Assembly: GCA_921293015.1 (NCBI GenBank) | Contig: OV121082.1 | Coordinates: 19,943,748-20,007,747 of the forward strand | Source: Phorcus lineatus | Taxonomy: Eukaryota; Mollusca; Gastropoda; Trochida; Trochidae | DNA: 64,000 nucleotides | Reading direction: 5' to 3' | Shown: piece after piece, positions 1-64,000 of the stretch | Numbering within the stretch: the stretch's first letter is position 1 | How the letters are laid out: each line of letters begins with the position of its first letter | The notes under the pieces: generated by a model | The model's database searches: none | What the model saw: the letters and a program-made list of their open reading frames with translations, nothing else | Told to the model about the DNA's origin: nothing | Position numbers and translations under genes: made by a program

Positions 1-486
1 TGTCTTGTTGCCATTTCGGTGGCTTACTGTTAAGGAATTGCATATCAGGCATATCTCCAGTAACGTGATTCCAGTTTCAGAGAATCCATTGTAAACTGCA
101 TACTACGTCTTTACTATTTTATCAATCTATATTAAGATCAAAATATAGATAATAACATGTAAGATGTTTGTCATATAAGGCTCATACATTCATACTTCAG
201 AAACATTTAATGCAATATTTGAAGTAAATATATTAAAAATAAGTATCCTGATAAATTTAAATTTGCATTATTGAGAATAAATTCGAACACTTAGGAAATA
301 TGAAACCTTTCGATGCGTATATGGTATAATTGTACGCATAAAAAAGGGGGATGTGCACATGTGCATATATGAAAAATATGACACTTCCTATGTTTCACCT
401 TATGGTTGATAAAATGTAGGGCTGAATTAAAATAAAACATTTCTTGTATTCAATTTCTTCTATGTACTATATACTTGAGTATTTTA

Positions 487-872
487 AAGGGACTCTGTGC
501 GAATTGTTGGAGTCAAAGATGCCAACCTTTATGAATTGTGTCATTTCATGAAGGAATGAATGCTGCCAAAAATCATTTTAATGATCATCAGTGCAGTAGA
601 GAGAATATAAAAATATCTATAGACAGAGGCAGAAATTTAGAATTTAGCATTTGTTTTGTAAGATTATACAGGATAACTTGTATTCTTGTAAATGGGGAAA
701 TTAATTTTTAATAAGTGTGTATGTGTGTATGATTTGTGCTTCATAACAATGATGAAAAAAATTTTCTCCATTTTTTTATCAATGTCTTTGATTGAATACA
801 ATCATAATTTGTTTTTTACACGTATGGAAGCCAAAACAAATACCATGAAAATCATGGCGTATCCCTTTAAGT
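487..872 (+). mobile_element. Old, diverged AAAGAGCC-family MITE
   Basis: Starts TAAAGGGACTCTGTGCG with GTTGGAGTCA and TGCCAA in the order of 10685-10730, and ends GGCGTATCCCTTTA. The interior is diverged and A+T-rich. Confidence 0.5.
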
Positions 873-999
873 TCTAGAAAGGATTGAAAGTCTACGTTGA
901 TGTACCTAAAACAAAGATTAAAATTCAGAGAGGAAACACAAATGTTTGCCATAAAGCTTTCAACATTAAATTATTGAGATCATCAAAGTCAAATAGAAA

Positions 1000-1345
1000 A
1001 GCACATATTTCTTTCACTCGAAGTACCAAATATCGATATACACTTACATCGGGGAGGTTCAAACAAAGAACATCTACAAAAAAAGATCAGATGTTACAAA
1101 ATATTTTTATCAAATTGCTACAAAGTAGAACCGATTGGATTTTCCACAAGACTTGTTCGATTAGGTGTATTAGATTTCAACCCTTATTTTGTATTACTTT
1201 AAACACTTGATATGTTTGATGTAAAACTGCTCAGCTACTTAAGATAGTAATCAATAAGATAGTTGAAACGGACTTGAAAAGCGTTTCATCTTTTTTACTT
1301 GTTTGTATAATAAATCGACTTGTAAGAAGTTGGTGGATAAACAAT
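1000..1345. repeat. Diverged dispersed repeat R3, copy 1
   Basis: Shares GCACATATTTCTTT, GATT.GATTTTCCACA, GACTTGTTC.ATTAGGTGTA, CAATCAATAAGAT and GCGTTTCATCTTT in order with 6560-6935. Confidence 0.65.
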
Positions 1346-1849
1346 GTTATGTCTTCAACGTATGTTAACGTATGTAATTTTGAAATTATTTTCACATTAA
1401 AAGACTAATTTTAAAATTTTGAGAGTGAATTATAAAATATTTACCATGTCAATCTCTCATTAAGAATCCAATAGGTTTTTTAATCATATTCTTCTTAAAA
1501 GATGTCACTATTAATCTATGTGCGTGTGTTTTATTCCTTTGAGTCATCAACTTCGTGAAATGTTGACTGATACATTTGAACATTTGAATGATGCGAAATG
1601 AATGTCAGTGTGTTAACATCATTGCTCTTATAAAATACGAAAACACAAAAACGAACAACAATGCTTCACAAGAACACAAATAAAACTTAAATGTTAAGAC
1701 AGTATACTCATTTTAAACAATAAACGTTTAAATTTGATCAATGACTTTCCGATTAAATACTGAAGATGTATTTAAAACTTCTTAATTTTCTTAATTAATA
1801 GGTCTCAACATATTTCTATAAGCATTTTTAATTTTTTTATCGTTTTTAT

Positions 1850-2060
1850 TATATCAATCAATGAAGAAAAGAAGAAAAGTAGAGGATAACAACGTCTTTT
1901 TTATTTCAAAAGCAGGTGTAAGTTATGTCTTCACTTATTATTCCTGGCGTCCAATGTTATTGGAAAATCTATTTCTACTTCCTGCTTTTATTGCGTTTGG
2001 CAGGCATGAAAACATGAAAGTAACAGAGTATTCTTGTTTGGTTTTATACATTGTAACAAA
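1850..2060. repeat. Diverged dispersed repeat R4, copy 1
   Basis: Shares ATATCAATCA, GGATAACAACGTCTT, CAGGCAT..AAACATGAAA and TTGGTT with 9925-10125 in the same order. Confidence 0.5.
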
Positions 2061-4459
2061 CACGAATGAAATAATTAACATTTGATAAATTGATAAATTG
2101 TCAAATTGAATTGATTCCTTTTTTATCTTATTTGTGATTCTATTTAATTGATCAAGATCTTCAAATTAATGCTTGCATGCATTGTGACAACATATATGCA
2201 ATACTTCTAAGATGGCTCATAATCCATTTTGTACTTTTTGCTAAAAAAAATCACCAAAAATGCCTGAAACAATATTATCGATAGTCAGAAAAAATATATA
2301 GCATTTTCTACGTCTTCCATGACACACATTAAGTATCAATCATACAGTTCTATGAGGGAAAATACTTTTAATGTTGTTTTTTTATTGGATAAACAAACTC
2401 TCTTAAACTTATTTGCAATCGTTACGCAGAGCTTATCTTAAGCTTACCTTTCCTGATCAAATTTGTTAGGAAGGAATAATCTGTAGATGTTTTCAGACTT
2501 TTTGTGATGTGGTAAATAAGTATTCGAAAATGAATTTTTTCCTAATTCGTATCTCACGTCTAATTTGTTTATCATTTTTTAAATATATTGAAAAAGAAAA
2601 TATTTGTCATAAGAACAGATAACTCCTGCTTAACAGGCATGTATTTTCAAACTTAAGTGTTCTCTTGGTCACACAATGAGGAAACATTGTTTTTAACTTG
2701 CTAAACACCACTGAAAGGTGATGCACATCAGAAAACGAATAAATCAAGAATAAACGAATAAACGAAAAACGAATAAACGAGTAATGCATTGTAAATAGTC
2801 ACATACATGTACGTATTTGAATCTTCTGCAACATTTATAAAATAAATATAACTTAATTTCCAATATGGTTGAAAGTTTTAGAATGTCACAATATCACTGT
2901 AAGGTCATGTTGACATGCGCTGGTTGGCCTTATCGTGGGATGACCTCAGCATCAAGGTTCGTTAATCATGCAACCCAGGATGGGCATGTGTTTATATGCT
3001 GTAATTTATGTTTTGGTTACATTAACAATAGCTTCATTAATAATGTTTTCAAATGCAAGATAACTTTTTTCAATTGGCATTCTAGGCGCATATATGAACA
3101 AAAAGTTAAATGTTTTATATATTTTTTACTTCTTTATTCCAAGATGTTAATATTTTGATTTAGATACTTAAACAGGTTTTCACGCATTTGATCTAAACAG
3201 AAAAGGATATTCACCAGCACGTTGCATAACATACGAGAATCAAGACGCTTGTTATCAAAAACATGATCTTTTTTATCCATGGTAGTGTTTTGTTTTATTT
3301 TGGTTTTTATGTTGGTTTTGTACAGAAGTTATAACAAACGTGCATTAAGCTCATTATCAAAGCATAAATAATGAGTATAATTGGAATGAACCCTTATAAA
3401 TACCTTCTGACAAAAAAAGTATTTGTACTAAAACCTTTGACACCAACATCAAGTTATCATATAAACTTAATAACAGAATATGATGACAAGAAAAACTATA
3501 AACCATTTACGACCATCCAGAATTATTTCACTTAATGAGCTATCAGTTCATTTCAATAAAACTCCACAATAATACCATGTAATTATATTCATTCATGTGT
3601 ATTTTTAAAAAATTTGAGTCTTACTTATGTTCATTTACATTTAAAAGGACATTTGCATTGAATGATATTTCACTAAGCAGAAAACAGAAAAACGAGTTAC
3701 AAGCGAGGAAGGGTGTTGTTACGTTAAAAACGTTCTTGCAGCTCTGACTTGCTTATCACATATAAGTGTTATCCTAAAAAGCTTTAAAATCTGTCTAATT
3801 ATAAAAATAACTCATAGACATAAAGCCATAATTGGGCATTAACATATGAAATAATGTAAAATATATAGAAATGGTATTTCGAATAAAATTTACTAAGGTT
3901 AAACATAAATTGCATAAGGAATTGGTATAAAATGTATAAAAGGATATAAATGCTATAAAATTAAGAAAGTATATATAATAGAATGCAAAACTTTTAAAGA
4001 ATCCAAATGATCTTAAATGAGTTAAATGAAATAAAAAGCAAAACATCTAAAATGCAAGATAAATGTGCTTTCCAAAGTACCAATCTTGGCATAAAACTAT
4101 AACGGATCAAACGAATAAATATTAACCATAAATAAACACTGACAAATCATATTCTTCCCCCGCGTTCCTACAAAATAATCTAAACAGCCAAAGGTCCATA
4201 AGACAACTCCCCGTATTTTTCAATTTATCTGTAATCAAACCAAGTCACAGAGATCAAAATATAACCTACCAAACACCTATAGCCTATTAGAGCTTATGTT
4301 ACTGGTTTGTTCAGTGAGATACTGGTCGTTTATTTGTGCCGGGGAACATCCGCGACCTGCACCCCTTGCTTGATATATCTTGGAGGCTGTATATTATTTG
4401 TCTGGGGCATGTGGATCCTCTTCCGGGGTAATTGGATGTAATCACCCACAGCCTGCAGA

Positions 4460-5498
4460 ATGGAAACCGACGGTGGATCTCGTCAGTGGAAGAGTTATCG
4501 CCCTTGGAATTGGTATCGAAGTATGCTATCTTGTTATTAGTTAAGTGGTAAAGTGTTAAAGGCTTGTTTAGTGGTTTCTGTCACTTGTAATATATTTTTG
4601 GGTATATCAGGGTAGCGTATGGCCGACACAATAACATGCTATGATAACTTGAGTTCTCAAGAAACATCTCATTTCTTTATAGTGCAAACGCCGATATGTG
4701 TTTTTTTTTATATTTAACCATCTATAATCTTTTCATTTCATTATCTGAAGTCTGATGTAGAAAGTGCAGTGTGATTGTTAAAGTTATTACAGTTTATATG
4801 AGAGCATTTATTCTGTGTGAGTATTATTTGAAACAATGGTATATTGAAACAACACAGACAAATCAATATAAAAAGCTTAAGGAGGATGGCTTACAAACAG
4901 CAATCTAATTAATTTGATAATGGGATATGTGGCAACTACTTATTATTTATTTTTTTGATTTCATTATTTCATTTGGCATTGAATCTTTCTACTAGAAATA
5001 TCCGTTCCAATTGATTTTTTAATCATTGAATTTTGGAGAAAAAAGGTTATACTCCATAAATTGACAAAGCAAATAAACATTTCGAGAAATACATCTTAGA
5101 AAAATAAAAATTATTAATCAATAGGTCAAGTTCATTCCAAAACACCATGGTTTCACAACATTACTGGTTAACCTGACCGAACCTCTGAGAATCATCATTG
5201 GAGATGCTACATAAATAATTGTCAATTAGATTAATTAGCAATTCCTTTTTAATATATATTGCTATTTGCAAACGTGTGTGTTTATGAAATATGGGTTTCA
5301 GAACATTGCCATAAAAACGAGATTTATTAGATTATGTGTTAATTTTCTTTGTTCCCAGGAGATAAAACGGATGCCGCTGAGCATGAGCATTATGGGATGA
5401 GTAACATGCTGGACAACCACTTCGCGCGACCGTATAGGTTCTTACTTCCCGGATTCAATCAATCTTTATTCAGTACTCAGAAGGCCTCAGGCCTATAG
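4460..5498 (+). CDS. Speculative two-exon small gene of unknown function
   Basis: An ATG at 4460 in a strong context (A at -3, G at +4) follows an in-frame TAA at 4439. It opens METDGGSRQWKSYRPWNWYR to a donor GAA|GTATGC at 4521. A good acceptor (TTTCTTTGTTCCCAG, exon from 5359) keeps the frame and continues DKTDAAEHEHYGMSNMLDNH... to TAG at 5496-5498, 66 residues in all. Both exons are clearly richer in C+G than their surroundings. I do not recognise the protein. The last 15 or so residues fall in a dispersed repeat tail also seen at 28576, so this may be an exonised repeat or a non-coding transcript. Confidence 0.25.
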
Positions 5499-5505
5499 TA
5501 CGTTA
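5440..5505 (-). repeat. Dispersed repeat tail (AATCTTTATTCAGTACT...GGCCT...TAGTACG)
   Basis: Shares TCAATCTTTATTCA, GGCC and AGGCCT.TAGT with 28585-28630. It looks like the 3' tail of a SINE or LINE in reverse. Confidence 0.45.
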
Positions 5506-5639
5506 CATTTAAATTTGCTGATTCATATTTCACATTTATAAAACAATTCGGTTTCTGTATACAGATGTATTCCTGGATTCAGGTACCCATTTATACTTTT
5601 GCATAACCGAAACGTGCATAAAGTGTCTTGGAGGAACAC

Positions 5640-5750
5640 CACATTGTAGACCAGGAATTTGGTGTCACCATGTTGATTCGAACCAGGGCCTTTGAGCTAG
5701 AAACCAGCATGCTCACAACCTCATCACCGTGTTCCACATTACCAAAAACG
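5640..5750 (-). mobile_element. tRNA-derived SINE head fragment
   Basis: On the minus strand GGTGATGAGGTTGTGAGCAT (A-box region) and GGTTCGAATCAACATGG (B box) have tRNA-like spacing; the rest runs left to about 5570. Family differs from 8866-9177. Confidence 0.5.
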
Positions 5751-5980
5751 TCTTTGCATACAAACGGTTTTCTGGCTGAACTGCTTTTTAGTAATCTGTC
5801 ATACTAATTTTGTCCCGCCTTTGGAAATGTATAACAGGAAACTCCAAGTAAACCGTCTTGTAGATACCAACATTTGCCCAGTCCCTAGACTTAAGATTTT
5901 TTCCAAAAAAATGCAGAAGGTTTTTTATGTTTATTTTGGGGTGCATTCGTAAGATCTAGATTTGCTGAATGAGGATCTAG

Positions 5981-6376
5981 ACTGAATTCAAGGCTCTTAT
6001 TTTGAATACTGATTTCAAGGCTCTTATTTTATATAATGTTTTCAAGGCTCTTATTTTATATACTGATTTCAAGGCTCTTATTTTATATACTGATTTCAAG
6101 GCTCTTATTTTAAATACTGATTTCAAGGCTATACTGATTTCAAGGCTCTTATTTTATATACTGATTTCAAAGCTCTTATTTTATATACTGATTTCAAGGC
6201 TCTTATTTTATATACTGATTTCAAGGCTCTTACTTTATATACTGATTTCAAGGCTCTTACTTTATATACTGATTTCAAGGCTCTTACTTTATTTACTGAT
6301 TCCAAGGCTCTTATTTTATATACTGATTTCAAGGCTCTTATTTTAAATACTGCTTTCAAGGCTCTTATTTTATATA
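5981..6376. repeat. 27-bp minisatellite, about 14-15 units
   Basis: Unit ACTGATTTCAAGGCTCTTAT + TTTATAT with few substitutions; one truncated unit near 6129. The period is nine codons, so open frames run through it on both strands. These are not genes. Confidence 0.95.
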
Positions 6377-6559
6377 CAGTTAAGGAACAGGGTCACAAAG
6401 TCTCATGGGATTACAAATAATTCATAGGGAATTCTGTGTTAACTGCAATACTAAACTTCTATATATAATCACATCTTCAATTCAGCAAAACATCAAATAT
6501 CAGAAGAAAAAATCTCAAATGGTAAAACTCTCTAACATAACTAAATCGGAATCTTCAAA

Positions 6560-6935
6560 GTGGATCAAATTCGCACATATTTCTTTGAATTGTTTACCAA
6601 ATATCGATAACGTCTTCCGTCAGAGAGATTCAATCAAACACAGTTGAACATCAAGAGATATATCCGCTACCACAAAACATTCGGATTCATTGTACAAACT
6701 GAAGATCCGATTAGATTTTCCACACGACTTGTTCAATTAGGTGTATCACATTTCAACTTTTTTGCAATCTTTTTAAACACTCGACATATATTGATGCAAA
6801 TGGCGCTGACCGGATGCATCTACTTTGTAGAAAGAAGCAATCAATAAGATGCTTGAAATGGAAACTAGAATTGCGTTTCATCTTTCCATGGTGTTTGTAA
6901 AATGCATCGACTTAAAGAAGCCGGTTGATAAACAG
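6560..6935. repeat. Diverged dispersed repeat R3, copy 2
   Basis: Counterpart of 1000-1345, same orientation. Probably an old transposon; no ends recognised. Confidence 0.65.
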
Positions 6936-8852
6936 CCGAGCTAGGGTCCTCTGCCAATAAATGAAATTCAGGGAGGTCGCCTTTATGTTCATGAACGCTT
7001 GATTAAGATATAAGATATAAGCAATTGAAATATCTAAATAATGTTTTCTTCAGAAATGGTGTTAATCAATAAAAATGAACTTTTGTCAACTTTCTTCAGC
7101 TTTGATTTTTTTCAGTCAAATTTGAAATCATGAAGATAGATATAACGTGTACATGAAATACATGTTCCATTGATATGTCTCCCCATAAAATTCTTTAAAA
7201 AGGATCTTATATGATTTTTAAATGTCCGTCTTCAATGTGTTGGTCGAATATTTCTGAAAAACCTTGAAAAGCAAGATTTTTATCAGTCTTTCGACGTTTG
7301 TGGGAATTTAAAAAAAATTCAGAATTTATTTATGTTAAAAATTTATTGCAGACTAAAATGTTATTTCACACCCGTTCAGTCTCACAAATTTAGATAAACA
7401 GGTTTATGTGATATGATGTCGACTATCACAACATAATATAGAATTCAAATTTTAAATCAACTAAGATTGAGTCAAACAATAATTAAAATACTGGGCGTAA
7501 CTGTGTTTCGGTTGTAATTTGTAAACTTGACTAAATCTTAATCTAACAGGATAAAATTGAACACGCTTATATGAAGTGTAAATTGTTACTCTGAATGAAA
7601 TGTTATCAGTACTGTAGCTAATCTTCTTAAGCGGAATTTATAGAAAGCTTTTCATGCATTTGCGGTTCTTATATGTAAAATTAAATGAAATCCTCAAATG
7701 CCTATATGATCTGATTTTTTTGCTATGAATGAAAGGTTATCAGCACTATACCTCATCTTCTTAGACGGAATTTCTAGAAAGCTTTTCGGGCATTTGCGGT
7801 TCTTATTTGTAACAATGAATGAAACCTTCAAATGCTAATGTGGTGTGAAATTGTTAATATGAAAGAATTGTTATCATATATTATCAATGGCCCTCATCTA
7901 GATCTTTTTCGGTTTTCAAGAAAGATATGAATGAGAAAATACTTCTTCTTTCCATTGTTTACACTTAACAACAGGACCAATGTTACTATGCTGTATCTTT
8001 TATGTATATGGCCCGTACAATAAACACACTTTTAACTTTGACTTTGACATTCACAACATGATTTGAAAGAATTGTTGACTCGAAGTAAATCACCAATTTG
8101 AATTTTATCGATGAAAATGATAAAACATCTTGGGGGATAAATTGATTTTTTTAAATGATATCATGTTTTTTTTTAAATCAAAATTGGAACAGCAGAAGTC
8201 TGAATTTAATGTTATCTGACATTATATATAAGTATATTTATAGAATACGAAAGTTTTATTCCGGTTTTATACCACAGGAAGACAACCGATTTGCTTTTTG
8301 TCATAGCATAAATTAAGATTTAAATGAAAGAGTTATTATTATTTTAAGAAAGCATAAATAGGAAATGAATTCCAATAATAATTTTGCATTTAAAGTATCA
8401 TTTGGTTGCTGGTATGATAAGAAAAAAGAAAAGTAATGTAGCGGGATGAATGAAAACAGAAACTAAAATAAAACCAAATATATAGAGAATATAAGCACAT
8501 TAAACACGAAAAAAGGTTTAATAAATCGACTTTGATTTAACATGAACTCAAATAAACACAACAGAAAATGACTATTACGATGAATTTAAAAATCAACCAA
8601 TGAAACCATAAGAATTTGAACTGTCATACAGCCTTAAAATACTAAATGAGACAAGAAATAATGAAAGATAATATACAATAAAATCATAAAACATTAGATA
8701 GAAAAAAAGAATAATGAATAATGGCCGTTTAAACAGCAAGGAAAAAGTGAAACTATTGGGGGAAATGAAGTTGATTGTTAGAAAATTAGAAATAAGAATT
8801 CAAAAATGGCATATCTCCATTTTCTTTATAATATCAACCAAATGAAAATGAT
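6936..8852. other. Gene-poor interval
   Basis: Holds the 150-bp duplication at 7585-7880 and a GTACAATAAACACACTTTTA patch near 8010; otherwise nothing recognised. Confidence 0.6.
7585..7880. repeat. Tandem duplication, unit about 150 bp
   Basis: GAATGAAATGTTATCAGTAC ... GAAAGCTTTTCATGCATTTG at 7593-7665 recurs as GAATGAAAGGTTATCAGCAC ... GAAAGCTTTTCGGGCATTTG at about 7727-7800. A third start (ATGAAAGAATTGTTATCA) is at 7859. Confidence 0.8.
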
Positions 8853-8865
8853 TCAAATGCCCCTG

Positions 8866-9177
8866 GGGGCGGGATAGCGCAGTGGTTAGCGCGTTCGGCT
8901 TCGGATCAGGAGGTCCGTGGTTCGAATCCCGCCAGGGGCTCGGCAACTTTGTCTGCAGTAGAGAACTGTTCTACACGCAGTCAGGTTTGGGTGCAATGCT
9001 ACACTGAATTTCAGCGCAGTACCACCCATGGTTCGCTAGTTCCAGCCGATGCTCGCAGGTTTCACCGCAATGCATAGCCACTATAGTGTTGCGGGCTTTC
9101 TCCCTGCAATAATACTAGCAGCCGCGATATAAGTGAAATAATCTTGAAAGCGGCGTTAAACCCCAACTCACCTCACC
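8866..9177 (+). mobile_element. tRNA-derived SINE, full-length copy
   Basis: The head GATAGCGCAGTGGTTAGCGC (A box) and GGTTCGAATCC (B box) is followed by a body and the tail GCGGCGTTAAAC. A 13-base duplication TCAAATGCCCCTG occurs at 8853-8865 and 9178-9190, as left by LINE machinery. The anticodon stem pairs poorly, so it is not a working tRNA gene. Confidence 0.88.
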
Positions 9178-9924
9178 TCAAATGCCCCTGCCCCTCCTTC
9201 TCGATCCCCACCCCCTCTTTGCTCCCCACAGTATTAAACTTAGTCTAACAATTAGACTCTGAAAGGAAAAATGCATAAGTCAATCGAAAAATTTAAAGAA
9301 TATTAAATATTAAATGAAATGAAAAGGAGACTGAAATCAAGCTCTAAAGTCTTTTTATCGACTTGATTAGGCTTCTATCTTATTTCAGGGTCTGGCCTAC
9401 AGACTACAATAAACTTTTATCTGTCATTCTATGTAGTAATATCCTATAACAACGATGATATTGATGAAATACTTCTGACTTAGTATCTAACACAAGACAT
9501 GATCTGATGTTAAATGGAAAATATGTGTTACATAATGTTGACATCAATAACATTGATAATATGGATGAACGAGAAAAGTAGATTAAAAAGGGAATAAACC
9601 ACAAGAAGGAATATAAGACATTGGATGTAAATATTATAGAAAGATTAAAGGTAACGAAACCAACATATGCATATGATATGAAGAATGCGTAAATGAAGTA
9701 CAAATTTTAAAAGATGGATACGAGAAAAATTAAGGCATGATAAAGGAAAAACACGAAAAACCAAAACGAGAACTCGAATGTAAAAAAATCTACTACATAG
9801 AAAAATCATATCCATTCGATTCATAATTTTCAAAATTAATATGAAAACAACCGATAAGCAACTTCTCTTTTGCATGCTAAACTTTGACGTTTCTCTTTTG
9901 TCTTCGTCAATCAATTATATTCCA

Positions 9925-10130
9925 TTGTTATGATATCAATCACCAAAATGTTTGAAGTACAAGCGGATAACAACGTCTTCTAAGCTTTGACAGATGTAAG
10001 TTCCACTTTCAGTATTATTCTTTGACGTCAAAAAGCCAAATGAAAGACTATTTTGACACCATGATTTAATCTCGTTTGTCAGGCATCCAAACATGAAAAA
10101 TAATCAGATTATTTTGGTTCGTGATTGACA
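9925..10130. repeat. Diverged dispersed repeat R4, copy 2
   Basis: Counterpart of 1850-2060. Together with R3 it suggests that 1-2.1 kb and 6.5-10.1 kb descend from the same old element or segmental copy. Confidence 0.5.
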
Positions 10131-10684
10131 TATTGAAATCAACATGAAATTATATTTCTAGAGTTTTTACATAGCTGACACAGTGACCTGGTTTGCTATT
10201 CTTTTGATATGATCTTGTTTTCTGACATTTCCTCAGTGTTTATAGCAGTATGACGTACTTACTTGACGTACGTAATCAGAAGAGCTAATGAGTTATATTA
10301 ACTTACGGTCTTATCATTACTCGTTGTAAATTACTGTGAATGTTTTTTTGCCATGGTAACATATATATTTTTTCAAAGCTGAAGACACAAATCCGTAAAC
10401 ATACAAACCGTTATTTTTGTCAAAATAATTATCAATATTGAAGAAACTTCACAGATTTATATCTTTCATCGATACTAAACTACTATCAACTTTCACCATG
10501 CATGTACTGGTATATAAGAATCATGTATTTTCATCTCATGTACAACCGATGGTGGCTGAATGAGAATAAGGAAATCTTATTCGTTGAAATCCTGTCGAGT
10601 GACACACAATATTAATTTTGCCGGTGTTCTACATATGTAAATAAAAGCTGAGATCTAGCATTTGCGTACACTGGGCACTAGATT

Positions 10685-11154
10685 AAAGAGCCACTCCGTT
10701 AGTTGTTGGAGTCATACGTGCCAATAATAATCAATGGTGTCATTTGATCGCGAAGTATCGACTGTTACCAAAAAGGAACATGTAAAAGCTAATTTGTTTT
10801 GTACAGTGACAATATGAAGGTAGATCGTCGCAATTATGATCAAAAACTGGACAGTGGCGCGCCATCAGTCAAACGTAATTTTGGAGACTTATCTAAAACA
10901 GCCAGGAGGGCACTTAGGAGTTGATAGTGTTTGTTAGGTTATATAAATAGTATCCATGTATATTGGGCGTGATATCTACAACTCTGTGCATTTATAATGC
11001 TGTTTTTAGATTTTAATGCAAAACAAGTATTTGTCATTTATATGTCTTTTGGACGTGAAAAGTTAAGATGTTTTGATTTTATATCAGCACATATGACATT
11101 TAGGTTCGTATCAAAGGTAAATAATATGTTATGAAAATGACGAAGTGGCTCTTT
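10685..11154 (+). mobile_element. AAAGAGCCACTCCG MITE, copy 1
   Basis: Inverted ends AAAGAGCCACTCCG and GAAGTGGCTCTTT, about 470 bp. The body matches 14002-14503 in reverse orientation (shared AACAGCCAGGAGGGCA, TATCATGT/GATATCTACA, GTTAAGATGTTTTGAT). Confidence 0.8.
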
Positions 11155-11166
11155 TTAAGGAATGAT

Positions 11167-11437
11167 TTGAGGTGCTTTGAGGTTTAACGCCGCTTTCAGG
11201 AATATTTCACTTATATCGCGGCTGCTAGCTATATGTTGCGGTGAAACCTGCGAGAATAGGCTAGAACTAGCGAACCATGGGTGGTACTGCGCTGAAATTC
11301 AGAGTAGCATTGCACCCAAACGTAAGAACAACTAGTTCTCTAATGCAAACAAAGTTGGCGGGGCTTGTCTGCGGGGTTCGAACCACGGACCTCTTGATCC
11401 GAAGCCGAACGCGCTAACCATTGCACTATCCCGCCCC
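11167..11437 (-). mobile_element. tRNA-derived SINE, second copy
   Basis: Same family as 8866-9177, reversed: tail complement GTTTAACGCCGC at the left and GGTTCGAACC, GCGCTAACCATTGCACTATC at the right. TTAAGGA(A)TGAT-like flanks lie on both sides. It sits directly against the right end of the MITE ending at 11154. Confidence 0.85.
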
Positions 11438-11894
11438 AATTAAGGATTGATAGACTACATTTCTTTAAACTGACAACGGCAGTTGAAGCAAAGTTTCTCC
11501 TAGAGTTGGAACAGCCAGTTTTTATCTTCAGAGGCAAGACTTATATAATTTCTTTCGTTTGAGGTACGAATTAGAATGAAATTATTTTCTCCTGGCGTAG
11601 GAAAGTACTATATGGTCAGGTGAGGAGGTCCACTAGAGGGCGTTGTTATGAGTATATAAGTAAAGGCGCGAATTGTAAGCGCATTCTCAGTTGCGGTGCG
11701 CTCGAGTCAGGTTTTGACCGGTGTCGATACATAATGTATCTGTTTAATTCGGTGTATAATTTGTGCCAGTATACCGTGGGTTCTGACAAATATGAAGATT
11801 GGTATAGTCTGTTCAGACGAGGCATCATAATACGTGTGGTATTTGTATGTTATTTGGGTTGGCAAGTTATGATAACACTTGCGAGTTATACTTT

Positions 11895-12345
11895 GTTATT
11901 GGTTGACGAGCCATGATGGTATGTTTGTAATATGTTCTTTTGATTTATGGCTGGCGAGCCGTGATAATACGTGTGAGTATTTGTATATATAGGCTGACTA
12001 ACCATGATATTACGTGGATTTGATTGTATATTTCCGCTGATGAGTCATGATAGTACGTGTGAGTATTTGCATAATGGGTGCGCTGGCGAGCTATGATAAT
12101 ACGTGTCGGTATTTGTATAATATGTGTGCTGGCGAGCTATGATAATACGTGTGGGTATTTGTATAATATGTGTGCTGGCGAGCAATGATAAAACGTGTGA
12201 ATATTTGTATAATGTGTGTGCTGACGAGCCATGATAATACGTGCGAGTATTTGTGTGATAGTGCTAACGAGCCATGATAATACGTGTGAGTAATTGTGTG
12301 ATAGTGCGGACGAGCCATGATAATACGTAGGAATTTTATGACAGT
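11895..12345. repeat. 46-bp minisatellite, about 9-10 units
   Basis: Unit around GAGCCATGATAATACGTGTG AGTATTTGTATAATATGTGT GCTGGC, with units of 38-46 bases and scattered changes. Confidence 0.9.
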
Positions 12346-12398
12346 GCCATTAACCGTGAATTACGTTAAGATGGTGACGTTAAACGATGTTGTGATGG

Positions 12399-12441
12399 GA
12401 TGTGATGATGATGATGACGATGATGATGATGATGATGATGA
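12399..12441. repeat. (GAT)n microsatellite
   Basis: GATGATGATGATGACGATGA continuing to 12441. Source of a poly-His/poly-Ile artefact on the minus strand. Confidence 0.95.
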
Positions 12442-12540
12442 CTGTAATGTGTTGTACAGAATAAACAGAGTGCACCGCACATGATATTCCAAATATTGTT
12501 GTGTTGTTTGTAGTACTGAGTGGAGTATAGGAGAACACAA

Positions 12541-13670
12541 ATGAATTTAGCTGAAGCACTCCTAAAATCAAAAGGCATACTTGATGAAATGGGCCTTTTA
12601 GGCACAGGCCCTCGGATCATTAAAAAAATATATATAAAAAAAATTTTAATTTTTTTTTGAGAACACCCCCTGAATAAAATTGTTCCTCTGTTAATAGTAT
12701 ATGGAAAGGCCGGACACTCCATTCGCCCCCACCCGCTTTCTTGACCGAATGCTACAATAAATACACACGCAATCAAAATAAAATCTATGCAGACATGATG
12801 TCAAATGATTTGCCTTTCTACTCCAACTCACTTAAACAAATATATCTTTGGGGTTATTTAATGAGGACGGCCGAAAGACGATTTCCACGCCCAACTTAAT
12901 GCTGATGGGACAAATGGCCGCCCGTCACCTTGACCTTACGGGGTGTGTGTCCGCAGCGACAGATCTCATTGGTTGCAAGAACGGAGAATTAGAGTTATCT
13001 GTTCCTAACTTTGCATCAAACCAATGAGATCTGTCGCTGCGGCCACACACCCCGTAAGGTCAAGGTGACGGGCGGCCATTTGTCCCATCAGCATTAAGTT
13101 GGGCGTGGAAATCGTCTTTCGGCCGTCCTCATTAAATAACCCCAAAGATATATTTGTTTAAGTGAGTTGGAGTAGAAAGGCAAATCATTTGACATCATGT
13201 CTGCATAGATTTTATTTTGATTGCGTGTGTATTTATTGTAGCATTCGGTCAAGAAAGCGGGTGGGGGCGAATGGAGTGTCCGGCCTTTCCATATACTATT
13301 AACAGAGGAACAATTTTATTCAGGGGGTGTTCTCAAAAAAAAAATTTAAAATTTTTTTATATATATTTTTTTAATGATCCGAGGGCCTGTGCTTTTAGGT
13401 TCTAAGATTAAATGCGCAACATTTATGCGTAGCAATATTAGAGGTGTGAATGTAGATAGGCCAATGAGTTGTAGAATGTGTCAACATACTGTGACTAAAA
13501 CTGTTATTCATTTTCTCTTTGATTGTGATGGCTACAAAGTAATAAAGGATAAATTTACTTTTGTGAATGGTCAGTTATATCAAGTAGCTCAATATAATAA
13601 AATGTTAACTAGTAATTGTAGATATGCCCTTCCTAAATTGTTCTATCAACTTTTAAGAATTTTGTTTTAA
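12541..13670 (+). pseudogene. LINE (non-LTR retrotransposon) ORF2 C-terminal remnant, split by the foldback element
   Basis: Left part 12541-12602 encodes NLAEALLKSKGILDEMGLLG. Right part 13400-13670 carries CRMC...TVIHFLFDC, the C-x2-C...H-x4-C finger found after the reverse transcriptase of many LINEs. With the foldback element and one target copy ignored, the frame is continuous across the junction. Confidence 0.65.
12603..13391. mobile_element. 789-bp foldback transposon with 8-bp target duplication (hAT-like)
   Basis: Nearly perfect inverted arms of about 372 bp (12603-12974 and 13019-13391) flank a 44-base spacer. Ends are CACAGGCCCTCGG and its complement. CTTTTAGG is duplicated at 12595-12602 and 13392-13399. 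Eight-base duplication and CA...TG ends fit hAT; P or Merlin remain possible. It has no coding capacity; the ORFs of both arms are mirror images. Confidence 0.9.
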
Positions 13671-13706
13671 GCATTTGTCCATTCAACAAAATTTAAATGT
13701 CTCTTA

Positions 13707-13881
13707 CAGTGATTGGGAAAGACACCTTTGACAATGGGCCATTTTTAGGGCTTTTAGTCACTTTCCAAATTTTGAATGGGCCATTCCCCTTAATAGCAAT
13801 GGTAAAACTTATAATTTGAATGGGCCATTCTTTCATTCAATGTGCAAAATGGCCCATGGCCCTTACCTTTCCCAATCCCTG
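13707..13881 (-). mobile_element. 175-bp MITE, copy 1
   Basis: Terminal inverted repeats CAGTGATTGGGAAAG and CTTTCCCAATCCCTG, flanked by CTCTTA at 13701-13706 and 13882-13887. The body is rich in ATGGGCCATT in both orientations. It is the same element, reversed, as 29369-29543. Confidence 0.85.
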
Positions 13882-14001
13882 CTCTTATGTATTGTACTTG
13901 GGTCAATGGCATACAAGCCGAAATAAAAGAGTTGAATTAAATAATTATATTATGCCTAATAGGAAAGCCCGAATTAGCTGTAGGTAGCCTTAATGTAGCT
14001 T

Positions 14002-14503
14002 AAAGAGCCACTCCGTGATTTTCATAACATATTATTTACCTTTGATATGAAGCTAAATGTCATATGTGGTGATATATAATCAAAACATCTTAACTTTTCA
14101 TGTCCGAAAGACATATATAAAATTTATGACAAATACTGGTTTTCCATGAAAATCTAAAAACAGCCTTATAAATGCACAGAGGTGTAGATATCATGTCTAA
14201 TATACATGGGTACTAGTTATATAACCTATTAAACGCTATCAACTCCTAACTGCCCTCCTGGCTGTTTCAGATAAGTCTCCAAAATTACGTTTGACTAGGC
14301 CCTATTTGACGCGCGCCACTGTCCGGTTTTCGATCATAATTACGACGTTCTACCTTCATATTGTCACTGTGAAAAAAACAATTAGCTTTAAAATGTGTCT
14401 TTTTGGTAACAGTCGATACTCCGCGATCAAATGACACCATTAATTAAATTTGGCATAGGCCCCTATATATGACTCCAACAACTCGCGGAGTACGTGGCTC
14501 TTT
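14002..14503 (-). mobile_element. AAAGAGCCACTCCG MITE, copy 2
   Basis: Same family as 10685-11154, opposite orientation, with TA at 14001-14002 and 14503-14504. The two copies bracket 2.8 kb holding a SINE, the 46-bp minisatellite, the foldback element and the 175-bp MITE. Confidence 0.82.
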
Positions 14504-17052
14504 ATAATTAGGCCTATTCCCAACTTCACCGATGTCTTCTTCTAAGCATGCGGACTTGTTAAACCGCATGATAGAAGTAACTTTTTTCAGTAACTGAATA
14601 ATTGATATATGTCTAGATAATGTCTAGTGTCAGTATGTAATTTGTGTAGGCCTAATTATATGTTTCTTACGTTTGTTTTCATATCATAATGATAAACATT
14701 TTAATTAATGGGCTATATTTAGCTTTGATATTTGATTGTTTAGATAACCCAGCTTAAATTTAAGAAATTCAAATCCATAATTCTCTCATTTCTTATAACA
14801 TTTAAGTTTTATGAGATTCAGCATGTTGTTGACCTACAGGGTGCCCGTTTAATCGAGTGTGACGTGTTTGTTTACATTGACAACAGCATTATTTTTAGTA
14901 AATTATCCAAAGTGGATTCGCCCTCCAAAGACAACAGATCATATGTATTATATTGAGGTAATGAGACATCTTTACCACTCTAAAGTGTGGTCGAATCTGA
15001 TCCTATTCACAACCATTCGAAATACAAAATTATTATTTTTTCCTTGGTTGCTTCGAAAAGGTTTCGCTTCCGGTCATGCGCAATGATTAAGCACTTGTAA
15101 ACACGGAACAAGCTCTCGTTCAAAATTTAGCGAAACAACACTGCAATTTGTGCGGATACCTACCAGTGATATAGATGATAAACTTCCTTCATCGACGTGG
15201 TATTATTAGAAGGTATTTTTCACATTGGTTGTCTCAAATAATTCGTTTCCATGGCTAATTCTGTTATGCTTGATTGCATTTTTGTTTCTAAGGATAATAT
15301 TGTCCGGTTTTCGATCACGTTAACGTTGACCTTATGCTCTGATTAATAATATTATTAAGGATCATATTGTCGTTAAAAATATTTTGACAACGTTGATTAT
15401 TCTAACAGAATAGGTTTATTATCATGTAGATGATGTGTAAGCCAGATTTGTTTCATAATTATATGATAAGCTTATTGAGTAAGCGCCATGTCATCTTTAT
15501 TTATATCTTGACAACTGACGGTTCGGCAAAACGTGGGAAAATTCTGTCGTGTGTCTGAATATAGCTTGATAATTATTTACCAGATTGTTGAATAGGACCT
15601 CTCCTTTTGTTATTTTGATTTCTGCATTTTAAGAATTAGATAGTTAGTTTCAAAGATGGATAGTTTCAAGATAATAATAAGGAAAACCTAATGTTTTGAA
15701 TACCCTCGTGTTACCTATTTCCGTGGTAATAAGAAATAATCTTCTATAAGTGTTATTGCCAATAATGTCAAACATCCTGAACATCATAAAGTGATAGAGT
15801 ACATACTTTTCAACTAGGTAATGTTAAACAAACAGTTGTTTTACCCTTTTGATAAATTTTGTTCACATTCTAAAAACAGATGCAAATTGTTACTTATTTA
15901 TTTGGTGTCACCTGTTTTCATGGTAATTCTATTATGTAAAATTATAAGAATACAACACATGCAACAACTTCAATTTTTACTTTTTTTTAAACACAGATCG
16001 ATAGTGTACAATAGCATTTAAACTGATGTTGACATATGTTTAAAATATTTACAGGGTCATTGAATTATTTCACTTTCATAAATATTTATCATAAAATGTC
16101 TTATTTCTGGTAATGTAAAGAAATCATGAGGCTGCTTACAGTATATTTAGTATTAGAAAATCTTCTAGTCACCAAATACCTTGCATTTAACGTAGTTTAA
16201 GATTTAATATTAGTAAGCAAAGCAAAGTTTAACTTTGCAAGCAAAAACTTGCTTTCACTGCACCGGAAAATGATACAAAATAGCCAAAAATATATAAGAA
16301 TCAACCTTTCTATGATTCCATATATTTATTAGTAGAACAGGTATTATACCCAAACGTCAGGTGATTCAGGATTAGAATAACATGGGTTACTGGAAAACAT
16401 TGTTTGAAAAATTATACATGGATCGTATTTTTAAAAATCAACCATAAATGTTGTCCAAAAAAAATGTTATGAGAAAAGCATGAAATTTCATTTGATTTTC
16501 TTCACTGAAATGGATCAATGAATAGATTGATGAAATAATGATCATTTCCTTCTTGGGTCAATACAGAACAACTGGTGAATAAAATAAGTGCTAACATGTC
16601 TGGGTACAGGAAGGGGTTAGAGAGAATAGACATCTTTTGTAAATACCACGAAAACAGGTGACCTATGAAAACAGGTTACTCCAGGGTATATTATCTACAC
16701 ATGAATATATCGTTATCAGTCTCAACTGTTACACTAAAAGGTCAAATATGTCAAATATTATCAATGATGTTATGTTATCAAGAAATATTAACTGTTATTA
16801 TGTAAGCTTATTTTTTCGTCGATCAGATTGGTCGAGAAGCGGTCACGTGTCAGTCGACAGAAAAGCATATTGACTTCACTCCAAGTCCAACTAAAAGGGA
16901 TATTGACTTGAAAAAGACATAATGATGTCAAATCGTTGTTACATGACGTTATGCTATTGTTATAGCGACGTCCTTTGAATAATTGATAAAAATTGCTGAT
17001 CTTGATTGGAGTTTTTTCTTTTCTTTTCATATATATTTCGAAACATAATAAA
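14504..17052. other. Interval upstream of iRhom
   Basis: Presumably contains the iRhom promoter and 5' non-coding exon(s). Only the patch at 15050-15220 has promoter-like features. An A+T-rich rest with no recognised element. Confidence 0.5.
15050..15220 (+). promoter_or_regulatory. Candidate promoter / first non-coding exon region, possibly of iRhom
   Basis: A short C+G-richer patch in A+T-rich surroundings contains CTTCCGGT (the reverse complement of an ETS site ACCGGAAG) at about 15068-15075. ATGCGCA (NRF1-like half site) follows at once. About 140 bases later AGAAG|GTATTT could be a donor for a 5' UTR exon. The iRhom first coding exon starts at an acceptor at 17388, so an upstream exon must exist; this is a guess at its place. 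Confidence 0.3.
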
Positions 17053-17198
17053 ACAATTATGGACTGGTGAATTTGGTCAATACCTGTTTTTATAGACCCA
17101 TGGAAAGCAATATTGACCTCAGACTTCCTCCTCTGTCAATATTGCTTTCCCCATGTCTTAAAAAACAGGTATTGACCTCATCACCAGTCTATAATTGT
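17053..17198. repeat. Long hairpin 190 bases upstream of the iRhom first coding exon
   Basis: Arms 17053-17117 and 17135-17198 are near-perfect complements (ACAATTATGGACTGGTGA ... TCACCAGTCTATAATTGT; AGCAATATTGAC ... GTCAATATTGCT) around 17 bases. It is probably a MITE; no clear target duplication was found. Confidence 0.75.
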
Positions 17199-17387
17199 AT
17201 ATTGTTTGAAATAACCAAATGGGTAATTTCAAGAAAACATTTACAATCCTATGTACAGTTATCATTGTGATTTGTAACATTTTGCATTTGGTATGGTTAT
17301 ATGAAACTTTGATTAGATCAATTAAAACAGGTATCAACCTCATAAGAATTATTTAAGCAATAAATGTACCAATATTTGCATTTCCAG

Positions 17388-17539
17388 GTAGAGGGCAGGT
17401 GAACACGTGAGAGGATGGACCGAGACTACAACCGACAGGTGTCCAGACTGACCACAGTCAGTGCCCCGCCCATGAGGATGAACAGTCATCAAGGGGCTCA
17501 GTTCGAAGCAGGCGACACAAAGATGCAGAGGTTTGGCAA
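17388..17539 (+). CDS. RHBDF: iRhom first coding exon (5'UTR 17388-17414)
   Basis: The acceptor is TGCATTTCCAG before 17388 and the donor is CAA|GTGAGT at 17540. The ATG at 17415 sits in a good context (AGGATGG) and is the first in frame after TGA at 17400-17402. It encodes a basic start ([12 protein letters not shown]...) of 41 residues plus two bases of a split Lys codon. Because the exon opens at an acceptor, at least one non-coding 5' exon lies upstream. A piggyBac element begins 36 bases past the donor. Confidence 0.8.
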
Positions 17540-20500
17540 GTGAGTAGCCATCACTGTCAATTTGTTGCTCATTAACCCTTAAGATGCGGGTCCGGGAATA
17601 TTCCGGGATGAAATTAGCTTTGCCCGCAAGTCCTCTTAGCGGGATGCGAGTAGCACACTCTATTTTTCTCACGCTAACTAATTATGACCGCGGGTCTCGG
17701 TAGCGGGTCCCGGAAATTTATTGCCTAGCAGTAGTCTCAGTTCAACGCTTGTATTTTCGTTCCGACTGTCGCTAAGCAACCGTGTTTTGTTTCGTTGGTG
17801 TTCTGAATAATGCGCGAACATGCTCCGAAAGTTATGAGAGTATTGATAATGTTTATCGTACCGAAAATAAACGTTAAAATCACTCAATTTTCCCCCACTC
17901 CCCGCCGCACGTGCTAATAGCCTGTGGGCCCTTTCTACCCTCTCGCACGAGCTTACCGACCCGCGCATGCTATCGTTTACTGAGACGCGTGCATTTTGAC
18001 CCTATGCACGCCTTCCTATCGCACGCCCTATGTTCTGAACCCTTGGGCGGATTTCAATATAGGTGGGATCATTTGAAAGAGAAAAAAAATGTCTTTAATT
18101 CGATGTAAAAAACATATGTGCGCCTCGTGAAATAAAGATACCGCATGTGCCGCAAAAAAGGTGATTTTTATATATTTTTAGTTTTACACTGTTTTGTCAC
18201 ACCAATTTTCTCATGATGTGCTCAACATATTTTGACATTTTTTATATCACAAGATAGAGAAAAGGATTGTCTTTAATTCCATGTAAAATGTGTACATGCG
18301 CAACAATTCATAAAGATACAGCAAGCGCCGCATAAAAAGGTAATTTTGCCGACTTTCTTATCATGTGATCTGAAGCGCGATTTTCATGTGCCTTTCTTTC
18401 ACAATGAATTTCTTTTACACCGTGAAAAAGATTTTGTTGAATTTTACATCACTATAAAGACAAATGAATTGTCTCTAATTCCCTATATCAATTATTATGC
18501 GCGCAAATAAATAAAGACTCAACAAGTGCCGTAAAAAGAACAACTTTCGAACTTCGCAATTCCGTTAGTGACGCAAATAGGGAAACTTTGGCACTTCATA
18601 TCCCCGTGTACAAATGACACATTTCAAAACCATTTATATCATTATCAAGAGGAATAAATTGTCTACAAAGTGATATATAAAATGTACATGCGCTAAAGCA
18701 AACGACGATGCAGCAAGCGCCGCACAAAGGGTTTTTTTCATGTGATCTGAAGTTCGATTTTCATGTACCTTTCTTTGGCGCTCGATATTTTCTATACCAC
18801 TTGGCGGATTTTGATAAATATTACGTCTAAATAAAGACGGAACGTTGTTCTTCATTTCAATATATTGATCATACATGCGCACACAAAAATAAAGGCACAA
18901 GAAGTGCCGCAAATTTGGCAAGTTTCGCATTTCGTATTTCTGTAACCAAGTGGCGCGCTCAACAACGTTTGGTATCAGCGTAAAGAGCAGAAAATTCTCT
19001 TCAATTTGATATACAATTTGTTTATGCGCTCATAGAAATAAAGACTCAACAAGCGCCGCTAAAATGTTATAAATAAATGTAATAAGTAAAAAAAATTATG
19101 AAGGAAACCCTGTTTCTTTAGTGTTCAATTATAGAGTTTTATAAACCATGAAAGTTGAAGGAAAAAAAACTTTTGGATTTACATTCATAGCGTTATTGAT
19201 GTCTTTTTTGAGTTAGGGGATTTTTGCGTCGGGCACCGCCATCAGTTCATGGGAAAATTGTCCAACGAAAATGTTGTGGTTGAGACACAGTATGTCGGGG
19301 ATGCTGTCGGGAACCGCCATCAGGTCAAGGCAAAGTTGTCCAACGAAAATGTTTGTGGTTGAGACACAATATGTCGGGGATCTTTCGCCGGGCACCGCCA
19401 TCAGGTCATGAGAAAATGTGTCCAACGAAAATGTTCGTGTTCGAGAAAAAAAATTTCAGCGGACTTTCGTCGGGCACCGCCAGCAGGTATGTGTTTTTTT
19501 CTGCCAAATTTTTGTTGGTCGAGGAAACTCATTTTTGAAAAAAAAGTTTGGTAGCATTCCGATGTTTTAAATAATTTGCTATATATGTCGGGATGGCATG
19601 AGTTCCTTCCAGTGAACTAAAGACAAGGGGCCGGGTGCTCGTTGACTACGGCCGTCCCGACAGATAGGCCCGTGGAACCTATCATTCTCGGAAGAGAAGT
19701 CAAGAGTTGAAAAACTTTTGTAATCCACAACTGACAATCAGAACTTTCCTGACGTAGAAGGCAGTTGTTCGCGACTCGCCGGCTCGTTGCATAGGAGTCA
19801 GAAGGCGGCATCAGGGTTGATAATGTTGATACAACGTCGGCGGCCGTCGGTGTCATCGGCACCTTCGGCGGGATTGTGAAAAGTCGTCCAAAAGTTAGAA
19901 AGTGTCCGGCGACATTAGAACTTGTTCGGCTGGATTGTGAAAAGTTGTCCGAAAGTTAGAAATTGTCCAGCAATGTTAGAATTTGTCCTGATTTGTTATT
20001 TTTGCAAATCGTGAAACAAAATGTCCGGCTTTCGCCAGGACAATTAGAAAATGTCCGGATTATTGATGACCGCTGGCGCCAAAGGCGCGCAACGGCAAAT
20101 TTGTTTCAAACACTTACAAAATGTGGCAATTGAATGTCCATGAAGCTCACATTGAATTTCTCTGTACAACAGGTCATGTGTTGATGTTATTATATCTTGC
20201 GTGTGCCTAAATCATTTTCAATCATTTACAGATTGATGTGAAAGATGCCTAAGGCCAGGAGGCCGCGAACCAGGAGTTGGGAAGGTCCGTCAACGTCTAG
20301 CGACGACGACTTCATCAACGAGGTCCATGCCGATGAAGCTTCTGATATGGAATCAACTGATGAGAGTGATAGTGACAGTGACAGTGATAGTGAAAGTGAC
20401 ATTGATAGTGATCAAGAAATAAGAAACATTGCAAGAGACATATTAGCTGGTACGGGTGAAACTGCTACGGCTGGTACTTCCACAGAGGAAGAGTTCAGTG

Positions 20501-23500
20501 GCTTTGACGAGCAATATAATGAAATGGACACACATTTTGATGACCAAGATAATTTTATGGATCGCTGGGAAGAGGGGCTGAGGCAACGTGGACGTGTCGA
20601 ATTGCATTTTACTGGCGCAACGGGATTAGGACGGTTTATAGAATTGCCTGATAACCCGCAACCTGTAGACTTTTTCGGACTGTATATATGGGAGGTGTGG
20701 ATCGGGCCGACCAGATGCTGTCGTACACCCCATTCAAAATGAAAACTCTTAAATGGTGGAAGCGCGTGTGGTTTCATGTGTTGAACGTTGCCATGTTGAA
20801 TTCTTACATTATCTATAAAGAATTCTCAGAAGACAAACCTTTGAAAACAAGCCGTCAATTTAGAAAAGATTTGGTGCAGCATATGATCACCTTCGCCGAA
20901 ACAGAAAAAGTGCCCTCCCTGCGCAGACGTCCTCGCGGCCGAGCACGAGCGACGATAGTGTCTTGCGACTCCATGGTCGTCACTTTCCATCAAAGATTCA
21001 GCCTGTTGGAAAGAAGAAAAACCTAACACGCATGTGTGTTGTTTGCTCCAAAGCGAATAGAGAACTTCATCGAAGGGAATTCGAAGAAACAAATCAGCCA
21101 GTTCGAAAGAAGAAAAGGGTAGGCAAAGAATCTTCTTTCGAATGTATCGAGTGTAATGTGGCTCTATGTGCAGCACCATGTTTCAGAATTTATCACACGT
21201 CACAAGATTGCACTAAAGCTTATATCAGTTTGATGTCAGAGAAGGAAAATGAGGGGGATAATCAAGAAGATTGAAGAAAGAAGAAAGAAGCAGAAGTGTG
21301 GATGAGCGTTACTCTCCTTATAAAGTTTATTCTTCACATCAATAAGGTGAATAAGTGTAATATAAAATACTGATTGTCAATAAAATAATCTTTTTTTTAA
21401 GTCGGAAAAGAGACAGAGAAAGTCAATGTGAGCTGTCACTGGACGTTCGATACGAGCCGCATCACGAACCTACCCCCGATCTTTCGCAATTTGTTTTCTT
21501 AGAATCGGGTGGCGAAACTTCATACTTTTTACATCATCGTAAAGGGAAAAGAACTGGCTTTGATTCATTATGAAATGTGTATGTGCGCAACACATAATAA
21601 AGAAGCGGCAAATAATGCGAGAAATGTCGCAATTATCAATTTTTTTCCCCAAATGTCTGAGGGTACCCCTCTTTAACGGTTCATATCTCCCGAACTATTT
21701 GGCACTTTTTAAATTTTTTTCCACCTTTCTCAAGCGGAAAGAATGATCTTTAATTCCATGTATAATATGCATGTGCGCAATTAATAAAAATGGTGCGGCG
21801 AGTGCTGCGACAAATGTCGCAAATAAAACGATTGTCAAAATCTATTTTCAAGTAGTTGAGGATGTCGCTCTTTCGCGGTTCATATCTCCCGAACTATTTT
21901 ATACTTTTTTATATTTTTTTCACCTATTTCAAGGGAATATAATTGTTTTTAATTCCATGTATAATATGCATATGCGCAGTCAATAATAACGATGCGGTGG
22001 ATGATGCGACTGGTGTCGCAAATAGAACGCTTATCAAAATTTGTTTTCAAGTAGTTGAGGGTATCACTCTTTCGTTTTTCATATCTTTTGAACCAGTTGG
22101 CACCTTTTCATTATTTTTTCACAGTCGTAAGGACGAAAGATTTATCTTTATTTCCATGTATAATTTGTACATGCGCAGCAAGAAATAACGATGCGGCGTG
22201 CGTATAGAATGATTGATTTTATTATCTCGGAATGTTCGCCCGCGTGTGACTGCACGCGCCGAGAGGATCGGTACAGCACGAAGCAACGCTGGTGCTTAGA
22301 ACACTGGCACTCGCATGCTGGTGCCCCGGGGGTATAACGGTACTAATTAGCGTACCGATGCCAGACTGCCCAAGGGAGAATTAGTTCTGGCTAAAAATCC
22401 CGTTATGTCGGAGCATCCTCTGGGTACCCCCAACCATCTTTCGCGGCGTATATCTTTTGAACAGGGTGACATATTCTAACAATCTTTTATCATCATAAAG
22501 AAGAATAAATTGTCTACAATTCCATATATAATACATGTATGCGCGCTAAGTATTAGGGATTTTATTCAGCCGGAAATAAAGACAATCTTTAGATAATTGT
22601 AGAAATCTAACTAGAGGTCGCATTGTAAAAAGATATATATCATCGTAAAGAGGAATAATGTATCTTCAATTCCATATAAAAAAATTAATTGTGCGATTAT
22701 ATTTAAGGATTTTCCGTAACTCTAAATAAAGACAATCTTCATATTGCAATAGAAACCGTTCTAGGTAAGATAAAAATTTCATTCAAAGTGTCGGATAAAG
22801 ATCGTTCATTTGTGTACGGGATTGGCGGGCTACTTTTGTATCGAACGGTCAGTTTCATCCGTAATCCGCCATGTGAATACACCATTTATCGAAAAAACAG
22901 CCGCGACTCGCGGTGCGAAATAATTCAGCCACAGGGGCTAATTGCGTTATTACCGTAGCGAGGCGAGTGCTGGAAAATTCAGCCACGGGGGCAAAACTGG
23001 TCAAAATAATATTCAGCAACGGAAGGGTTAATATATTTTCAGTTGTGAAATACACAATTTATTGGTGAAAATGAAATCTGTATTTTCACTGAGTGAAATT
23101 ACAATGCCATTCTACTCATGAAATATCCCTGTAAATCATATTACCTCATCCGTGATGACAAGAAACATTTGAATAACGTGATGAGATTGCCTTGATAACA
23201 AAGCAATCTAATTATTCCATTCATAATGTTAAAGTTATGTACAACATTTTGGGAAATTTAATAAACTGAACATTTCACCTTTCATGTTGATTACCATGTT
23301 TATCTCATCTCTTGAAGTAGAAATTTTTATATTTACACTCGTGGATGTGCCACTCATGAAAATATAGATTTCTACTTAATTCGATGAGATTTACATGGTG
23401 GTCGATGAAAGATTTAACAGAAACAAAATGCAAATGACTTAAGTTATTTATATTGTTGATTGTTAAAAGCCCTATTATGTTATTGAGCTAAGTATTGTAT

Positions 23501-26500
23501 AGCAGGGCCATGTCTTTGGCAATGAATATTTAACACTGTTAAGCATAATAAATTAATAAAAGTTAGGGATTATCTGATTGTTTAATATATAAGTGTCAAG
23601 ATATTAATCATGATATAAATGAAGCATTAGATATTCGATATTGTGTGATCGTGATCTTTTATTTTTCATATAATTGGTCAAGATCAGAACATAACATTAT
23701 CACTCACATCCGTGATGAGTCTTTCTATGATTGAATATAAATATTAAAATGCTGAAGATTTGTGCAGACATATCTCAACTAGCAAATCATATCTGCATGT
23801 TTGTTGAAGTGAATGATATCTTATTGATTCTTGTCTATAATTCTTCAACCTTCGCAAAGACTGATAAGCTACAGAGCTAATCGCTGTAGATTCAACATTT
23901 ACAATTATGAATTTACTTAAGGTACATGAAAGAAAGCATAGCAGACTTCTTTGGGGTTGGAGAGGAGGTCGACGGAAAATGGAACAATCGACGAAAAAGA
24001 TATGCAGGATCAATCGGTAAACTAAAGAAAGAAGTAGAGGATGAAGTCGATGGAGCGCGACTGCCACACATCATCGACCCCCTGCGACATCCTGACCGAA
24101 TATCACGGCGCAGCACACCTCTCTCAAGTATCAGCACCTACAACCGGAGTGTACCTGGAATGCCAAGGCGACGTGCGAGAAAAGATTCCGTCATGAAGAT
24201 GACGTGGAAAGGATTAACAACATTAGCTGTATGTATATTTATAAAGTATTTAGATTTTGTGAATTATGTAAATATAACACATATTGAAATTAGTCTGTTT
24301 CGGAATGAGTTAATTATGAAAAGAAATAATGGAATATGAATTTTAGTAATATATAATGTTTGATAAACTTAGATTTGGTAAAAAAAAATTTATAAACTGA
24401 AATATTGTTTAAAAATACATTCTGATGTAAAATTTATCATCAGTGTACTCTCTTGATTTTTTAGCTCATCAGGTCTGAAAGACCCGATGGGCTTATGGCA
24501 TGGCATGGCGTCCGGCGACTGTCCGTCCGTCCGTCCATCCGTCCGTCCATCCATCCGTCCATCCGTAAACTTTTCACTTTTTCGACTTCTTCTCCAGAAC
24601 CAATGACTCTAGAGAGCTGAAATTTTATGTGCATACTCCTTGGCAAATTCGGATTCTAAATTGTAGATTTCGTGACCCCATGACCCCAAATGGGGTCACA
24701 AGGGTCAAAACCTTAAAAATCTATTTTAATCTTCTTCTCCAGTTCCAAAAGGTCCAGAGAGCTGAAAAGTTGTGTGTAGACTTCTTGGCCAACAGGGATT
24801 CTAAATTGTAGGTTTTGTGACCCCATGACCCCAAATGAGGTCAGAGGGGTCAAAACATGAAAAACCTATTTTCATCTTCTTCTCCAGTTCCAAAAGGTCC
24901 AGAGAGCTGAATAGTTGTGTGTAGACTCCTTGGGCACTGGAGATTCTAAATAGTAGGTTTGGTGAACCCATGACCCCAAATGGGGTCACAGGGGTCAAAA
25001 CCTGAAAAACCTATTTTCATCTTCTTCTCCAGTTCCAAAAGGTCTAGAGAGCTGAAAAGGTGTGTGTAGACTCCTTGGCCAACAGGGATTCTAAATTGTA
25101 GGTTTGGTGACCCCATGACCCCAAATGGGGTCACAGGGGTCAAAACCTAAAAAACCTAATTTCATCTTTTTCCCTAGTTCCAAAAGGTGTGTGTAGACTC
25201 CTTGGCCAACGGGGATTCTAAATTGTAGGTTTGGTGACCCCATGACCCCAAATGGGGTCACAGGGGTCAAAACCTTAAAATCCTACTTTCATCTTCTTCT
25301 CCAGTTCCAAAAGGTCTTGATAGCTTAATAGTTGTGTGTAGACTCCTTGGACAATGGGGATTCTGAATTGTAGGTTCGGTGACCCCTTGACCCCAAATGG
25401 GCAATGGGCCTTTTTTATTTGATTGTGAATAACTTTTAAGAAATACATTGTTGTTTTCTTTCCTCAACATAACAATTTGCAATGTCCCAATGTGCCCTAG
25501 TTCAAGCCCAAGTTACCCCTGGTTTGGAAAGCATTTTTTTTATTTTGATATCTCTGTTTTTTTACCAAAAAGAAATGTTGACATATTGTTTTGTTTGATT
25601 TTCTCTTTTCTTCATAATAAAGGCTGCTTTAATTTATCCAAATAAATATCCAAAGTATCATTTTTCTTGTGTTCATATATATATATATATATATATATAT
25701 GTCCCAGTCTAAACCCAAACACCTATTTCTATCAAAAGTCTAATGAGCTACAGAGCCCATGGCTCTTTTTTTTAAATTGTTAAATCTGCTTATGAATATC
25801 TTGTGGTTTTGAATGTTTTAAATCTAAAAATGTAATCAAATATATTGGATATTGTATCTTTGTTACTGAAATACTGTCAAACTCTTACTTATTTTGTAAT
25901 GAGCATAATAAAACAAAATTTAGATTGCAAATTGGTGAAATATGAAGCATTTGAATATTGTTGGAGGTTTGTTTGTCATATTTGAATCTCAACTATCAAT
26001 AAGAAAAACTATGTAAATATCTTATTTATTAACCTTGTTTTCTCTGTCCAGGGAGCAAGAAGAAATCTGAGATCAAAGAAAAGTGTGAAGGCTCGTAGCT
26101 TTATACCTGCGAGTTTCACCGAGGATATGCATGACGGGTCAAGTTACGCACCATCACAGGTAAACACGGTAAATATATGCACACTTACTTAGCATGCACT
26201 TAGTAGAATTTGCCTCATAATATTGAATTGATTCAGATTTGTTCATACGATATGATAGAAAATAGATAATAGTTTGTTTCAATCTAGTTAAAACCAGATG
26301 TTTTGAGCTGTCAATACATCTAGAGAATTACTGATTTGGGTCATGTTCAGCTGACCTTTGACTAATTTTGAACCGACCAATAAAATGAGGGCAGGAAGTC
26401 AGCTTTCAACCAATCAAAGACAAGTTTCTATTGCATCTTGGTTAATGTCACATGCTGACGTTTCCCCATCGTTTTTCTATAATTAAACTTTAAAACTTAA

Positions 26501-29500
26501 TTTGTGATTGAATGAACTAATTTCTTGATTTACTTTTGTACAAGTGAACAAATAAACGACACAAATTATTCCGTCAGCATAATCTGTACAAAATTGAAGC
26601 TGTCATCCTACTTTTCAATACAATTCTCTGCGATATATCGGTAACATTCAGATTTTGTAACTGAGGTACTCAAGAACGGCGAAACAATCGCATTGACCTG
26701 TGATTCGAAAAGCTTGGCCTGCTCTCTTTTGATTGGCTGATGTTGGCGTCTGCGCGACACGGAAAAGGGGTGTAATTCTCTAGGTTATTGACGGTTTAAT
26801 ACATCTAGTTTTAACTAGATTGTATTTGTTGTAACTAACATGAACTTTTGCTTCTGGCTAACTATTAAGGTTTGCCGCAGTGTTCAATATTCTGGCACAG
26901 GTCACCTCTACTTCCCAATTACTTGTTACCAAAATGTGTAATTTTGCCATGTGCTTTCAGAATCTTTAAACCTCTATTTAAGATAGAAGTCATCTTTTTG
27001 TTTACTATAAATGATTAATAATGATTAACTCTCTTCCTTGACAATATTGATACATTTAAAACATTTTATTAATCACCCGTTTACTGCATTGTGGTATCTA
27101 CAAAGGAGTGTTAGATTAGTGTAGAACTGCAGGTTGTGTGTAGCGTGTCACAATAGTGTGTAGACCAGTGACGTCAAAATGTCAGCTACACTGTCACAAT
27201 GGCAGCCATGTCATGGATATCTTAATTTGGGCCCATTCTCAGTAATTATGCTTCATCTATGTGGGCTAGTAATAATCTGAATACTAGCCTTCCTTAGATA
27301 GTGGTGGCACGTGGTCCTGTGCGTAGCTCAGTTGACCGCTATCAGTGAAGTTCAACAACATCTGGCGTGGCTCGCCGGATGGGTGGGTTACCCGATTGTT
27401 GCTGTATTAACTGAGAGTTCAAGGGTTATTCCCTGCCCCACACTGAGACACGAGCTGAGAAACTTGTGGTGTCTCCTTAAGCAAGGGACTTTATTCAAAA
27501 TGTGCTTCTGTTCACCCAGCAGTACTAATTGGGCACCTGGTGTAGATTGTGTTGGAGGTGACCTTTAAGCGCTTAATCGGCAGCTTGGGTTAGACCAGGG
27601 TAATAATGATCCATGACTCTTGTATGCGCTATGAGCACGTCATAGTGGAGTTTAGCGCTATATAAATGGACATATTATTATTATTATTTAATACTGGCAC
27701 TCGTTTTATACGAAATCATTAACTCGTTAAATAGAAAATGATTGAAATGAAGGTAGTTTGGTGTCTATGTAGCCAATATTTTCTCGCTTAATTAACCAGT
27801 AACAATTTTCATTCATGTTTTTTATCACCATGGGTTTTATAAAATCATTGTTATTTTTCAGCCAATGACAGAAGACCAGTTCAGTTTAATAGACGATGTG
27901 TTCTATGATGAACCTATGACAGATGCTGAATTATCAAAACTTGACAAGATCCGGGAGGAATCGGACACAACGGATAAATTTGCTGCTAGAGATGTGGGGT
28001 AATTGTTAAATGGTTATAATGAAACTCCATGAGATAAAAGAGTTCATAATGGCTGGCTAGTCTAATATCTTTTTGTCTGAAATGGTTCAGTGTCCAACTA
28101 GCGCCTTCTGGTTTCTGGTTTTGAATCCTTCTGGATGTCATCTGTTACACATTGATAAATACTAATTGAATAACAAATTATATTCGATGGCCATCATGGG
28201 ACGCTTGTATTATAGATTAAAATACCCCTTTTGAATGTGCACATATTAGAATTATGTCTACTCCTTTAAGTTTGAGCACCATGATTTTCAAGCTTGACTG
28301 GAACAACATATATATAAGAGACAAATATAGTTAGGGTTAATTTTTGCATAATAAATTACAATCATATTTATGGACACACTGATGAAATACTGACATCCCT
28401 AACTATTTTGTCCAGTGTTCGTATACTCATTATATAATATATGATGATGATTAGCAAGATAGTAGTAGTATCATAACCAGAATGTCACACTCCATAGAAT
28501 CTATTTCACATGCATTGTAACAATAACATTTCTGAATGCCTCTCAAAGAACCATTTTTCATGCTTTGAATTTGCTGAGTTCAAGGATCAATCTTTATTCA
28601 ATACTTTTAGGCCATAGGCCTGTAGTGCATTTGTTAAATACATTATTTTCACATCTGTACAATGAATGGAAAGTTAAATCATTACATTCATCATACCATA
28701 TCATACCTGCATTTTGTATTAACATGAATACAATTCATTCTAATCTAAGTATTCATCATATTATGTCTGTATAAAGAGGCATAGAATATATACATAGGAA
28801 CATTCTGAAGAATATTACTATTTGAACTTGTCAGCAATGCCACGAATTTGTTTATATTAGGATATCTGAAATAATATGCTTTCAAGTAGTTTTCTCTAAG
28901 ACGTGAAAAAACAGGACAAATAAGTAAAAAAATTAATTTGATTTGAATTTAAGGAGATAGTTGGATTCCAGATTGATGCCATCGACATTAGTTATTAGAC
29001 TGTTGTCTTCTCTCTTCCCAGCCCCAAGCCTGGCTGGAGACGCCCTCCCCCCGCTGGTCTGCCCTCCACCCCCGGGATGGACATTGATGAGCCAGACTTT
29101 GGTCTGGGTAAGATTGCAGGGAGGGTGATAGACTCGGCCATGGAGAGACACAAGCGCTATGTGGGTATGGGCTTTGTCGGTCAGTTGATGCGGAGGAGTG
29201 TCAAGAGTGACCATCAGACGGAGGATGTGAAGCTTCAGATTGACGAGATGGATGACCACAGGTCAATAGTCTTGTTGGTCACTAAGGGCATTTGTCCACA
29301 TGTTCAATATTTAAATGATGATGTTGATGATAATATATTATACTGTGACAATACAAATGTAACATTATCAGGGATTGGGAAAGGCAGGGGCCATGGGCCA
29401 TTTTGCACATTGGATGAAAAAATGGCCCATTCAAATCAGAAATTTTACCATTGCTACTATGGGGAATGGCCCATTCAAAATTCTGGAAATGACTAAAAGC

Positions 29501-32500
29501 CCTAAAAATGGCCCATTGTCCAGGCTGTCTTTCCCAATTCCTGCATTATAATGATTATATATTGATATTGTTTGAGACCTTGTATTTGTATTGATAGTGG
29601 TGTCTTTATTCACCCCCATTTTATAAAATGTTCTATAATAGATAAGTTGTATTTCTTTCTGCAACCTTCGTTATCTAATCTTCTAGAATGCCTGTATTAG
29701 TCTCAATGGACAATTTTTAAGCTAAGACATCATCTGATTTTAACCTGTTTGCTGTATATATCTCATTTATGTTTTGCTATAACATTTATATTTTCACTTG
29801 CAGACCGTTCTTCACGTACTGGGTGACCTTTGTGCAAATTGTAGTATTCATCGTGTCGGTAGCCGTCTACGGAATTGCTCCAATCGGTATTGGTGAAACC
29901 GTCTACTCTAAAACAGTAAGTCTTACTTGTCTCTGTATCTAATTTCAAAGTAAATAAGCAGCAAGGTTTGAATTGGTCAGTGTAGTATAAGTTAAAAATG
30001 CTGAGTCAGAGAACTTTGACAAGAAGTTGAAAATGTTCATAAACTTTTCATTACTGGTAATTTTAATAAGAAAATGATATAAATGATTATGGATATAGTA
30101 CATAGTTTATATAGAATTAACTATCAGATAATGTGTAAATCAGGCGTAAAGTTAAGAAACTGGGACTATATATCCGAAGCTCTCTTAGTTCTAAGATGGT
30201 CGTAAGTTAATGTTAATGCATAGTACTTACAACTATCTTAGCACTAAGAGAGCTTCGAAAATCTAGGCCCAGAAGTATTTAATGTTATGTTACAATAAAT
30301 CTGCATGAACTACGATATCAGAAATATTAAGATGGTCAATTTAATAACAATGCTAATACTGTGTTATTAAATCGGTTAATTTACAACATTGCTTTCATAA
30401 AACATATTTCATGATTTGTTCTCAGTTCAGAGTTTAGGTAAATTCATTAGCTGCACACAGAACTAGTTTAGCCATTTCCAAGTGTCAGTAATTTATCTGT
30501 TTTGTGCACAGCTAACCATAGATTTTTATATGTCCAAGCCGACAGCGGCTGTCTTAACGTTTTCATTGTTGATTGCAGGTAAATTGTAAAGAATGTTTAG
30601 TATTTCATTGCATCTATAGAAAGTTTAAGTGAATGCATAAGTCCTCGTAAACCTTAAAATAGCCAATTTAAACCGTAAAAGCATGCACTATTGCCTTTAA
30701 AGAAAGTTTTGATATTTGTCATTCCCTACTGCTCTTTGTTGCAGGTACGAATGCCGAACCTGGCAATGCAACTGGAACATCACAAGGAGACGGATAACCT
30801 CTGGATCGGACCAAGACAGGTGAGTGTTTGAGTTATTAAAGGAGCAAGTGTGTCATATGTTTTTTACAATTAGAATTTTTGATTTACTTGAGCAGTTTTG
30901 AAGTTTGAAAAATTCAACGGACAATTTTGCGTACAATTGTTTAATATTACAATTTTATTCTGACATTCCATGTAGGTTAAAAATATTACAATTTTATTCT
31001 GACATTCCATGTAGGTTAAGTATAACCATATGGCTATCTTCATCACGTTAACATAATTATTGATATTTTATGCAAAAGAATATAAACATATGTTTCTGGA
31101 AGGGTGAGAATGGGATACCCTAAGCAGAATTAAGACTTGCGAATTAATTTGTGTGTTTCTTCTACAAGGCGGACCTGATCCATCTGGGGGCGAAGTATTC
31201 TCCGTGTATGAGATGGGAGGAAACACTCAACCAGGCGCTATCTCTCGACACGGCAGAGGAACGGACGTCCGCATGTTGTGTCCGCAATGACGGATCAGGA
31301 TGTGCTCAGATGACTGAAGCCAGATGCAGTGTGAGTTTAATTTAAAATTATTACTCCAATTACTAAATAGGGATGATATCGATGTATTATCTGCAGTGTG
31401 TCTTTCATTTTACTATTAAAGTAGGATTTGTTTTCACTTTGGAACAGTTAAATACAATTCAACAGAGGCATGTCACAGTTTTTATCAAATGAAATGTTTA
31501 TGCACATCTAAGCTTAACCTATCTCTTAATAAGATCTTGTTGCATGGAATATTAATTTTTAGTTTTCTTGTGTCATTGTCTTTATCACATCAATCTTGGA
31601 AATGTACCCAAAACATAATGGAGCAATCAAATTAAGATATTTTAAGATATAACTTTTAATAGATATTTCTGTATTTCTAAGACGTTCCAAATATCTCTTG
31701 CACCTTACAAGCATTTGATGATGATTTTCAGCAATAGACTGACAGTCAGTAATTGTCGATAAAATGACATTTAAAAAAATCAAAAAAAGTTTGGGATATC
31801 TGACTCCAACTACTCACAGAGTGTCTACACAAGCTAATCTTACTGTGCTGTATTGAATACTATTTCAGTGCAAAGAGAGCTTTGAAAATTGATCTCAAAA
31901 GCAAACCCACAAAGAGTTTGTCAAAATATGAAAAACAATGGGAACATGCCCATACATCTTGTAATTTATCATTTCTGCTGTTCACAGAAAGTTCTGTCAA
32001 CCTTCCTCAAGTGGAATGCAAATACGCCGGGTTATAAAGGAACCACATCAGGCTCTGTGTGTGGACAGGATCCTGAGTGAGTCAATTTACTCAGTCCCAA
32101 TCTAGCATTAGATATTAGAAAAGACTATCCTGTGTATTTATATATCTCTGAGGATTCTTCAAACCTCTCTATTTGTATTTTATTTTTTAGCCAGTTAATT
32201 GACTTTAAAGGAGGCAATATTAGCAATACCCTGCAACGAGACTGCTATGATAGTGTTGTTGGCAACTTTCAGTGATTGAGATATTTTATTAACTATAAGA
32301 AATTCTTTCTACCGAATATCTACAAATTTACTTAGCATTGATCCCATAACACTGATAGAATGACTTAGACATGCCATAGACTTGCCACGCTCTTAGTTTC
32401 AATATTGGTTCACTTACCGATACGATAATCTTTCTTTTTGAATAAATTTGCTCTGTTTTAAGTCAAACTTAAAGATCCAAAGGTGCTAACATATTGATAG

Positions 32501-35500
32501 TCACTCAATTGGAAAATGCTTGTGTATTGGTAATATTTGTTTTACAAAATAAAATATATGGATAAACACTCAACCCACTAATTTCATGAACCCTCAAGGC
32601 CTAAATTGGTAAACATATTTGTGTCTGGTTTCTTTGGGTTGAAAGGTTTAAGGCGCTTTTGGCTAAAATATTGCCTCACTCTATTACTTTAATTTGGTTT
32701 CCTTCAACTATGCACAATCTCTCTTTGAAGGTACTGCGAGGAACCTGCATCTGTAGCCCCATTTGAGTGGTCAAAATCTGACATCACGCAGTGGCCGGTA
32801 AGAAATTAATTTTTCATTTGCTGAATTTTGATAAAAAATTATATCATATTTAAATTTTGTGTATGTAGCATTGACAGAAGAAGATATTGTTATTATCCTA
32901 TTAAACAAATCACAAAGTTTAAGTTTTAAGAATTTCTTTTGATCTTTTTGTATAACAAATTGGAATCGGAATTTCAATTTCATCAAAATATTTTCTGTCT
33001 TAGTTGTTGTATTTCTGATCCAGATCTGTACCAAAACGGACATACCAAACAGAACAGTTGCAAGTCAGGAAGATCGTCACATGACCTGTGAGGTCGTAGG
33101 TCATCCGTGTTGCCATGGTATCCAGGGAGAGTGTATTATCACAACGAGAGAACACTGCACGCTAAAGCGAGGCTACTACCATGAAGATGCATTCCTCTGT
33201 TCTCAGGTAAACTAGACAATTTTTTTATCACTGTCCCAGCTCTTGAGTTAATGTTCAACATCTCAAACGGCTGAAATTTTGCCAAAACAATTTTAAGCAA
33301 TGACTTGCTTGCATGATTATATCCATTCTATTGTTATCATCCAATGTATCATTCCTACAGAAAGGCTTTATAGACCTTAGCTCGATCCATACTTAGGATT
33401 CTTAACTGGCTGCGACCCATGTTGTATAGTAACACTATTCTTGATTGACACACTCATTTGGGGAATCAAACTTAACATACCCCTTTTGATATATGCTTGA
33501 AAAGCACCTTTTAGGCTTACTTATTTATTAATTGTAAATGTTTCTTTTCTCCACCTATCAGGTGAAGTGTATGCAGAAGATCTGTGGTATGATCAAGTTC
33601 AACGACCCAGACCACCCGGATCAGGTCTACAGACTCTGGACCTCGCTATTCCTACATGGAGGGTAAGTAGTGGCTTTGTAGAACTCTCAAATTAAATGCA
33701 CTGTCGCAAAAGAAATCAAGGATTTTGTCAAGAAAACAAATATAATAAATTTCTTGGCAATCATGTGCAATAAATATAAGGAGGTATGTACCACGATGAG
33801 TTAAGCTATGCAAATCAATTTTCCTAACTCTAATGTTTTAAAGGTGTTCACACTAAAATGGCCTCATGAAGTTTTGCTTGATACTGAACATCTTATTCTA
33901 TGACTAATAATTGAGTTGAGTAATGAGATGCGTTAGTCCCTGAACAAAATATTTTGCATAAGTTGATATTCAATTGGGAAAACAGTGCCTTAAAAGATAT
34001 AATGATAGAAAAATCTTTGTTATCAGATAAGCGAACAGTTATCTTTCACTTTTAAAACTCAACTGCGACTATAGAAAATAAAGCTACGTTTTTCTTAAAT
34101 TCAAATTGATTTATACTTTATCTTTGAAGATGATTTCAAGATGATGAAGATGATATACAAAATGTTTCAAAGATTTATCTGTGAATTCTAATAGTTGTGT
34201 TATTTACAAAAATTTTAATTTAGCCATGGATCAAGTGCTTATTCAATTAATTGAGGAAAGTTCTAGAAATCTTCCTCAATAATTCTGAAACTTCATCTTT
34301 GGATAAACACTTCACTTGAATTGTATGACTGATAGATAGAAGTATTATGGATAACATGAGTGTAGTGGTTACTATGCTGGCTTCTCTGACCTTTGGTGCA
34401 GACTCCAAAATCTTATCACCAGGGCCTCCTTTCACAAAGCCCTAAGGTGATCGTAAGTCCTTAAGGTAAACTTAGTGCAATGTTAAAGTATGGGAGTTAA
34501 GGTTAACCTTAGTTAAGGTTGCTTTGTGAAAGCAGGCCCTGGGCCTTATACTGTGTTATGTAATTTCAATTGACACTTCTTCAACAGAGTAATTATAAAA
34601 CCCAGCTGGACAAATGTTTGGTTGTAGCAGCAATGGAAGATAAATTCTTTCAAGGTTACATCAAAACTCAGACATTATGATTAATTCTGTCAATATCTTG
34701 TAAAGCACCGCACATATGACTGCGACTTGTGGAGAAAATTGAAAGTTTATAAGTGTTATTTATGAAAACATAATTTTACCGCCTCCCTAGATATACATTA
34801 TGATTGGTGTAAAACATATGCGTCAAACCAATTAGATCAATAATAGGCCATGGGATGTCTATAATCTGTGTAACAACGTGCATCAATAAAAAAAATCTCT
34901 TTTAAATGAGATTAGAGCATGGAAATTATGAACTTCCACTATGTGGTAATGATAATTATTTTATCATATTTATGTAACGTGAACCACTGGAATTGTAGTA
35001 CATATGAGATATTCAAGGCGGGGATTTTGAATGTTTCTAGGTTGGTTCACCTGGTGATCACAGTGGGGTTCCAGATGTTGGTGATGCGTGATATGGAGAA
35101 ACTCACCGGGGCGATTCGTATGGCCATCATCTATCTCGGCTCCGGCATTGTGGGTAATCTGGCTAGCTGTATCTTCCTACCCTTTGTAGTGGAGGTGAGT
35201 TGATTCATTTGTTTGTTTGCTATTTTTTCTGTTAAAAAAACCTCTTTGTTTCTTCAATTAATATTTTGAAAAATTGTACTTTACAGAATCTAGGTCAATG
35301 AAATATGTTTTTAGATTTTCAAAAGAACAGAAAAAAAAAAGAAGTTTTTGTATGATTTTTATAATGCTTTTACCTCCGTCTATTAATCTGTGATCTAGGC
35401 AGGGGACATCACTGTGCATCACATGCACTGCACAACTGGTTTCATACTGGTAAAACAAAATATTTAAACTCCTTCTCAGAACAGGGTTGAATTTAATCAG

Positions 35501-35971
35501 AGGGTTCTGAAAAATATCATTTCTTTCCAGGCAGGGCCGTCTGGTTCACAGTTCGGTATCCTTGCATGTCTGATGACGGAGGTCCTCCAAAGCTGGCCGA
35601 TGTATCGCAGTCCAGTCAAGGCGGTCCTAAAACTGACCGTTCCTATCATCATCCTCTTCCTGCTCGGGCTTCTACCATGGTTTGACAACTGGGCGCACAT
35701 ATTCGGATTTCTGTGGGGATTCTTTATTGCGTTTGCGTTACTTCCATACATTTCATTCGGGAAGCTGGACCGGCGGCGAAAAATCATTAGTATTGTAGTG
35801 TCCCTTTTTGTTTGTGTTGGCATCTTTGTGCTCATGATAATTTTCTTTTATGTGACACCACTGACGAACTGCCCCGGATGTGAGTATGTTAATTGTATCC
35901 CATTCACGGCAGACTTTTGTAAAAATATGGGAGTTAAAATTAAGAGGAATTCCACTTATAGCAAGATTTGA
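17415..35971 (+). CDS. RHBDF: Inactive rhomboid pseudoprotease (iRhom, RHBDF1/2 family), 14 coding exons
   Basis: Coding exons: 17415-17539, 23922-24228, 26052-26159, 27862-27998, 29022-29261, 29804-29915, 30745-30819, 31169-31330, 31988-32076, 32731-32797, 33024-33206, 33562-33662, 35041-35194, 35531-35971. Every junction is GT-AG and phases add to 2301 nt, i.e. 766 residues plus stop (human RHBDF1 is about 855). Order: cytosolic tail with ADFFGV and IIDPL blocks (2-305), first membrane segment (about 311-335), cysteine-rich luminal iRhom domain (about 340-560), rhomboid core (about 560-745). Known for the family: these ER/Golgi proteins lack protease activity and control trafficking of ADAM17 or the fate of EGF-like ligands. 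The core has GPSG (Ser624) and His676 but no oxyanion Asn in TM2. The ATG is fixed by an in-frame TGA at 17400. Introns carry a piggyBac, SINE and several MITEs. Confidence 0.95.
19215..19530. repeat. Tandem array, about 80 bp unit, inside piggyBac A
   Basis: GGGCACCGCCATCAGG-like unit starts at 19231, 19309, 19390 and 19472 (spacing 78-82). Each is followed by TTGTCCAACGAAAATGTT. It lies upstream of the transposase remnant. Confidence 0.8.
20245..21274 (+). pseudogene. piggyBac transposase, internally deleted and frameshifted
   Basis: Three segments in three frames. 20245-20690: acidic N-tail with a Ser-Asp run and an [12 protein letters not shown] stretch. 20688-20960: [20 protein letters not shown] with [20 protein letters not shown], the end of the catalytic domain with the GGVDxxD aspartates. 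About 20963-21274: Cys-rich C-terminal finger (CVVC...CIEC...[10 protein letters not shown]). The central part with the first catalytic aspartates is missing at about 20688, and a frame change lies near 20960. An intact piggyBac transposase is about 550-600 residues; this remnant cannot be active. Confidence 0.9.
23922..24228 (+). CDS. RHBDF: iRhom coding exon 2 (conserved N-tail)
   Basis: Residues about 42-144. It contains [22 protein letters not shown] and [13 protein letters not shown], which align in order with TADWFGV, YGKLK, IIDPL and PRRRKRESVAKM of vertebrate iRhoms. The acceptor is CTTAAG|G and the donor is GCT|GTATGT. This cytosolic block is the most conserved part of the tail. Confidence 0.93.
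24586..25410. repeat. 145-bp tandem array, six units
   Basis: Four units have exactly 145-base spacing and one has an internal loss of about 20 bases. ATGACCCCAAATGGGGTCA in each unit could form a small hairpin. Confidence 0.9.
25675..25700. repeat. (AT)n microsatellite
   Basis: About 13 AT dinucleotides within the 3' part of the 24461-25775 element. Confidence 0.95.
26052..26159 (+). CDS. RHBDF: iRhom coding exon 3
   Basis: Encodes residues 145-180 including [13 protein letters not shown], matching RRSFTPASFLEED of vertebrate iRhoms. The acceptor is CTGTCCAG. Two in-frame donors lie 9 bases apart (CAG|GTAAAC at 26160 and ACG|GTAAAT at 26169); the first is taken here. Use of the second would add three residues (VNT). 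Confidence 0.9.
26280..26822 (-). mobile_element. 543-bp Mutator-like MITE, copy 1, in iRhom intron 3
   Basis: Inverted ends CAATCTAGTTAAAAC. The flanking nine bases (AGTTTGTTT, TATTTGTTG) match at six positions, an old duplication. The interior matches 63133-63690 in reverse orientation. Confidence 0.8.
27310..27690 (+). mobile_element. Second SINE family with (ATT)n tail, in iRhom intron 3
   Basis: GTGCGTAGCTCAGTTGACCG resembles a tRNA A box. The 3' end GTTTAGCGCTATATAAATGG followed by (ATT)n is typical of metazoan SINEs that use an L2-like LINE tail. Confidence 0.65.
27862..27998 (+). CDS. RHBDF: iRhom coding exon 4 (acidic tail segment)
   Basis: The acceptor is TTATTTTTCAG and the donor is GG|GTAATT. 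Encodes about 45 acidic residues ([17 protein letters not shown]...). It corresponds in position to the ELDTSFF...DEVFES acidic stretch of vertebrate iRhoms. Similarity is weak, but the phase fits both neighbours. Confidence 0.85.
28575..28915 (-). repeat. Dispersed repeat tail in iRhom intron 4
   Basis: GATCAATCTTTATTCAATAC and GGCCATAGGCCTGTAGTGC match 5440-5505. The A+T-rich body to about 28915 may belong to the same LINE 3' end. Confidence 0.4.
29022..29261 (+). CDS. RHBDF: iRhom coding exon 5 (juxtamembrane)
   Basis: The acceptor is CTCTTCCCAG and the donor is CACAG|GTCAAT. Encodes a proline-rich start and the juxtamembrane block [14 protein letters not shown]...IDEMDDHR, which matches YGLGMVGRLTNRTY...IEDMDDHR in vertebrate iRhom. 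A 175-bp MITE lies 107 bases past the donor. Confidence 0.93.
29369..29543 (+). mobile_element. 175-bp MITE, copy 2, in iRhom intron 5
   Basis: CAGGGATTGGGAAAG ... CTTTCCCAATTCCTG, flanked by CATTAT at 29363-29368 and 29544-29549. Same length as copy 1. CAGGG ends suggest hAT, but both copies show six rather than eight duplicated bases. Confidence 0.85.
29804..29915 (+). CDS. RHBDF: iRhom coding exon 6 (TM1)
   Basis: Encodes [19 protein letters not shown] followed by [18 protein letters not shown], the first transmembrane helix and entry to the lumen (vertebrate PFFTYWLTFVHSLVTIL...YGIAPVGF). The acceptor is CACTTGCAG and the donor is ACA|GTAAGT. Confidence 0.95.
30160..30272. mobile_element. 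113-bp hairpin MITE, in iRhom intron 6
   Basis: Arms of about 48 bases (CTGGGACTATATATCCGAAG... and complement) around a short A+T loop. A half copy (AAGTGCTAAGATAGTCATAAG, 47286-47310) lies just left of piggyBac B. Confidence 0.75.
30275..30705 (+). repeat. Dispersed repeat R1, copy 1, in iRhom intron 6
   Basis: About 430 bases from TATTTAATGTTATGTTACA to GCACTATTGCCTTTAAA, over 90% similar by eye to 59775-59798 plus 62244-62690. It ends 40 bases before iRhom exon 7. Class unknown. Confidence 0.85.
30745..30819 (+). CDS. RHBDF: iRhom coding exon 7
   Basis: A 25-codon exon ([25 protein letters not shown]; split here for length). Vertebrate counterpart: VYENVKYVQQENFWIGPSS. The acceptor is TTTGTTGCAG and the donor is CAG|GTGAGT, both in phase 0. 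Confidence 0.9.
31169..31330 (+). CDS. RHBDF: iRhom coding exon 8 (luminal iRhom domain)
   Basis: Encodes [15 protein letters not shown] and [15 protein letters not shown], nearly identical to vertebrate ALIHLGAKFSPCMR and [15 protein letters not shown]. It carries several conserved cysteines of the luminal domain. The donor is AGT|GTGAGT. Confidence 0.95.
31988..32076 (+). CDS. RHBDF: iRhom coding exon 9 (luminal)
   Basis: The acceptor is CTGTTCACAG and the donor is GA|GTGAGT. Encodes KVLSTFLKW...[10 protein letters not shown], matching STLAVWVKW...FGSVCHQDPR of human RHBDF1. Confidence 0.9.
32731..32797 (+). CDS. RHBDF: iRhom coding exon 10 (luminal)
   Basis: The acceptor is CTCTTTGAAG and the donor is CCG|GTAAGA. 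Encodes [20 protein letters not shown] and ends in WP, aligned with [21 protein letters not shown]. Confidence 0.9.
33024..33206 (+). CDS. RHBDF: iRhom coding exon 11 (luminal)
   Basis: The acceptor is TTTCTGATCCAG and the donor is CAG|GTAAAC. Encodes ICTK...[18 protein letters not shown] and [20 protein letters not shown]. The cysteine spacing matches the vertebrate ITGRPCCIGTKGRCEIT...YFHEEATLCSQ segment. Confidence 0.95.
33562..33662 (+). CDS. RHBDF: iRhom coding exon 12 (start of rhomboid core)
   Basis: Encodes [20 protein letters not shown] followed by [14 protein letters not shown], the luminal loop leading into TM2 (vertebrate DQFYRLWLSLFLHAG). The acceptor is CACCTATCAG and the donor is GG|GTAAGT. 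Confidence 0.95.
34420..34541. mobile_element. 122-bp hairpin MITE, in iRhom intron 12
   Basis: CAGGGCCTCCTTTCACAAAGC (first 20 bases shown as CAGGGCCTCCTTTCACAAAG) faces GCTTTGTGAAAGCAGGCCCTG, with TTAAGGTTAACCTTAG inside. This is a common invertebrate hairpin element type. Confidence 0.75.
35041..35194 (+). CDS. RHBDF: iRhom coding exon 13 (TM2-TM3)
   Basis: The acceptor is ATGTTTCTAG and the donor is GAG|GTGAGT. Encodes [20 protein letters not shown] and [20 protein letters not shown]. The TM2 position that holds an oxyanion-hole Asn in active rhomboids is not Asn here, as in vertebrate iRhoms. Confidence 0.95.
35531..35971 (+). CDS. RHBDF: iRhom terminal coding exon 14 (TM4-TM7)
   Basis: The acceptor is TTTCTTTCCAG and the stop is TGA at 35969-35971. 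Encodes [14 protein letters not shown] (Ser624 at the catalytic-serine position, after Pro623), then [14 protein letters not shown] (His676), [13 protein letters not shown] and [14 protein letters not shown]. Vertebrate iRhoms have GPAGSQFG here. Confidence 0.95.
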   Translation, partial: AGPSGSQFGILACLMTEVLQSWPMYRSPVKAVLKLTVPIIILFLLGLLPWFDNWAHIFGFLWGFFIAFALLPYISFGKLDRRRKIISIVVSLFVCVGIFVLMIIFFYVTPLTNCPGCEYVNCIPFTADFCKNMGVKIKRNSTYSKI

Positions 35972-36382
35972 TTTGTTGTTTTAATCAAAGCTGACAGTGA
36001 TCAAAATAGTTTTAATTAAATTTTACTGCCTTGGAAATAATTCTCGAAAAATGAGGGTTTACACAAGCAAAATGAATCAATTGCTCACTTTCATTTTATA
36101 GGATTTTACTTTTATTTAGCAATATTTTATATAGGTTTTTAAGTTTAGATAAAATATGACAGGTGCAATGTTATGTCAGGATATGCAATTTGTAAATATT
36201 TTTGGAATTAATGAGAATTGATCAAAGTTAAAGGATGTTAGACAAAGTCATTCCATTAACAAATTCCAACTTTTCAAAAGTTTTTAGATATTATAGCCAT
36301 ATTACTTAATCACCGAGTGTGATAAAAGCCAGTAACTGTTTGGTTTGAAGTAGTTTATTAGCAAATATAACAACATTTTATG

Positions 36383-36388
36383 AATAAA
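36383..36388 (+). promoter_or_regulatory. Candidate polyadenylation signal for iRhom
   Basis: AATAAA about 410 bases after the iRhom stop, followed by a T/G-rich stretch. Other AATAAA hexamers occur further downstream in this A+T-rich interval, so the true 3' end is uncertain. Confidence 0.3.
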
Positions 36389-39300
36389 GTTTTGCATTCC
36401 AACCCTAAAGAGCTACAAATGAATACAATTTAAATGTTTTATGTAAAGTAAACTTCTATGTTTGTTGTAAAAAAAGCTCTGTAACGGCTTTCAAAAGAGC
36501 TTAGCCTTATTGTGACGTAGATTATCAGTATGCAATAATATGTCCAATGAAACAAGTGCTTCTGAAATTAGCAACCCCATACCATGTTAGGCAGAAATAC
36601 AAGATTCTGATCTTGACGATTATGAAAATTCTTAAATATTCCCCAAGGAGTATCCTCTTCAGAGAATCTGAGCCATCAACAGGTTTGTTTGAATTTTCAA
36701 AAAATCTGAAAAATCATTTCAGTAACTTTGTAAAACATTCTTGATTCTCAGATTTGTGTCCCATTCTGTCTCCAATAATTGTCATTTCAAAACAGTCAAT
36801 TCCTGAGGCAAATGCTTACAAAACAATCATGAGATTGTAGGTGTATTGAAGGGTATATATATCATGATTGATGTGTTTTATTAAACTACAGCTTTTTCAG
36901 AAAGCAGATTGTCAAATAAATGATTATGTACTTCCTCAAATCTGTATAAAATCTTCAGTTCGTATGTAACATACTGTCAAATAACTATTAAAATGCCTAG
37001 AGTGAAAAAAAGACAAACCTGTGCTTGTTGAACTTTCCGAAAAATCTATGTAATGTCTTAGTATTTTACATGTGTCACCTTTGATGTTCATGTTTATTTT
37101 ACTGATAAATACAACTCCTCTAGAGTGGCTGTCTCAATAGATTTTTGTAGGGATAAGCTTGAGAACTTTTTATACATATTTTTTATATATATCTTTTGTC
37201 TTGAAACGCAAGTCTAATAATTCTCTTAAATTTTTCAATAACTGCTGTCTATTCTTCTTATCCATTATAAGAATAATCAACAAGAAGCGAGGAATTACAG
37301 TTTATCTGTCCTGAGTGGATTATTGTTATAAATTCCGAGCTTTAGCATTATTCTTTTTCTTACCCAAGTAAATGTAGAGTCTACAATTAACTACATGTTA
37401 GTGGATCATACATTAAGCAAGACAATCCTAGATGAACTAAATAGTAAAACAAACCATATAAAACATTTTACATTGACATACGAAATTAAAAACAATGTTT
37501 GTTTTGAAATCTCTATCACATGGGTACGCTCGACACACTTAACGAATGAATAGAAATAGTTCTGTTAGCCAATCAAATCTCGAGTTATTTTTAGCAAAAA
37601 CTGTAATTCCCGTTACCATTATGAAAACTTTAATACCCGGCATATTTGTGCCTGCTTGGGTAAGAAATCCTATTTCCTTTGGGAATAATTCTTTACGGGT
37701 TTGGAACCAGCACCAAGCCGGCTTCAAATAATTATGCTTCCAAAATCTTCACAGGTATTCATCTGAACTCACTTTGTTATACCTTGCCACTATCAGTTTT
37801 GTTGGCTATGCAAAAAATTATTCATGGCGTTATTTTGAAATATGAATTTACATAATATGAAAAATTATCATTTAGAATGCAAGTCCATGCCATAACATGA
37901 TAATGATGTTTATTTGTGATTTCAAAGTGAAAATTTATCATAGCTGAATAGTCTAATGTAAGTTTTAAACATGTCAAAAACAGACAGAAAGATTTATTTT
38001 GGTTGATAGAGAATTTTTAGGTCATCATCTAAATGGGTCGTGGGATTTTGGCAAGGGCAATTGTGTCTTCCTTTCAACATGCTATGTCTCTTTAACAAGT
38101 TATCAGGTTCATTTCATTTTACAAACCAATTATTTCATTAAGAAGTCTTCAACTTTAGTAAGTCACACCAAGGAGGTACATTTCCTAGGATTTTTTCATG
38201 TAAAAGGTTACTATCTTTAATCTGTGCCTTTGTTGTGTGGCCTCATTCCTTGTGGGAATTTTATATGCAATTAATTGAATTTTTGTCCAATTTTGATAAT
38301 AACATGAAGAAAACACTAAAATATTGTTTTTTCATGTGACCAAAGTTTTTCAACCTTCTTTTGGAAATGAACCCATTAAATGGCATCCAAGTTTATTTGA
38401 ATTGGTAAAGTAGCAATAGAAGCATAGTTAATGTATTACTTATTATTGTAAATAAATATTGTGAACATTTATTGATAAAGGAAATTACAATGCTCACCTT
38501 TCTGAAAACACATACACATATATACATATATGTACTCTGCAAAAAAGGACCACGCCCATATTTGATATTTAAGCGTCATACAGATCATTTCATGATGTTT
38601 AGAATATCATAATATTGAAAATATGATGGTCCTTAACTTATTAGGTGAAGTATAAATATTGAAATTCTCTATATGTGGTCAAATATTTGATGAAAGAAAC
38701 AGATTTTACCTTATAGAAATTTATCTAAATACTTATTATCCACAAAGAAGTGTTCTTTATTGTGAATGTTGTATTAGTTTAATTGGTCAAATATTTAGAA
38801 ATTTTGACAGTGCAATAATGGTTTTGGGTAAGATATATTTCAAATAAGTATAATGTTTCTGTATATTTAAGTTAAATAATAGATAATGCATTTAAGTTAG
38901 ATTAATACAATAACAAAATATGAAATTTAGGACTTTTTTCTGTCTTGCCTACTATTTCTGAATCATGAAAGTGTCTTTGAAGTTATTTTGTATGATTTCT
39001 TTTGAGAGCTTTTCTAATGAAAAATTGCACAATAAACATAATGGATTTCAAATTTTATTATGGCATAATCTTCACTATATTTATGAGTTTTTCTCAGCAC
39101 TGTATGATTAACCATAAAACTCATAAGGTATTTGGCATATTTGAGCACCGAGCAATTTATAACAATGGCACAATAAGATTAATATATCTAGCAATATCTT
39201 GACCATAATTATTTAAGTATTACTTTCAAGTATTAATACTTATGAACCTAGATCATGTAAATATACATCGTGCTCCAAACTCTGTGAAATAAGGTGGAAC

Positions 39301-39987
39301 ATAACACCTATACCTTCCTGGATTTAGATCTGAGGACTGCTTTCCAAGGGTCATGACTTTTGACCTTTGACTTCAGCCAATCAACAATGCAGGCCTGCAG
39401 TGGTTGAAATTATTGACTGAGAAAGATCACAGAGATCACAACACATGACTCTTGTTAAACAGTACTCATATTGAAAACTCAGTTGGTAAAGTGTTATGTT
39501 CAAACTTGTTTTAATGAGATTGACTGTTCTCAGGATCACCTCTGTTCTTTAATTTATAAACATGACTATTGTAAATATTACTATTTATTCTTGAATGATT
39601 TCATATCTTTTGATTATATATCAAACTCAAAATCATATCTGTCAAATGTTAATTTTCGAAAATTAACATATGTGATTTGCTGCACCTTCCTTCAAGTTTT
39701 GTCCATGCCGAGAAATTATCTTGATTATCAAAGGGTTAATGAATTAAGAGGTTATATTAGCTTTTTATCAGATCTGAAATAAATTCTGTTGTATTGTTAG
39801 AAATAGATAATTATATTATTTATGATTATAACAGATTTGTTGAACTGAACTTATTCAGAAATCTATCATTGATAAAGCGAAAAGAAATTGATGCTGTATT
39901 CAAATGAAGTTTGCTACATCCAATCTGTCCAATGTTTTCTGTTCAACATGCTATTGGTACATTTACTTTATTATATCTTTCTAATCA

Positions 39988-40340
39988 CCGTATTCGACTT
40001 AATAACCGCCCACTCCCCTATAAGCGCCCACCCACCACGTTTTTGATTGAACAATATTCAACAACACAATACATTTCTTACCTTGCATGCTGATTCATTG
40101 AGGAAGGTTTTTCAGTCTTGCAATAAGCCTTTTACTTCCAATAAAGTGAAGAATACAGGGGATTTTTAGACCCCCAGCCACCATCAAAATGACAAAAGTT
40201 ACAAAACCATATTTCAAAGACATGTGTATCGTAAGAAAACACTTTGAAGACTAAACTTGAGGACAATTTTTATCGTTTTAATAAGCACCCCCTTTTACCA
40301 ATTTTTTAAGCGCCGCGGGAGCTTATCACGTCGAATACGG
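39988..40340 (-). mobile_element. TA-type MITE, copy 1, between iRhom and BFAR
   Basis: CCGTATTCGACTTAATAAC ... ATCACGTCGAATACGG, 353 bp. It contains the same AAGCGCCCACCCACCACG and CTTTTACCAATTTTTTAAGC blocks as the right-edge copy. Confidence 0.8.
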
Positions 40341-42979
40341 TTAATTAAATCACAAAGACTCTTAAAGAGAAATTTATTGTTGAAATTTTATAGTTTTATT
40401 ATCACTGTGCCACTTCTAGCTTATATCAAGCATAAATGTTGAAAATATTGATTTTTGACTGGTGCAAAGATTTATTTTAAACGTCTGTTATCTGTAACTA
40501 TAATAGTCACTCAAACCTGACTTACATGTGTTGTTTACTTGATTGAAGTTTATACTAATGTTTTATATGATGATAAACTTTTATGTTTTGCTTCCTATTA
40601 TTTTTAGAAAATAAATAATTCAAGGAAAATGTGTTATTGTTGTACACTTTGAATTTGAGTCATCCAAAGAAGACAGATTGAAAGTAAAGCAGCAATGTGT
40701 GTTGCTTCTACTGGATGGGAGACCAGGCTGATTCATAAGATTGGGGGTATATTTTACAGATTACAGAAACAAAATGTGAAGCAACATTGCTCTTCATACC
40801 CATGTCATAACTATACTTATTTCACAATTAAATTGAAAGATGTTACCAAGCATAATATCTTTATGCATTAGTTCCCTTGATCAGATAAAAGAATGAATAA
40901 AACAATTTGCATATTTAAAAAATCTGTATTTACCAATGAAAGATGATATATATGTAGCATCCTGAAAATAACTCTTATCAACAAGTTATGAAGTCTTCAT
41001 GTGACCATAATCATAATGCAAGATAATGTCCATGCATACAAGCACGTATTATCCACATCCTCAACCAGTGGTAACTTTTCTCTGAGTCCTACTTCAGATT
41101 TAGATAAAATTTGAAAAGGACCCATAAATATTTAAACTGAGGGTCTTCGGGACTCAGTTTTTATGTGGTACTATATGCTTACTTATTTAGCGACTTGATT
41201 GAAACTGCCTGTACCACAAGATCTTGTGGAAGCAAGTCCCTGATTCAGCAGGTTATATTTGTAGATTTTTCATTGAGTGTCATTTGAAACAAATTGAATC
41301 GTGGACGTTTTTATTATCAGTGATTCTCAGAGTAAAACTAGTGATAATTTCAGTACTTCCTCCAACATTCTCATCTTAATATGTTGAAGTTTCCTTGAAA
41401 GTTTTTGATAAGTCTACTCTTTCACATTTTTCCAAATCCATGCAATGAAAAAATTACAATTTACAAATTTTTTCCAAAAGGTCCCAGTTATCAATTTGTT
41501 CCATATGTATACCAAATTTCATTGAGTTTTTGTCATTTCCATGAAAAGTGAAAATCTCAAAAGATTAAATAAAATTAAAATTAAATTCAGAAATTGGTAA
41601 TTCAAATTTATTCATTGAAGTAGGTAAAGCATGGTCTAATTTGATGAAGTCTAAAATTTTAACATAACAATCATATTTTGAAAAAAGAGATGATTTGGGA
41701 GAGGATCATATGAATCTAGAACTAACTTTCACCAAATCTAAATTCACCTGTCAGTAACCACATGCATATTTTATCAACAGCTAAAACGTATTGATGTTTT
41801 GCAAATGAATATAAGAAAAGAATTATTCTAATTTCAATTGAAATGATAGAAAAGAAGCTCTAAGGATGGCCACTTGTGTATTGCATGAAATCTGAGTTGT
41901 CAATTACATGGATGTATTCTTGATTACTCTGTCGTGCAAACTCCTCACATCAAATTCTTTACATGAAATCATTTCAATCTATTGAGATTAACTAATTTCT
42001 GTACTTCTTCATTTATCATATGGCATACTTGAATAATTTTCTTGACAACTACATAGAAACAAAATAATTCGTATGGAACATGTTCTCTGTTATAATGTAA
42101 GATTTCAAATGCCTCTTTCTTTTTCTGGAAACTATAATTGGTATTTGACAGTTAAAAGGTTGTTTGCCTTGACTTATAGGTCTCTAAGCAATTGACAGGC
42201 AAGATCCTGAAACAAAGACTTCCTTTAGATACTGTATGATCTCAACTAAAGCCAAAATTCAAATACAGGGGAAAATATATATTCCTATGCATAATGCTAA
42301 ACTTGGCCAACATTTTCCTCATTTCACCTCATAGTAAATTTTAGTTGGAAACAAACGTCGACAGAGAAGGAGATCGCTGATTATTATGCCTTCAAACGTT
42401 CAGACTGGGTATGAAATGATTATAAGCACCGCAGATCGAGATATATCACATAAATAAAATATTCATATACATTCATATTTGAGTATGAAATCTTGGATAC
42501 AATTTACAAGATGATATTAGTTATGAAAGTTTATAAAAAATTAATAAGGAAAACCTTAGCGCTTCAGAGGCAAGTATCATCAAAAGGTTTGCTAAGGAGA
42601 AACTATAAAGTCATGAGAATTTGCAATTTTTACTCTAGGGAGTTTTCAAGAAATTTCTTGGCACGTTTGGCACATTGTGTAAGTAGTTTTAAACACTGTT
42701 TACTTATATTTAGCACTAAAAATTTCAAAAATTATCAACAAACATGATGATTAAAAAATTATTTATGCTGGTAATCCTTAAGTTGTGAACAGTTCAAAAT
42801 CTTTGGTTGTATCAGATGTAGAGAATGTGAAGAATATATAAAAATGTTATAAAACATTTTGAATGAAATCCCCAAACTATTTTTATGTTTGTAAGAATCG
42901 GTTACCGGTAGTGACAAAAACAGATGATCAAGCAATTTTGAGACATTGTTTTAACACTATAGCACTCATCGAAATTTTG

Positions 42980-43265
42980 AGTCATCCTCCCCTGCAGGAC
43001 TTTCAATTGCAACAGTCTCTATCACTTGCTAATTTAAACCTTGTTAGGAAACCCATCCAAATTCATGTTTTGAGTTAAGAGCCTCCTTTAATGAAAAGTT
43101 ACAATTTTTATATGATTTCTCATACAACTATTGTGGTTAGTCCCAGCAGCCTGGACAACAAGCACAGAAAAGTTGGGGAAATGCGGCAAGTCCTATCCCA
43201 GCAAGTCATTTGGGCTGGCGGAATAATAGGCCATGCAAGGGAAGACGACTTTGAGCATAATATAC
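42980..43265 (+). repeat. Dispersed repeat R2, copy 1
   Basis: Shares CTAATTTAAACCTTG, ACAACAAGCACAGAAAAG and AATAGGCCAT..GGGAAGA in order with 45625-45895, same orientation. Confidence 0.7.
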
Positions 43266-43469
43266 ATACAGGTACTATAAATAAAATATATTATTTATGA
43301 TTTGCATTTACAAATTGCAAATATCCCAAAATATACAGAGGTACATCTTCACAGTGACAGCACATTAGTGTACTGTGAGTCACATGAAAAGATTCTCTCA
43401 TATATCATATCTTCTTGTATTATATAGCAGGTAAAGTCTTATCTTCTAATAGCCCCTCAGGTCAAATCA

Positions 43470-43770
43470 ATGTCATATCATGTCAGGTGTTACATATTAC
43501 AGTATTCAGGTCAAACAACATGTCATATTACATACCATGGTACATCATTTAGCATGTTAGATCGTACAACATGGTATATTATATACCATGGTACATCATA
43601 TAGCATGTCAGGTCATACAACATGGCATAATATATACCATGGTACATCATATAGCATGTCAGGTCATACAACATGGCATATTATATACCATGGTACATCA
43701 CACAGCATGTTAGGTCATACAACATGGCATATTATATACAATGGTACATCATAAATTGTAAGGTCATACA
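43470..43770. repeat. 51-bp tandem repeat, about six units
   Basis: Unit CATGGCATATTATATACCAT GGTACATCATATAGCATGTC AGGTCATACAA. The period is 17 codons, giving a repetitive open frame. A looser CATGTCATA-rich stretch continues to about 44130. Confidence 0.9.
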
Positions 43771-45624
43771 ACACATGTCATAACATGGGGTGTTTTGCCA
43801 TATAACATATCATACAATATACCATGTTATATCATATCACATGTAAGATTACAATATATGTCATATTATGTACAATGTTTCATTCTTTATCAGTTAATTG
43901 TATATCAAGTCAGTTACACCATCTCTAAACTGAAACATGAAACATAAAATATTATGTCATATCATGTCAAGTTGGATGTCAAACGTCACATCAAATACCA
44001 TAACATAGTTCATTTTAAGTACCATGTCATATATCACATCAATTACCATGTTAGATGTCTTCACAATTCCATGTCATATGTAAAACACATCATATGTAAT
44101 GTCATAAAATTGCACATAATGTGACACATAATCTCAAGTGATGTCATAATTTATTGAGTAACATGTATATTGAAAATATGCATATCATATCTCACAAAAA
44201 ATTGAATAAAACAAAATATAAAGAAAATGTAAGCCTTATGCTTAAATCTAAACAAATATCACCTATATGGACCTAAAAGCAAGATAAACACAAAAAATTA
44301 TTCATTTACTTAATTTGAAAGAAATGCTACATTCATTAGTAGTTAAAATTAAAACAGACTATGCTGATACAGTGCCTTCTTCTTCTTGTATTTTAAAACT
44401 CAATAGCAAGGACACATAGAAAGCAATTACCTTATAAACCTTCTCTATACCCTGGATTCAAACATGAACTTTGCTGCAACTTATACAATTTTTAAAATTC
44501 ACTTGGCCAGACTATACATGTAGATCCAGGCAGCCATACAGATTGTTTTTTAAAATCAAGCTTGGACGAGAGTCCTTGCCACAATTTTATATGATGATCT
44601 GCCAAAGTTGGTATGTACTAATGTATGTATGTTTATACTATTTAATGATAAACTAATTAAAATTAACCTTAATGAATTTTCATCAAACTCCTGGAGTATT
44701 CTAATAATTTAAAAAAATGAGTTTTTTTAGGACAGTAAAGATTATCTTTTCTTATCTTATGTCAGTCATTTTGTTTGGTAAGCTCAACTTCCTTGCTTAG
44801 TCACCTGATCAACTTAAACACAATTCAAGGTAGGTTATCAAATGTACAGCAAAAACACTGAATGAATCCAGGGTAAGAGTGGAGGTTTCTCAGAACATTT
44901 ATCCCTGGATGTTGATGATGATCAAAATTTTTTTACCTCTATTTACATGAGTAAAAAATAGTAAACAGCAGAGTATGTGGTCATTTAACTAATATTCAGG
45001 TAAATTTTATGCAGATATTTTATAGTTACATGGTCATTTTTTTAATACCATTGAAAACACAAAAATATCAGTGTTTTGGCATTTTAGAGATACAAATGTA
45101 AGTTTAGATAGGCGATTGGATCATAATTCATGAAATATGGTATTCCGACTCTCATTTAACCCACATGTAATTGATGTAACACACTCTGGGTCCCTAAACA
45201 ATTTCCTGTCTCCAATGATGAATATTTTTCATATATACATCAAGTAACTCCATGTCTGTACAGAAATTAGGGCCATCGCTACAACATCTGGTCACTAATA
45301 GTTCTCGCTAGTTGTAACGGTGTAAGGTATAAACTAGCGTAAAAGAAGAAATCACAGATAAATCGAGGAATGAATGGCCACATCAGGGAACAAACAAACG
45401 CTGTTGCCACTTGTTTCATGTATTTTTTTATCTTCTCAAGAGGAGATCTGCAATGAAAGTAAAGTCAATGAGCAACATTTATCTTTTCTAGCTTAAGTTT
45501 TGAAAAGTGACATACAAAGAAAAGGATTTTCAATTTTATCCTGTCTTGACTTTCACTTTGATATAACAAGTAAGGTCTTTTTGTGAAAGAGATATTGTCT
45601 GAAACAAAATACTTTACAGCAGGT

Positions 45625-45895
45625 CAATGCACATCTTCCCCTGCAAGGCCTTAACTTCACTAGTCTCTATCATTGACTAATTTAAACCTTGCTGCCAAAC
45701 AAGTTTTGAGTGCAGCGCCCTCTTCGGTGAAAAGTTGCTTGCTATGTATATAATGATTTCTTATCGGACTTTCGCAATACTTCACAGCATCCTTGGCAAC
45801 AAGCACAGAAAAGTAAGGGGAATGCGGTACGGCCTATCTTAGCAAGTCTGAATAGGCCATTCGTGGGAAGATTGTCAATGCAAGTCTTACCCTGG
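45625..45895 (+). repeat. Dispersed repeat R2, copy 2
   Basis: See 42980-43265. Also contains GCGCCCTCTTCGGTGAAAAG. Class unknown, no target duplication recognised. Confidence 0.7.
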
Positions 45896-45959
45896 CTTAA
45901 AAAATGCTATCATTTGAAGGTAAAGAAAGTGGTAATGTTACAAGGATCTAAATTTTTAA

Positions 45960-46245
45960 TACTTACCCCACTTCTTATATTGCATATTACCTATACTTCC
46001 GATAAAACGATTGGAAATTAGTTCTGAACAAACACATCCAATAGCGATAGCGATTTATATGGAATGTGATTTTGTCAACGTGGTCACGTGACGGAGTGGA
46101 TCGTCACCTTCCGGTTACAAGGCCGTGTTGTCGTTGTCATATTCCCCAACTTGCAGAACGAAGACGGGATGACTACTACCAACACATTTTCCAATCGTTT
46201 TATCCGAAGTATAGGTAAAATGCAATACACGAAGTGGGGTAAGTA
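45960..46245. mobile_element. 286-bp MITE next to BFAR exon 6
   Basis: Inverted ends of about 57 bp (TACTTACCCCACTTC... and complement) with TTTTTAA duplicated at 45953-45959 and 46246-46252. The centre carries GGTCACGTGACGG and CTTCCGG. Confidence 0.85.
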
Positions 46246-46481
46246 TTTTTAAATATCTAAAATATTTAGATTTTAATAATTTTACAATATTGATCAAACT
46301 AATCAGATGAGCCAAGCAGATTTTTGTCTTTCAAGTTACAGTTAATCAATATGAACCAGCCTGTCAATTTGGGGAGGGCTGGTTAGTTATTCAAAACACA
46401 AATCCGTTTTTCGAGAAAAGACTGAAAAGGGAGTCTTTTACAATCACACCAGGCGGCCATTTTGCAAACTGTTCCACATAC

Positions 46482-46681
46482 CTCCACTCTGCCTGGAGAA
46501 AGAACCTCTTGATAGTGGACGCCTCCATGATGGACAGTAAAGCACAGCTGACAAGTATGAAGAGAGATGTCCAAAATTGTCGCGAAAAAACTGACCATGT
46601 GAATTTGGCAATAAGCCAATAGGGCAGCAGCACCGCATTGGTCAGAAAAGTCACCCACTGTTGACCAGTTGGGGAAGGGAT
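46482..46681 (-). CDS. BFAR: BFAR exon 6 (membrane region)
   Basis: The acceptor is CTTCACAG and the preferred donor is GGAG|GTATGT at 46481. Encodes QQWVTFLTNAVLLPYWLIAK, FTWSVFSRQFWTSLFILVS and ALLSIMEASTIKRFF, aligned with human REFLVKYSFLPYQLIAEFAWDW. If unspliced, the frame runs on to a stop at 46391, but that tail has no BFAR similarity. Confidence 0.88.
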
Positions 46682-49600
46682 CTGTGAAGAGAAGAATTTC
46701 AAATTGTTTGAATTGTCTTCCACTTGCATTCTCTCCCAACAGAGGTAGCTCTGTCATAAATTCCTATACAACCTCTGTCATAATACAAGGGTATCTTGGG
46801 CTTCAGGCAGTTTCCCCTAGCGGGACAATATTGCAACTTAAACTACCTGGCAATATTTCAGCCAATGAAAACACCAAATGTATGAAAAACGTATTTGATG
46901 TCACATAGGCCTATGCTATGATGCAGTCGCAATATGAGGCGTATGTGTTCAGTAAAGACAACTCAAAGTGCATATTCGAATAAAGTTTTGCTTTTTTAAA
47001 GCTTCCGGAAATAACTTAGGCGATTTGAATTTTAACTTTTGAAACGGCGTCACTGACTGCACAATTAACTTTGTTTGCATCCAAACTAGCGTTCTACATT
47101 TTGTGCCCGAGAAACCTTTGTATTAAGACAGAGCTTGTATAGGAATTTATGATGGAGCTTGTGGGGAGAGAATGTGCCACTTGATGTTTTACTGGAGAAA
47201 TGGGGATTTGCAATTGTGCCTTAAATGATTTGACCATGCATTTATCTCTTGGTATTCATTTCCACACATCCATTTTCAAAGTTGCCTAAGTGCTAAGATA
47301 GTCATAAGTGCCACAGAATATGATTGTTTAACCCTTAAGATGCGGGTCCCGGAATATTCTGGGATGAAATTAGCTTTGCCCGCAAGTCCCCTTAGCGGGA
47401 TGCGAGTAGCACACTCTATTTTTCTCACGCTAACTAATTATGACCGCGGGTCTCAGTAGCGGAGCCCGGAAATTTATTGCCTAGCAGTAGTCTCAGTTCA
47501 ACGCTTGTATTTTCGTTCCGGCTGTCGCTAAGCAACCGTGTTTTGTTTCGTTGGCGTTCTAAATAATGCGCGAACATGCTCCGAAAATTATGCGAACATT
47601 GATAATGTTTATCGTACCGAAAATAAGCGTTAAAATCACTCAATTTTCCCCCACTCCCCGCCGCACGTGCTAATAGCCTGTGGGCACTTTCTCCCCGCTC
47701 GCACGAGCTTACTGTCCCGCGCGTGCTATCGTTTGCTTACAAGCCTGCACTCACACCAAACGTACAACCTTATATCGCACGCCCTATGCTCTGAACATTT
47801 GGGCGGATTTCAATACCGGCTGGACCATTTGAAAGAGCAGAAAATTGTCTTCAATTCAATATAAAATACATAACTACACTACCTGAATTGAAGATACAGC
47901 ATGTGCCGCAAAAAAGGTGATTTTTACATATTTTTAGTTTTACACCATTTTGTCACACCAATTTTTACATGATGTGCTCAACGTATTTTGACAATTTTTA
48001 TATCATAAGACAGAGAGAAAGATTGTCTTTCTTTCCATGTAAAATGTGTACATGCGCAAAAATAAATAAAGACACAGCAAGCGCCGCACAAAAAGCTAAT
48101 TTCTCGATTCAAATCATGTAAACTGAACGGCGATTTTGACATGTGCCTTTCTTTCGCTCATATCTTCTCAACAGCTAGGCGTATTTTGAAATTGATTACC
48201 TCGTGATAAAGAAGGAATAATTGTCTTCGATTTGATATAAAAAAATTATATACACCATATAGAATAAAGATACAGCAAGTTCCGCAAAATTGTGACTTTT
48301 GTTTATTTTTTACGTTTTTACCATTTTCTCGCACTTTATATCACATAAACTTCTCGGTAAATTTTGCAATTTCATATATCAAAATATAGAGAGATATATA
48401 GAGATATTGCAATATAAAATTGGTATGTACAAGAAAATCAGAAAGGACCCGGCGTGCATCGCACAAACAGGCAATTTCTCTATTCATATTTTGTTTACCG
48501 AGAAGCGATTTATTTTCAACTGCTTTTTACACTTCCTATCCATTTAACGGCAGAGCGCATTATCAACATTTTTATATCACAATAAAGAGGAAAGGATCGT
48601 CTTCAATTCTATATAAAATTTGCAAATTACAATTAGACAATAAAGGAGAGGTTAGTGATGTCGCAATTATCAAAATCTGTTCTAAAATACCCGAGGGTAC
48701 CATCTTTGCAAACTTTATATATTCCAAACCAAGTGGTACATATTTATTATTTTCATATCATCGTAAAGCAGAAAGAAATACCTTCATTTTCACGGTAAGT
48801 TGCCCATATTTGCATCAAAATAAAACGTGTGGAAACGATGCAACATATGTTGCGGTAAGGCGATTATCAAAGACTTTATTAGTAGCTATACCCACGGTTC
48901 GTTGGTAAAAACTTCTAATTACAGTGCAAAAGATTGTTATGATTTATTTCTTCGTAAAGAAGAATAAATTGCCTTCAATTCCATATATAATTTGCATGTA
49001 TACAAAGCGAATAACATGATTTATAAAGTTGGAAATAAAGACAATTTATATTGTGTGTGAGTGTATGTTTCAACGGGGATACCCCGCCTGCACGCGCTGA
49101 GCGCGTGCGTTTGCCCGGAGCTATTAGCTTAGTAATATTACTGTGGGGGTCAGAACGTTATCGGGATGTATTACTACCCTGTTTTCGTAATTTATATCTT
49201 TCGTTTAGGATGGCGTATCGTAATAAAATTTATCGTGAAATATAGAGCATAAAATTAGCTTCAATTGCGTATATAATTTGCATGTGTGCACTCAGTGATT
49301 AAATGATTTTATAATGTTTGAAATAAAGACAATTTTTAAAATTTTGTAAAATTCGTTCTAGACATATTATAAAAATAATTTTTATATCGATGTGAAGAGG
49401 AACTATTCATCTTTAGTTTCGTTTTGATTTCGCGCATGCGCTCTTGAAATTTATTGAGTTATGGCGCCCGAATTGAAAACAAGTTTACTTCAGTTGTAGA
49501 AACCGTTCCAGGGGTGATAGAAATTTCATTCAAAGTGTCAAGCAAGAATCATCCATTTGTAACACGGGATTCGCCGACTAGCGTTGTATAAAACGACGAT

Positions 49601-52600
49601 AATGTCCGTATTTCGCTATGTAAACACGCCATATGTTGTTAAAACGGTCGCATCTGGCGGCGCTGGAAAATTCGGCCACAGGGGCTAATTGCGTTGTTAC
49701 TGTAGCGAGGCGAGTGCTGGAAAATTCAGCCACGGGGGCAAAACTTGTCAAAATAATATTCAGCAACAGAAGGGTTAACATTGACTTTCAACTTTACCAC
49801 TAAGAGATTTTGGAATTTATGTCCTGTTATCTTCTTTCAGCAAAACGATCTGTGATGAAAATTATAGAGTGTGTCTTTCATAAACAAGTGAAATATTTGC
49901 AGTCAGAATAATACAATAATGTTAGACTCACCTGAGACCAGTTGAAAGGCACATCCTCAGTCTGTGCAGGTGTGGTGAAGTGCAGGAACGGAAGGAACAC
50001 ATCCTCGTAGTAGAAGATGAACAGATAGAGGAGCACACCCCGTGGAGCATCCTTCAGACCAAACAGGAGGAACATACAGCGACCTGGGTACATCACCTGT
50101 GAATGATAGAATGGAAAGGTGAGGTGATATTGGGTTAAACACCGCTTTTATGAGTATTTCACTTATATCACGGCCGCTCGTTATTGCAGGGAACAAGCTG
50201 CAACACCATTGTGGCAATGCATTGCGGTGAAATCTGCGAGCATTGACTTGAAATAGCGAACCATGGGTGTTACTGCACTGAAATTCAGAGTAGCATTGCT
50301 CCTAAACCTGACTGCATGTAGTTCAATACTGCAGACAAAGTTGCCGAGCGGGATTTCGAACCACAGACCTCTTGATCTGAAACCCAACAGTTATCACTGC
50401 GCTATCCGGCCCCCGTTAGATTAGAGAGATAAATATTTTCTGAGACAAACAAGTATTTTAATTTTGGGGTTTTCTCATCTCAGGTGAGTTGTCTCATACC
50501 TTTCTACATAACCTCTGTAGCAAGTGGGCAATACTTCTGTATACTTTCTTATCTAAATGAGAAAATATTTGCAACATAAATACAGTACTTCTTTTCAGCC
50601 AATGAAACACTGTCCTACATCAACTCATGATATTGGTTATCTTAACAAATCTAAAGACGTCTCATAGGTGAAAAGATTTTACTTTTGTAAAGGTTACAGG
50701 AAGATACTGAATGTTTGATTATGTTGACCATAATCGAGAAGAGATATTTTCATTAAAAATTTCCAATAGCTACTTAAACCAAATCTTTATTCATTGATTT
50801 GGTGACTTAATGTTTCTCATAAGGTCTTTTGTAGACTGACACTGATTAGATGCATTAGATAGACACAAAGGATAACAAGGTTCGAGCAGTTCTGGATATG
50901 GTTTGCCTTTTCAATACACTGACCTTGTATTCCCAGAGAGTAGTGGGTAACTTGACCCCCTTCTCGAGGATACGATTTATAGCAAGTAGGAGCGCCCTCT
51001 TGTGGAGAGGGTTGGTCACATTGAGAGCTCCCTCTATACTGTCCTCGTCTAGAGACAGCATCATCGGACCATCTGTGAATACAAACAAGGTGCCTTCATT
51101 TTCAGGATTTTGACAGATCTTGACTAACTCTTTTTTATCACAGAGTGTTTGATAGACTTTAATCATAGATGAAAATCATGTCACTTTGTGTAAGTTTTAT
51201 GTATACATGTAGGTGAGGTGAATAGGGGCTTAACGCCGCTTTCAAGAGTATTTCACTTATAACACAGCTGCTAGTATTATTGCAAGGAGAAAGCCTGCAT
51301 CACATTTGAGGTGAATTGAGGTGTTCTCTACTGCAGACAAATTCAATCCCCAGACCTTTTGATCCAAAGCTTAACGCGTCAACCACTGCGCTTTCCAAAC
51401 CCCTGTATTTCTGAATGTTTTTCTGATGTGAAATAGTGAAATAGGTATATACAGAAATGTGGTTTAGAAGGCAAAGAGACAGTTCTATTGAATTATTTTT
51501 GTTGGGAAAGATATACTTCTAAGATATAGGATGAGTGAATCACACAGAAGGCAATATATGAAATATTTTGTATTTTGTATTTTGCCCTACATCACAAGAG
51601 ATCATATTGAAAGCGAATAGCCTCTACTGACCGATACCATTCTGCTGGACACTGTGGACATACTGCTCGGCCCAGCCCATGTGTGTGAGCCAGGTGACCA
51701 CGTCCTCTGTCTTCCACTGGACAGCAGGCTTGTGGATCAACAAGTCCTGGTCAACATCTGTCCAGTACCACACCAGGTTGAACACGATCTGTAATATAGG
51801 TTCAATCTAGATTAAATGAGATTTATAAAAATTACTTTTAATCAACATAAAGCCAATGGATATATTGATATGTATATCATTAGGATCAGTTTTTTAAATT
51901 CATTTTTATCCTTACTTGCAAAAATATGTTTTGAAATATCAATAAGCTATCCTAAAATTGAAAGGGCCTTACAATAAAAGTGCACTTAGTATGTCAAAAA
52001 CGCACAAATCAGATGGGCTTGCTGGCCTTTTACCAAAAGCCCTATCAGAAATTAACCAGCAATTGACTGGCTAACTTGCTCATCAGCGTAGTTATATCCA
52101 CAAAGCTCCTACAATACCCTGATATCTATCAAGACAAGTGCCATGTATTGCTGACAGCTTGTTAGTCATGGATTTGTTTAGCAAGAATTTTTTTTATCCA
52201 ATGAAATGTCATTATTCAACGGGTACTGTCGACTTTCTAGATGAAAGTCATTTCATTGGCTGATTATACAACACAATGAGCTCTGCAGTTACAAATACCC
52301 TGATGTAGTAGGATGGTAGAGGCCTGAGTTTGTCAAAGCTGTGACCATTACTACATTTACAAACAATTTTGGATTTTAAGGTACCAACCCAGCTGCCTCC
52401 TTGATTATTATTGTATATATCTTTCAGGTATATAAATCATGCAATGACGGGCCAAGAATGTTGGGTAAAAAAAATGGTGTTCACAAATAGATGTCATATT
52501 AAAAAAAAGCTAATTATTTACACTTGCAAGAGTATTAATGACATTTGAAAGTTTTAAATTGATAATTCTGTCCTCTTTAAGTGAGCCTTTGAAGAAATAA

Positions 52601-55038
52601 AGATTACCAGAAATAATCCGATTCCTAGACCAAAGCCCATCCAGAGAGAGCTCTTGTCCACCCTCCGACGTCCTTGTTCATTATCCGACCTCTGTGCCAA
52701 CATCAGCTCGTCAAATTTTTGTATCGTTTCTATGGAGTCCGCGTCCCTTACTCGCTCTTCTCGTTCATAGATCTTAGTACCAAACATCTTGTGCATCATG
52801 TCCCTACAAAATGAAAGAATTATATGATGAAAAAGGTCTAAAACATAACTGGCTTTGAGGGTGTACTATTTTGTGGTTACATGATCAACAAAAATGCCCT
52901 GTATTTTCAGAAAGTTCTTCATGATTTAATTCAACTGAAATGGTTAACATGTTTCAGCTGATTGCACAACTGACTTTGAAACTAACTAGATGCCTGTATT
53001 TCTAGCCCTGAAAAAACTCTACTTGAAACAGAGGTGACATGGGAAGGAATACTTCAATATCATCTTTTGGGAGAATATGTGTAGTTCGAATCAGAAAAAT
53101 GTCAATGCTGTTATTCAATTCAAAGTTTCAGGATAGGGGAAAGGGCAATTCAAATGTAGAAAAAATAGTTCTTCTGAAAAAGACAGTCCTATCGGAGTAT
53201 TTTCTGTGGAAATGAAATTCAAGGGGACATTTCCATTCATTCAAGTATGTCATTAGTACATGATTATAATCTTACCCAGTTGCTTGACTTAGATTTGACA
53301 ACTACATAAATGAGATCGCACACTTGGGAAAATAAAACAAGAATGAGAAGTGAAGCCATTTATCAGCATACCAGCTTGAAAAGCCTTGCTACAGGATACA
53401 AGGCATTGTTGATTGAATAATTTGTAAATGTGTGAATATTCTATTCATACATAGTTTTATTTCATAAAGTTAAAAAATTAGTGAAAGTAGAAGTAGCCGA
53501 TAAGTTAGCCACTTTAAGTAGAAAACAGTATTTTCTCACATAGGTATTTTCATCTTCATTCAAATCAGTTTCAGGGATGATTTCTCTGCCTACCCAGGGA
53601 TCGTATAGACAGGGATATGAAACTAGGGCTAATTAGCAATCTATGTCGTCTCGCTTTACGGTTCAATGCACATATGACTGGGTTCGGGCACAATGCATAC
53701 TCATTAGCGCACAGTTCCAGCGGAACCGTTTTACGAAGATTCCCAGCTCTATCCGGTAATCTCCGTAAAAAACAACAGAGTAGCCTCCCTTGTAGTATTG
53801 TTGTCACAACAGTGAGACGGAAGCGTCGATTGCTCGACAAGATGTTTTTCTTTTAGAAAAGGTGAATAGATTTTAAAGAACTCAAAGCTTATAAGCTACT
53901 TTGAGTATGAAATAAAATTGGTGTGTAGATATATCCAAGATGATCAAGCTATGACGTGTATCTTTAGACATATAAAATATTGACTTAAGAGCGATAACCA
54001 CACTTACAGAAAAAAATATTCAATTACCAAATAGTGCAAATACGATCAGACAAACATCCATCTGTCGGAAAAGTACATTTTTGGAAACTACCTCCCAAAA
54101 TACAACGATATTTTAAAGTATTACTTGAGGCAATGCTCAAGCGTGTTGCTGTCAGTGCAGACAAAATGGCCGACAGTCTAGTCATCCTATGTGAAAAGAA
54201 AGACCGGTAACCACACTTACAGAAAAAATATTCAATTACCAAATAGTGCAAATGCAATCAGACAAACATCCATCTGTCGGAAAAGTACATTTTTGGAAAC
54301 TACCTCCCAATGTACGATATTTTATAGTTTTACTTGAGGCAATGCTCAATCTCGTTGCTATCAATGCACACACAATGGCTGATGTGCTCTCTATTTTGAT
54401 AGAAAAGTACGAGGGGTACACATGCGGAATGTTTTTGATCAAAATAACTATTTACAACTTTTCCAAAAGGATATTATTCATCTATTGATATAAATTTCTT
54501 TTTGTAAAGTTATCCCATTCGTAAAATAGCTAATTGAATTCTTGTGTCAGGTACGAGAACAGAAGTGATACGAAGACCCACAAAGCATTGTTGTTTTCAT
54601 TGCGCAACTGGTTACACAACACCGCGCATTGACGTTTTTGCAAAAAAAGAAACCCAGTCTCCATGTGCAGTGGAGCGTGACCTGCCTGGGCCAGCTAATG
54701 AGCGAGAGTAATTTAGTACAATCAGCTAATAGTTTCATATCCCTGTCTATACGATCCCTGGCCTACCTAAGCGTGATGTTCACTTTCGGATGTCCTTGCC
54801 AGATTTGCCGGCATGTCGAACAGACCTTCTTCTTGTTTGTGAGATACCATTTAGCCAGACACAAGCGACAGAAGCTATGACCACATTCCAGTGTTGTGGG
54901 TTCAACCATCGGTTCTTGGCAGATTCCGCAAGCAAAATCAGACTCGCTGGAGTCTTCTCCCACCAGCGATCTATTCCTAACAGTGGAATCATCTGTACTG
55001 GAGTCGGGTGGTGGATGAATGTCGTGATCGTCTTCCAT
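46482..55038 (-). CDS. BFAR: Bifunctional apoptosis regulator BFAR (RING-SAM-TM), six of probably seven exons
   Basis: Exons on the minus strand: 55038-54767, 52803-52608, 51788-51638, 51072-50924, 50096-49932, 46681-46482; phases join for 377 codons plus two bases. Domains: RING with C37, C40, C52, H54, C57, C60, C73, C76; FPKVNILLRD-like HPKVNITLRD; TM about 145-165; SAM about 175-245; LWEYK; FLPFLHF; LLPYWLIAKFTWSVF, all in the order of human BFAR (450 residues). Known role: an ER-membrane E3 ubiquitin ligase and scaffold that restrains cell death. The ATG at 55038 is preceded by an in-frame TAA. The last exon (about 70 residues) was not found between 36 and 46.4 kb. Introns hold a hAT-like element at the exon 1 donor, two SINEs and a piggyBac copy. 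Confidence 0.9.
47332..49774 (+). mobile_element. piggyBac non-autonomous element, copy B (2443 bp), in BFAR intron 5
   Basis: TTAA at 47328-47331 and 49775-49778. Ends are CCCTTAAGATGCGGG and CAACAGAAGGG. It has no transposase. The body is a chain of degenerate units of about 188 bp. It contains a perfect G+C hairpin (GCACGCGC TGA GCGCGTGC) at 49090-49108. It is antisense to BFAR. Confidence 0.92.
49932..50096 (-). CDS. BFAR: BFAR exon 5 (membrane region)
   Basis: The acceptor is CATTCACAG and the donor is CAG|GTGAGT. Encodes MYPGRCMFLLFGLKDAPRG, LLYLFIFYYEDVFLPFLHF, aligned with NPGRSLFLLYALKSSPR, LLYLYLFDYTDTFLPFIH of human BFAR. Confidence 0.93.
50119..50414 (-). mobile_element. tRNA-derived SINE, in BFAR intron 4
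   Basis: GGTTAAACACCGC tail, body with GAACCATGGGTG and head GATTTCGAACCACAG ... CACTGCGCTATCCGGC. Sense orientation relative to BFAR. Confidence 0.85.
50924..51072 (-). CDS. BFAR: BFAR exon 4 (second half of SAM)
   Basis: The acceptor is GTATTCACAG and the donor is AAG|GTCAGT. Encodes DGPMMLSLDEDSIEGAL...NPLHKRALLLAINRILEKGV and ends at LWEYK, as in human NLWEYK. Confidence 0.92.
51212..51402 (-). mobile_element. tRNA-derived SINE, internally shortened, in BFAR intron 3
   Basis: GCTTAACGCCGCTTTCAAG tail and a decayed head ending CAACCACTGCGCTTTCC. About 100 bases of the body are missing. Confidence 0.78.
51638..51788 (-). CDS. BFAR: BFAR exon 3 (end of TM1, first half of SAM)
   Basis: The acceptor is ATATTACAG and the donor is AATG|GTATCG. 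Encodes IVFNLVWYW...DLLIHKPAVQWKTEDVVTWL, matching human DLLVHKAVAKWTAEEVVLWL in the SAM domain. Confidence 0.93.
52608..52803 (-). CDS. BFAR: BFAR exon 2 (linker and start of TM1)
   Basis: The acceptor is ATTTTGTAG|G and the donor is CTG|GTAATC. Encodes RDMMHKMFGTKIYERE...DKSSLWMGFGLGIGLFL. The hydrophobic end corresponds to the FFSGVLTALTGVAVVLL segment of human BFAR. Confidence 0.88.
53595..54760. mobile_element. 1166-bp DNA transposon (CAGGG ends) at the BFAR exon 1 donor
   Basis: 31-bp perfect inverted ends starting CAGGGATCGTATAGAC. GCCTACC is duplicated at 53588-53594 and 54761-54767. On the BFAR strand the duplication is GGTAGGC, which contains the exon 1 splice donor. The interior has a 211-bp tandem duplication and no transposase. 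Confidence 0.88.
53998..54415. repeat. Tandem duplication of about 211 bp inside the BFAR intron 1 transposon
   Basis: Two head-to-tail units starting CCACACTTACAGAAAA at 53999 and 54210, each running through CATCCATCTGTCGG and GGAAACTACCTCCCA to CAATGGC/AAATGGCC. The units differ at scattered positions. Confidence 0.85.
54767..55038 (-). CDS. BFAR: BFAR exon 1 (RING finger)
   Basis: Acidic start (MEDDHDIHPPPDSSTDDS...) then C-x2-C-x11-C-x-H-x2-C-x2-C-x12-C-x2-C, a complete C3HC4 RING. It ends in KVNITL plus AG of a split Arg codon; the donor is TTAG|GTAGGC. A transposon inserted directly at this donor (53595-54760). Confidence 0.93.
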
Positions 55039-55526
55039 GCTTTCTGGAACTTAAATTTAAACATTTTTTTCAATAAAACTTATTTGAAATTATATTATGT
55101 TGAAATATACTAGATACAAAATTCTAAATTGATAGTGATATGAATAAAAGTTCAGTTTGACCTTCTGTGACATTTTTTTAATGTAAAGTAATTGATACGA
55201 TGATATTTAACAACCAAAACAACAATAGACCACAAGACAATGATGTAATTATATATATAAGAAAGCTTATATTCATTTAAACATTTCTGACAAATCATGA
55301 GTTGAATTTAAAATGTCCTTCAGGAGATACAACACAATTTTCAAGTTTTCTATATAGTATGATTAATTGGTCGTTTTAAACCTCTGATGGTTCACAAGGC
55401 TATATTTCACCAGACAGAAGATTTCTGTAATCTAATAAATTCATAACTCATTCAGGGAGGGGGACTTACTTGGCCACAAAATGTAATAAGTGAAATTGTC
55501 ATAATTATAAGGTTCTGTGACAGTTA

Positions 55527-55955
55527 AGGGTGCACGGTATTATCGGTATATCGGTATATTGCAATACTGAAACACCACGATACGTACCGGAACAGTCATC
55601 TTAAAATATCCAATATATCGTAGGTTTTAGAATGAACACTTTCATTGTAAAATTGCAGAAAAACGTAACAAAAACACTCTTTGACTTTACTGAAAGTTTT
55701 TAAAAAATTGTGAACTTGCAAAGTTGAAAAAGCACAGACATGTTAAAAGTACGAAACCAGTCGCTGAATTACCTCTCTTTACAAAATGACGTCTACTTGA
55801 GCATTGATTAATGTTCTAATTGCTGATTTTAGTCAAAAGAACATAGAAAAACTAAAATATGAAAGTACCAACATATTGAGATAAGTATTGCAATACGCTT
55901 TTCTGTATCGCAATATATTGCGATATGGAAATGAGGACCGATACCCATCCTTATA
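55527..55955. mobile_element. 429-bp hAT-like MITE between BFAR and PARN
   Basis: GTGACAGTTA occurs on both sides (55517-55526 and 55956-55965). Ends TAAGGGTGCACGG and ATACCCATCCTTATA are imperfect inverted repeats. Sub-ends are rich in TATCGGTATATCGG and TATTGCGATATGG. Confidence 0.7.
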
Positions 55956-57581
55956 GTGACAGTTATTCAAACATTCTTTAAGAGTTTTCACATTCTTATA
56001 TATTAAACAGATATATACGGCCATACAAAACAAATAGTCTTTAACTAACAAAAACTAAAAGCAAACCATCTGCTAAACAGAACATACTGTCCTTCCTTCT
56101 GCCTGGTTAAATTGCTATTTTCTCTTTACAATATCTTTTGAACAGATTATTATGTTTACAATAATTCTATTTATATGCATTACTTCATTATATCAGGTAA
56201 CCATTTTACAAATATAACCCGTACATCTCAGTTTATAAAACATGTTTTGATAATTTGTGTACCGATAGAACTCACCAGCTGTGTTCATGTCAGAAATTTG
56301 CCCTTATCTAAGCTAGGTCATGAAAACGAAAATAGGTTACATCTATTTTAAGATCTGATTCGGAAACATACAGCATGTGTTCATGTTTCTGATATGCAAC
56401 CATTAAATGTTATCTGTTTCGGTTGGTTTTTTTCAGTTGATAACAATATCCCTCCTCGATTCAAAGTCAGTGCATTTGTTCGCTGCAAAGCATAAGTCGC
56501 TTCTGTCATAGCAAAACATGTGATTATTTCTAAAACATACTTTTGTGGTATTGTTTACAATAAAGTGATTTTCTTCGTATATAATTTTTGTATAAAGTCT
56601 CTTGACCACATGATAGAATAGTATTTTTTTCGTAATGATCTAAGAGACAACGAGCGGATATAGTACTTTCTTGCAAACATAACAACAACTATTTTACCCA
56701 AGGGCCATCAAGTGACTCTCTGGACTTTTACGTGTGCCAATTTGTCGAAATGTATAATAAATGAATAATTTGTGAAGGCCCTTTACAATTTATGATTATT
56801 TATCACGAAACTTTCTTAAACATTCGAATATTTTATATTTTAAATAAATTGTCTTCATAAATTACATTCTTGCATTTTCTCTTAAAAGAAACACAACAAC
56901 ATTATTATACACATGGAAATCAAGTAAGCGACACATGATCAACCCATTAAATATTGTGATGCTTAAATGGTGAACTGATCGTGAATGGTGTGTCCTTGAA
57001 AGTAACACAAAAACTATTATAAGGTGTTACGTTGTGGCAGCTCCATATAATGAATGTTCATTTCATATTGCATTCATAGATATCATGTATTTAATTGTTA
57101 GATAAATTTCTTGAAATAAACGGTTACGCATGTATCTTGATAAGGAACAATTATATTCGACAAGACAAGAAATGTCCACTATATCCTCTATCCAATTAAT
57201 ATAAACATTCGTTTTGAATAATTAAACTTAAAGCTATCATCTAAATTCAGTTGTTTTTCTCATTTCCTATATACAAAAATACAAGCAACATCGTCGATTC
57301 AAAAACAAAATAAAGACATAACTTAAGCGGCTTTCAACAGAAATCCATAAATGTATCTACGAAAGAGTTCTAAAAACGATTACATGTCGAAGGAAAATAC
57401 TATTAAAGATTACCGCATATGAAAATAAAAATAATGCCTCGTCTACATACAACATAATGAAATTGAATTGGAAAACATTCAAAAGACAGTACAACCTTAT
57501 TGTTAAAATAAAGCGATAGAAAAGTTGTAAATACAAAAAATAAAACTTGGAAATGATGTAAGCGACATCACCAAATCCATC
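55956..57581. other. Divergent BFAR-PARN intergenic region (right part)
   Basis: 2.5 kb separate the two start codons. I see no C+G-rich patch or clear core promoter motif. The BFAR side is occupied by the MITE at 55527-55955. Confidence 0.5.
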
Positions 57582-57600
57582 ATGGAAGTCACGCGTTCAA
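57582..57600 (+). CDS. PARN: PARN coding exon 1 (19 bases)
   Basis: ATGGAAGTCACGCGTTCAA then GTGGGT donor. The encoded MEVTRS and the split Asn codon match the start of vertebrate PARN (MEIIRSN) and are completed exactly by exon 2. Too short for automatic ORF calling. Confidence 0.82.
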
Positions 57601-60600
57601 GTGGGTACAATACCTCTTCAAATACATCAAATAATATATGGTTTACCTTATGTCATCGACAAATTTTAGCTTATTTCAATAGTTAATAGTCTAAATATAA
57701 CCTTTTGAATAAGCATGTCTTATATTCAAGGTAAGGTTTCTTAAAATGTATAGGTTAACGCGGTCTCCAGTTTGCCGCCTAGACTGATTTTTTGAAAAGA
57801 TGTTTATCATTATCATATGCGTATGACATATATGAAATATTGTTAAGAATGCATTTAATCGTATCAATCATTTGGGACTTTGGCCATAGACCTTCGTTTT
57901 CTGTACACAGTCGTTTTATGTCTTTTTGTCTGTTTAATTGGCTTGTGGTGATCTCGTAGACAAAACAATTTCGTAGGCAGTAATAAATTTCTATTTCTAT
58001 GTCAATATTGACTATCATTTTTTATTGTTATTGTCGTTTATAGTAATTCATATCATGTTGCATGAATATTGATCACGGCGGACAAATATATTTGTTGCGA
58101 CTATTCCACAACTATGTTGTAATCATCATGTTTTTTAGATAACAAGTCAAAATTATTTAAATGGCAATATGTATAATTATTAAAAACCATCCATAACTTG
58201 ATAGTGACATTTTATGTCATATTTCCAAATGTTTCAAAAATATATCATAAAAATGAAAAGTATTTTGAATAGTCTGAGGTATGATGACTGCTTCCTGTGT
58301 GTACGCCAACATACTTGATTCAACTTGAGCCTGTTACTGACCCAGCGTATGCCGGTTCCATCTCCCGGGTATACGATATATATATATAAACAAATCAAGC
58401 ATGTAGCCAATGTCACCATAAAAAAATTTATGTTCATAATATTGTAAATGCAGAAATACAGTTTTCTTAGATTTACTGATTTTACTGTACTTGAATACAA
58501 TGTTGTCGTTTTCAAGTTGAATAGAATAGGAATCTTAATTATTATTGACAAATAGGCCTACCATAATTTGGTGAATATTAATTATTTGTATTAACAGAGT
58601 TTTCTCCCTTAATTTATTGTCACAATTTTGTGTAAACATTTAGTTATGTAATGACAAAAATAGATCAGCTTTTTTGATGTTTATGATACCTTCTCATTTT
58701 TGCATTTTTCACTTTTCAATTGCGATCATTCTTAACTAATTTTTTCTTATTAATGATACATTATTTAGAGTTAAGATCAAATGGTTTTTAAAAGAGTATC
58801 TACAATAACTTTAACTCCTTTGGTGTAAGTGAAAGTCTCTGTCAGAAAATGTCTTGACTAGTGGTGTACAATTCATCGATAGTATCGATGTTTGCATCGT
58901 CTACTATGCGATACGAGTGCATCGATACAAAACATGTTTTGACAATATATCAGGATATTTATATCGTGAGGGTCCACAATACATCGATGAATCGCCATAA
59001 GAGAAAATATATCCCGATACTGTTAACATAATTTGTTTAAAACAAAAAACTATAAGAGCTAAAAAGGTTTTTCTTCTATTTCAGAGATAACAGTGATTAG
59101 AATAGAAACAGAAAGAGAAATTATATATTTCTATTTTATATGCAATTTCACAGTCACTCTAATTTTGTGATTTCCCTTCATGTAATATCTATGAAAATTT
59201 GGTATCTAAGAAATAAAATTACTGTTCTATGTCCTATCTATAGTTCTTTCTAAACTGTAAAGAATCGTGATACATATTGTATCGCAACCGTTGTATCGTG
59301 ATGATAATCGTCTCGTAGGTTACCTGCCAATAATTCCATGATAAATCTTCTCCCTTTTCGGATATATTGTCTCGCCACTAAGGCCAGGATACTCAGGTCT
59401 AGTCTTGACATTAGGAGACTTTCTACATTCACACATTCATGACACGCTTGAAACATGTCACCCTAGAGTATTTAGTTTATGGTTTTGTTATGTTTTTAAA
59501 TAAGATTTTGACATGAATTTAGAAAATATTTATGGACAAACAATTGATGAAACAGATATTTGGGTGAAGATTTTTTAATTCATCACAAATCATGAAATGT
59601 GTTAAACACTAATTCTTTTAAAATTGATTAAACGCACTAGTGCACGCCAATATTTCGTAAACACAACGAATGCACAGATACAGTATATCTCTCGATATTA
59701 CTCACTATCCTCACTCAAGTAATCTACCTCGTAAGTTATTTAACAAATATTTACGTATTCAGGTAGTAAAGTGGATATTTAATGTTATGTTACATTAACC
59801 CTTAAGATGCGGGTCCCGGGCCTGTCCGGGTTGAAATTTGCTTTGACCGTATGTCCTCTGGGCGAGATGCGACATCGAAACTCTATTTTTCTCACGCTAG
59901 CTCATTAACGCCGAGGTTCACAGTAGCGAAAGACGGGCAAATGTTGTACGGCAGTAGTGTCAGTTTAATGCTAGCACTTTCCGTCCGTCTGTCGCTAAGC
60001 TACCGAATTTTGTTTCGTTGGTGTTCTAAATAATGTGCGTACATGTTCCGAAAATTATGCAAACATTGATACCGTTTATCGTACCGAAAATAAGCGTTAA
60101 AATCACTCAATTTTCCCCCACTCCCCGCCGCACGTGCTAATAGCCTGTGGGCACTTTCCCCCGCTCGCACGAGCTTACCGTCCCGCGCGTGCTATCGTTT
60201 GCTTACAAGCCTGCACTCACACCAAACGAACAACCTTATATCGCACGCCCTATGCTCTGAACCCTTGGGCGGATTTCAATACCGGTTGGATCATTTGAAA
60301 GAGCAGAAAATTGTCTTCAATTCAAAATAAAATACGTAACTACGCTACCTGAATTGAAGATACAGCATGTGCCGCAAAAAAAGGTGATTTATACATATTT
60401 TTAGTTTTACACCATTTTGTCACACCAATTTTTACATGATGTGCTCAACGTATTTTGACAATTTTTATATCATAAGACAGAGAGAAAGATTGTCTTTCTT
60501 TCCATGTAAAATGTGTACATGCGCGATAATAAATAAAGACACAGCAAGCGCCGCACAAAAAGCTAATTTCTCGATTCAAATCATGTAAACTGAACGGCGA

Positions 60601-62868
60601 TTTTGACATGTGCCTTTCTTTCGCTCATATCTTCTCAACAGCTAGGCGTATTTTGAAATTGATTACATCGTGATAAAGAAGGAATAATTGTCTTCGATTT
60701 GATATAAAAAAATTATATACACCATATAGAATAAAGATACAGCAAGTTCCGCAAAATTGTGACTTTTGTTTATTCTTTACGTTTTTACCATTTTCTCGCA
60801 CTTTATATCACATAAACTTCTCGGTAAATTTTGCAATTTCATATATCAAAATATAGAGAAAAGGATAATCTTTATTGCCATGTAAAATTGGTATGTACAA
60901 GAAAATCAGAAAGGACCCGGCGCGCATCGCACAAACAGGCAATTTCTCTATTCATATTTTGTTTACCGAGAAGCGATTTATTTTCAACTGCTTTTTACAC
61001 TTCCTATCCATTTAACGGCAGAGCGCATTATCGACATTTTTATATCACAATAAAGAGGAAAGGATCGTCTTCAATTCTATATAAAATTTGCAAATTACAA
61101 TTAGACAATAAAGGAGCGGTTAGTGATGTCGCAATTATCAAAATCTGTTCTAAAATACCCGAGGGTACCATCTTTGCAAACTTTATATATTTCAAACCAA
61201 GTGGTACATATTTATTATTTTCATATCATCGTAAAGCAGAAAGAAATAACTTCATTTTCATGTGTAATTTGCCCATATTTGCATCAAAATAAAACGTGTG
61301 GAAACGATGCGACATATGTTGCGGTCAGGCGATTATCAAAGACTTCATTACTAGCTATACCCACGTTTCGTTGGTAATAACTTCTAATTACAGTGCAAAA
61401 GATTGTTATGATTTATTTCTTCGTAAAGAAGAATAAATTGCCTTCAATTCCATATATAATTTGCATGTATACAAAGCGAATAACATGATTTATAAAGTTG
61501 GAAATAAAGACAATTTATATTGTGTGTGAGTGTATGTTTCAACGGGGATACCCCGCCTGCACACGCTGAGCGCGTGCGTTTGCCCAGGGCTATTAGCTTA
61601 GTAATATTACTGTGGGGGTCAGAACGTTATCGGGATTTATCACTACCCTGTTTTCGTAATTTATATCTTTCGTTTAGGATGGCGTATCGTAATAAAATTT
61701 ATCGTGAAATATAGAGCAAAAAATTAGCTTCAATTCCGTATATAATTTGCATGTGTGCACTCAGTGATTAAATGATTTTATAATGTTTGAAATGAAGACA
61801 ATTTTTAAAATTTTGTAAAATTCGTTCTAAACATATTATAAAAATAATTTTTATATCGATGTGAAGAGGAACTATTCATCTTTAGTTTCGTTTTGATTTC
61901 GCGCATGCGCTCTTGGAATTTATTGAGTTACGGCGCCCGAATTGAAAACAAGTTTACTTCAGTTGTAGAAACCGTTCCAGGGGTGATAGAAATTTCATTC
62001 AAAGTGTCAAGTAAGTATCATCCATTTGTAACACGGGATTCGCCGACTAGCTTTGTATAAAACGACGATAATGTCCGTAATTCGCCATGTAAACACGCCA
62101 TATGTTGTTAAAACGGTCGCATCTGGCGGCGCTGGAAAATTCGACCACAGGGGCTAATTGCGCTATAACGGTAGCGAGGCGAGTGCTGGAAAATTCAGCC
62201 ACGGGGGCAAAACTGGTCAAAATGATATTCAGCAACGTAAGAGTTAAATACGCATGAACTACGATATCGGAAATATTAAGATTTTGCTCATAACCAGAAA
62301 ACCGGAAACGGCAGCCGCTATGGTCAATGTAATAACAATGCTAATACTGTGTTATTAAATTGGTTAATTTACAACATTGCTTTCATAAGAAATATTTCAT
62401 GATTTGTTCTCAGTCCAGAGTTTAGGTAAATTCAATAGCTGCACACAGTACTAGTTTAGCCATTTCCAAGTGTCAGTAATTTATCTGTTTTGTGCACAGT
62501 TAACCATAGATTTTTATATGTCCAAGCCGACAGCGGCTGTCTTAACGTATTCATTGTTGATTGCAGGTAATTTGTAAAGAATGTTTAGTATTTCATTGCA
62601 TCGATTGAAAGTTTAAGTGAATGCATTAGTCCTCGTAAACCTTAAAATAGCCAATTTAAACCGTAAAAGCGTGCACTAGTGCCTTTAAAATTAGATTTGT
62701 CATTGTTTAGATGTTTCATGTTCATATTTTCACATTTTAAGGAATGTCTTGGTGAAATACAATATGCGATGTTTATTTTTACATTTTCAGATTTCAAGGA
62801 TTGTCTAGGTGAAATAGAAGATGCAATCAACTCAGCAGATTTTATTGCAATTGATGGGGAATTCACAG
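57582..62868 (+). CDS. PARN: Poly(A)-specific ribonuclease PARN, first two coding exons (gene continues past the window)
   Basis: Exon 1 codes 19 bases (57582-57600; M-E-V-T-R-S plus A), the donor is CAA|GTGGGT. Exon 2 is 62791-62868 between TTTTCAG and ACAG|GTAAAT. Joined they read MEVTRSNFKDCL...ADFIAIDGEFTG, aligned without gaps to human MEIIRSNFKSNL...ADFFAIDGEFSG. D28 and E30 are the first two acidic residues of the DEDD exonuclease site, at the same numbers as in human PARN. Known role: 3' deadenylase acting on mRNA and several small RNAs. Intron 1 (about 5.2 kb) holds a piggyBac copy nested in an older repeat. The remaining exons lie beyond the right edge. Confidence 0.88.
58860..59310. 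repeat. Possible hAT-like remnant with ATCGATA-rich ends
   Basis: CATCGATAGTATCGATG motifs at 58876-58930 face ATATTGTATCGCAACCG near 59275-59300, a pattern like that of 55527-55955. No target duplication was found. Confidence 0.35.
59775..62690 (+). repeat. Dispersed repeat R1, copy 2, split by piggyBac C
   Basis: Left stub TATTTAATGTTATGTTACATTAA (59777-59798; 20 or fewer shared bases before the break) and right part from 62244. The two halves are continuous in copy 1. The right part has one extra block of about 35 bases near 62282 not present in copy 1. Confidence 0.85.
59799..62243 (+). mobile_element. piggyBac non-autonomous element, copy C (2445 bp), in PARN intron 1
   Basis: TTAA at 59795-59798 and 62244-62247. 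It is close to base-for-base the same as copy B over its whole length except the first 100 or so bases, so B and C are recent relatives. It inserted into an older dispersed repeat whose halves lie on both sides. Confidence 0.92.
62712..62826 (+). repeat. Tandem duplication across the PARN exon 2 acceptor
   Basis: CATATTTTCACATTTTAAGG AATGTCTTGGTGAAATACAA (62720-62763) repeats as TTATTTTTACATTTTCAG|AT TTCAAGGATTGTCTAGGTGA. The upstream copy has lost the CAG acceptor and carries changes; the downstream one is the true acceptor. Confidence 0.75.
62791..62868 (+). CDS. PARN: PARN coding exon 2 (catalytic D28, E30)
   Basis: Encodes NFKDCLGEIEDAINSADFIA then IDGEFTG, holding the IDGEF motif of DEDD-type nucleases. 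The acceptor region has a decayed tandem copy immediately upstream (62712-62768). Confidence 0.92.
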
Positions 62869-63077
62869 GTAAATGAATAGCTAGAATTGACGGAATAGAA
62901 CTCAGCTTCAGATGGTCCATTCTTAATAGGGAAAATAAAATAAATTGATTACTAGTTTTATGGATGCATCAGGATGCATGTTGCCTTGGTACCAATAAAA
63001 AATTTAGTTAATTAAAAAATGATAAACACATCTACCAAAGAAACATACTGTCTTGTTTTTGTAATTTCATATAAATA

Positions 63078-63978
63078 CCGTATTCGACGTGATAAGCGCC
63101 CGGGGCGCTTAAAAAATTGGTAAAAGGGGGCGCAATCTAGTTAAAACTAGCTGTAATACAATACGTCCCGAAGTCCGTTATTACATCTTGCGAATTACAG
63201 GTCTATTCCGTGTCGAGCAGGCGCGAACATTAGCCAATCAAATGAGTGCTGGCCCAGCTCTTCGAATCGCGGGTCGATGCGATTGTTTCGCCGTTCTTAA
63301 GCACCTCGATTACAAAATCCGAATGTTATCAATGTTTCGCAGTAAATTGTGTTGAAAAATATGATGACAGCATAAATTCTGTGCTGATAATGTTTACGGA
63401 ATATTTTTGGGTTGTTGATTTGGTAATTTGTGCAAAAGGAAATCAACACATTTGGTCAAACAATGACAAAGTAAGTTTTAAGGATAAATATAGACAAACG
63501 TAGGGTAAACGTCAGGATGTCACATTAACCAAGATGCAAAAGAAACCCGCCTTTGATTGTTTGAAAGCTGTCTTCCTGCCCTCATTTTATTGGTCGGTTC
63601 AAAATAAGTCAAAGGTCAGCTGAACATGACCTCAATCAGTAATTCTCTAGATGTATTGACGGATCAATACATCTAATTTTAACTAGATTGAAGGGGGCGC
63701 TAATTAAAACGATAAAAATTGTGTTTTCTTACGATACACATGTCTTTGAAATATGGTTTTATGACTTATATCATTATTATGGTGGCTCGGGTCTTGAAAT
63801 ACCCCGTATTCTTCACTTTAGTGTAAGTAAAAGACGTATTGCAAGACTGAAAAACCTTCCAGCATGCAAGGTAAGCAATGTTGAGAGGTGGGCGCTAAAT
63901 CAGGACGTATATTGTTCAGTCAAAAACGTGGTGGGTGGGCGCTTATAGGGGAGTGGGCGCTTATTAAGTCGAATACGG
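63078..63978 (+). mobile_element. TA-flanked MITE, copy 2, in PARN intron 2 (interrupted)
   Basis: TA at 63076-63077 and 63979-63980. Ends are CCGTATTCGACGTGATAAGC and its near complement. Without the nested element it is about 334 bp. It resembles 39988-40340 reversed. TA target points to Tc1/mariner-type mobilisation. Confidence 0.82.
63133..63690 (+). mobile_element. 558-bp Mutator-like MITE, copy 2, nested
   Basis: Inverted ends CAATCTAGTTAAAAC with a perfect nine-base duplication AAGGGGGCG at 63124-63132 and 63691-63699. Nine bases suggest Mutator or Merlin. It interrupts the TA-flanked MITE at 63078-63978. Confidence 0.85.
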
Positions 63979-64000
63979 TAATTAATAAACAAGTGGATAT

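Follow-up and report, generated by a model that had tools for sequence, protein, structure and literature searches.

A putative hAT- or P-like transposon at the exon 1 donor of a BFAR-like gene in Phorcus lineatus, probably harmless because its target duplication rebuilt the splice site

Introners are transposons with inverted ends whose target duplication can supply a splice site, as described in the sections of the report cited here (PMC9860276). The locus described below resembles introners in that a splice site lies in a target duplication. Introners, however, form a new intron (PMC9860276, sections cited), whereas here a presumably pre-existing 790-nt intron that has an acceptor of its own appears to have been enlarged; 784 nt of intron 1 and its acceptor lie past the second copy of the duplication, and this intron is probably older than the insertion. 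Stwintrons (PMC12403724) are also similar, in that foreign sequence occupies the donor of an intron that was already there. In the cited part of that report, an internal intron interrupts the donor without any target duplication being seen; in our case the donor is duplicated, not split. Among the matches listed in a search of non-subscription literature (titles and the opening lines of abstracts), none describes a target duplication that restored a splice donor, and we claim no priority.

The host gene occupies 9760 bp of the minus strand of the 64-kb window, by which we mean the whole stretch of DNA analysed. Its seven coding exons join into an open frame of 1308 nt (435 amino acids and a stop), with GT-AG borders in all six introns. 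Exon 1 (54767..55038, 272 nt) runs from the ATG to ...CTTAG and ends in phase 2, and exon 2 (52608..52803), with the acceptor TTTTGTAG^GGACATGATG (the caret marks the splice junction), joins it in phase to give ITLR^DMM. The chain continues in the region 45279..51788 with exon 3 (51788-51632), exon 4 (51072-50924), exon 5 (50096-49932), exon 6 (46681-46482) and exon 7 (45447-45279). Pfam places a RING finger at residues 37-76 of the product and a SAM domain at residues 180-242. In a comparison with solved structures (60 of 66 matches listed), the best listed match overall was to TRIM25 RING chains, and the best listed over the SAM region was 1v85 (E 2.5e-8). Hydrophobic stretches were judged by eye. 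The combination of RING, SAM and hydrophobic stretches is what we take to be the BFAR architecture, and human BFAR presumably reads LLRDAIEKLF at the position of the exon 1/exon 2 junction. On its domain architecture, the gene is best called BFAR-like.

The boundary of exon 1 at 54767 appears well supported by the exon chain and domains, because the native donor ranks first among the GTs that keep phase and because the seven exons form one open frame. We examined 94 GTs of the gene strand between exon 1 and 53400, and four of them retain the open frame and enter exon 2 in phase 2. Scored with an approximate splice-donor matrix, the native donor TAG^GTAGGC (54767/54766) reaches 2.92 and the other three -0.47, -4.00 and -5.43; within 54900-53400, no GT exceeds a score of 3 on this matrix. 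The native donor is of moderate strength only.

Intron 5 holds the first copy (47328-49778) of a 2.45-kb repeat whose second copy, 94.8% identical, is at 59795-62247. The ends TTAACCC...GGGTTAA suggest a piggyBac-like TTAA element, and the one frame searched in it (48402-48905) had no Pfam match. On the plus strand, two frames with Rhomboid domain matches at 34916-35968 are probably exons of a neighbouring gene of the rhomboid family.

The element at the exon 1 donor covers 53595..54760 (1166 bp, 38% GC). Its left terminal inverted repeat (53595..53625, plus strand), with the first letters CAGGG, and its right one (54730..54760, minus strand) are identical as reverse complements over all 31 bp, or 32 if one flanking C/G pair is included, and start CAGGGATCGTATAG. 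Inside it are two direct repeats on the plus strand, at 53987..54173 (187 bp) and 54200..54382 (183 bp), with 89% identity. A duplication of 7 bp, GCCTACC on the plus strand and GGTAGGC on the gene strand, flanks the element without mismatch at 53588..53594 and 54761..54767. When flank lengths of 4 to 11 were compared, only 7 gave a full match, and base composition puts the chance of a random 7-mer flank match at about 1.2e-4. The 20-base end of the element, with up to three mismatches allowed, occurred in none of 100 shuffles of the window.

We scanned the window for inverted pairs with exact 11-mer seeds spaced 60-7000 bases apart. Among the 352 pairs examined, six rows, representing four distinct places including the element, were flanked by an exact duplication 6 bp or longer; one of the other three (24690-24826) sits in a tandem array. 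There was no second copy of the element in the 64-kb window, where the best other match extended over 32 nt at 84% (E 0.005). The 20-base end had no exact match in collections of viral and prokaryote contigs, as expected because this is animal sequence. We rejected a protein-coding core, given a longest stop-free frame of 97 amino acids and 14 frames without a Pfam match at cut-off. Two of these frames extend a few bases into the flanks, and three hits well short of the cut-off (E 0.029-0.096) were put down to chance. With its inverted repeats and target duplication, the element is best read as a non-autonomous cut-and-paste DNA transposon. Identical ends and an identical duplication fit a fairly young insertion, although they are no proof of one.

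Other elements and repeats occur in the window. A 789-bp element (12603-13391) has perfect inverted ends of 40 bp (CACAGGCCCTCGG...) and an exact 8-bp duplication, CTTTTAGG. One of 558 bp (63133-63690) has inverted ends of 14 bp and an exact 9-bp duplication, AAGGGGGCG, with a relative, 82% alike, at 26278-26822. A broken transposase of the piggyBac type is found at 20655-21271, with the end of DDE_Tnp_1_7 and, just under cut-off, zf-Tnp_2 in separate frames. Tandem arrays with units of 27, 51 and 145 bases occur at 5981-6377, 43506-43773 and 24579-25399, respectively.

The usual target duplication of hAT elements is 8 bp. That of our element is 7 bp, the 8-mers TGCCTACC and GCCTACCT being different, and we dropped hAT as a firm family on account of this length. 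Duplications of 7 or 8 bp characterize the P superfamily, with which the 7 bp found here agrees. In the parts of the reports cited, the duplication of BuT4, a hAT element, is 8 bp long (PMC2775673), and several short derivatives of Buster1 and Buster2, also hAT, have ends that start with CAGGG (PMC4298943). The CAGGG end is thus common to our element and to Buster-like non-autonomous hAT elements, but the rest of the end (ATCGTATAGACAGGG) differs from the Buster ends shown in that source (PMC4298943). In the P superfamily, the cited passages give duplications of 7 bp for Galileo, with three 8-bp cases in one species, and of 8 bp for the P element (PMC4168063). Galileo resembles the element here in its 7-bp duplication, its inverted ends and its many copies without transposase (PMC2775673, PMC4168063, in the parts cited). 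It differs in its reported duplication consensus, GTAGTAC or GTATTAC against GGTAGGC, and in its inverted repeats, which are mostly 575-610 bp in the copies listed (PMC2775673) compared with 31 bp. The THAP transposase of the P superfamily had no counterpart at the Pfam cut-off in the 14 frames of our element. The duplication would therefore favour P and the CAGGG end hAT; we leave the superfamily as hAT- or P-like because no transposase was found in the element.

The position of the element relative to the splice site is exact. The last base of exon 1 is 54767, its donor GT occupies 54766-54765, and the element begins at intron position +7. The duplication thus corresponds to donor positions -1 to +6: its exon-side copy (54761..54767, minus strand) consists of the last base of exon 1 and the donor GTAGGC, and its second copy (53588..53594, minus strand) adjoins the original intron, with a second GT at 53593-53592, 1173 bases downstream. 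Compared with the empty site that we infer, positions -3 to +6 are the same and the first changed base is +7 (A to C), while intron 1 would have grown from 790 to 1963 nt. The first-pass annotation had described a transposon flanked by this duplication, with one donor copy against exon 1 a few bases from the element and the other at the far end beside the original intron, and had concluded that the insertion preserved the donor. The coordinates above bear out the description in each respect, and the conclusion is well supported by the sequence.

We consider it about 85% probable that a hAT- or P-like transposon entered at the exon 1 donor and was harmless because its duplication rebuilt the site. 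A non-autonomous cut-and-paste transposon would have been inserted through a staggered cut across the 5' splice site that follows the first coding exon. Repair of the seven staggered bases would have left the last base of the exon and the first six of the intron on both sides of it. The exon-side copy would still read TAG^GTAGGC, with element sequence from +7 onward, so that the region of the donor that pairs with U1 would be intact and the element would be spliced away together with the enlarged intron 1 from the first donor. The insertion would be nearly neutral, since the duplication rebuilt the donor, and would persist for that reason. A 7-bp duplication that holds the GT and leaves -3 to +6 unchanged has only two placements per donor. 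For the six donors of this 9760-bp gene, that makes 12 positions, or by simple arithmetic about 0.1% per random insertion. Such insertions should be rare singly, yet some would be expected across a genome rich in elements and introns; surviving cases are to be expected because insertions slightly more exon-ward would harm the donor and tend to be lost. Our case appears to be one such survivor, tidy in its anatomy but of an ordinary kind.

In a 1241-nt predicted structure the two inverted repeats pair as a stem beside both donors. Such a stem could influence splicing, and we count it against the harmless insertion, together with the moderate strength of the native donor and the absence of other copies from the window. 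With the element present, the predicted mean unpaired value of the native donor is 0.20-0.33 (sequence reaching 60-600 nt beyond the exon, and a 1380-nt form); with the element removed, it is 0.22-0.27 (60-300 nt beyond the exon). Donor openness is thus not clearly different in the filled and empty forms, and folding does not separate the readings.

A different outcome would follow if some transcripts used the second donor copy, which would exonize the whole element and allow the insertion to tune the output of the gene; we regard this as unlikely. The second GT, in the context TGG^GTAGGC, retains -1 to +6, with G in place of A at -2, and the fold predicted for the 1380-nt form leaves it a little less paired than the native donor (0.37 against 0.25 mean unpaired). 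The approximate matrix gives it 0.71, compared with 2.92 for the native donor. The corresponding values for all six donors of the gene are 2.92, 0.90, 0.83, 4.50, 8.53 and 4.90, so the second copy falls below all of them and near two; because those two reach only 0.83 and 0.90, a low score alone does not exclude the second site. On this scale it is also exceeded by six GTs within the element, at 0.90-1.33, and by a flanking GT at 53539 (1.73). The native donor is, moreover, transcribed before it, and use of the second site would lengthen the coding part of the exon to 1445 nt. Read-through past the first donor gives CTT AGG TAG, with an in-frame stop at 54765-54763 after 91 codons, and the transcripts would therefore be degraded or yield a short RING-only protein. 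The first-pass annotation had called the second copy a spare donor. Its letters, GGTAGGC, are there as claimed; as a functional spare it is compromised by its weak context, by its low score and by the stop in the first copy. Most likely, the second donor copy is a passive by-product of the insertion.

The heptamer GGTAGGC contains both GT and AG, and the element might leave as a GT-AG unit of its own, in the manner of an introner, if the first copy served as its donor and the second (CCCTGGGTAG^GC) supplied the acceptor. A further splicing event, from a GC donor (TTAG^GCAGAG), would then take out what remains of intron 1, and a single transposition would have turned a plain intron into a nested one. 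We find this two-step removal very improbable. The acceptor at the second copy has a pyrimidine share of 0.62, within the 0.50-0.81 of the six acceptors of the gene, but with Gs beside the AG it is weak.

We give equally little credence to a transposon that targets donor-like sequence, for example a Dada element directed to genes for U1 or other small RNAs that struck a look-alike site. The element does sit exactly on a donor, and Dada duplications are 6-7 bp according to the sections cited (PMC3706591). In those sections, however, Dada-U6 and Dada-U1 are described without terminal inverted repeats, where our element has 31 perfect bp, and the reported U1 target, GCGAAT/GCGAAC, is not donor-like (PMC3706591). 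These two differences led us to reject Dada of the U1-targeting kind (PMC3706591, PMC8869645, as far as the cited parts describe it). The site is the border of a coding exon, and no RNA family matched at the Rfam gathering score anywhere in the 64-kb window. Least credible of all is a chance pairing or a fault of assembly: the element is single-copy in the window, but its 31/31 inverted repeats have a 7/7 duplication exactly outside them, and shuffled windows did not reproduce its 20-base end.

If a transposon did enter as we propose, this is a single-locus case in which a target duplication renders harmless an insertion into a splice site that would otherwise be damaging. No 7-base stagger lying further towards the exon than -1 to +6 would leave the whole donor, -3 to +6, unaltered. 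The case is akin to the borrowing of splice sites by introners, here at a pre-existing intron, and a genome-wide count of duplications that span donors would gauge how often selection tolerates them.
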